Shown: positions 1 through 32,553 of the stretch, one piece after another
How positions within the stretch are numbered: the first letter of the stretch is position 1
Layout of the letters: each line of letters starts with the position of its first letter
Position numbers and translations under genes: made by a program
The notes under the pieces: generated by a model
Seen by the model: the letters and a program-made list of their open reading frames with translations, nothing else
Database searches by the model: none
Told to the model about the DNA's origin: nothing
Source of the DNA: Nitrospira sp.
GTDB taxonomy: Bacteria; Nitrospirota; Nitrospiria; Nitrospirales; Nitrospiraceae
Assembly: GCA_005116815.1 (NCBI GenBank)
Contig: SWDR01000028.1
Location: forward strand, 52,657-85,209
Direction: 5' to 3'
Length of the DNA stretch: 32,553 nucleotides

Positions 1-2086
1 GGGCGGTTACGTCCGCCACCATAGGCCAGGCCACCGCCCATTTCCGCTCCACCTGTCTGGAAAACTCAGCGGCAGTAACGGCTGGAAGCTTGGCCATGCC
101 CTTCTTTTCCAGCGTACGAAGCATGCGGGCATAGAGCTGCGCGATCGCATGCTGTGAGGGCGCAATCGAGAGATGCATACTGGCCCAGAGGCCTATCCTG
201 TCCCGGAGCATAAGTAGGAGCAAGGCCAAACCGACCACCACCATTCCCGTAATAAGCTCCAACACCCCCGGCTGGACGATTCTGGACAGACGCGCCAGAC
301 GATTGAGTACATGGCCTATTGGAGCGCTCAACGCCGACACCCAGCCACTCACTCTCTCACGCAATGCATCACTGCCTTCTCGAACTCCGTGAACAACTGC
401 TAATTGATCCTTCCCGCTATAACGAACAAACAGACGATCCCACTGTAATCGAAAGGATTCCCCAAATCGTCGAATAGACTCCCATCGAGAAGTCCCGACC
501 GCTGCGCTGACGCTGGGTGTGGGATCCATCGTGATCCAGCCAGATTGCGGAAAGTAGACCTCAACCCAGGCATGCGCGTCCCGCTGGCGCACAGTGAAGT
601 ATCCCCCAAACTCGTTCCATTCTGTGGCCAAGAATCCTGTCACCAGTCGAGCTGGAATCCCTACCGTGCGTAACATCATGACCATCGCAGTTGCGTAATG
701 CTCGCAGTATCCCGTCTTACGTACGAATAGAAACTCATCGAGTGGATGACTTAGTGTTGCTGTATCGGCCTCAAGGCTGTACCGATAGTTTTCCAAAAGA
801 TGCTGCTGGATCGCGAGCGTTTGTCCAAATGGTGTCGCGGCCTGCTGAGCGACCCGATGCGCGAGGTCAGCAACCTGCTGTGATTCTACGGGAACTTGGA
901 GGTAGCGGGAACGAATAGAGTCGGGATAGACCAGAGCCATCGCGGCCCGGTCGCCCGCGACGAGCTGCGGGACCTGAGAGGTGACAGAATATCGGGAACG
1001 AGAAGAAGGAGAGAGCGGCAAGTGGAGGCCACTCATGGCATCAACCTGTACGGCGAGAAAATCACCGCTCACAACTTCCGCGAATGGAGCGGCAAACAAG
1101 ACTGGGGTATCGAGCGTTTCCAGCAGAATATCTTGGCGGATCGGCACGGATAGGCTGTCCGGGAGACGACTGCCAACTGGACGCGCAAGGAACACCCCCT
1201 CCGCCACGAGACTCAATGAACGGCGACGGGTTCCGCTGTGGCTCCATGATCGTCCATCGTATTGATCGTAGGCGAGGCCTCGTAAATAGAGGCGATCTTT
1301 CGCAACAGTCGGTTGGTCAGGCAATTCAACCCGCATGACGATCTGAGGATCCTGTTTGACAGACCCAATCGTCCCCAGGTCCACCCGATCGGAAAATCCC
1401 GTCGTCCGCAGAGCTTCCCCATGTGTTTTTTGTAATACGCCGGCCCCGATACGAGGGATCACAAAGAAAATGGCAAGTGTCAGACCAACCGTGATGACGG
1501 CGACTCCGTTCGTCAACCAAAAGAATCGGTGAGTGATCCTGCTCGGGGGTGTTGCGTGACGGGCTGCCGTGCTCGTGGGTGTAATGACGGCTGAGGATTC
1601 GCCCGTTTCCTGGGTCAAGTGATACAGCAAGAGTGTCCAGACCGCCCCGAGCAGGTACAGCAGAAAAATCGGCAGATACCATGCATCGGTTGTGAGTGCA
1701 GCGGACGCCAGGATTGCCATGAGACTGATGGCATAGAGGTGCCGATAATCACACCGCTGTTGAAGGGTGAGCAACTTGATGCTCAGTAACATAACCAAGA
1801 AATGGATACCAGCCGGGAGAAGATCTTGTGATACCACCGTCAAATCGATCAGAAATATGACAAAGGCGCCGATCAACAGAACGTTCCAAATGGCTGGGGA
1901 AACAATGACCAGTGCCATCGCACGCCGAACAAATGAAATCCCTCCCGCGTCACACAACTTGACGATGAGGATGATCGCCGTCGGAAGGGCGATCCAGAGG
2001 GGGACACTTTGCGCAAACACCAGACCGCTGAATGCAATGATCGCGAGGAGGACGGAGCTGAGCTTAAAGGCTTGATCAAAAGGCAT
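1..2086 (-). CDS. TgpA-like membrane transglutaminase (DUF3488 + transglutaminase core), 3' end cut by window edge
   Basis: The frame is open from ATG 2086 to the left edge (695 codons read, no stop), so the C terminus is missing. Residues 1-210 hold several hydrophobic segments typical of the DUF3488 N-terminal membrane part. A soluble region follows, then a transglutaminase-like core with a visible catalytic triad: Cys461 in GYCEHYA, His505 in DAHAWVEVY and Asp521 in MDPTP. Another membrane segment lies near residues 611-627, followed by the start of a cytoplasmic DUF4129-like tail. The start overlaps the end of the DUF58 gene by 11 bases, so the two are probably translationally coupled. 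Family knowledge: MoxR-DUF58-TgpA sets are common in bacteria, and the transglutaminase fold may act as a protease or in peptide cross-linking outside the membrane. The substrate is unknown. Confidence 0.88.
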   Translation of the reverse strand, partial: MPFDQAFKLSSVLLAIIAFSGLVFAQSVPLWIALPTAIILIVKLCDAGGISFVRRAMALVIVSPAIWNVLLIGAFVIFLIDLTVVSQDLLPAGIHFLVMLLSIKLLTLQQRCDYRHLYAISLMAILASAALTTDAWYLPIFLLYLLGAVWTLLLYHLTQETGESSAVITPTSTAARHATPPSRITHRFFWLTNGVAVITVGLTLAIFFVIPRIGAGVLQKTHGEALRTTGFSDRVDLGTIGSVKQDPQIVMRVELPDQPTVAKDRLYLRGLAYDQYDGRSWSHSGTRRRSLSLVAEGVFLARPVGSRLPDSLSVPIRQDILLETLDTPVLFAAPFAEVVSGDFLAVQVDAMSGLHLPLSPSSRSRYSVTSQVPQLVAGDRAAMALVYPDSIRSRYLQVPVESQQVADLAHRVAQQAATPFGQTLAIQQHLLENYRYSLEADTATLSHPLDEFLFVRKTGYCEHYATAMVMMLRTVGIPARLVTGFLATEWNEFGGYFTVRQRDAHAWVEVYFPQSGWITMDPTPSVSAAVGTSRWESIRRFGESFRLQWDRLFVRYSGKDQLAVVHGVREGSDALRERVSGWVSALSAPIGHVLNRLARLSRIVQPGVLELITGMVVVGLALLLLMLRDRIGLWASMHLSIAPSQHAIAQLYARMLRTLEKKGMAKLPAVTAAEFSRQVERKWAVAWPMVADVTA

Positions 2087-3224
2087 GAGTTAATTCTTCG
2101 AGTTGTGCCGCATGGAGCACTCGATTGGCCTGTACCGTGCTTGCAGATCCCGCCTGCTCCGACCAGGGGACAACCGCCACCGTATACCCTCGATCGGCTT
2201 CGTGGGGGAGCGATAGGGACTCGCTGCTCTGGTTGGCCTCACTTGTTTCAGGCGGATGCCGTTCGCAAAGCGCCAACAGGCGTAGCATCGCAAAGAGATG
2301 GGCAGATCCGGATCCGAGACCAGAGTCCTCCCTCCCAACGATCAGTCGCACAGGGTACGCCCGTTCGGTCAGTTGCCAGAGGAGCGATGCAACGAATGTC
2401 ACACTTCGTTCGAATAGCGGTTCGCTTTCGTCTGGAGCCACGATCGAAAGAATGACCAGAATTCGACGCTGATCTTCTGCTTCGGTTTCCCGCACGATGA
2501 GCTGGGATGTGCGGGCCGTTGTCATCCAATGAATGGATCGCGAGTCATCGCCCGGCTGATAGAGGCGTAAGTTGTAGAGTTGGGTCCCATGTCCTCGTCG
2601 TGAGAGAGACTCTCCTTGTCCTTCGCTGACCAACTCATCCATGAATCGCAGGGCGAGTGGCTTGATAGGAGGACTGACAAGCAGATGCGCTTCCGTGGCG
2701 TAGAACCCTTTCTTGAGAAATAACCCAAATGGAAATAGCGTCTGCGCCCGGATGCCTTCAAACCGAATCCAGCCCCGTTTTGTTGCAAGTAGTGGATAGG
2801 ACAGGAGCATCGAGCTCTGCGCGGGTAGCAGGTGAATGGCGAGTCCTCGGTCGACCTCCTGGCCTTCGACAACATCAAGAAAACGCAGGGAAAAGCTGGG
2901 CAGGTGCCGATGCCGGTTGGCGACTGAGAGCGTGAGTGTGGTCGGCTCATTGGCCATGATGAGATCAGGCACATGCCGGCGAATTTCCAACCGGCGAAGA
3001 CAATGTTCGGAGAGCAGTCCTGATATCACGATGAGGCTGAGCATCATCGCCAACAGTAAGTAAAATAGATTGTTGCCGGTGTTAATGGCGGCAAGCCCGA
3101 TCCCGAACGTAAACAGAAGAAACCTGGTCCCTTCGGGTGTAAAACGAATCGACCGCCGACGGGACAGACCTCGCAGAGACGAGAAGACCGAAAAGGCACG
3201 GAGGGTGAGAAGTGGGTGCTTCAC
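2076..3224 (-). CDS. DUF58 domain membrane-anchored protein
   Basis: The protein has 382 residues. A basic N terminus is followed by two close membrane segments (about residues 34-72). A soluble domain ends in the DUF58 signature around residues 218-250, with R-x-Y-x2-GD-x2-R-x-IHW and a downstream VRETEAE stretch. The start is GTG at 3224 with no strong ribosome site; another start nearby is possible. The gene lies 44 bases after the MoxR gene and overlaps the transglutaminase gene, forming the common MoxR-DUF58-TGase set. DUF58 proteins have a von Willebrand A-like fold and are thought to be clients or partners of MoxR ATPases. Membrane location is inferred from the hydrophobic segments. 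Confidence 0.9.
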   Translation of the reverse strand: MKHPLLTLRAFSVFSSLRGLSRRRSIRFTPEGTRFLLFTFGIGLAAINTGNNLFYLLLAMMLSLIVISGLLSEHCLRRLEIRRHVPDLIMANEPTTLTLSVANRHRHLPSFSLRFLDVVEGQEVDRGLAIHLLPAQSSMLLSYPLLATKRGWIRFEGIRAQTLFPFGLFLKKGFYATEAHLLVSPPIKPLALRFMDELVSEGQGESLSRRGHGTQLYNLRLYQPGDDSRSIHWMTTARTSQLIVRETEAEDQRRILVILSIVAPDESEPLFERSVTFVASLLWQLTERAYPVRLIVGREDSGLGSGSAHLFAMLRLLALCERHPPETSEANQSSESLSLPHEADRGYTVAVVPWSEQAGSASTVQANRVLHAAQLEELTHAF

Positions 3225-3268
3225 GCGGGTACTTCATCCAGTTGGCCGAGACGCCCATCCGTGACAGG

Positions 3269-4210
3269 CTAGACGGGGACGGGAACGGTCTCAACAATAT
3301 CGAGAACCATACGTTCGGCCTGTTCGAAACTCTGGGTCCGCATCCCATGGGTCCGATTCAGCATGACACGGTGGGACAGCACGATCGGCGCCAGCTCCTT
3401 GATGTCGTCGGGAAGGCAATAGTCGCGTCCCCGGACGACCGCCAGTGCCTTGGCAGCCTTGCTCAGCGCTAGCGCTCCACGGGTACTAACGCCCAGAGAA
3501 AGTAGCTCACTCTGACGGGTTGCTTGTACAATCGCGAGCAAATAGTCTGTCACGCTCTCTTCCATATGCACCTGATCGACGCGGGCCTGTAATACCAATA
3601 CTTCGTGAGCCGTCAACACCGCTTCCAATGCTTCAGCCGGATGCAACGAATGTGAACGGTCGAGCACCTTACGCTCTTCCTCAAGCGAGGGGTATCCAAT
3701 AGAGAGGCGCATCAGAAACCGGTCGAGTTGTGACTCTGGAAGAGGAAATGTCCCATGATATTCGGCAGGGTTCTGCGTCGCGATAACCATAAAGGGCTGC
3801 TCAAGCGGATGGGTCTGATTATCGACGGAAATCTGTGCCTCGCTCATCGCTTCCAGAAGACTGCTCTGAGTCTTCGGCGTGGTGCGATTGATCTCGTCAG
3901 CCAGTACAACATTGGCAAATATTGGACCCGGTATGAACTCGAACCCCTGTTTTTGCCGATTGAACATCGAGACGCCGACGATGTCGGAGGGCAAGAGATC
4001 GCTGGTGAATTGAATGCGCTTGAACGAACAGTCGAGTGACCTGGCCAAGCTATGTGCCAACGTGGTTTTACCGACCCCTGGCACATCTTCGAGCAACAGA
4101 TGGCCTCGAGCCAGAAGACAAACCACCGCCATCTCGATCACATGGGCTTTCCCCTTGATGACCAGCCCAATATTGTCCTGGATCGCCCGGATGGTGTGAA
4201 CTGAACTCAT
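3269..4210 (-). CDS. MoxR family AAA+ ATPase
   Basis: The protein has 313 residues, normal for the family. Visible ATPase motifs are the Walker A loop at residues 41-50 (EDVPGVGKTT, Lys48), Walker B at 101-106 (VVLADE), and sensor 1 at 144-148 (ATQNP). The C-terminal lid domain is also present. MoxR ATPases act as chaperones that mature or switch on partner proteins, often ones with von Willebrand-type domains. The partner here is most likely the adjacent DUF58 protein. The start ATG at 4210 has no strong Shine-Dalgarno. The gene heads the leftward MoxR-DUF58-transglutaminase set, 167 bases after the uncharacterised 437-residue gene. Confidence 0.95.
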   Translation of the reverse strand: MSSVHTIRAIQDNIGLVIKGKAHVIEMAVVCLLARGHLLLEDVPGVGKTTLAHSLARSLDCSFKRIQFTSDLLPSDIVGVSMFNRQKQGFEFIPGPIFANVVLADEINRTTPKTQSSLLEAMSEAQISVDNQTHPLEQPFMVIATQNPAEYHGTFPLPESQLDRFLMRLSIGYPSLEEERKVLDRSHSLHPAEALEAVLTAHEVLVLQARVDQVHMEESVTDYLLAIVQATRQSELLSLGVSTRGALALSKAAKALAVVRGRDYCLPDDIKELAPIVLSHRVMLNRTHGMRTQSFEQAERMVLDIVETVPVPV

Positions 4211-4377
4211 GTTGTGATTAGTGGTCCTGGTGATTCAGGCGTGCATGGTGATCTGGCACGATCGAAGTCTAACAAAGGGTCTGGAGACGGTCAATTTTCA
4301 CGTGAGTTTTTGCATCAACCAGTCTGGAGACGGCGACGCATAAGGGTTTGCGACGGCGGGACGGTTCTATTCCCGGT

Positions 4378-5691
4378 CTATTCCGGCACGAGGATCAGCA
4401 TCCAAGGAGGGGTCTCCTCGACCATGTCAGAAAACCGACGGGCGGTACTACTGGAGGGGATGCCTGGGAAGACGGCTCCTCGGCGAATCTGAACGGAGCG
4501 GAAACGATAGGTTGGACTCTGCATGGGGAGAAGTGGGAGCACGCGTGGAATCTGCCTGCGTAACAGGCCGCAATCTGAGAGGTTCAGAGTCTCGCCTTGC
4601 GCAAGGCTCGAGAGTCGCTCGAAGATCTCGCCGAAAATCGTCGGGAGATTCGCTGCTGTGAACGGCTGATTGTCCGGTCGATAGCCAACCTCGTCGAGAA
4701 GTTGTGCGAGGACTTCCCAGAAGACCTGGGTATCCACGGCTCCAAGGACACAGAGGAGGCCGCGGCGCGCCAACAAGTCGAGCAGGGATAGGGGGCCTCG
4801 AATCTCAAACTTCCAGGGAGGAAAGAGCAATGCACGGTCCCCATGCTGAACCTCCAGTGCCTGTTCGCCTGCATATTGGGTCTTCCGGAATGTGCCTTTG
4901 GTTCGATGGAGCTCTTGCGTGACGATCTGATCGGACAATCTGGTCGGTTCGTAGGCAAATGTGGGGGTCGCAGGAGCCCAGCAGGTTGCGATTGTATAGC
5001 GCGGTGCCAGCTTCCCGGCTTGATCCAGGGTACCCAGATCAAACATGTCGTGGTTTCCAAAGAATTGAAACGAGAGCCCGGTCCGGGACCGCAGGCCATT
5101 GAGTCGCTCCCGTTCCGGATGGAGAGGGCCGCCCAGCTGTGAGCCTGGCTGAAGGCGATCAAGGGCATGGAGAATCAACTCGCGCTGTCGCTGTTGAAGG
5201 GGAACGACATATTGCTCGACCAGTTCAGTGGCAAACGAGAGGTCGCCAGCGCCCACATCGAGCAGGGACGCCACATCCGCATCGAGCAACAAGTCAAATG
5301 GATTACCGTGGGAATGAACGAATGCTTCAATTTCATCGCTCCGAAGGGAACTCATTGGCCATTGGGACGTCGGATCCTCAACAACACCGAGCCATACACA
5401 CAAAGCCCGAACGGCTTTTGTCGGAGGTAGGCCTGTGAGTTCCTTCAGTCGGGGGCCGGGAAGATCCTGAATCCGTGCGGCTTCCGCATTTCCCAACGCC
5501 ACGGTCATGGCGTCACGGATGGTGACAGACAGATCGGCACGATGGGCTTCCTCAATCAACCGTTTCAACGTCGCCGTGAGCCGGCTCGCCTCAACAAGTT
5601 TGCGGGAGGCCTCCCACTCCTTCTCTCGTTCCTGCAAGAGCTGTGTGACCTGTGAACGGAAGTCTGCAAGGACCTGTGCTGTGGAATTCAT
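4378..5691 (-). CDS. Conserved-looking protein of unknown function with a methyltransferase-like glycine motif
   Basis: I do not recognise this 437-residue protein. The N terminus (about residues 8-50) is charged and helical, possibly a short coiled coil. At residues 143-157 there is LLDVGAGDLSFATEL, which resembles SAM-binding motif I of class I methyltransferases. After it come F-FGNHDMFDLG (about 209-219) and a region rich in Leu and Pro. No signal peptide or membrane segment is evident. The reading frame is long and its codon use matches neighbours, so it is very likely a real gene. It lies on the same strand as the MoxR gene, 167 bases upstream, and is divergent from the ChaN-like gene. 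A methyltransferase role is only a suggestion from the single glycine motif. Confidence 0.75.
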   Translation of the reverse strand: MNSTAQVLADFRSQVTQLLQEREKEWEASRKLVEASRLTATLKRLIEEAHRADLSVTIRDAMTVALGNAEAARIQDLPGPRLKELTGLPPTKAVRALCVWLGVVEDPTSQWPMSSLRSDEIEAFVHSHGNPFDLLLDADVASLLDVGAGDLSFATELVEQYVVPLQQRQRELILHALDRLQPGSQLGGPLHPERERLNGLRSRTGLSFQFFGNHDMFDLGTLDQAGKLAPRYTIATCWAPATPTFAYEPTRLSDQIVTQELHRTKGTFRKTQYAGEQALEVQHGDRALLFPPWKFEIRGPLSLLDLLARRGLLCVLGAVDTQVFWEVLAQLLDEVGYRPDNQPFTAANLPTIFGEIFERLSSLAQGETLNLSDCGLLRRQIPRVLPLLPMQSPTYRFRSVQIRRGAVFPGIPSSSTARRFSDMVEETPPWMLILVPE

Positions 5692-5829
5692 GAGTCGGTT
5701 GGTGCGAGGGTTCCTATTGGTAGATCAGTCGATGTTCAGCCGAAGAATGTCTGTCAGCATAACGACCTGGGCCATGAGCGTCAAGGATCACGTCTTGCCG
5801 CATCGCGAGACCTATGTTAGGTAGAGATC

Positions 5830-6855
5830 ATGCGTAACACTCCTGTACCGTTCGCGAGGCACGCGATCTTTGCTATGGGCCAACTGCTATTGGTCGTTGG
5901 GGCCTTGTGGGGCTTCGTGGCCTGCACGAGTGGAGGCGGAGCGGTATCTTCGATCTCCTCGCGCGATCACCACCGTACTCCGTTCCAGGAATGGCAGATC
6001 ATCGACACGGCGACGGGGCAACCGGTCTCCCTCGACCAATGGACCTCGCTGTTGCTGCAGCAGGACATCATTTATCTGGGCGAAGAACATCACAATCGTT
6101 TTCACATTGATGCAGCAATACAACTTTTACGGGGACTGAAAGCGGAAGGGCGCACGCCGGTCCTGGCCATGGAAATGTTCGGCTGGGACGGCCAAGCAGC
6201 ATTGGATCAGTATCTTTCCGGTTCCGAACCGACCAGACAGGCATTCCTCGAGGCTGTCCAGTGGAGACAAAACTGGGGCGGTTCTTACGAGGACTATGAA
6301 CCGCTGGTCCTGTTGGCAAAGGAGCAACATTGGACGGTTCGGGCCATGAATCCCCCAAAGGCCTTAGTCCGAAGCGTCGCCCAACAGGGATTGGCTCAGG
6401 CACAATCTGATCCGGTCATGACGGAATGGGGCATGAAGGACGAAGCCATCGTCGATGATCCTGTCTACCGTGCCCGCATTCTCGAACAACTCCAGGCCTG
6501 TCATGGCGGCGGGAACGATAGCCTCTATCAAACAATGTATGAAGCCTCCATGGTCCGAGACGAAGCTATGGCCAAAACCTTAGTCAAACGTCTCACTCAA
6601 ATTCGCGCTGAAACTGATGTGATGGCAGGACCGCTGGTGAGCTATACCGGAGGCGGACATATTCAGTATAACCTTCCAGTTCCGAAACGAGTGGTCCGCC
6701 GCCTGACCGATCCTGTCCGCCAGGTGACTGTCTACATGACATCGTTCGAGGTGGAGCGTATCGAGGAACTACAAGAGATGATCCGGGAAAAGATTGCCGA
6801 TTATCTCTGGCTGACCCCTGTCAGTAGTCAGGGGCCGCCTCGCCGATGCCGATAG
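5830..6855 (+). CDS. ChaN family (haem-binding uptake, Tiki superfamily) lipoprotein
   Basis: The protein has 341 residues. It starts with a signal peptide ending in a lipobox (GFVAC, Cys32), so it is probably a lipoprotein. The ChaN domain follows: GEEHHN at residues 84-89, an AMEMFGWDGQ segment, a W-x-Y-EPLVLLA stretch, and a late GGGHIQYNLPVP motif. These conserved Glu and His residues define the ChaN/DUF399 family. Campylobacter ChaN binds haem and is implicated in iron uptake; TIKI relatives are metalloproteases. No iron-uptake genes are nearby, so haem binding is inferred from family only. A weak AGGTAGAG ribosome site precedes the ATG. The gene is divergent from the 437-residue unknown gene across a 138-base gap. 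Confidence 0.85.
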   Translation: MRNTPVPFARHAIFAMGQLLLVVGALWGFVACTSGGGAVSSISSRDHHRTPFQEWQIIDTATGQPVSLDQWTSLLLQQDIIYLGEEHHNRFHIDAAIQLLRGLKAEGRTPVLAMEMFGWDGQAALDQYLSGSEPTRQAFLEAVQWRQNWGGSYEDYEPLVLLAKEQHWTVRAMNPPKALVRSVAQQGLAQAQSDPVMTEWGMKDEAIVDDPVYRARILEQLQACHGGGNDSLYQTMYEASMVRDEAMAKTLVKRLTQIRAETDVMAGPLVSYTGGGHIQYNLPVPKRVVRRLTDPVRQVTVYMTSFEVERIEELQEMIREKIADYLWLTPVSSQGPPRRCR

Positions 6856-6903
6856 AAACATAAGCCGTGAGGGCCGCCTCTCACATACATATAAGGAGAC
6901 GTG

Positions 6904-7143
6904 ATGTCTGACAAACCAGTGATAGCCCAGCGAACTCCCTGCACGTTAGAAGTTGGTCCGGGAACCGTCTATTGGTGTCGATGTGGCCGCTCAAAGACAC
7001 AACCGTTTTGCGATGGATCCCATACGGGGACTGACTTCTCACCAATGGAAGTCCATTTCGATGAAAAAAAACGGGTCTCGCTCTGTGGCTGTAAACACAC
7101 GAAGAAGCCTCCCTTCTGCGATGGCTCTCACTCGAAGATCTAA
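6904..7143 (+). CDS. CDGSH iron-sulfur domain protein (two motifs)
   Basis: This 79-residue protein carries two copies of the CDGSH 2Fe-2S motif (C-x-C-x8-CDGSH). The first has Cys25, Cys27, Cys36 and His40; the second has Cys61, Cys63, Cys72 and His76. Each set of three Cys and one His should bind one redox-active 2Fe-2S cluster, as in mitoNEET and bacterial relatives. I chose ATG 6904 rather than GTG 6901 because AGGAG at 6894-6898 is at normal distance from the ATG and too close to the GTG. There is no membrane anchor, so the protein is probably cytoplasmic. It lies 48 bases after the ChaN-like gene and may be co-transcribed with it. The biological role is unknown. Confidence 0.92.
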   Translation: MSDKPVIAQRTPCTLEVGPGTVYWCRCGRSKTQPFCDGSHTGTDFSPMEVHFDEKKRVSLCGCKHTKKPPFCDGSHSKI

Positions 7144-7258
7144 CGAGCAGCCCTTCGTCTGGCGTGAGACTGTACGATCTGATTTTTGAGGACGGCTCGT
7201 TGATGCCTCAGGGAGGATCTCGACGCATCATGACTACCGGTGAAAATCCGACGAACTC

Positions 7259-7283
7259 TTGACAGTTTAGTCGACCCGTCTCA
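7259..7283 (+). promoter_or_regulatory. Possible sigma70-type promoter before the SWIM gene
   Basis: A perfect TTGACA box lies at 7259-7264, followed about 18 bases later by a weak AGACTA. It sits roughly 50 bases before the likely start of the SWIM gene. The -10 match is poor, so this is tentative. Confidence 0.25.
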
Positions 7284-7333
7284 GACTACGCGGGAACATC
7301 AGTTGGAGTCGTTCGCGATTGGGAACACAGCGC

Positions 7334-7912
7334 ATGCGAAATAAGATCCCCTGCTCTGCTGAGCGGTTAAGCCTCCTGGATCCTCCTATGATCCAGGCAG
7401 TGGTCGATCGTAATGCCTTTCACATCGGCAGCCAGTACCTCTCCGAGAATCGCGTTCGAATTGTCGAGGCCGATGACGCGCAGATTTCTTCCGCCGTCAT
7501 TGGAAACTCCGGTCTCTACGAACAGACGATCCGTCTCAAGGAAGGGCATCTCATTTCCAAATGCAGCTGTTCACTGCCTGAAGAGCCCATGTGCCGCCAT
7601 TGCATCGCGGTTCTGCTGGAGTATCATCGGTGGGCGCAGCCAAGGAACGGTCAACAAAAGAAGACGAAGCCATCCGCAGCCCCGCAGCCAGCACAGGCCC
7701 CTCCGACTAACAATGGTGCGTCTACACCAACACCAACCGCTGCCGCGACGACGACGGACTTTAAGTTGGGGGAGGTGATGGCCTTCATTGAATGGCTTCA
7801 GCCCACGATCAAGGCGTTGGAGCGGTACTCAAGGCTCAGCACTATGGCCGGAACATCGGCGCGTCGTTGCCGAAGCGCTTTTTGCGGAGCTCTTCCATCA
7901 ACTCAATGGTAA
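7334..7912 (+). CDS. SWIM zinc-finger protein, probably 3'-truncated
   Basis: The N-terminal half looks normal for a bacterial SWIM protein: the zinc motif C-x-C-x7-C-x-H uses Cys77, Cys79, Cys87 and His89, followed by an IAVLLEYH helix. A Pro/Ala/Thr-rich linker leads into a helix (GEVMAFIEWLQPTIKALE). After about residue 158 the sequence loses its family character, and the last ~24 codons lie antisense to the end of the convergent radical SAM gene (71-base overlap). This suggests a deletion removed the original 3' end and joined it to the neighbour. The start is ATG 7334; TTG 7319 is in frame but less likely. SWIM domains bind DNA or proteins. Whether the shortened product works is unknown. 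Confidence 0.6.
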   Translation: MRNKIPCSAERLSLLDPPMIQAVVDRNAFHIGSQYLSENRVRIVEADDAQISSAVIGNSGLYEQTIRLKEGHLISKCSCSLPEEPMCRHCIAVLLEYHRWAQPRNGQQKKTKPSAAPQPAQAPPTNNGASTPTPTAAATTTDFKLGEVMAFIEWLQPTIKALERYSRLSTMAGTSARRCRSAFCGALPSTQW

Positions 7913-9227
7913 TCAGGGGGATGTTATTCTCGCGCGCATGTTTTTCGACGCCCTTTTTCACCATGGCACGCAAGAAGTAGGGAATCTTGTTGAGCCGTGA
8001 TTCCGAGTCCGTATCCCAGGCGATATCGCCTTCTTCTGGCGTATTGAAGGCGACTTTGATCTTCTCGCCACCCTTCGGCGTGTAGAGACACCATTCATCT
8101 TCGTCCAGCCAGTCGCCATGATCGACGTACGGGCGCGCGCGACAGCCGCCGCAGATGTCCGTGTATTCGCAATCGCCGCATTTGCCTTTGAGTTGCGGGT
8201 AGCGGAAGGAGTTGAAGACGTCGGACTTTTCCCAGAGATCGGCGAAGCTGGTCTCGCGAATATTCCCGGCTGATAGAGGCATGTAGGGGCAAGGGGTCAA
8301 TTCGCCGTTGGGGGTCACGCGCGCGTAGTTGGTGCCGGCAAGACAGCCGCCGCCCATATACCCGGTCGCTTTGGTGATCGGGGAGTTCGGATCTTTCTCG
8401 TACGCCAGTCTTTTGAAGTGCGGCGCACAGCGAGCCCGGACGAGCATGCCCTTGTAGTTATCCTGACAGTTGACGAGGTAGCCGAGCACTTCTTCGTACT
8501 GAGCCGGGGTGATGTCGGTGAGTTCTTCTCCGCGGCCGGTACAGACCATGAAAAAGACATTGAGCACCTTGGCGCCAAGTTGATGAGCCCAATCGATGAC
8601 CGAGGGTAGCTCCTGGTAATTCATGGGCTGGGCGCTGAAGTGGACTTGGAAGGCCAGCCCGTTCCGTTTGCAGGCCTCGATGCCGGCGAGCGCGGATTCC
8701 CATGCGCCGGGGACGCCACGAAATTGGTTATGCTTCTGGGGATCGAGCGAATCGATGCTGATGCCCATGCCCATCACGCCGATCTCGACCAGGTCCTTTG
8801 CCATTTGGTCGTTGATCAACATGCCGTTGGTCCCGAAGACCACCATGAAGCCGTGTTTCACCGCGTGGCGAGCAATGTCGAGGATGTCGGGGCGGACGAG
8901 CGGTTCGCCGCCCGTGATTACCAGGAGGCAACCCTTGTTGACCTCGGCAATTTGATCGATGAGCTTGTAACATTCTTCGGTCGAGAGTTCGTCGTCCCCG
9001 CCGGCGGACTTCGTCGTCGCGTCGAGATAACAATGGTCGCACTTGAGATTGCAGCGCTTCGTGAGGTTCAGCGCAAGCAGGTAGGGCTTGAAATCGTCGA
9101 CGGTCCGGCCATCGTGCGGCGCCGGGGCCGTGGACGACGGAGACATGAATTTCGTCACCTGTTGCTGAATAGAGCCGAGCGTGCCGCCCAGCGTTTGGAA
9201 ATTCAGGACCGGCAGCGACCGTCCCAT
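7842..9227 (-). CDS. Radical SAM / SPASM protein with C-terminal PCP_red domain
   Basis: The protein has 461 residues. The radical SAM cluster motif is C-x3-C-x2-C at Cys59, Cys63 and Cys66, followed by the SAM-binding GGEP at 106-109. A SPASM-type auxiliary cluster region follows, with Cys267, Cys295, Cys313, Cys350, Cys353, Cys359, Cys362 and Cys380. Residues about 403-452 match the PCP_red pattern (W, RLNKIPYFLR, VEKHAREN, ITIEL), a domain named from the C terminus of the protochlorophyllide reductase BchB/ChlB subunit. The layout resembles NirJ/AhbD-like haem-modifying enzymes, but the substrate cannot be named. The ATG overlaps the stop of the upstream USP-PCP_red gene as TGATG, so the two proteins are probably made together and may share a tetrapyrrole or redox task. 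Confidence 0.9.
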   Translation of the reverse strand: MGRSLPVLNFQTLGGTLGSIQQQVTKFMSPSSTAPAPHDGRTVDDFKPYLLALNLTKRCNLKCDHCYLDATTKSAGGDDELSTEECYKLIDQIAEVNKGCLLVITGGEPLVRPDILDIARHAVKHGFMVVFGTNGMLINDQMAKDLVEIGVMGMGISIDSLDPQKHNQFRGVPGAWESALAGIEACKRNGLAFQVHFSAQPMNYQELPSVIDWAHQLGAKVLNVFFMVCTGRGEELTDITPAQYEEVLGYLVNCQDNYKGMLVRARCAPHFKRLAYEKDPNSPITKATGYMGGGCLAGTNYARVTPNGELTPCPYMPLSAGNIRETSFADLWEKSDVFNSFRYPQLKGKCGDCEYTDICGGCRARPYVDHGDWLDEDEWCLYTPKGGEKIKVAFNTPEEGDIAWDTDSESRLNKIPYFLRAMVKKGVEKHARENNIPLITIELMEELRKKRFGNDAPMFRP

Positions 9228-11356
9228 CAGTGGCTGGCCCCGGACTTCGATGCACCGGTCAGGTTCGCAATCATGTCCTTCAGGTTGCCGGTCTTCATGG
9301 CGTCCGCCATGTAGTCCTTGGCTTGCTCGATGCCCTCATTGGCCACTTCGGCCGTAATGGCCGTGACGCCGATCTTATCGGCATGTTTTTCGATTAGGGC
9401 GCGGGTACATTCACGCATAAATCCCTCTGGTGCCCGTTCAAGCCTGGCTTGCGCGTCAGGAGACCAGGTATAGGGAGAAGCGGGGGCTGGTTCCGCCGTA
9501 TGGCCGTTCCCGTTTCCATTTTCATGGCCGTTTTCGTGAGAAGCGGCTGCACCATTGGTACCGTTTGTTGCAGCGGCGACGGTTGCTTGTGCGTCGGTCG
9601 AGGCTCCGGTCCCCTTGTTCGCGAAGATGGGGGTGTAGTCTTCCGAGGCCGCTTCCTGAATCATCGGTGCCGCATATTCCAGCGTGATCGTGGTCATGCC
9701 GAGCTTGCGAGCGGTCTTTTCAATTTTGGCTTTGGCGCGCCGGCGTTGGAAGCCAGCAGGGACTGCGCGGATGCCTTCTTTGGCATCCTTGGTCCATTGC
9801 ATGGGGACGTCATCGTAGGCCAGATCCGTTTCAACTGCTCCTTCGGCGTTCGCGGCTGCTTCGAAGATGGTCTTATCGACCAGCTTGAAGCGCTCGCCAC
9901 CGGCGGCGCAGACGGGGCACTTCACGGGCGTTTCGCCCTTGCCGATGTAGCCGCAGCCGTCGCAGACGAAGTAATCCTGGTTCATCCGGTCCAGGTAGCC
10001 TTGAGTCGCTTCACTGACTTTCGGCTTTTCTTCCACGATCTCGGTCATCATACCGCTAAGCGTCGAACCCATCAGGTCTTTTGCCACGGACTCGTCCGCC
10101 TGCATCTTGTCGCGGTCGATGCCGGCGGCATCCAGGCTGCCACCCAGCGCGCGCATGGCATCCATCGCGCCCTTGGGCAGGATGTGTCCGATGGCCGTAT
10201 CGACCACCGTGTTGCTGATGATGGTGTGGCCCTTTTCGATGGCATACCGATGGATGGCCGTCTTGGCCACGCCTCTGGCGAAGATCGGGATCTTTTCCAT
10301 CCGGCGGAGGGCTTCTTCCGTCCAGGCGATGGTGTATTCCGCCAGGGTATCGATCGGCGGCACATATTTCCGGTTCGACACCAGGATATTGCAAGGTGCG
10401 GCCCGCAAGAGATTTTCCGTGTTGCTGCCGATGTCCATGTCTTCGTCGCTATGCACGCCGATCCGTCCGACGATGAGCAGGGCCGGGATATCTTTCCGCA
10501 CATATTGAATGATCTTTTCGAAGGCTTTGCCGTCTAACAGGGTCGTTTTGACGTCGGTCTTCTCGGCTTGGGCGATTTCGCGGCAGATGTCGAGGTGCGA
10601 CTGGTAGATCTTCGCCAGGCCGCTGTCGATGATTTCCTCGTGGAGTTTTTCCTGTTCCTTGAATCGGAACACCTTGCCGGCTTCCTCGTTGAGGACGCCC
10701 GAGATGCTATGGAAGGCAGCATAGTGGAAATAGGGATCGAAGGCGGAGATGGCTTCGACCGGCATGTTGAAGGCCTTGCCCAGTGCCAGACCGGTCATGA
10801 GTCCACCGAAGGAATAGGGGCTACCGTCTACGGCGACGACGATCCTTCCGGCGGTCATCGGTTGGGTTTGCTTGACGATCAGCATGTCAGAGTTCCGCAC
10901 CCGACGAAGTACGCGCTCGGTATTGCTGCCGATCACGCTGTCCTTCACCGCGCCGACACCCAAGGCGCCCATGATCACCAGCTCGTAGGCATTGGTATTG
11001 ATGTCTTCGGCCAAGACTTTCCAGTTCCGGCCTTCGAGCGAGCGGCGCTCGATCGGCAGGTTGTTTTCCGCGCATTTCTTGTCGACGTAGTCGAGGTAGG
11101 AGTCGGTAATGATCTGGAGTCCACGGGTAATCAGCGAGTCGTGGATCTGGCGCTGACGGTCGAGCTCTTTTTCATCGTGGTACTCTTCGGGCAAGCCTGC
11201 TTCCATCTGCTTGAAGCGCTTGTCGTGCATCTTGGCCGCGTAGACGTGGCTACCCACGATCTTCGAGCCAAAGGCTTTGGCGAAGTGCACGCCGATGTCG
11301 ACGGCGGTGTTGGAATGGTCGGAGTTATCGACCGGCACATAGATCGTCTTATACAT
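9227..11356 (-). CDS. Multidomain universal stress protein: USP-USP-PCP_red-zinc ribbon-PCP_red-PCP_red
   Basis: The protein has 709 residues. Two USP domains (about 1-163 and 168-330) each keep the ATP-binding G-x2-G-x9-G-S pattern (G130, G133, G143; and G297, G300, G310). A first PCP_red-like segment lies at about 344-393 (W, RRMEKIPIFARG, AIEKG, IISNTVV). A rubredoxin-like zinc ribbon has Cys465, Cys468, Cys480 and Cys483. Two more PCP_red segments lie at about 519-568 and 629-680, separated by a Gly/Asn/His-rich linker. GGAGGAG sits 9 bases before the ATG. The gene is directly coupled to the radical SAM gene. USP domains bind ATP or AMP in signalling; PCP_red is linked to tetrapyrroles in BchB. 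The joint function is unknown; nucleotide-sensing control of a haem-type pathway is speculation. Confidence 0.9.
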   Translation of the reverse strand: MYKTIYVPVDNSDHSNTAVDIGVHFAKAFGSKIVGSHVYAAKMHDKRFKQMEAGLPEEYHDEKELDRQRQIHDSLITRGLQIITDSYLDYVDKKCAENNLPIERRSLEGRNWKVLAEDINTNAYELVIMGALGVGAVKDSVIGSNTERVLRRVRNSDMLIVKQTQPMTAGRIVVAVDGSPYSFGGLMTGLALGKAFNMPVEAISAFDPYFHYAAFHSISGVLNEEAGKVFRFKEQEKLHEEIIDSGLAKIYQSHLDICREIAQAEKTDVKTTLLDGKAFEKIIQYVRKDIPALLIVGRIGVHSDEDMDIGSNTENLLRAAPCNILVSNRKYVPPIDTLAEYTIAWTEEALRRMEKIPIFARGVAKTAIHRYAIEKGHTIISNTVVDTAIGHILPKGAMDAMRALGGSLDAAGIDRDKMQADESVAKDLMGSTLSGMMTEIVEEKPKVSEATQGYLDRMNQDYFVCDGCGYIGKGETPVKCPVCAAGGERFKLVDKTIFEAAANAEGAVETDLAYDDVPMQWTKDAKEGIRAVPAGFQRRRAKAKIEKTARKLGMTTITLEYAAPMIQEAASEDYTPIFANKGTGASTDAQATVAAATNGTNGAAASHENGHENGNGNGHTAEPAPASPYTWSPDAQARLERAPEGFMRECTRALIEKHADKIGVTAITAEVANEGIEQAKDYMADAMKTGNLKDMIANLTGASKSGASH

Positions 11357-11771
11357 TGAAAAGTCTCCTCCGGATGCCCTCCAGGCCAGGGCGAACGAGA
11401 GTAATTGTCAAAAATTCCAAACGGTTGACGTAGGTCTCCAGCCTCAAGGAACGCGCATGATAGCACCGGCCCAAAATGGAATGCAAGGTATCGAATGGGG
11501 TAGGCGAACGGGATTTAGACCCCCCGCGTGACAGCGGATTTGTCGCCAGAATCCTTTGCGGCACGAAGCGATTGACGGGAGCGGAGGATTTCTTCCAAGG
11601 AGAGGAGGGCGTCGCGCCCGGAGTTCCCTTCGATCCCCCTGATCAGGCTCTTGTCGGCATAGGGCCCCGATTCTTTCGGGGCTTGGGAGAGAGAGCCAGT
11701 CCATTTTCGGGGGTCTCTGCTGCCATCTTTCCGCTCCCAGGCGCGGAGGCAGGCCTTGGCGATGAACGAGT
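11357..11771. other. Intergenic or degraded stretch without a convincing gene
   Basis: No frame here has recognisable protein features. On the minus strand a frame without an ATG stays open from about 11810 to the stop at 11515-11517, starting just where the deacetylase fragment changes character; it may be decayed coding sequence of unknown origin. The right-to-left promoter of the USP gene probably lies at 11457-11486. Confidence 0.5.
11457..11486 (-). promoter_or_regulatory. Possible extended -10 promoter of the USP-radical SAM pair
   Basis: On the minus strand TTGCAT (11486-11481) is followed after 18 bases by TATCAT (11462-11457), with TGC directly before it (an extended -10). It would start transcription about 95 bases before the USP gene ATG. 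This was judged by eye from consensus only. Confidence 0.4.
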
Positions 11772-12017
11772 TCAGCGGCGCCGGGTTATAGAGGAGCTTT
11801 CTAATACTCGTGGCTTCTGCTCAACCAAATAATCGATTAAATCCTGATCGTACCCTGCCCCTTTCCGAACCGGGCAGAGGTCGAACGTCAGGGCCACTCC
11901 GGGACAGGAGGAGGGCCCAGATTTGATCACCTGGGCCTGTGCGAAGGGGGGCAACGCCGGGGCAAGCAGCATTGCGAGGCTCAGGCACAGCATGGCGGGT
12001 GAGTTGCGCTGGTGCAT
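11772..12017 (-). pseudogene. Remnant of a secreted polysaccharide deacetylase
   Basis: The 81-codon frame starts with a signal peptide (MLLAPALPPFAQAQ, cleavage near residue 28). It continues with the start of a NodB-type polysaccharide deacetylase domain: VALTFDLCPVRKGAGYDQDLIDYLVEQ, where TFD holds a first catalytic or metal-binding Asp. After about residue 66 the family similarity stops and the frame ends 15 residues later. Intact enzymes need the later His-x3-His and other motifs, which I cannot find in any frame downstream. This points to a gene cut by deletion rather than a simple frameshift. It is divergent from the site-2 protease gene. It could still make a short secreted peptide. 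Confidence 0.6.
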
Positions 12018-12090
12018 GGTGGCAAGTATACCCGATCTAACGAGCGATGCCGAGTTGACGCTCGAAATCTCCCGCTGTTACGGTGGAAGC

Positions 12091-13242
12091 ATGACGTTAC
12101 CCAATTGGAAAATCGGCCGTGCGCTCGGTATCCCGATTCACATCCATGCGTCCTGGTTCGCCGTGTTCTTCTTTGTCACCTGGTCCCTGGCGACGGGCTA
12201 TTTGCCTGAGATGCTGCCAGGCCTGTCGGCTCCACGCTATTGGGGGATGGGTGGCATTGCCGCGCTCTTGCTGTTTCTTTCCGTCCTGTTGCATGAACTG
12301 GGACATTCCTATGTGGCGCTGCGTTACCAGATCCCGATCAGGCAGATCACCCTGTTCATCTTCGGAGGGATGGCGCATATGGGGAAAGAGCCGCCTACGC
12401 CTCGGGCGGAATTTTTGATTGCGATGGCGGGACCGCTGGTGAGTTTGATTCTGGGAGCTGGTTGCCTGGGGGGAGCCATGGCGACTGATGCGTTGTTCGC
12501 AGGATCAGGGCTTCAGGGACTTGTTGTCTTGGGGGGACTGCTCGGCATGGTGAATGTGCAGCTTGGACTCTTCAATCTGATTCCGGGGTTCCCGTTAGAT
12601 GGCGGAAGGGCTTTACGCGCCGGACTCTGGGCCTGGAGCAAGAATTTTGATCGAGCGACCGGTCAGGCCGCGCTGACGGGAATCGGGTTCGGTGTAGCAC
12701 TTGGGTTGACCGGCGCGGTCTTGATGGTAGGGTCCTGGTTCGATGGCCGGGAAGATTCCATCGCGACAGACGGGGGCTGGCTCATCTTCATCGGCGCCTT
12801 CCTGTTTTCGGCGGCGCTGGCCAGCAGACGGCAAGCCACGATGCGGACTTCTTTATCGTCGGTGACCGTGCGTCAGGTGATGGTCCACCCGGTTGTACTG
12901 GTGCCACCGGACATGACGCTGCAGGACGTGGTCGATCAGTATTTCGTCGCGCATGGATTTGGTGGGTTCCCCGTCTGTGAGGAGGGACAGGTGCTCGGGG
13001 TGGTTACCGTGGGGGACGTGCAAGCTGTTTCGACGGCATTGTGGCCATGGCGACGCGTGCGCGACATTATGAGTCCCGTGTCGCCATCGTTTTGCATCCC
13101 CCCGGACTGGTCTGTCATGCAGGCGATGGAGGGGATGGCTCAGGGCGGGTGGGATCGTCTTGTGGTGATGGAGCATGGAGCGATCGTGGGTCTCATTACT
13201 CGATCGGCCATCGCACAGTTCTTAGAACTGCATCGGGCGTAA
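12091..13242 (+). CDS. Site-2 protease family (M50B) metalloprotease with two CBS domains
   Basis: The protein has 383 residues from ATG 12091, which is preceded by a GGTGGAAG ribosome site; upstream in-frame starts lack family similarity. Several membrane segments span residues 20-245. The zinc site is HELGH at 68-72 and the third ligand motif is PLDGG with Asp170, in the order seen in SpoIVFB/Rip3-like proteases. The C-terminal part, about 258-383, holds two CBS domains (VRQVMVHP... and VRDIMSPVSP...). CBS pairs bind adenine nucleotides, so protease activity may answer to energy state. M50B proteases cut membrane-bound regulators inside the membrane. No obvious substrate (anti-sigma factor or regulator) is adjacent. 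A TAAGGAGG string follows its stop codon at 13247-13254 but no start lies behind it. Confidence 0.92.
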   Translation: MTLPNWKIGRALGIPIHIHASWFAVFFFVTWSLATGYLPEMLPGLSAPRYWGMGGIAALLLFLSVLLHELGHSYVALRYQIPIRQITLFIFGGMAHMGKEPPTPRAEFLIAMAGPLVSLILGAGCLGGAMATDALFAGSGLQGLVVLGGLLGMVNVQLGLFNLIPGFPLDGGRALRAGLWAWSKNFDRATGQAALTGIGFGVALGLTGAVLMVGSWFDGREDSIATDGGWLIFIGAFLFSAALASRRQATMRTSLSSVTVRQVMVHPVVLVPPDMTLQDVVDQYFVAHGFGGFPVCEEGQVLGVVTVGDVQAVSTALWPWRRVRDIMSPVSPSFCIPPDWSVMQAMEGMAQGGWDRLVVMEHGAIVGLITRSAIAQFLELHRA

Positions 13243-13305
13243 AATGTAAGGAGGAAAGCGTCTGGAGATTGAACGGGTTTGTGTCTTACCGTTCGTGTCT
13301 TGTGA

Positions 13306-14664
13306 TCAGTCGTTCGCGCGGGCGATGGAAATGTTCTGCGCGATGGAAATACGCAGGAGGTGGACCACGAGCAGGAATCCATAGACGACGCAGAAGAACT
13401 TGAAGGTGGCGCGGTAGAAGTCTGTCAACAGGATGGGGAGACAGAGCGCAAAGAGCAGACTGGCGATGAGCGTCATAAAGGTCAAGCGTTTGCAGAACTC
13501 ATGGGACGGTTCCCGTCCGATGGCTTTGAGTGCGCGGGCATACCGCTCGGCTCGTTGTAGCCTGGCTGTCCGAAGGGCTGCCTCCCCCGGGCCCCAGTAG
13601 CGCAATCGGAAGTAGCCAGCCAGAATCAACAACCATGGTAATGCCCACAGGGGCCAGTAGGCTGTTCCCCCGTAGGTCTCGCTGCTGATCAAGGTAGCGA
13701 AGGAGGGGGCATAGAGCAATCCCAGCACCAGCGGCAGGATGCGCTCATCGTTCGGACGTGCACCCTCCGGTCCCCCATGAATCAGTTCCCGTTCAAAGAG
13801 TGGGTAGCCGTACTTCAGCACCACAAGGGCGATGGCCGCACTCATGGTCTTGTCAGGAACATACCGGATAAAGTTCTGGAACCAGTTGACGCTCCACCAA
13901 CTCAGACTTTCCCCCCAGGTCAATCCGAAGAAGGATTCAAGGTAGAGGTGTGCCGTCTGTTCCCATTGGAGCACGCGCTGGCTCACGGACTCTGCGACTT
14001 CAGGGTTCAAGGCAAAGGTCGTTTGTTCATGTAACGCGGCTTGGACGAACGTGCCTGGCAGACTCATGACGATCGCGCCACCGACTCCGAATATGTAGAG
14101 GAACCAGGCATGGGAGAAGGCGGAGCTGCGTCCCGTGCGAAGATATTTCTGAAAGCCTACCTGCCTGGCCATCCAGCCCCAATAACATGCGCCGACGATG
14201 TTCACGAGCGACCAGGGGAAAATCACCACATCCGCTCCGGCTTCCGGGTAGAGCAGCCAATTCACGACAGAGTTCGAAAGGAGCGCGGCGATGGCCCCCC
14301 ACCAAGGACCCAAGAGGAACGCCACCAGCGCCGTTCCCGTCATGTCGAGGAACAGGATACTTTCCAGATGGCGGCTCAACGTGAGCCCGACATAATTGAG
14401 GAGCAGGCCAGCTGCGACGATGACGCCGGTTTCGTACAAGAGGAGATAGGAAGTTCCCCGAAAGGGTTTGGACGAAAAGAAATCGATCGGGGAAGAGGCA
14501 CTGGCGGCGGGACGTTCGGTTGGTGACGGTGATTTCTGCTCTTTCTTTCCTGTGAACCGGCTGCTGATATCCAGCAGCTTCTCCATCACGGTCAACATGG
14601 CCGCGACAAAGCCCGCGATGGTGCCACCGAGCATGAGCATGTCTTTGCCGAAGTCTTCTGGCAT
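13306..14664 (-). CDS. Multi-pass membrane protein, possibly ECF-transporter S-component-like
   Basis: The protein has 452 residues with many hydrophobic segments. An N-terminal helix is followed by a Ser/Pro/Lys-rich loop (about 40-60). A block around residues 75-180 (LFLDMTGTALVAFLLGPWWGAIAALLSN, then PWSLVNIVGACYWGWMAR) recalls the substrate-binding membrane subunits of ECF vitamin transporters. A longer C-terminal half contains further helices and an Arg-rich segment. No ATPase or EcfT partner lies in this window, so if it is an S component it works alone or borrows a shared module. The gene converges on the site-2 protease gene, 63 bases apart. It is about twice the usual S-component length, so the assignment is tentative. 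Confidence 0.75.
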   Translation of the reverse strand: MPEDFGKDMLMLGGTIAGFVAAMLTVMEKLLDISSRFTGKKEQKSPSPTERPAASASSPIDFFSSKPFRGTSYLLLYETGVIVAAGLLLNYVGLTLSRHLESILFLDMTGTALVAFLLGPWWGAIAALLSNSVVNWLLYPEAGADVVIFPWSLVNIVGACYWGWMARQVGFQKYLRTGRSSAFSHAWFLYIFGVGGAIVMSLPGTFVQAALHEQTTFALNPEVAESVSQRVLQWEQTAHLYLESFFGLTWGESLSWWSVNWFQNFIRYVPDKTMSAAIALVVLKYGYPLFERELIHGGPEGARPNDERILPLVLGLLYAPSFATLISSETYGGTAYWPLWALPWLLILAGYFRLRYWGPGEAALRTARLQRAERYARALKAIGREPSHEFCKRLTFMTLIASLLFALCLPILLTDFYRATFKFFCVVYGFLLVVHLLRISIAQNISIARAND

Positions 14665-14760
14665 GGAGCGACTCCCGTATTGTACCGGTAGTCATTCTAG
14701 CCACGAAGGGATACCTCCGCCAGCAAAAGTCCAGAAGCCGACAGGTTCAATTGGTCGTGC

Positions 14761-14850
14761 GGTCTATTTGGTTTATCTCGTTCATCTGGTCTATTTGGTT
14801 TGTCTGATTCAACCAAATACACAAGACCAACTAAATAAACCAGAGCAACC
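14761..14850. repeat. Inverted array of degenerate 9-bp repeats
   Basis: Five direct units of nine bases (for example GGTCTATTT, GGTTTATCT, CGTTCATCT) fill 14761-14805. After a 5-base spacer, four units of the opposite orientation plus a partial one fill 14811-14850 (for example AACCAAATA, CACAAGACC). Together they can form a long imperfect hairpin. The array lies in the gap downstream of the BrkB gene, whose stop is 11 bases away, and may act as a transcript end. Confidence 0.8.
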
Positions 14851-14861
14851 TGCGATTGTAT

Positions 14862-15785
14862 TTAGACGGGGGGGCCTTCCGGCAAGGCTTGCTCAGAGGA
14901 GGTGGCTCTGGTGGATGTCGCGGAGAGAGCCTGTACCTGTTGCTGGAGATGGTGGGCCACTTCTGCGCCGATCAATAAGAGCGCCGCTGAGTAATAGACC
15001 CAGAGGAGCAAGAGAACGACTTCCAAGAGAGATCCGTAGAGGTGCGCATAGAGGGTGGCATAGGTGCTATAGGTCACGAACAACAGTTTGGCCGCGACCC
15101 AGAGCAGGCTAAACGTGAGCGCCCCGATCATGGCCTCACGCCATTGCGGCCGCCGCCGCGGCACGAGTCGATAGAGGCCTGTGACGGTCAGGAAGGCCAG
15201 CCCGAAGGGAAGGGTATAGGTGAGAAAGAGATCGTGGGCTGCGAGGGCCAGAAGGTCCAGCCCCCAGAGTTTTGGCGCGTATCCCGTTAAGAAATTGACG
15301 GTTTGGGTGGCAACATAGGAAAGAATCAGCACGAGCCCGGTCACACCGAGGGACGCCACCGCGATGGCCGTCGAGATGAGGGGATGCCGGCGCCAGGCGC
15401 TTTCGAAGACGACGTTCAACGCATAGTCGAGTTCATAGAATACCAATGCGCCGAACCAGGCGACGGCCAGAAACACGGCCCATCGAACGGTTTCGAGCCC
15501 GCTCACCCGATGCAATTCATCTGCGACATGTTCGCCCAGTGAGGGGAGGAAGCCCTTGAGGAAACTCAGGAGCACTTGTTCCCCGATCATGTCCTGACTC
15601 ACCACAAAACTCAGGGCATAGAGCAAGAGGAAGACAAGGGGGAAGAGCGAGAGCAGAGAGAAGAACGCGAGAGACGCAGCCAGACTGGCGCAGCCATGGC
15701 GTTGAAACGATCGGAGCAGGTCTCGGAGAAAGCGAAAGGGCTGCATAGGGCGTACTGCGTGATGGGCTTGCCACAAGCGTAGCAC
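14862..15785 (-). CDS. YihY/virulence factor BrkB family membrane protein
   Basis: The 307-residue protein has about six membrane segments and the BrkB-type layout: an N-terminal SLAFFSLLSLFPL helix, AWFGALVFYELDYALN, a long arm, YRLVPRRRPQWREAMIGAL, and YATLYAHLYGSLLEVVLLLLWVYYSA near the C terminus. Members were once called ribonuclease BN, which is now considered wrong; the transport or structural role remains unsettled. The GTG start at 15785 has only a weak AGGA upstream, and ATG 15746 (MQPFRF) is a reasonable alternative. The gene lies 44 bases after nuoN on the same strand and may be read from the nuo transcript, although a palindrome lies between them. Confidence 0.9.
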   Translation of the reverse strand: MLRLWQAHHAVRPMQPFRFLRDLLRSFQRHGCASLAASLAFFSLLSLFPLVFLLLYALSFVVSQDMIGEQVLLSFLKGFLPSLGEHVADELHRVSGLETVRWAVFLAVAWFGALVFYELDYALNVVFESAWRRHPLISTAIAVASLGVTGLVLILSYVATQTVNFLTGYAPKLWGLDLLALAAHDLFLTYTLPFGLAFLTVTGLYRLVPRRRPQWREAMIGALTFSLLWVAAKLLFVTYSTYATLYAHLYGSLLEVVLLLLWVYYSAALLLIGAEVAHHLQQQVQALSATSTRATSSEQALPEGPPV

Positions 15786-15812
15786 GAGTGGCCTGATCCT
15801 GCACCTATTGGG

Positions 15813-15826
15813 GCTCGCCGGCGAGC
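15813..15826. terminator. GC-rich palindrome just after nuoN
   Basis: The perfect 14-base palindrome GCTCGCCGGCGAGC lies 4 bases beyond the nuoN stop. No T-run follows on either strand, so if it ends the nuo transcript it does so weakly or with Rho. Confidence 0.25.
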
Positions 15827-15829
15827 GAC

Positions 15830-17314
15830 TTATTTGAGCGTCAGGACAGACTGCAGTGCAAAGCTAACGAGGGGGTTGGGGAAGAGGCCGAAGAGAATGA
15901 CGCCGGCGACGGCACAGGCTAACACGAAAGAGAGGGCCGGCGACGTCACGAGACGTGGTGCAACTGCAGCGGGATCAGGCTCGCGCATATACATCACCAT
16001 CACGACCCGCATGTAGTAGTACGCCGATACGGCAGCAAAGAGCAGGGCGATGGCGGCGAGCCAGGCCAAGCCTGCATCGACTGCCGCCATGAAGACATAG
16101 AACTTTCCGATGAAGCCGGCGGTCGGCGGAATACCTGCGAGTGAGACCATGAAGACCAGCATGAGAAAGGCCGCGAGCGGTTGGCGCTTTGCGAGGCCCG
16201 TGAAATCCTCAATCTCTTCGCCTTCGCGCTCACCCTTCCGGAGCATGCCGATGACCGCGAAGGCTCCGAGCGTCATGAACGAATAGAGGGCGAGATAGAT
16301 CATGACGCTGGCAAGGCCTGGCGTGGATCCCGACGGGCCGACTGCGCGGCCTGCCGCGACAAAGCCGATCAAGGCGTAGCCGGCATGGGCGATGCTGGAA
16401 TAGGCCAGCATCCGTTTGATGTTGGTCTGCACGATGGCCACGACATTTCCGAGCACCAGGGTGACAAGGGCGATGAGCAGGAACAGGAGCGACCAATCGG
16501 CTTTGAGCCCGCCAAGCCCTTCCACGAAGACACGCATGAAGGCGGCAAAGCTGGCCGCTTTTGCCGCCACGGCCATGAAGGCCGTCACAGAGGTTGGCGC
16601 GCCTTGGTAGACATCGGGTGTCCACATATGGAATGGCACGGCGGCGAGTTTAAAGCTGAAGCCCACGGCCACGAGAATCGTGGCGATCAGCACGAGGGGG
16701 TCGTTGGCTCCGTGAGTGCCGATGGCGCTGGCGATCGATGCCAACTTGGTGCTGCCGGCCATGCCGTAGAGCAACGAGATGCCGTACAAGAGAATCCCCG
16801 AGGAGAAGGCACCGAGGACGAAGTATTTGGCGGCGGCCTCCAGCGAACGGGGTTTCGATCGATTGAGTCCGGTCATGACGTAGAGCGAGAGCGACATGAG
16901 CTCGGTGCCGAGATATATCGTGAGCAAGTCGGCGCCGGAGACCATGACCATCATGCCGGACAAGGCGAGGAGGATGAACCCGTAGTATTCGCCCAGGTGG
17001 ATGCGTTCGGCCTTCAGGTACGGCAGCGACATCAAGATCGTCAGGCCGGTCACGCCATAGAGAAGGACTTTCCAGAACCTGGCATAGGCATCGATCACCA
17101 CCAGATCACTAAAGGCAGAGACCCGGATATTTAACGTGTTGATCTGACCGACGGTGAGCCCAAGGCAGAGGGAGAGGGCTCCGAGGCTCAGCCAGGCCAG
17201 GAGATCCCGCCGTGAGGCGGGTGTGATGGGGTCCAACGCGATGACAAGACAAGCCGCCGCGACAACAATGAGCTCGGGAAGCAGGGCTAAAAGGTCGGTA
17301 CCGTACAGGCTCAT
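15830..17314 (-). CDS. nuoN: NADH-quinone oxidoreductase subunit N
   Basis: The 494-residue protein is one of three antiporter-like proton-pumping subunits in the membrane arm of complex I. The family signature YLGTELMSLSLYVMTGL (with the key Glu in the early helix) and a later KRMLAYSSIAHAGY segment are visible, with about 14 hydrophobic helices. The length is normal. Its ATG overlaps the nuoM stop as ATGA, showing translational coupling. It is the last nuo gene. Confidence 0.97.
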   Translation of the reverse strand: MSLYGTDLLALLPELIVVAAACLVIALDPITPASRRDLLAWLSLGALSLCLGLTVGQINTLNIRVSAFSDLVVIDAYARFWKVLLYGVTGLTILMSLPYLKAERIHLGEYYGFILLALSGMMVMVSGADLLTIYLGTELMSLSLYVMTGLNRSKPRSLEAAAKYFVLGAFSSGILLYGISLLYGMAGSTKLASIASAIGTHGANDPLVLIATILVAVGFSFKLAAVPFHMWTPDVYQGAPTSVTAFMAVAAKAASFAAFMRVFVEGLGGLKADWSLLFLLIALVTLVLGNVVAIVQTNIKRMLAYSSIAHAGYALIGFVAAGRAVGPSGSTPGLASVMIYLALYSFMTLGAFAVIGMLRKGEREGEEIEDFTGLAKRQPLAAFLMLVFMVSLAGIPPTAGFIGKFYVFMAAVDAGLAWLAAIALLFAAVSAYYYMRVVMVMYMREPDPAAVAPRLVTSPALSFVLACAVAGVILFGLFPNPLVSFALQSVLTLK

Positions 17315-18873
17315 CGCGAGATTCCTTCAGTCGTCAGCGGCGTTCCACCGTCTGCCAGAAGTGGCGCGGCTTCTCCGGCAGAGAGTTGGGTCGTTGGTGC
17401 AACCTTCGTCCGGGACATGGAGGCGATCATACCGTTCACGCTTTGGTGCATCCGGCTCACGAGCGGATTCGGAAAGAGTCCGATCCAAAAAACCAACAGG
17501 GCCAGCGGCACCAGCGTGGCGAGCTCGCGCCGGTTGAGGTCCTTCAGCTTCGGGAGCTGGTGCGGGAGCGGGACGCCAAAGACGACTCGCTGAATCATCC
17601 AGAGGATATAGGCGGCGGCGAGGATGATGCCCAACGAGGCAAAGGCGGTGGCGACCTTGCTCCAGAGGAACGTGCCGACGAGCACGAGGAATTCTCCGAC
17701 AAAACTATTGGTGCCGGGGAGGCCGAGCGACGATAAGGCGAAAATCACCAACAGGGTGGCATATTGCGGCATCGGGGATGCCAGGCCGACATTGTCGGCG
17801 ATCAATCGGCTGTGGGTGCGCTCATAGATCATGCCGACGCAGAGGAACAGCGCGCCGGTTGTAATGCCATGGTTCACCATTTGGAGCACGGCTCCTTCGA
17901 TGCCCTGTTGGTTTAAGACAAAGATCCCGAGGGTCACGAACCCCATGTGGCTCACGCTCGAATAGGCGATCAGCTTCTTGAGATCCACCTGGGCCAGCGC
18001 CATATAGGCGCCATAGATGATGGCGACGATGGAGAGGGCGACCATCATGGGCGTGAAGGAACGGCTGGCGTCCGGCAGCATCGGCAAACTGAATCGCAGA
18101 AATCCATAGGTGCCCATTTTCAGCAGAATGCTGGCGAGGATGACGCTGCCGGCTGTCGGAGCTTCGACGTGGGCATCCGGGAGCCAGGTGTGAAAGGGGA
18201 ACATGGGGACTTTGACGGCGAAGGCGGCGAAGAAGGCCAGGAAGAGCCACATTTGCAGCGACGCCGGGTAGGTCCCTTGGCTCAACGCGAGGATGTCGAA
18301 GGTATGCCCTCCGTAAAAGTAGAGGGCGAAGATGGCGACCAATAACAGCACGCTTCCCGCAAGGGTGTAGAGAAAGAACTTGATGGCCGCATAGAGCCGA
18401 TTCGGTCCCCCCCAGACACCGATGAGGAGGTACATCGGAATCAACATGGCTTCCCAGAAGATATAGAACAAGACGAAGTCCAAGGCGACGAACACTCCGA
18501 CCATGGCAGTCTCCATGATCAGCAGCATGGCCATGAAGCCCTGCACTCTGGTCGTGATCGCCGTCCAGGAGGCCAGGACGCAGAGGGGCATAATCGCAAC
18601 GGTCATCAGGACCAGCGGGAGGCTGATTCCATCGAGGCCCAGGCTGTAGTAAATGGGAGGAGCGGTTATCCAGGCCACATGTTCGGTGAACTGCATCTGG
18701 CTCGCTTGCGGATCGAAGAGCCACCAGAGCGGGAGCGCGATACAGAGGTCTGCCAGGGTTGCAGCCAACGCAATCCAGCGAGCGGTCGATTCCGTCACGA
18801 CATACATCGCGGCGGCTCCCACAAGGGGGAGGACGAGGAGCAGTGAGAGCCAGGGAAATCCGCCGCTATGCAT
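17311..18873 (-). CDS. nuoM: NADH-quinone oxidoreductase subunit M
   Basis: The 520-residue membrane subunit is an antiporter-like proton channel of complex I. It shows FYIFWEAMLIPMYLLIGVWGG with the conserved channel Glu, a central GSVLLLVAIFALYFYGG region, PMFPFHTWLPDAHVEAPTAGS, and DLKKLIAYSSVSHMGF with the conserved Lys pair. The length is typical. It lies 6 bases after nuoL and overlaps nuoN by 4 bases. Only one nuoM is present here, unlike the 2M type of complex I described from some Nitrospira. Confidence 0.97.
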   Translation of the reverse strand: MHSGGFPWLSLLLVLPLVGAAAMYVVTESTARWIALAATLADLCIALPLWWLFDPQASQMQFTEHVAWITAPPIYYSLGLDGISLPLVLMTVAIMPLCVLASWTAITTRVQGFMAMLLIMETAMVGVFVALDFVLFYIFWEAMLIPMYLLIGVWGGPNRLYAAIKFFLYTLAGSVLLLVAIFALYFYGGHTFDILALSQGTYPASLQMWLFLAFFAAFAVKVPMFPFHTWLPDAHVEAPTAGSVILASILLKMGTYGFLRFSLPMLPDASRSFTPMMVALSIVAIIYGAYMALAQVDLKKLIAYSSVSHMGFVTLGIFVLNQQGIEGAVLQMVNHGITTGALFLCVGMIYERTHSRLIADNVGLASPMPQYATLLVIFALSSLGLPGTNSFVGEFLVLVGTFLWSKVATAFASLGIILAAAYILWMIQRVVFGVPLPHQLPKLKDLNRRELATLVPLALLVFWIGLFPNPLVSRMHQSVNGMIASMSRTKVAPTTQLSAGEAAPLLADGGTPLTTEGISR

Positions 18874-18879
18874 ACAACC

Positions 18880-20778
18880 TCAGAACATCAAAAAGACGGT
18901 CAGGATCACCACGACCCCGAGCGCCATACCGAGCGCGTAATGTTGTGTCTGTCCGCTTTGTGTGAGCCTCAAGATCCAGCCGCTCCAGGCGATCGCACGG
19001 GCCACACCATTCACCGCGCCATCGATCACGGCGACGTCGACACGCTTCCACAGTTCGGTGGCGGCGGAAAAGGTGGGGCGGACGATCGTCCGATCGTAGG
19101 CCTCATCGACATACCATTTGTTCAGCGATCCGCGATAGAGCGATTGCCACCGTCTGGCGAATTGATCGGGGAGTGCCGGGTTGAGGACGTAGACATAATA
19201 GGCGGCGGCGATCCCGAGTAAGCCCATACTCGTGGCCAGGACCATGATGGCGATGGCGGCTCCCCCCTCGTGCGCCGCGCCGCCAGTGCTGGTCTCAAAC
19301 ATCGGTCCAAGAAATTCAGGAATGCCGAGATACCCTGTGACGACGCTCAGTACGGCGAGGACGATGAGCGGCATGGTCATGGTGTGCGAGGGTTCATGGA
19401 TATGGCCTGCATGGTGAGGGTCGACATGCGAAGGGCCCCAAAATGTGACGAAGACCAGCCGGAAGCTGTAGAACGCCGTCATCAGGGCTGTCATGAGGCC
19501 GAGTACGGTCAGGAATTGACCGAGCGAGCCGCTCGACCAGGCCGAGACGAGTAGGGCGTCCTTGCTAAAGAAGCCCGATGTCAGGGGGAATCCAGCCAGC
19601 GCGAGTGAGCCCACCACGAAGGTCCAATAGGTGATTGGCAGCTTGTCTTTCAGCCCGCCCATGCGCCGCATGTCCTGCTCGTGATGCAGCGCGATAATGA
19701 CCGATCCGCACCCGAGAAAGAGGAGGGCTTTGAAGGCCCCGTGGGTCAGGAGATGGTACATGCCGGAGGCATAGGCGCCGAGACCGCAGGCCATGATCAT
19801 GTAGCCGAGTTGACTGACCGTCGAATAGGCCACGACGCGTTTGATGTCGGTCTGGGTCAAGGCGATCGTGGCACCGACCACCATGGTCAACCCGCCGGTG
19901 AGCGCCACGACAACCATGGCGGTGGGAGACAAGTTATAAAGTGGAGCCAAGCGCGCCACCATGAAGACACCGGCCGTGACCATCGTCGCGGCATGAATGA
20001 GGGCCGAGATGGGGGTGGGGCCTTCCATCGCATCCGGCAGCCAGACGTGGAGCGGCACTTGGGCGGATTTGCCGATTGCGCCGGTGAAGAGCAGGAGACA
20101 GATGAGTGTCAATACGGAGACGTCCCAGGTTCCACCAAATGGTCCGAGGACATTCATGACGTCACTCGCGGACTCGTGGGCGCGGGCAAATATTTCCGAA
20201 TAGTCGAGCGATCCGAAGCTGTACCAGACCAGGAGCAGGCCGAGCATGAAGCCGAAATCGCCGACGCGGTTGACGATGAAGGCCTTGGTGGCGGCGGCGC
20301 AGGCAGCCGGACGATCGTACCAATGGCCGATGAGCAGATAGGAGCAGAGCCCGACCGCTTCCCAGAAGATGAAGAGCTGCAGCAGGTTGTCCGCCATGAC
20401 CAACATCAACATCGAGAAGGTAAAGAGGGCAATGTAGCTGAAGAAGCGGGCATAGCCGGGATCTCGATCCATGTAGCCGATGGTATAGATGTGGACGAGG
20501 GAACTCACGGTTGTGACCAGGAGCAACATGACGGCGGTCAGCCGGTCGATGGAGAAGCCGATGTGAATGTCGAGCGCGCCAGAGGTCAGCCAGGTGTAGA
20601 GGGGGAAGCTTGTCTGATGTCCGCCTGCCACATCGAAGAAGACCAAGAGCGAGAGCAGCCACGATACGACGACAGCAGGGACGGCGACGAGATGAGCCTG
20701 GTCCTTGATCCAAGGTCCGAAGAGCCCGAGGATCAGGAACGACGCCAATGGGAGGAGCGGAATGAGTTCGTACGTCAT
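18880..20778 (-). CDS. nuoL: NADH-quinone oxidoreductase subunit L
   Basis: The 632-residue protein is the distal proton-pumping subunit of complex I, whose C-terminal lateral helix runs along the membrane arm. Visible signatures are FIFWEAVGLCSYLLIGHWY, FIVNRVGDFGFMLG, KSAQVPLHVWLPDAMEGPTP and DIKRVVAYSTVSQLGYM. The long C-terminal extension (about residue 480 on) includes YVDEAYD, common before the final helix. The length is typical. A 154-base gap holding a heptad inverted repeat separates it from nuoK, an unusually large gap in this operon. Confidence 0.97.
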   Translation of the reverse strand: MTYELIPLLPLASFLILGLFGPWIKDQAHLVAVPAVVVSWLLSLLVFFDVAGGHQTSFPLYTWLTSGALDIHIGFSIDRLTAVMLLLVTTVSSLVHIYTIGYMDRDPGYARFFSYIALFTFSMLMLVMADNLLQLFIFWEAVGLCSYLLIGHWYDRPAACAAATKAFIVNRVGDFGFMLGLLLVWYSFGSLDYSEIFARAHESASDVMNVLGPFGGTWDVSVLTLICLLLFTGAIGKSAQVPLHVWLPDAMEGPTPISALIHAATMVTAGVFMVARLAPLYNLSPTAMVVVALTGGLTMVVGATIALTQTDIKRVVAYSTVSQLGYMIMACGLGAYASGMYHLLTHGAFKALLFLGCGSVIIALHHEQDMRRMGGLKDKLPITYWTFVVGSLALAGFPLTSGFFSKDALLVSAWSSGSLGQFLTVLGLMTALMTAFYSFRLVFVTFWGPSHVDPHHAGHIHEPSHTMTMPLIVLAVLSVVTGYLGIPEFLGPMFETSTGGAAHEGGAAIAIMVLATSMGLLGIAAAYYVYVLNPALPDQFARRWQSLYRGSLNKWYVDEAYDRTIVRPTFSAATELWKRVDVAVIDGAVNGVARAIAWSGWILRLTQSGQTQHYALGMALGVVVILTVFLMF

Positions 20779-20782
20779 AAAG

Positions 20783-20918
20783 AGCTAATAGCCGATAGCT
20801 GATGGCTGATAGTAAACAGCTGCTGACGGAGAGGAAGGGAGCGATCGCGTGGCGTCGACTCGCTCCGAAGCGTTCGAACTCGTTCTCCTGCTATTCGCCA
20901 TGCGCGATACGCCATCAG
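20783..20918. repeat. Inverted array of degenerate 7-bp repeats in the nuoK-nuoL gap
   Basis: The left arm (20783-20824) contains units such as AGCTAAT, AGCCGAT, AGCTGAT, GGCTGAT and AGCTGCT in a strict 7-base rhythm. The right arm (20891-20918) reads, on the opposite strand, AGCTGAT, GGCGTAT, CGCGCAT, GGCGAAT. Compared across the arms about 21 of 30 positions match. The 66-base middle part has no repeat. Confidence 0.75.
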
Positions 20919-20932
20919 CTCTGTGATCCGCT

Positions 20933-21238
20933 TTACCATTTCAGCAACTGAAATTCGTCGATGTTGATCGTGGACTTGGCCCGATAGAGGGCGATGATAA
21001 TCGCCAACCCGACTGCCACTTCTGCCGCCGCGACTGTCAGGGCGAAGAACACGAAGACCTGCCCTCCCACATCGTGGAAGTACTGCGAAAAGGCCACGAA
21101 GTTAATGTTCGTCGCATTTAACATCAATTCGACCGACAACAAGATAATGATGATGTTCCGACGAAGGAGCACACCGATGACTCCGGTCAGAAATACGATA
21201 CCGCTCAGCACGAGATAGTAGGACAACGGGATCGTCAT
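20933..21238 (-). CDS. nuoK: NADH-quinone oxidoreductase subunit K
   Basis: The 101-residue protein has three membrane helices, as usual. The two conserved membrane glutamates needed for proton transfer are present at Glu37 ([10 protein letters not shown]) and Glu73 ([13 protein letters not shown]), matching E36 and E72 of E. coli NuoK. It lies in the E-channel region of complex I between NuoH and NuoN. The 77-base gap to nuoJ is filled by a heptad inverted repeat. Confidence 0.97.
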
Positions 21239-21247
21239 GCCACCCTC

Positions 21248-21333
21248 GTGATGAGTAATGAGTGATGGGTGATGGGTGTACTATTTAATGTGTCGAGTCG
21301 TTCTCGCATCACTGATCACCCTTCACTGTTCAC
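21248..21333. repeat. Inverted array of degenerate 7-bp repeats in the nuoJ-nuoK gap
   Basis: The left arm (21248-21282) has units GTGATGA, GTAATGA, GTGATGG, GTGATGG, GTGTACT. The right arm (21306-21333) reads on the minus strand GTGAACA, GTGAAGG, GTGATCA, GTGATGC. About 20 of 28 positions match across the arms. The right arm runs into nuoJ and encodes its last residues and stop. Confidence 0.8.
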
Positions 21334-21837
21334 CGCCTCTGGGTCTTTCTTGGCCAGAATGATGGCGCCGATCATCGCGACGAGCAAAATCAAGGACGCC
21401 ACCTCGAAGGGAAAGAGATAGGTGGAATAGAGCACGTCGCCAATCGCTTCGGTGTTTCCGGCTTCCCCGACTGCCGTTTCCCTGCCGGTCGCTACGGTCG
21501 GAGCCGTCCAGCCTTTCATGGCCGTGAGGATGACGGCTTCGATGAAGAGCGTCATCCCTACTGCGGCGGCCATGGGCCATTGCCGATGGTAGCGGTCATC
21601 CTGTCGCATATTCAGCAACATGACGACAAAGAGATAGAGGACCAATATCGCGCCGGCGTAGACGATAATTTGTACGGCGGCCAGGAATTCCGCGTGCAGT
21701 GTGACATAGAGTCCCGCCACGTGAAAAAACATGACGAGCAGCGCCATCGCACTGTAGATCGGATTGCGGACCGCGATCACGAGCACCGACGCGGCGGCGA
21801 TCACGAACGCAAAGTAGAAAAAGAATGCCTGTTCCAT
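21316..21837 (-). CDS. nuoJ: NADH-quinone oxidoreductase subunit J
   Basis: The 173-residue membrane subunit has about five helices, with the family pattern PIYSAMALLVMFFHVAGLYVTL and IIVYAGAILVLYLFVVMLLNM. In complex I the third helix contains the pi-bulge that gates proton transfer. The last codons (VNSEG and the stop) are made of 7-bp repeat units shared with the gap behind, so the natural end may have been remodelled. It lies 16 bases after nuoI. Confidence 0.96.
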   Translation of the reverse strand: MEQAFFFYFAFVIAAASVLVIAVRNPIYSAMALLVMFFHVAGLYVTLHAEFLAAVQIIVYAGAILVLYLFVVMLLNMRQDDRYHRQWPMAAAVGMTLFIEAVILTAMKGWTAPTVATGRETAVGEAGNTEAIGDVLYSTYLFPFEVASLILLVAMIGAIILAKKDPEAVNSEG

Positions 21838-21853
21838 CGATCTCTAGAGCCCC

Positions 21854-22393
21854 TTAGGTCGGCTTTTGCGGCAGGTGCTTGAACGCCACGTTGAAGAACG
21901 CCACATTCGGGTGTTGGAGTTCCAACTGTTTTTCGCGAACGGGAAACGACCGGTCGCCGATGGCGAGCAATTGCTGCTTATTCAGGTGCAGCTGCCGCTT
22001 GTCGTACACCGCCCATTCATATTCGCGTGTCATGCCGAGGGCATCTACCGGACAGGCATCGACGCACAGCCCGCAAAACAGGCAGCGGGTCATGTCCATG
22101 TAGTATTCTTTCGAGTAACGTTTCGTCGGCTCGCCCGGCACTTCGGCGCTGACCACGCGAATGACCCGCGAGGGGCAGGCGGCTTCACAGAGATCGCAGC
22201 CAACACATTTTTCCGTTCCGTCGTCGTATCGTAACAAGGCCAGCATGCCGCGGTAGTTGTCCGGCAACGTCCGTTTTTCATGCGGGTACTGCAGGGTGAT
22301 CGGTCGATAGTGGATCAAATGCGACATCGTCGCTTTCATGCCTACGAGGAGATCGTAGAAGGTGATGGTTTTGATCCAGGTCTTGAACGTCAT
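21854..22393 (-). CDS. nuoI: NADH-quinone oxidoreductase subunit I (two 4Fe-4S clusters)
   Basis: The 179-residue ferredoxin-like subunit carries clusters N6a and N6b. The first ligand set is Cys63, Cys66, Cys69 and Cys73 (CVGCDLCEAACP) and the second is Cys104, Cys107, Cys110 and Cys114 (CLFCGLCVDACP). An N-terminal amphipathic helix (residues 1-30) anchors it against NuoH. In complex I it passes electrons from NuoG toward NuoB. It lies 62 bases after nuoH. Confidence 0.97.
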   Translation of the reverse strand: MTFKTWIKTITFYDLLVGMKATMSHLIHYRPITLQYPHEKRTLPDNYRGMLALLRYDDGTEKCVGCDLCEAACPSRVIRVVSAEVPGEPTKRYSKEYYMDMTRCLFCGLCVDACPVDALGMTREYEWAVYDKRQLHLNKQQLLAIGDRSFPVREKQLELQHPNVAFFNVAFKHLPQKPT

Positions 22394-22455
22394 GTCTACA
22401 AGCTCTCAACGATCAGCAGTCCGTGTCCTCGAGATTCACATCCAGCGCGGTCGCG

Positions 22456-23547
22456 TCACCGCGGAAAGAAATAGGCGGTGATGGCGGTGACGACGATATT
22501 GGCCAGCGCGATCGGTAACATGACCTTCCAGCCGAATCGCATCAATTGATCGTAGCGCAGCCGGGGTAATGTGGCGCGCAACCAGAAAAAGAGGAAGAGG
22601 AACAGGTAGACCTTGAACGTGAACCAGGCGACGTTTTCCACCCAGGCCAACTGCTCGAGGCCGATATAGCCGAGGATCGTGCCGGGATAAGGGGCGTTCC
22701 AGCCGCCCAAGAACAACGAGGCGGCGACGCAAGACACGAGGACCATGTTGGCGTATTCGGCGATGAAGAAGAACGCGAAGCGCATGCCGCTATATTCCGT
22801 AAAGAATCCGGCCACGAGTTCGCTTTCCGCTTCCGGCAGATCGAAGGGGACACGATTGGTCTCGGCCACGGCAGAGATGACGAAGACCACAAAGGCAAAG
22901 ATTTGAGTATGGATCGGAAAGTATCCGTCCGGGCGCGCACCCCAGATGAACCAATGCCAGAAGCCGCCGGCTTGGGCTTCCGTGATCGTGACGAGGCTCA
23001 ACGACCCTGCCAACAGCAGCACCCCGATGATCGCGAGCCCGACGTTCAACTCGTAGCTGATGACCTGGGCCGCGGAGCGCAAGCCTCCCAGGAGTGAATA
23101 CTTGCTGTTGGAAGACCAGCCGCCCAGGATAATGCCGTAGGCGCCGATCGAGGTAAAGGCCAGGATGTACAAGATGCCGATGTTGATGTCGCTGATCACG
23201 AAGGGTTTGATCGTGATGCCAAAGACATCGACGGTCAGGGCCGGGCCGAAGGGAATGACCGCGAATCCGATCATGGCGGGGACCATGGCCAGGATCGGCG
23301 CCAGGGTGAACATCGCCTTGTTGGCGCCGGCCGGCACGATGTCTTCTTTGAAGAACAACTTCAGGCCGTCTGCGATCGGTTGGAGGATGCCATAGGGGCC
23401 GACCTCCATCGGGCCCATGCGATCCTGCATCCAGCCGAGCACTTTCCGCTCGGCCAGGGTCAGGATCATGACCGTCAACATCACGATGCCCATCACCGCC
23501 GCTATCTGGGCAAGCGAAACCGCAAGGCGCAGGCTTAGTTCAGTCAC
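22456..23547 (-). CDS. nuoH: NADH-quinone oxidoreductase subunit H
   Basis: The membrane subunit forms the quinone tunnel and meets NuoB and NuoD. Signatures seen are [67 protein letters not shown] and a C-terminal [16 protein letters not shown] chose GTG 23547 (363 residues) because GGAG stands about 8 bases before it; the frame can be extended to TTG 23568 (370 residues), which has no ribosome site. It lies 49 bases after nuoG. Confidence 0.96.
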
Positions 23548-23596
23548 GACAGCACTCCCGGATGACAAGTGAAAATAACCATGGGTTCTCGTTTGC

Positions 23597-24571
23597 TCAC
23601 GTTGTTTTCATGACCGACACGGAGACCGTCCGATAGGATGGGACCTTCGTCTCCAGATCGATGACACAGTCGAAGAGTCGCAGGGCGTCCTGGGCAAAGT
23701 GATCGGGAAGCCAGGCCAATCCCTCTGGCACGCGATCGAGTACTTTCACCGTCGTGGTGAATTCACCCCGGCTGTTCGAGAGGCGCACGCGATTTCCCGT
23801 GTCGAGGGAGCATCGGGCCGCATCCACGGGATTCATCTGCAAAAACCCGCTCGGTTCGATCTGGAGGAGCCCCTTCGAACGGGTCGACAGCTTCCCTGAA
23901 TGGAACAGGCTCTGGACGAGCCCAAGCTGGACCGTTCCCTCCGGACGCAGGGTTCGCGCGGGCAGAGTATACCGAGACACAAGGTCCTGGCGATATCCCC
24001 CGCCGACATATCGGTCGACAGCGGCCGCATCCACTTTGGGAGGGATCGGCGTGGGGCTGAGCGATCCATATCCGGGAATGACGGTCCGGATCTCTTTGAG
24101 GATTTCCTTCGCATCGCCGTATTCCAATGGCACGCCAAGGAACACGGAGATGGCCGACAGGATTTCCCAGTCGGGACGGCTGTCCCCCACCGGATCGATC
24201 GCAGGCCGAACGGTCTGAATGTGTCCTTCGGTATTCGTGAAGGTTCCGGCTTTCTCCATAGCGGAAGCGGCGGGGAGCACCACATGGGCGAGCGCAGCCG
24301 TTTCTGTGAGGAAGAGTTCCTGGCAGACGAGGAGATCGAGTTTGCCTAAGGCTTCTTTGACTCTGGTCTGGGGAGGCAGGCTCCCGACGGGATTTTCTCC
24401 GATGACGAAGAGGCTCTTGATGATTCCGGCTTGCGCCCGGTCGATCATCTCGATGAGGGTGGCCCCTGCAGCCAGAGGGAGCTCCTCTTTCCAGGCACGC
24501 ACCATCTGTGCGCGCGCGTCCTGAGCGGTGAGGTCGAGTGCGCCAGGCAGCAGTTCCGCAACCGCGCCCAT
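23597..24571 (-). CDS. nuoG: NuoG C-terminal fragment (separate frame)
   Basis: This 324-residue frame continues NuoG after a -1 change of frame at about 24571. It covers the later part of the molybdopterin-oxidoreductase-like fold: [54 protein letters not shown], and a C-terminal beta domain of the MopB type. It begins with ATG 24571, and AAGGAG stands at 24585-24580, 8 bases before the ATG, so it could be translated on its own. Adding one base before the ATG would give one NuoG of about 868 residues, a normal length. The cause may be a sequencing error, a real mutation or a working split gene. Confidence 0.85.
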
Positions 24572-26202
24572 TTCAACTGCTCCTTGACGAGCAGGAGATC
24601 GAGAAGATTGAGGCAGATGCCATAGGCACCCTGGCTGCGCAGCAGAGTTTGGCCGGCCAGCACGACAACCCGCCGTCCCTTGGCGAGTGACGAGGCCATG
24701 CTCGCGAAGGATTCTCGCGACATCCCAGTGTTCAGGGCCAGATCGTCCCAGGATAGTTGTTGGACCGCTTGAGAGATGGACGAGACATAGTCCGATGCCC
24801 GTTGACGGAGCGCATTGTCGATATGGTTACCCTCGACCACCGCTTTCAACAGGCCCAAGACGGCTGTGCCGAACTGGGATGGGGCCACACACAGATGATG
24901 CTGCGACAGGTTGGTAATGTTGCTGATCGTGCCGATCGCCGGCTGGAGCGCCTCGATCGTCAATAGGGTCGCGTCGTGTTTCTTGACGGCTTCTTTGACT
25001 TGAAGGCCGGTGATCGGGTTGGCTTCCGTGATATTGGTGCCGACCAACAGCAGTACGTCTGCTTGTACGATGTCTTCGAAGGTGACGGTCCAGCGATGTG
25101 TGCCTTGGACCCGCCGCAGGGCCTGGGTTCCGTTGATATGGCCGTACCGGGCGCTGCTGTCGAGATTATTTGTTCCGATCGTGACGCGCATGAATTTCTG
25201 GAATAGATAGAGTTCTTCGTTGGTGCAGCGACCGGAAATCAGTCCGCCGAAGGCTTGGGCGCCATGCGCCAGCTTGATCCGTTTGGTCTGTTCGGCCACA
25301 TATTCCAAGGCCTCTTCCCAGGTGGTTTCGACCAGCGAACCGTTCCGTCTGATCAAGGGTTGGGTGATCCGGCTGGGATGGCTTGTGGCGTGGAATCCAA
25401 AAAACCCGCGGGCGCAGAGGTCGCCGTTGTTCCGGCCGGCCCCCTGGGCGCTATTCACTTCGATCAGTTCCTGACCCTTGGTTTGGACCGTGATCTGGCA
25501 GCCGTCTCCGCAAAATGAACAGACCGTATCGGCGCGTTTCAGCATCCAGGGACGATATTCATACATCGAGAGCCGGCTGGTAATGGCGCCGACTGGGCAA
25601 ATCTGCACGCAGCCGCCGCAGAACTCGCAGTCTAACGGGTGGGCGCCAAACGATTTGATCTCGGTCATCGTGCCTCGTCCGACCGGAGCGAGGGCTTTGA
25701 CATCCATGACTTCGTCGCAGTAGCGGACGCACCGTAGACATTGCACACAACGGTTCATCTGCGTTTCGATGAGGGGACTGAAGTATTCCTTCTGGAAGAT
25801 ACGCTTGGTTTCCGCAAACCGGCTGGTGGTCGCGGTGTATTGATGGGAGAAGTCTTGCAGGTCGCACTTGCCGCCCTGGTCGCAGACCGGGCAATCCAGT
25901 GGGTGATTGGCCAGGATGAATTCCAGCACCGACTTGTGGGCATCGTGGACGACCGTCGTCGCGGTTCGAACGGACATGCCCTCGGTGGCAATCGTGCTGC
26001 AGGAGGTCTGGAGCTTCGGCATCTTTTCGACTTCGACCAGGCACATGCGACAATTGGCATCCGGCTTGAGCTTCGGGTGGTAACAGAAGTGTGGAACCAT
26101 GACCCCAACACGACGAGCGGCTTCGATCACCAGGGTGCCCTTGGGCACCGAGATGGGAATGCCGTCGATCGTCAAGCGAACGGTGTCGGTCGTGGTAGCC
26201 AT
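24445..26202 (-). CDS. nuoG: NADH-quinone oxidoreductase subunit G, N-terminal part (frame changes near residue 543)
   Basis: The frame has 585 codons, of which about 543 are NuoG; the last ~42 are out-of-frame sequence. Ligands for all expected clusters are visible. The 2Fe-2S site (N1b) is Cys40, Cys51, Cys54 and Cys68. N5 is His100, Cys104, Cys107 and Cys113. Two Cys sets at 152/155/158/162 and 192/195/198/202 support N4. An extra C-x2-C-x3-C-x27-C (Cys228, Cys231, Cys235, Cys263) matches the N7 cluster known from E. coli and Thermus. The first third of the catalytically inactive molybdopterin-type domain follows. The protein passes electrons from NuoF to NuoI. It starts 3 bases from the nuoF stop. 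Confidence 0.93.
   Translation of the reverse strand: MATTTDTVRLTIDGIPISVPKGTLVIEAARRVGVMVPHFCYHPKLKPDANCRMCLVEVEKMPKLQTSCSTIATEGMSVRTATTVVHDAHKSVLEFILANHPLDCPVCDQGGKCDLQDFSHQYTATTSRFAETKRIFQKEYFSPLIETQMNRCVQCLRCVRYCDEVMDVKALAPVGRGTMTEIKSFGAHPLDCEFCGGCVQICPVGAITSRLSMYEYRPWMLKRADTVCSFCGDGCQITVQTKGQELIEVNSAQGAGRNNGDLCARGFFGFHATSHPSRITQPLIRRNGSLVETTWEEALEYVAEQTKRIKLAHGAQAFGGLISGRCTNEELYLFQKFMRVTIGTNNLDSSARYGHINGTQALRRVQGTHRWTVTFEDIVQADVLLLVGTNITEANPITGLQVKEAVKKHDATLLTIEALQPAIGTISNITNLSQHHLCVAPSQFGTAVLGLLKAVVEGNHIDNALRQRASDYVSSISQAVQQLSWDDLALNTGMSRESFASMASSLAKGRRVVVLAGQTLLRSQGAYGICLNLLDLLLVKEQLKWARLRNCCLAHSTSPLRTRAHRWCVPGKRSSLWLQGPPSSR
24580..24585 (-). promoter_or_regulatory. Shine-Dalgarno before the internal nuoG start
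   Basis: AAGGAG on the minus strand lies 8 bases before ATG 24571. It is inside the nuoG coding sequence (codons for VKEQ) and could start translation of the C-terminal fragment. It may equally be chance. Confidence 0.45.
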
Positions 26203-26204
26203 CG

Positions 26205-27512
26205 TTAGGGTTGAGCCAGGATCCGTTTCGGGTGGATCAGATTGGCCGCCTCCGCTTCGTGAATCATTTTGACGTACTCAGGCCGCCAATGTTTGAGCGT
26301 ACTCATAATCGGCGATATTTCCGCGTCGCCGAACGCGCAGACCGTCCGGCCCGCGATGTTCTTGCATAGATCGACCAAGGTTTCAAGGTCTTCCATCCGC
26401 CCACGCCTCGCGACGATCCGTCGCATGGTTTGCACTAGCCAGGAGCTGCCTTCGCGGCAGGGACTGCACTTGCCGCAGGACTCATGATAGAAAAACTCCA
26501 TGAGGCGGAGCGCGGCCCAGACCATGTCCGTGCCCTCTTCCATCACGGTGACTCCGCCGGAGCCGAGCATCGAGCCGGCAGCGGCGACGGACTCGAAGTC
26601 GAGTTTGACGTCGAGGCTGTCCGGTGTCAGGAACGGCGCGGAGGCTCCACCCGGGATGAAGGCCTTGAGCGGCTTGTCTGAACGCATGCCTCCTGCTTCT
26701 TCGTAGATCAGCTCTCGGAAGGTGACCCCCATCGGCACTTCGTAGTTGCCAGGCCGTTTGACATGGCCGCTGACGCAGAAGATTCTGGTGCCGGTGCTCT
26801 TGGGCGGGGAGCCGATGGCCGAGAACCATTCGGGCCCACGGCTGATGATGTGAGGAAGGTTTGCGAGGGTTTCGACGTTGTTCACCACGGTCGGCTTATT
26901 ATAGAGGCCATGGGTTGCCGGGAATGGCGGTTTGACGCGAGGCAGCCCGCGCTTGCCCTCAAGCGACTCCAGCAATGCCGTCTCTTCACCGCAGATATAG
27001 GCGCCGGCGCCCCGGTGCACCCAGACATTGGCGGTGATCCCTGTGCCCAGGATGTTCGTGCCGATATAGCCGGCGGTGCGCGCCTCGGCGATCGCCGCTT
27101 CCAAGATTCTGGCTCCAAGAACGAATTCGCCTCGTATATAAATGTAGGCGGACTCAGCGCCAATGGCGTAGCAGGCGAGCAGGATGCCTTCCAGGATCTG
27201 ATGGGGGTCCCGTTCGATGAGCTGGCGGTCCTTGAAGGTGCCAGGCTCGCTCTCGTCCGCGTTGCAGCAGAGGTAACGAGGGCCTTGGTAATCTTTGGGC
27301 AGGAATCCCCATTTGACGCCGGTCGGGAAGCCTGCGCCGCCTCGTCCCCGGAGCCCCGACTTCATCACGGTGCCGGTCACGTCGGTGGGCGGTACTTTGC
27401 CCACAACTTTGCGGAGCGCCTGGTAGCCGCCCGTCTTCTCATAGTCCGCCAGCGACCCGGTGTAGCCGGGCTGCAGCATGTTTTTCAACAGGACTGGTTC
27501 GTGTTTTGACAT
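26205..27512 (-). CDS. nuoF: NADH-quinone oxidoreductase subunit F (FMN and NADH site)
   Basis: The 435-residue subunit accepts hydride from NADH onto FMN. It shows the glycine-rich GLRGRGGAGFPTGVKWGF (residues 53-70), CNADESEPGTFKDR (83-96), a second nucleotide-site stretch GAGAYICGEETALLESLEG (168-186), and the N3 cluster ligands Cys346, Cys349, Cys352 (CGKCSPC) and Cys392. The length is normal. Presence of NuoE, NuoF and NuoG shows an NADH-linked complex rather than the ferredoxin-linked 11-subunit form. Confidence 0.98.
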   Translation of the reverse strand: MSKHEPVLLKNMLQPGYTGSLADYEKTGGYQALRKVVGKVPPTDVTGTVMKSGLRGRGGAGFPTGVKWGFLPKDYQGPRYLCCNADESEPGTFKDRQLIERDPHQILEGILLACYAIGAESAYIYIRGEFVLGARILEAAIAEARTAGYIGTNILGTGITANVWVHRGAGAYICGEETALLESLEGKRGLPRVKPPFPATHGLYNKPTVVNNVETLANLPHIISRGPEWFSAIGSPPKSTGTRIFCVSGHVKRPGNYEVPMGVTFRELIYEEAGGMRSDKPLKAFIPGGASAPFLTPDSLDVKLDFESVAAAGSMLGSGGVTVMEEGTDMVWAALRLMEFFYHESCGKCSPCREGSSWLVQTMRRIVARRGRMEDLETLVDLCKNIAGRTVCAFGDAEISPIMSTLKHWRPEYVKMIHEAEAANLIHPKRILAQP

Positions 27513-27523
27513 CGTTTTAATCT

Positions 27524-27607
27524 CGTGAAACGTCGTTCGTGAAGCGTGAAGCGTCTAACATCTCAAATTTCATTCCTGCGAGCGACGAGTACGAATCACG
27601 TTTCACG
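27524..27607. repeat. Inverted array of degenerate 7-bp repeats in the nuoE-nuoF gap
   Basis: The left arm (27524-27558) has units CGTGAAA, CGTCGTT, CGTGAAG, CGTGAAG, CGTCTAA. The right arm (27580-27607) is the inverted counterpart; its outer 17 bases (27591-27607) match the start of the left arm at 15 of 17 positions. The TGA stop codon of nuoE lies inside the right arm. Confidence 0.75.
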
Positions 27608-28139
27608 CCCCCGGCTTTGCCGGGGCCGGCTCCGGCCACATAAATGGGCCGGTCTTGAGAGAACAGGCTCCATCTTTTTTGAGATCGGCCAGGATGCGGT
27701 CGAACTTCTCTTCCGTCAGCCGTTCATAATAGTCTTCGTTGACCTGCATCATCGGTGCGGTGCCGCAGGCGGCGAGACATTCGACTGCGGAGAGGGTAAA
27801 GAGCCCGTCGGCCGTCGTTTCGCCCGGGCCGATGCCGAGTTTCGTCTTCACCCAGCCAATGACCGTATCTGACCCGACCAGCGCACACATCAGGGACTTG
27901 CAGATTTGGAGATGAAATTTCCCCACGCGCTTGAGATTGAGCATCGTGTAAAACGTGGCCGTCTCATAGACCTGTGGCGGGGTCAGGCGTAAGAGGCCCG
28001 CGATTTCCTTCATGGCAACCTCGGACACGTAGCCCTCATCCTGTTGCGCCAGGTAGAGCAACGGAATCAACGCCGAGCGTTTCACCGGATAGTGGCTCAG
28101 GATTTCGTCGATTTCTTTTTGGTACTTATCTTTTAACAT
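27603..28139 (-). CDS. nuoE: NADH-quinone oxidoreductase subunit E (2Fe-2S, thioredoxin-like)
   Basis: The 178-residue subunit has a helical N terminus and a thioredoxin-like 2Fe-2S domain (cluster N1a) with Cys80, Cys85, Cys121 and Cys125 (C-x4-C and C-x3-C). It pairs with NuoF in the NADH dehydrogenase module. The C terminus (PEPAPAKPGA) is low complexity and its stop codon is supplied by a repeat unit of the following gap. It starts 9 bases after nuoCD. Confidence 0.97.
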   Translation of the reverse strand: MLKDKYQKEIDEILSHYPVKRSALIPLLYLAQQDEGYVSEVAMKEIAGLLRLTPPQVYETATFYTMLNLKRVGKFHLQICKSLMCALVGSDTVIGWVKTKLGIGPGETTADGLFTLSAVECLAACGTAPMMQVNEDYYERLTEEKFDRILADLKKDGACSLKTGPFMWPEPAPAKPGA

Positions 28140-28148
28140 TCCACTTCC

Positions 28149-29900
28149 TCACCTATCACATTCTCCCATTACGATGTCATAGGTCCCGAAGATCGTGATG
28201 ATGTCTGAAATCAAATAACCTCTCGCCATGTGGTCGAAGGCACCCATGTGTACAAAGGATGGCGAGCGAATTTTCATTCGGTAGGGACGGGGGCTGCCGT
28301 CGCTGACGATGAAAAATCCCAATTCGCCCTTGGGGGCTTCGGTCGCACAGTAGGTCTCGGCCTTCGGTGGCTTGATGCCCTGGGTGTAAATGATGAAATG
28401 ATGGATCAAACTTTCCATGTCCCGCATGACCAGTTCTTTGGGGGGCGGAATATATTGCGGCGCCTCGGCCATGATCGGTCCTGCCGGTAGTTGCTCGAGA
28501 CATTGGGCGATGATTCTGGCGCTTTGCCGCATCTCTTCCATGCGAATCCAGTACCGGTCGTAGGTGTCGCCGTGCTTGCCGACCGGCACGTCCCACTCGA
28601 CTTTGTCATACACGCCGTAGGGCTCGACCTTGCGGACATCGTAGGCGACGCCGGATCCGCGCAAGACCGGCCCAGTGCAGCCGAAATTGATCGCGTCCTC
28701 GGCCGAGAGCACGGCCACGTTCTTCGTGCGGCCCAGCCAGATGCGATTCGATGCGATGAGCGAGTCGTATTCCTTGACCTTCTCGGGAAAGGTCTGGAGG
28801 AACGTCTTCATCCGTTGGACCAGTTCGGGCGTGAAGTCGCTGTCGACGCCGCCGATGCGGTAATAGTTCAATGTCAGCCGGGCGCCGCAGAGCTTTTCGA
28901 ACATGTCCAAGAGGATCTCGCGCTCCCGGAAAGTCCAGAAGAATACGGTCATGGCGCCGATATCGAGGGCCTGGGTGCCGAGCCAGAAGAGATGCCCGAT
29001 GATACGTTGCATCTCGGCCACGATGGTCCTGATATATTCGGCACGGACCGGTACTGTAATCTCGAGCAGTTTCTCCACGGCCCGCACGTAGGCATAGTTG
29101 TTGGACATGGCACAGACATAGTCGAGCCGGTCCGTGTGCGGGATGATCTGCATGTAGGTCAGACCCTCGGACAATTTTTCGACGCCTCGATGCAGGTAGC
29201 CAAGGTCCGGGGTGGCCTTCACAATCCGTTCGCCGTCTAATTCAAGGACCACACGCAAGACGCCGTGGGTGCTCGGATGCTGTGGCCCCATGTTCAGCAA
29301 CAGTTCTTCTTTCCGCCGGGAACTGGGCAAGCCTGGTTCCGCGCGAAAGGCGTTCTTCTGCTCTTCGGGGATCTCAAACGCACTTATGTCGAGCGGCGAG
29401 TCGTCCATTTTGGGGATAAAATCGAACTCGCTACGCCAGCCACGGCCTTCGGTCGGGAAGTCTTTTCTCAACGGATATCCCTCGGCATAATCTTCCGGCA
29501 TCAAGATGCGCCGGAGATCGGGATGGCCGGAAAAACGAATGCCCATCATGTCGAACACTTCGCGTTCCAGGAATTCCGCTCCCTTCCAGATGCCGGTGAC
29601 CGACGCGATTGTCGGGTCGTCTTCCGTGAGGCGGACTTTGAGTCGCAGGCGTTGGCGAAGCGGGAGCGAATGCAAGTGGTAGACGACCTCGAACCGCAGC
29701 CGGTCTTCGGGATAGTCGACCGAGCAGATATCCGTGAGATGGTCGAAGGTTGCTTCCGGCGCATCGTGCAGATAGCGCGCAACCTCCAGCAGATGTGCTG
29801 CAGCAATGGAAATAGCGGTTTCCGCCCGTGCGGCATCCACGCGGATCCCAAGGATCGCGTCGGGAAACTTCGCCTTCAAATTGTCGAGTAGGACTTTCAT
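28149..29900 (-). CDS. nuoCD: Fused NADH-quinone oxidoreductase subunits C and D
   Basis: The 583-residue protein joins NuoC (about 1-180) and NuoD (about 195-583), as in E. coli. NuoC shows the 30-kDa signature EREVFDMMGIRFSGHPDLRRIL. NuoD shows GPQHPSTHGVLR with the quinone-site His212, DRLDY with Arg258 and Tyr261, and the C-terminal FGTYDIVMGECDR. Arg258 is the counterpart of the arginine near N2 (bovine Arg85, Thermus Arg84) that NDUFAF7 methylates in mitochondria; a gene for that methyltransferase family heads this operon. Oddly, in GARLTLNYYRIGGV position 343 is Thr, where E. coli, Thermus and bovine homologues have the His linked to the redox-Bohr behaviour of N2. Confidence 0.97.
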   Translation of the reverse strand: MKVLLDNLKAKFPDAILGIRVDAARAETAISIAAAHLLEVARYLHDAPEATFDHLTDICSVDYPEDRLRFEVVYHLHSLPLRQRLRLKVRLTEDDPTIASVTGIWKGAEFLEREVFDMMGIRFSGHPDLRRILMPEDYAEGYPLRKDFPTEGRGWRSEFDFIPKMDDSPLDISAFEIPEEQKNAFRAEPGLPSSRRKEELLLNMGPQHPSTHGVLRVVLELDGERIVKATPDLGYLHRGVEKLSEGLTYMQIIPHTDRLDYVCAMSNNYAYVRAVEKLLEITVPVRAEYIRTIVAEMQRIIGHLFWLGTQALDIGAMTVFFWTFREREILLDMFEKLCGARLTLNYYRIGGVDSDFTPELVQRMKTFLQTFPEKVKEYDSLIASNRIWLGRTKNVAVLSAEDAINFGCTGPVLRGSGVAYDVRKVEPYGVYDKVEWDVPVGKHGDTYDRYWIRMEEMRQSARIIAQCLEQLPAGPIMAEAPQYIPPPKELVMRDMESLIHHFIIYTQGIKPPKAETYCATEAPKGELGFFIVSDGSPRPYRMKIRSPSFVHMGAFDHMARGYLISDIITIFGTYDIVMGECDR

Positions 29901-29969
29901 AGTTCTAAGTGCGAGGAACGCGCGATTGGCCAGTCACGCATCTCCCGCCATTCTCGCTCGCCTCGCGGG

Positions 29970-30449
29970 CTATTTCACGAACACCTTTTCCCGCTGAATC
30001 TTTTCTTGGAGCTTCAACAATCCATCGATCAAGGCTTCAGGACGGGGTGGACATCCAGGCACATACACATCGACCGGAATAATCTGGTCGACGCCCTGGA
30101 CCACGGCGTAACTATTGTAATGGTTGCCGGAGGTGGCGCAGGAGCCCATCGAAATGACGTACCGAGGCTCCGGCATCTGGTCGTAGATGCGGCGGATCAC
30201 CGGCGCCATCTTGCGCGACACCGTGCCGGCGATGATCATGAGGTCGGATTGTCGCGGCGAGGCCCGAAAGACCCCGGCGCCGAATCGATCCAGGTCGTAG
30301 CGCGACGACACACTCGCAATCATTTCGATGGCGCAACAGGCCAGGCCGAAGGTCATCGGCCAGAGGGCCGACTTCCGGGACCAATTTACCACCGCATCCA
30401 GATTGGTCGTCAGAATATTTGCTTCGAACTGTCTCTCTAGAAAACTCAT
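29970..30449 (-). CDS. nuoB: NADH-quinone oxidoreductase subunit B (cluster N2)
   Basis: The 159-residue subunit binds the terminal cluster N2 through tandem Cys38-Cys39 (ACCAIEMIA), Cys104 ([11 protein letters not shown]) and Cys133 ([16 protein letters not shown]). It passes electrons to quinone at the border with NuoD and NuoH. The length is normal. It sits between two gaps: 93 bases to nuoA, holding a strong heptad hairpin, and 69 bases to nuoCD, with no clear repeat. Confidence 0.98.
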
Positions 30450-30463
30450 GTCGCGTTGCTCCG

Positions 30464-30531
30464 GTTCTGAGTGCTGAGTTCTGAGTGCTGAGTTTTTAGA
30501 TGGAACTCAGGACTCACAGCTCAGCACTCAG
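30464..30531. repeat. Inverted array of 7-bp repeats in the nuoA-nuoB gap, strong hairpin
   Basis: The left arm has GTTCTGA, GTGCTGA, GTTCTGA, GTGCTGA and a decayed GTTTTTA (30464-30498). The right arm has units of the type CACTCAG (30504-30531). Bases 30467-30494 pair with 30504-30531 at 25 of 28 positions around a 9-base loop. This is the cleanest member of the family and fills most of the 93-base gap. Confidence 0.9.
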
Positions 30532-30542
30532 CACTTTACTGG

Positions 30543-30914
30543 TTAGTCCCATTCGAGCGCCCCCTTCTTCCAGGCATACCAGAATCCGACCAACAGGATG
30601 CTCAGAAATACGAGCATTTCGACCAGCCCCAGCAGACCGAGCGACTGATAGCGGACGGCCCAGGGGATCATGAAAATGATTTCGATATCGAAAATGACGA
30701 ACAGCATCGCGATGATGTAGTAGCGCATCGGGAACTGAATGCGCGCATCGGAAAACAACGGACTTCCGCTCTCATAGGGCGTCAGTTTGGCGCGATAGGG
30801 ACGGCTTGGACGGACGAACCAGCCGGCGCCAAGCGAGACCGCGCCGAAAATAATGGCAATGCCGATGAACAGGAGGATCGGTATGTAGTTCTCTGGAATG
30901 GCGGTGTTACCCAT
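30543..30914 (-). CDS. nuoA: NADH-quinone oxidoreductase subunit A
   Basis: The 123-residue membrane subunit has three helices and the family pattern PYESGSPLFSDARIQFPMRYYIIAMLFVIFDIEIIFMIPWA, with the conserved acidic residues of the DIE motif. It borders NuoH and NuoJ near the quinone tunnel. It starts 5 bases after the stop of the MidA-like gene, so the two are almost certainly on one transcript. Confidence 0.97.
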   Translation of the reverse strand: MGNTAIPENYIPILLFIGIAIIFGAVSLGAGWFVRPSRPYRAKLTPYESGSPLFSDARIQFPMRYYIIAMLFVIFDIEIIFMIPWAVRYQSLGLLGLVEMLVFLSILLVGFWYAWKKGALEWD

Positions 30915-30919
30915 CTCGG

Positions 30920-32170
30920 TTACCCTCGCAGGCTAGGGGTTAGAGGTGAGTGGTGAGAGGTCGGATAGTGACCCCTTGCCTCTTGCCCCTTGCCTTGCGC
31001 CTGATTCGATATCAGTGCCGAGCCAAAGAAGGGTTTGAACTTCAAACCGTCGAGATCCGGACGTTCGATCCCTCGATGTTGCATCAGGATCTTGAAGGTC
31101 CGTCCCATCCCGTCCGGTTTGAGGAGATGGATGGCCGCGCCGAACTCCGGACTCTCCGGGTCGAGTTGGCCGATCATCTCTTCGACCCCGAGCCCCATGA
31201 GAAAACTCATCTGATTCGTAAAGCCCGTCACCTCCAGGCCGGCGGCGGCTCCGACGGTCGCCAGGCCGGTGAAGTCCACATGAGCGGTCATGTCTTGTTC
31301 GCCGATACGCACGTAGGGCACATCGCCGGTCAGTTGTTGGTAGTAACAGAGGAATGTGCCGTCCTTCCGTTCTGGTCCGTACAAATCTTCTGCCGTATGA
31401 CCATAGTCGATCGTCACCACGAATCCACGATCGATCCGTTGCGCGACTTGTGCCATCCAGTCCAATGCCTGGAGGTTGACCTCGGTCCGGTACCCGTCCG
31501 GCCAGCTCGGTTCGAGCTTCCGGATATATTGATCGAGCGCTGGATTCGATAGGGGCTTGAGACATTCCTCAAAGCGCCCATCCCGATAGTCGACGAAGAG
31601 TTCTTGTACCTGACCGGCGACCATTTGAATGCGGTGAACCGGGAAGGCATCCACGAGTTCATTGCTGAAGAAGAGGCCGGTCACGCTCTGGGGGCCGAGG
31701 GCATCCAGTCCTTCGACCCAAGTCACCAGCCCTGGCTGATTCAGCCATGGGGCCAGGTTCTGTCGTTGGAGTGCCTGCATCGCAGGGCTCCGTTCGATCA
31801 GCACGTAGCGAACGCGCGAGGCGAAGTCATCCTGCTTGGCATGGATTGCAGCCAGACAATCCCGGGCGAGCAAGCCTTTCCCCGCACCCATTTCGACGAT
31901 CGTAAAGGGCGTGGGGTGGCCCAATAATTCGTCCATTTGCCGGGCCTGCGCCGCAATGGCGCGGCCGAGGATCGGGTGCACATCCGAGCTGGTGTAGAAA
32001 TCGCCGGACCAACCGATGCGTTCTTGGTCCGCACCGTCCGGTTGGCGCATGTAATAGCCGTAGTGAGGATGATAGAGGGCCAGTTCCATGAAACGGACGA
32101 AGGGAATGGGTCCGTTCCCGATGATCTCGGACGAAATCGCAGCGACGAGTTCAGGATGTCCCAATGACAC
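30920..32170 (-). CDS. MidA/NDUFAF7 family SAM-dependent methyltransferase (DUF185, COG1565)
   Basis: The protein has 416 residues from GTG 32170, which has GGAGGAG six bases upstream; an in-frame TTG at 32209 lacks such a site. Family hallmarks are FMELALYHPHYGYY (27-40), GDFYTSSDVHPILG (56-69), SAM motif I IVEMGAGKGLLARD (91-104), and SNELVDAFPVHR (169-180). In mitochondria NDUFAF7 dimethylates an arginine of NDUFS2 (the NuoD homologue) and is needed for complex I assembly. Being first in a nuo operon supports the same job here, by inference. The last ~27 residues, rich in Gly, Gln, Ser and Pro, are encoded by a 7-bp repeat array and look like a later addition. Confidence 0.92.
   Translation of the reverse strand: MSLGHPELVAAISSEIIGNGPIPFVRFMELALYHPHYGYYMRQPDGADQERIGWSGDFYTSSDVHPILGRAIAAQARQMDELLGHPTPFTIVEMGAGKGLLARDCLAAIHAKQDDFASRVRYVLIERSPAMQALQRQNLAPWLNQPGLVTWVEGLDALGPQSVTGLFFSNELVDAFPVHRIQMVAGQVQELFVDYRDGRFEECLKPLSNPALDQYIRKLEPSWPDGYRTEVNLQALDWMAQVAQRIDRGFVVTIDYGHTAEDLYGPERKDGTFLCYYQQLTGDVPYVRIGEQDMTAHVDFTGLATVGAAAGLEVTGFTNQMSFLMGLGVEEMIGQLDPESPEFGAAIHLLKPDGMGRTFKILMQHRGIERPDLDGLKFKPFFGSALISNQAQGKGQEARGHYPTSHHSPLTPSLRG
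30931..31001. repeat. Inverted array of degenerate 7-bp repeats inside the 3' end of the MidA-like gene
   Basis: The left arm has GGCTAGG, GGTTAGA, GGTGAGT, GGTGAGA, GGTCGGA (30931-30965). The right arm, read on the minus strand, has GGCGCAA, GGCAAGG, GGCAAGA, GGCAAGG, GGTCACT (31001-30967). All units keep the leading GG in a 7-base rhythm. The array codes for most of the C-terminal tail of the methyltransferase. Confidence 0.75.
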
Positions 32171-32176
32171 AGACCA

Positions 32177-32183
32177 CTCCTCC
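32177..32183 (-). promoter_or_regulatory. Shine-Dalgarno deciding the MidA-like start
   Basis: GGAGGAG on the minus strand lies six bases before GTG 32170 and supports that start over the TTG at 32209. Confidence 0.75.
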
Positions 32184-32341
32184 GGCTCTGTGAAGACAGC
32201 TCGAACCAACCCGAGAAAACGGGCAGACTATGCCTGCACCTCAGGGAGGGGAAAAGAGGCGTAGATTAACTTTCCGGTCGCCGCGAAGTCAAGGCGCAGA
32301 ACATTGGAAACTCAAGCAAATCGCTCTGTTCGAGGGGGGAG

Positions 32342-32402
32342 GGGATGGGGGTTGAGGGATCTTCTGTGCTCGTGCAGTGGAAGATCCCTCAGCCTCCATC
32401 CC
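32342..32402 (+). promoter_or_regulatory. Long RNA-type hairpin in the lipoprotein gene leader
   Basis: Bases 32342-32364 pair with 32380-32402 over 23 positions without a bulge. Two of the pairs (32352/32392 and 32349/32395) are G-U only when the plus strand is transcribed; on the minus strand they would be A-C mismatches. The 15-base loop can form a small inner stem (TGC/GCA). No T-run follows, so it is not a standard terminator. It ends 95 bases before the lipoprotein ATG. Confidence 0.65.
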
Positions 32403-32497
32403 TGAAGAAGTAATGAGCGAGCTTGGAGGGATCATTTTGCATATCGATTGACCGCTATTCGATCCGACGGTAACGTCAGGCTACCGAAGGAGAGACT

Positions 32498-32553
32498 ATG
32501 TTGAAGCGTACTTCGATTTTGCTGATTCTCGCTCTGGCCCAGTTCGGATGTGG
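32498..32553 (+). CDS. Start of a probable lipoprotein gene, cut by window edge
   Basis: An ATG at 32498 follows an AAGGAGA ribosome site (32487-32493). The 18 codons seen encode a basic start and a hydrophobic signal segment ending in a lipobox-like AQFGC (MLKRTSILLILALAQFGCG). The rest lies outside the window, so the function is unknown. Confidence 0.7.
   Translation, partial: MLKRTSILLILALAQFGC

Follow-up and report, generated by a model that had tools for sequence, protein, structure and literature searches.

The radical SAM enzymes AhbD and NirJ alter side chains of the tetrapyrrole ring, and AhbD converts Fe-coproporphyrin III to haem b. Many enzymes with a SPASM domain act on peptides. 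The PCP_red domain is familiar from a single step of chlorophyll synthesis, where it forms the C terminus of BchB in the dark protochlorophyllide reductase. Domains of the universal stress protein (Usp) type carry the nucleotide motif G-2x-G-9x-G(S/T). Much of the world's nitrite oxidation is done by Nitrospira.

PMC3578206 and PMC6606698 describe a bd-like oxidase that Nitrospira, Nitrospina and anammox bacteria have conserved alongside NXR, and call its function enigmatic. The conserved pair of genes described here tracks bd-like oxidases and offers a testable route for their maturation.

Domain composition of the gene pair

Our analysis concerned a window of 32,553 nucleotides from a draft genome of Nitrospira sp. 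that is 72% complete. Two genes on its minus strand, the strand of all features given below, overlap by one base at TGATG. The first (9227..11356), termed USP-PCP, encodes a protein of 709 amino acids with the domain order Usp-Usp-PCP_red-rubredoxin-like ribbon-PCP_red-PCP_red. The second (7842..9227), termed rSAM-PCP, encodes an AhbD/NirJ-like protein of 461 amino acids with the order Radical_SAM-SPASM-PCP_red. This composition and the overlap agree with the original prediction, and every domain scores at or above its Pfam cut-off. In the USP-PCP protein, Usp (PF00582) scores 105.8 bits over two stretches (cut-off 24), PCP_red (PF08369) scores 109.8 bits over three stretches (cut-off 32.5), and RUBY_RBDX, at 26.5 bits, lies exactly at its cut-off. 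The rSAM-PCP protein scores 85.8 bits for Radical_SAM, 43.7 for SPASM and 53.1 for PCP_red.

When the four PCP_red domains are scored singly in the genome, that of the rSAM-PCP protein (7884..8018, residues 404-448) reaches 57.4 bits, and those of the USP-PCP protein reach 52.0 bits (10193..10324, residues 345-388), 39.6 bits (9677..9796) and again 39.6 bits (9341..9466). Each exceeds the Pfam gathering cut-off of 32.5, so the matches are not due to chance, and the absence of significant PCP_red matches, named in advance as a refutation, is not what was found. The first PCP_red domain had been called diverged and easily missed; it is instead the top scorer of the three in its protein.

The first Usp domain (10874..11356, residues 1-161), the best Pfam stretch, carries the histidines H37, H44 and H72 and the glycine motif G130xxG133...G143S. 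The second (10373..10849, residues about 170-328), whose limits were taken from an alignment and the secondary structure of a model, carries H211, H239 and H302 and the motif G297xxG300...G310S. All six histidines are invariant in 25 of 25 diverse Usp rows, and each domain keeps the glycines of the nucleotide site in at least 24 of the 25, so that profile score and motif both identify these as Usp domains. The top Foldseek matches are the tandem Usp proteins Rv2623, UspE and TTHA0350 (E 5e-14 downwards). These share the tandem arrangement and the nucleotide-site glycines with the window protein, but differ from it in the six invariant histidines, the long conserved inserts, the tail of PCP_red domains and ribbon, and the operon with a radical SAM enzyme. 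The ribbon (9884..9970, residues 463-491) has four cysteines, C465, C468, C480 and C483, that are invariant in 20 rows. The structure models are weak, with a mean pLDDT of 61 for the Usp protein and 53 for the radical SAM protein, whose active site cannot be placed in the model.

In the rSAM-PCP protein, the CX3CX2C cluster motif (9030..9053; C59, C63 and C66) lies within the Radical_SAM domain (8652..9068, residues 54-192). Eight auxiliary cysteines (C267, C295, C313, C350, C353, C359, C362 and C380) occur in and around the SPASM domain (8166..8345, residues 295-354). The motif and these cysteines are retained in at least 95% of 30 aligned rows, as befits a radical SAM/SPASM enzyme. Among NCBIfam profiles the best match is NirJ2 (TIGR04055) with 333.0 bits, followed by AhbD (TIGR04545) with 316.3 bits, both below a cut-off of 500; NirJ (TIGR04051) gives 174.8 bits, below its cut-off of 515.45. 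In a tree of 38 rows, with long branches flagged, the PCP_red-bearing radical SAM proteins are placed next to AhbD and away from two NirJ-like rows.

Most rSAM-PCP members share with NirJ-like rows the core motif WN-T..CNLxCxHCY, in which the window protein reads LN for WN, whereas six AhbD rows have WE-T..CxHCR. These six AhbD rows do have the same CX3CX2C motif and auxiliary cysteines, while C267, C295 and C313 are missing from the two NirJ-like rows. Given the scores below the NirJ2 and AhbD cut-offs, the position in the tree and the WN/HCY rather than WE/HCR core, we take rSAM-PCP proteins as a putative separate subfamily of the haem-modifying branch.

Conservation of the pair

Relatives of the rSAM-PCP gene with 77-99% identity are found in 78 loci from Nitrospira, including N. 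moscoviensis, and from other Nitrospirales or Nitrospirota bins. In 66 of these loci both genes could be identified on one strand; there they are always neighbours, and each time the Usp protein has three PCP_red domains. With tblastn, both genes are seen in 74 of the 78 loci, and in the remaining four (L011, L017, L054 and L081) the radical SAM match starts no more than about 120 bases from the end of a contig. Outside the class to which the window belongs, the pair is adjacent in 21 of 23 loci. These counts run against the possibility, raised beforehand as a second refutation, that the two genes are rarely adjacent in relatives. The one-base overlap occurs in only 12 of the 66 Nitrospira pairs, most of which have a gap of 75-114 nucleotides, and was rejected as a conserved feature. 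Open reading frames in these loci were called mechanically, and one locus (L250, genome G163) was not resolved by the caller.

Genome surveys covered the Nitrospirota only, with 295 genomes, of which 113 are in the class (its size taken from the order of the genome listing). The rSAM-PCP gene is present in 108 of the 113 at an E-value of 1e-60. The flanking genes vary among lineages, which indicates that the two genes move together. Beyond the class, the radical SAM protein is often paired with a bare tandem Usp protein that lacks PCP_red, and in one family (f19) the radical SAM protein has four PCP_red domains and the Usp protein two. Such redistribution of one domain between the two partners speaks for a joint function.

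A search of plasmids gave zero matches to the Usp part and, for the radical SAM part, only distant radical SAM proteins with less than 60% identity, mostly annotated as the TIGR04053 family among the matches listed. Literature searches returned unrelated papers for PCP_red, and the pair did not appear among the papers listed for combinations of terms such as Nitrospira, radical SAM, universal stress protein, protochlorophyllide or nitrite oxidoreductase.

PCP_red domains and respiratory neighbours

The genome of the window has eight PCP_red matches, four in the pair and four in a tandem PCP_red protein of 333 amino acids. Across the phylum, PCP_red occurs in 164 of 295 genomes, including all 113 of the class, usually with 10-13 copies in the order. 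At five loci (L119, L121, L122, L124 and L137) the gene of a third protein, with a zinc ribbon and one or two PCP_red domains, immediately follows that of an Mrp/NUBPL-type Fe-S carrier ATPase; this arrangement was domain-scanned in L119. The Usp, radical SAM and tandem PCP_red genes are contiguous in two families (f6 and f9; L245 and L246). At locus L249, genes for USP-PCP, rSAM-PCP, a protein with four PCP_red domains, a haem-oxygenase-like protein, a zinc-ribbon PCP_red protein, Mrp and a bd-like oxidase all lie within 20 kb. For the third protein of loci outside the class (P8540), a PDB search gave no significant match, and one member of its family matches PNPOx_N with an E-value of 0.0015, under the cut-off of that profile.

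PCP_red is also fused to haem enzymes. In two loci (L253 and L254) an N-terminal PCP_red domain is joined to a HemQ-like Chlor_dismutase domain, in a gene that lies tail to tail with a protoporphyrinogen oxidase-like gene. Two others (L255 and L256) have a similar N-terminal fusion in which the Cld domain is more distant. In family f17 (L265 and L266), a C-terminal PCP_red domain is borne by AhbD, which scores 489 and 488 bits where the cut-off is 500. AhbD and HemQ/ChdC are alternative last enzymes of the coproporphyrin route, according to the part of PMC7242693 that treats it. Thus, with that assignment, PCP_red is attached to both coprohaem decarboxylases, to BchB and to the enzyme in the window. 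The catalytic fold of HemQ/ChdC is unrelated to that of radical SAM enzymes, and one HemQ-like protein (genome G145, L259) lacks PCP_red.

The solved relatives of the window PCP_red domains are 2kru and BchB chains, and all four domains resemble the C-terminal domain of BchB closely enough to pass the PF08369 cut-off. However, the window proteins have no BchB body and a different catalytic partner; the BchB profile TIGR01278 scores 62.8 bits, over the C-terminal domain only, against a cut-off of 490.35. A role in chlorophyll synthesis was rejected on this profile score, since the window domains are not joined to a BchB body. We infer that PCP_red probably binds a tetrapyrrole ring in these proteins as well, which would make it a domain used by haem enzymes more broadly, beyond chlorophyll synthesis.

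The bd-like oxidase, searched with the protein of locus L131, is matched in 138 of the 295 genomes, including all 113 of the class. Among 166 genomes outside the class, rSAM-PCP and the oxidase occur together in 22, rSAM-PCP alone in 4 (G002, G008, G228 and G279), the oxidase alone in 3 (G030, G069 and, as a borderline match, G275) and neither in 137 (Fisher p 2e-20). The test thus covers 166 of 182 genomes, the other 16 being without a listed family, rSAM-PCP or a bd-like match. When occurrence is permuted within families, 15.5 joint cases are expected versus the 22 observed, a number reached in none of 20,000 permutations. Such a pattern could also arise from the respiration of oxygen or nitrogen oxides at large.

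Genes for the Usp protein, rSAM-PCP, the bd-like oxidase and cytochromes c are contiguous in four loci (L231-L234). The oxidase operon of L231 runs on into genes for the alpha and beta subunits of a type II DMSO reductase, identified by scanning, and open reading frames of the same size are present in L232 and L233. In several genomes the enzyme and oxidase genes adjoin, and nitrite-oxidoreductase-like, NirS or NosZ genes are close by. In L260 the pair lies upstream of the cd1 nitrite reductase gene nirS (identified through a scan of the same gene in L238), together with NirF-like, AhbA/B-like and NirJ-like genes; unlike rSAM-PCP, this NirJ-like protein is without PCP_red. In L235 rSAM-PCP precedes NosZ, and L242 has NosL. 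Overall, genes near the pair outside Nitrospira include those of bd-like oxidases, cytochromes c, NosZ, protoporphyrinogen oxidase and a cd1 nitrite reductase accompanied by haem d1 genes.

By manual reading, 21 loci outside the class have flanks long enough to judge; haem or cytochrome neighbours are present at 13 of them and absent at 8. This is a raw count, for which three loci were too short and L134 was left out. In the Nitrospira window the pair stands alone, with no bd-like or cytochrome gene beside it. Co-occurrence and gene linkage, which a role in maturation of bd-like oxidases predicts, are both found outside the class, and linkage is not found in Nitrospira.

Possible functions of the pair

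The pair probably handles a tetrapyrrole. The original prediction of a tetrapyrrole-handling or haem-modifying system is supported by the nearness of rSAM-PCP to AhbD and NirJ, the fusions of PCP_red to HemQ/ChdC-like proteins and AhbD, and the haem and respiratory neighbours. That prediction did not include the link to bd-like oxidases, the additional PCP_red proteins of the genome or the six invariant Usp histidines. The chances are about even that the pair is, more specifically, a haem-tailoring or haem-delivery system serving bd-like oxidases and related respiratory complexes. The basis for such a system consists of the domains, the conserved motifs, the constant pairing, the fusions of PCP_red to decarboxylases, and the co-occurrence and linkage with bd-like oxidases. 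Both genes would belong to a single system in the cytoplasm, and the tetrapyrrole that it handles would most likely be an iron porphyrin. Its radical SAM/SPASM enzyme may alter side chains of the ring in the manner of its relatives AhbD and NirJ. PCP_red domains, present on each partner and on other proteins of these genomes, may bind the ring or hand it on. With its two sites for nucleotides and its six invariant histidines, the tandem Usp protein could serve as a carrier or chaperone that binds a nucleotide. Bd-like oxidases and neighbouring nitrogen-oxide respiratory complexes would use the product.

AhbD is among the nearest relatives of rSAM-PCP, and PCP_red is fused to both known coprohaem decarboxylases. 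These observations would also fit a coprohaem decarboxylase that needs no oxygen and serves as a second haem b synthase, taking over the work of AhbD when the peroxide-dependent HemQ/ChdC cannot function. Nitrospira genomes carry PPO, ferrochelatase (except in family f2 and G189) and a HemQ-like protein, which constitute the coproporphyrin route, and the relevant part of PMC7242693 gives AhbD as a known alternative last enzyme of that route. However, in a panel of 76 genomes picked by their radical SAM status, 55 have rSAM-PCP, and 52 of these also encode AhbD, HemN, HemF or a Cld/HemQ-like protein; a separate AhbD is present in 17 of the 55. The three without another terminal enzyme (G012, G054 and G240) are fragmented assemblies. 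On these counts we rejected the idea that rSAM-PCP alone makes haem b in these bacteria, and it is improbable that the protein is just a haem b synthase. The haem b route varies among lineages while the pair is constant, which likewise argues against a plain haem b synthase, and the core motif is NirJ-like rather than that of AhbD. Coprohaem decarboxylation therefore appears an unlikely function for the enzyme.

The solved structures matched by rSAM-PCP are mostly peptide or small-molecule SPASM enzymes such as PqqE and SkfB, and bd-like genes adjoin it in L231-L234. The enzyme might accordingly modify a peptide or protein residue, for example by forming a crosslink or thioether in a bd-like oxidase or cytochrome, with PCP_red as a protein-docking domain. 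This seems quite improbable, because the closest families and the fusion partners of PCP_red are haem enzymes, and among open reading frames of 80 amino acids upward none next to the pair was recognisable as the gene of a small precursor peptide.

The glycines kept in both Usp domains would also suit a sensor, in which Usp reads the ATP or oxygen state and controls the radical SAM enzyme or a regulator, with a tetrapyrrole as the signal. UspA proteins are up in N. marina at low oxygen in the portion of PMC8115632 concerned, where it is not stated whether the Usp of the pair is included. Pfam matched no DNA-binding or kinase domain in either protein, the pairing with an enzyme is constant, and the Usp partner is a bare tandem Usp protein in many loci outside the class; a sensor is thus very unlikely.

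The preferred reading, haem tailoring or delivery for respiratory complexes, can be extended, although doubtfully, to a system in which the pair makes an undescribed modified haem for the bd-like oxidases of Nitrospira, presumed to be terminal oxidases or quinone-coupling complexes. PCP_red would then be a portable tetrapyrrole carrier that joins coprohaem decarboxylases, the radical SAM enzyme and a Usp chaperone in one channelled pathway. At locus L249, genes for USP-PCP, rSAM-PCP, a protein with four PCP_red domains, a haem-oxygenase-like protein, a zinc-ribbon PCP_red protein, Mrp and a bd-like oxidase all lie within 20 kb.

PCP_red fusions to haem enzymes

Loci of related genomes carry PCP_red (PF08369) on two types of haem enzyme. 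Chlor_dismutase/HemQ-family proteins have an N-terminal PCP_red fusion in four loci (L253:4800-5747, L254:4645-5595, L255:4536-5561 and L256:4583-5617), and in family f17 a C-terminal PCP_red is found on an AhbD-type haem b synthase (L265:3583-4971 and L266:990-2378).

A separate zinc-ribbon/PCP_red protein occurs with an adjoining Mrp/NUBPL-type ATPase at L119:7923-9632, L124:141-1435 and L249:9260-10868. A haem-oxygenase-like (CADD/TENA) protein also adjoins it in L122, L137 and L249, this assignment having been made by scan for L249 only.

Ferrochelatase and protoporphyrinogen oxidase

No ferrochelatase match at E 1e-10 was detected in five family f2 genomes (G081, G137, G179, G191 and G252) or in genome G189; their ferrochelatase is either missing or very different. 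All six encode both protoporphyrinogen oxidase (PPO) and a HemQ-like protein.

In family f19, a PPO-like gene lies directly 3' of the radical SAM gene rSAM-PCP (L126:6324-7712, L128:3199-4587 and L129:3184-4575). Genomes G008 and G049 also have a HemN-HemH-PPO cluster at another place in the genome.

Other genes near the pair and in the window

About 1 kb downstream of the USP-PCP/rSAM-PCP gene pair, on the opposite strand, the window encodes a ChaN-type haem-binding protein (5830-6855, +; Pfam Cofac_haem_bdg, 164 bits). The corresponding gene is farther downstream in L017, L022, L025, L083 and L085. An 80-aa ORF of the window (6901-7143, +) has a CDGSH motif, which is typical of CDGSH iron-sulphur proteins.

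Outside the class of Nitrospira, L131 (8540-9256), L132 (2188-2841), L260 (15625-16320) and eight more loci encode a conserved protein of ~230 aa, its gene lying either downstream of the pair or elsewhere nearby. It is without clear family, with a weak PNPOx_N hint in one member.

Elsewhere in the window, two overlapping ORFs of 585 and 324 aa together carry a NuoG-like molybdopterin domain (23597-26202, -), which reflects either an assembly frameshift or a real split.

Follow-up and report, generated by a model that had tools for sequence, protein, structure and literature searches.

A MidA/NDUFAF7-family methyltransferase gene heads the complex I operon of Nitrospira and is linked to complex I genes in other bacteria outside the Proteobacteria

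The mitochondrial methyltransferase NDUFAF7 dimethylates arginine 85 of the complex I subunit NDUFS2 (PMC3829151). Among bacteria, Paracoccus has a dimethylated NuoD and the corresponding arginine of E. coli is bare (PMC3750175), while Thermus has a threonine at the site (PMC3750175, PMC8042128). According to PMC9006661, bioinformatic and structural evidence indicates that alphaproteobacterial homologues methylate NDUFS2. Here, we describe a gene of this family found in the window, a stretch of 32,553 nucleotides from a Nitrospira sp. contig, where it lies at the head of a nuoA-N operon. In the open literature we found no published linkage of MidA to nuo in Nitrospira or to ndhH in cyanobacteria (most subscription papers fell outside the search), and the unusually clean operon linkage outside the Proteobacteria is apparently unreported.

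The MidA gene and the nuo operon

The midA open reading frame has 416 residues if the GTG at 32170 is taken as its start. Its product matches the Pfam profile PF02636 over positions 2-249 of 249 (E-value 5.1e-65, 219.8 bits against a curated cut-off of 23.3), and an NCBIfam profile search gave no match. Its sequence relatives in the PDB are the Burkholderia thailandensis COG1565 protein, the Rhodopseudomonas protein 1zkd and Dictyostelium NDUFAF7/MidA. The AlphaFold model (mean pLDDT 82, with values below 50 at residues 55-63 and 382-416) superimposes on the Burkholderia structure 4f3n with a Z-score of 43.0, on Dictyostelium MidA (5ztz) with 40.2 and on 1zkd with 36.5, whereas the best unrelated methyltransferase reaches only 15.9, well below the three family structures. 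The protein carries the S-adenosylmethionine (SAM)-binding motif I (E-x-G-x-G), NEL/xDxxP and DYG, with the motif residues unchanged in 16 sequences, and in a phylum-wide alignment E93, G95, G97, N170-E171, D174, P177, D255-Y256-G257, Q292-D293 and H297 are invariant. Judged by its sequence and modelled fold, the gene is a true bacterial MidA of the known family, and the profile and PDB matches uphold the first-pass annotation, which had named it so.

The nearest solved structure is that of the Burkholderia protein (4f3n, and 4g67 with a bound ligand), at about 30% identity; its entry assigns it no function. With human and Dictyostelium NDUFAF7/MidA, the window protein has in common PF02636 and a full-length fold (368 residues aligned to 5ztz), and the partner subunits of both keep the target arginine; identity is about 23%, however, and the window MidA is encoded in a nuo operon, its methylation activity being predicted. 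It also falls outside the alphaproteobacterial/Dictyostelium branch, since in a quick tree Dictyostelium NDUFAF7 groups with the Alphaproteobacteria (SH-aLRT 100), apart from the Nitrospira branch. Alphaproteobacterial MidA proteins (Rhodopseudomonas 1zkd, Sinorhizobium, Azospirillum) have the family and the fold in common with it. A second, diverged PF02636 protein is present in three genomes of Nitrospirota family f2 (G133:C8:46558-47238, G137:C2:1114199-1114840 and G125:C32:46414-47058).

After midA, the genes nuoA, B, CD, E, F, G, H, I, J, K, L, M and N follow in that order (Table 1). The first-pass annotation had placed the end of the MidA-like gene 5 bases before nuoA, as the stop at 30920 and the ATG at 30914 bear out. 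It had also put MidA at the head of the operon, a fair description, as no same-strand gene was seen between midA and a divergent open reading frame starting near 32500, beyond which the next large same-strand frame upstream is secA (named from sequence).

Table 1. Coordinates in the window of midA, the nuo genes and two arginine codons of nuoCD
Feature	Position	Strand	Remarks
midA	30920..32170	-	MidA/NDUFAF7-family (COG1565, PF02636) methyltransferase; GTG start; residues 382-416 form a low-confidence tail
nuoA	30543..30914	-	ATG at 30914, 5 bp past the midA stop codon
nuoB	29970..30449	-	ligand subunit of cluster N2
nuoCD (fused)	28149..29900	-	proposed MidA substrate
NuoCD R238 codon	29187..29189	-	HRG motif; equivalent to NDUFS2 R85 and Yarrowia R121; predicted methylation site
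NuoCD R258 codon	29127..29129	-	equivalent to Yarrowia R141 and E. coli R274; distinct from the residue that is methylated
nuoE	27603..28139	-	
nuoF	26205..27512	-	
nuoG	23597..26202	-	two overlapping frames, 24445-26202 and 23597-24571
nuoH	22456..23568	-	
nuoI, nuoJ, nuoK	20933..22393	-	
nuoL, nuoM, nuoN	15830..20778	-	

The split nuoG reflects either a mutation in this strain or a fault in the assembly. A conserved frameshift is ruled out by the relatives, 17 of 18 of which carry nuoG as a single uninterrupted frame (about 865-927 codons), the remaining one ending at the end of the locus or of the match; the window nuoG region is 61 bp shorter than that of the closest relative, G085 (nuoG identity about 97%). 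Between nuoA and nuoB (30464-30534) lies an imperfect 31-nt inverted repeat of GAGTGCTGAGTTCT-like units, and the C-terminal tail of MidA is seemingly encoded by a low-complexity stretch resembling this GAGTGCTGAGTTCT-type repeat. Elsewhere in the window, a gene at 9227-11356 joins three PCP_red domains to a universal stress domain, and the product of the gene adjoining it (7842-9227) is a radical SAM/SPASM protein that also has a PCP_red domain. The same contig carries another complex I operon (L062, G000:C21:24300-37100), about 30 kb from the end of the nuoA-N operon. Its order by homology is A-B-C-D-G-I-J-K-L-M-M-N, with two NuoM and with NuoE/F not detected, similar to the 2M complex I already known from Nitrospira.

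Linkage and co-occurrence with complex I

The first-pass annotation had proposed a survey of COG1565-nuoA linkage across bacteria; we looked at the linkage in Nitrospirota, Cyanobacteriota, Bacteroidota and Desulfobacterota and in a GTDB-wide scan. In a sample of 148 Nitrospirota genomes, 117 have MidA. In the window's class, the locus could be evaluated in four families: MidA adjoins nuo genes in all of their evaluable genomes (39 of 39) and nuoA is directly downstream in 38 of them, the adjacency in two (G077 and G117) being taken from the MidA-NuoD distance. The 39th genome, G105, has lost nuoA-G, and its MidA stands directly ahead of nuoH-I-J; a genome of a fifth family (G139) was left outside the count, its contig ending about 350 bp past MidA. 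In the GTDB-wide scan, most of the Nitrospirales loci whose flanks were long enough also show the MidA-nuoA order. By chance, MidA would be expected within 3 kb of a nuoA in about 0.3% of genomes, versus nearly all in the class, and the adjacency there is not due to chance. In three genomes of family f6, MidA and nuoA share a strand, with MidA 4.4-4.8 kb upstream; for the remaining Nitrospirota families, the listed coordinates, compared by eye, showed no MidA-nuo adjacency.

G105 is a Nitrospira-family genome of 2.0 Mb in which secA, MidA and nuoH-I-J are left of the locus (L306, G105:C49:6000-13527). MidA persists there despite the loss of the linked NuoCD, and the genome retains a NuoD, again with the HRG motif, from its other complex I.

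Linkage was also found in the cyanobacterial phylum (136 genomes sampled, 63 with MidA). Ten cyanobacteria (G148, G171, G174, G188, G190, G205, G208, G240, G265 and G267) have the order ndhH-MidA, ndhH being the gene of the presumed substrate, one genome of the phylum (G152) has MidA-ndhC, and in two deep-branching members (G187 and G207) MidA heads a nuoA-B-C-D-E-F-G-H operon. Laspinema, Microcoleus and Phormidium are among the named cyanobacterial examples. In all, 13 of the 63 MidA-bearing genomes show linkage versus about 0.2 expected with random gene placement, a comparison between related genomes, so that a formal p-value overstates the case. Among 148 Bacteroidota genomes, MidA is present in one, where it follows nuoJ-K-L-M-N. 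A linkage private to the window genome is thus ruled out, being general in the class and recurring elsewhere, and the link between MidA and NuoCD as enzyme and substrate, proposed at first pass, gains support from it. Desulfobacterota genomes showed no MidA-nuo adjacency.

The operon had also been read at first as a sign that the methylation step predates mitochondria. That evolutionary idea is already published in essence, with the dimethylated NuoD of Paracoccus and the proteobacterial origin of the MidA system argued by Hameed 2018 (as cited in PMC8042128 and PMC9006661), and it does not rest on this operon. In Alphaproteobacteria, the lineage that gave rise to mitochondria, the two annotated genomes (Sinorhizobium and Azospirillum) have MidA between lgt and pgeF, away from nuo, with no sign of linkage.

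MidA is confined almost wholly to genomes with the complex I large subunit. In Cyanobacteriota, large-subunit sequence is present in all 63 genomes with MidA (as a fragment in G171), against MidA in none of about 59 genomes without this subunit (Fisher p 2e-25, kinship ignored). In Desulfobacterota, NuoD was found in 46 of 47 MidA-bearing genomes versus 60 of 91 without MidA (p 5e-6). The E. coli and Thermus control genomes are without MidA. Three genomes in which MidA seemed to occur without complex I are apparent exceptions only, NuoD being cut at contig ends in G067 and G116 and ndhH immediately preceding MidA at the edge of a contig in G171. In three other fragmented MidA-bearing genomes (G114, G106 and G466), NuoD was not found, the first two having been rechecked.

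One could explain the gene order by a single old rearrangement that brought MidA ahead of nuoA in the class, with the enzyme acting on another protein and its neighbourhood uninformative on the substrate. The MidA sequences of the class are indeed related to one another, and a single event may account for their linkage; MidA lies elsewhere in most of the Nitrospirota, in Desulfobacterota and in Alphaproteobacteria. We nevertheless regard this explanation as unlikely, considering that MidA is restricted to complex I-bearing genomes and that the arrangements differ in cyanobacteria, in a deep sister lineage and in Bacteroidota. The linked state changes at least 14 times on the quick MidA tree; given this and the variety of arrangements, several lineages gained or retained the linkage.

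An action on nucleic acid, regulating gene expression, has also to be considered for bacterial MidA, as PMC12455994 proposes DNA methylation for the Wolbachia protein and describes a DNA-methylation experiment with it. This is the least probable of the readings, since MidA occurrence tracks complex I and the fold match to the arginine methyltransferase MidA spans the full length of the protein.

The predicted target arginine in NuoCD

Aligned to solved structures with phmmer, NuoCD is free of gaps through the region of interest (residue 196 corresponds to Yarrowia 79, residue 197 to bovine/human mature 44), and the column of bovine/human R85 and Yarrowia R121 falls on R238, within YLHRGVEK. 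In the Yarrowia R121M entry 7b0n, the methionine falls precisely in this column. The first-pass annotation was right that an equivalent arginine is present but had numbered it Arg258. The alignments to solved structures rule out R258 as the methylation site: it sits in HTDRLDY and is a different functional arginine, Yarrowia R141, which PMC8042128 matches to E. coli R274 and regards as distinct from the methylated residue. The NuoD of the second Nitrospira complex I also carries HRG.

In each of the MidA-bearing genomes examined, at least one NuoD copy has arginine at the site, as do all MidA-linked NuoCD and all sampled cyanobacterial NdhH. In Desulfobacterota, arginine is present in 45 of 45 NuoD sequences from genomes with MidA and in 24 of 25 from genomes without it, and the MidA-less Nitrospirota families f7, f10 and f12 retain it too. 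The only sampled NuoD of four Nitrospirota genomes (families f11 and f18), all four without MidA, has threonine, which occurs also in extra NuoD copies, for instance in an Acidobacteriota genome with MidA whose other copies have arginine. Some Nitrospirota NuoD (L077-L080, L117-L119 and L076) have HTG as in Thermus. This residue pattern is consistent with MidA acting on the R238-equivalent arginine, but weakly so: arginine is near-universal, and its presence in MidA-bearing genomes is therefore weak evidence. MidA-less lineages keep HRG, so the residue does not need the modification to be useful, and since the E. coli arginine is unmethylated, the presence of arginine alone predicts nothing.

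The retention of arginine in several lineages without MidA, together with the ability of E. coli to build complex I with a bare arginine (PMC3750175), would also suit a MidA that binds NuoCD as a chaperone-like assembly factor and for which methylation is dispensable. We hold this to be improbable, because the SAM-site residues are invariant and because a methyltransferase-deficient MidA mutant does not rescue Dictyostelium (PMC9006661).

Predicted role in complex I assembly

Methylation of NuoCD by MidA remains the reading that we prefer, and we think it probable that the window gene codes for a genuine MidA, produced along with the subunits of complex I, which dimethylates R238 of NuoCD and aids assembly. 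In this model, MidA would bind newly made NuoCD and use SAM to dimethylate R238 symmetrically beside cluster N2 before NuoCD joins NuoB, a modification that would help the peripheral arm to assemble. MidA would probably also serve the NuoD of the second, 2M-type complex I of the cell. The first-pass proposal that the surroundings of cluster N2 are methylated in this organism thus stands as a prediction from sequence.

More broadly, there is perhaps an even chance that MidA-dependent dimethylation of the arginine near N2 is old and widespread in many bacterial phyla, including the cyanobacterial NDH-1 (on NdhH), and perhaps in the Fpo-like complex of Methanoperedens archaea, with one branch leading to mitochondria and with E. 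coli-like and threonine lineages doing without it. The main interest of these data lies in the recurrent linkage of MidA and complex I genes outside the Proteobacteria. It provides genomic support there for an enzyme-substrate pair shown so far mainly in mitochondria, and it names R238, together with Nitrospira and filamentous cyanobacteria, as places in which to test whether bacterial complex I is methylated close to the terminal iron-sulfur cluster.
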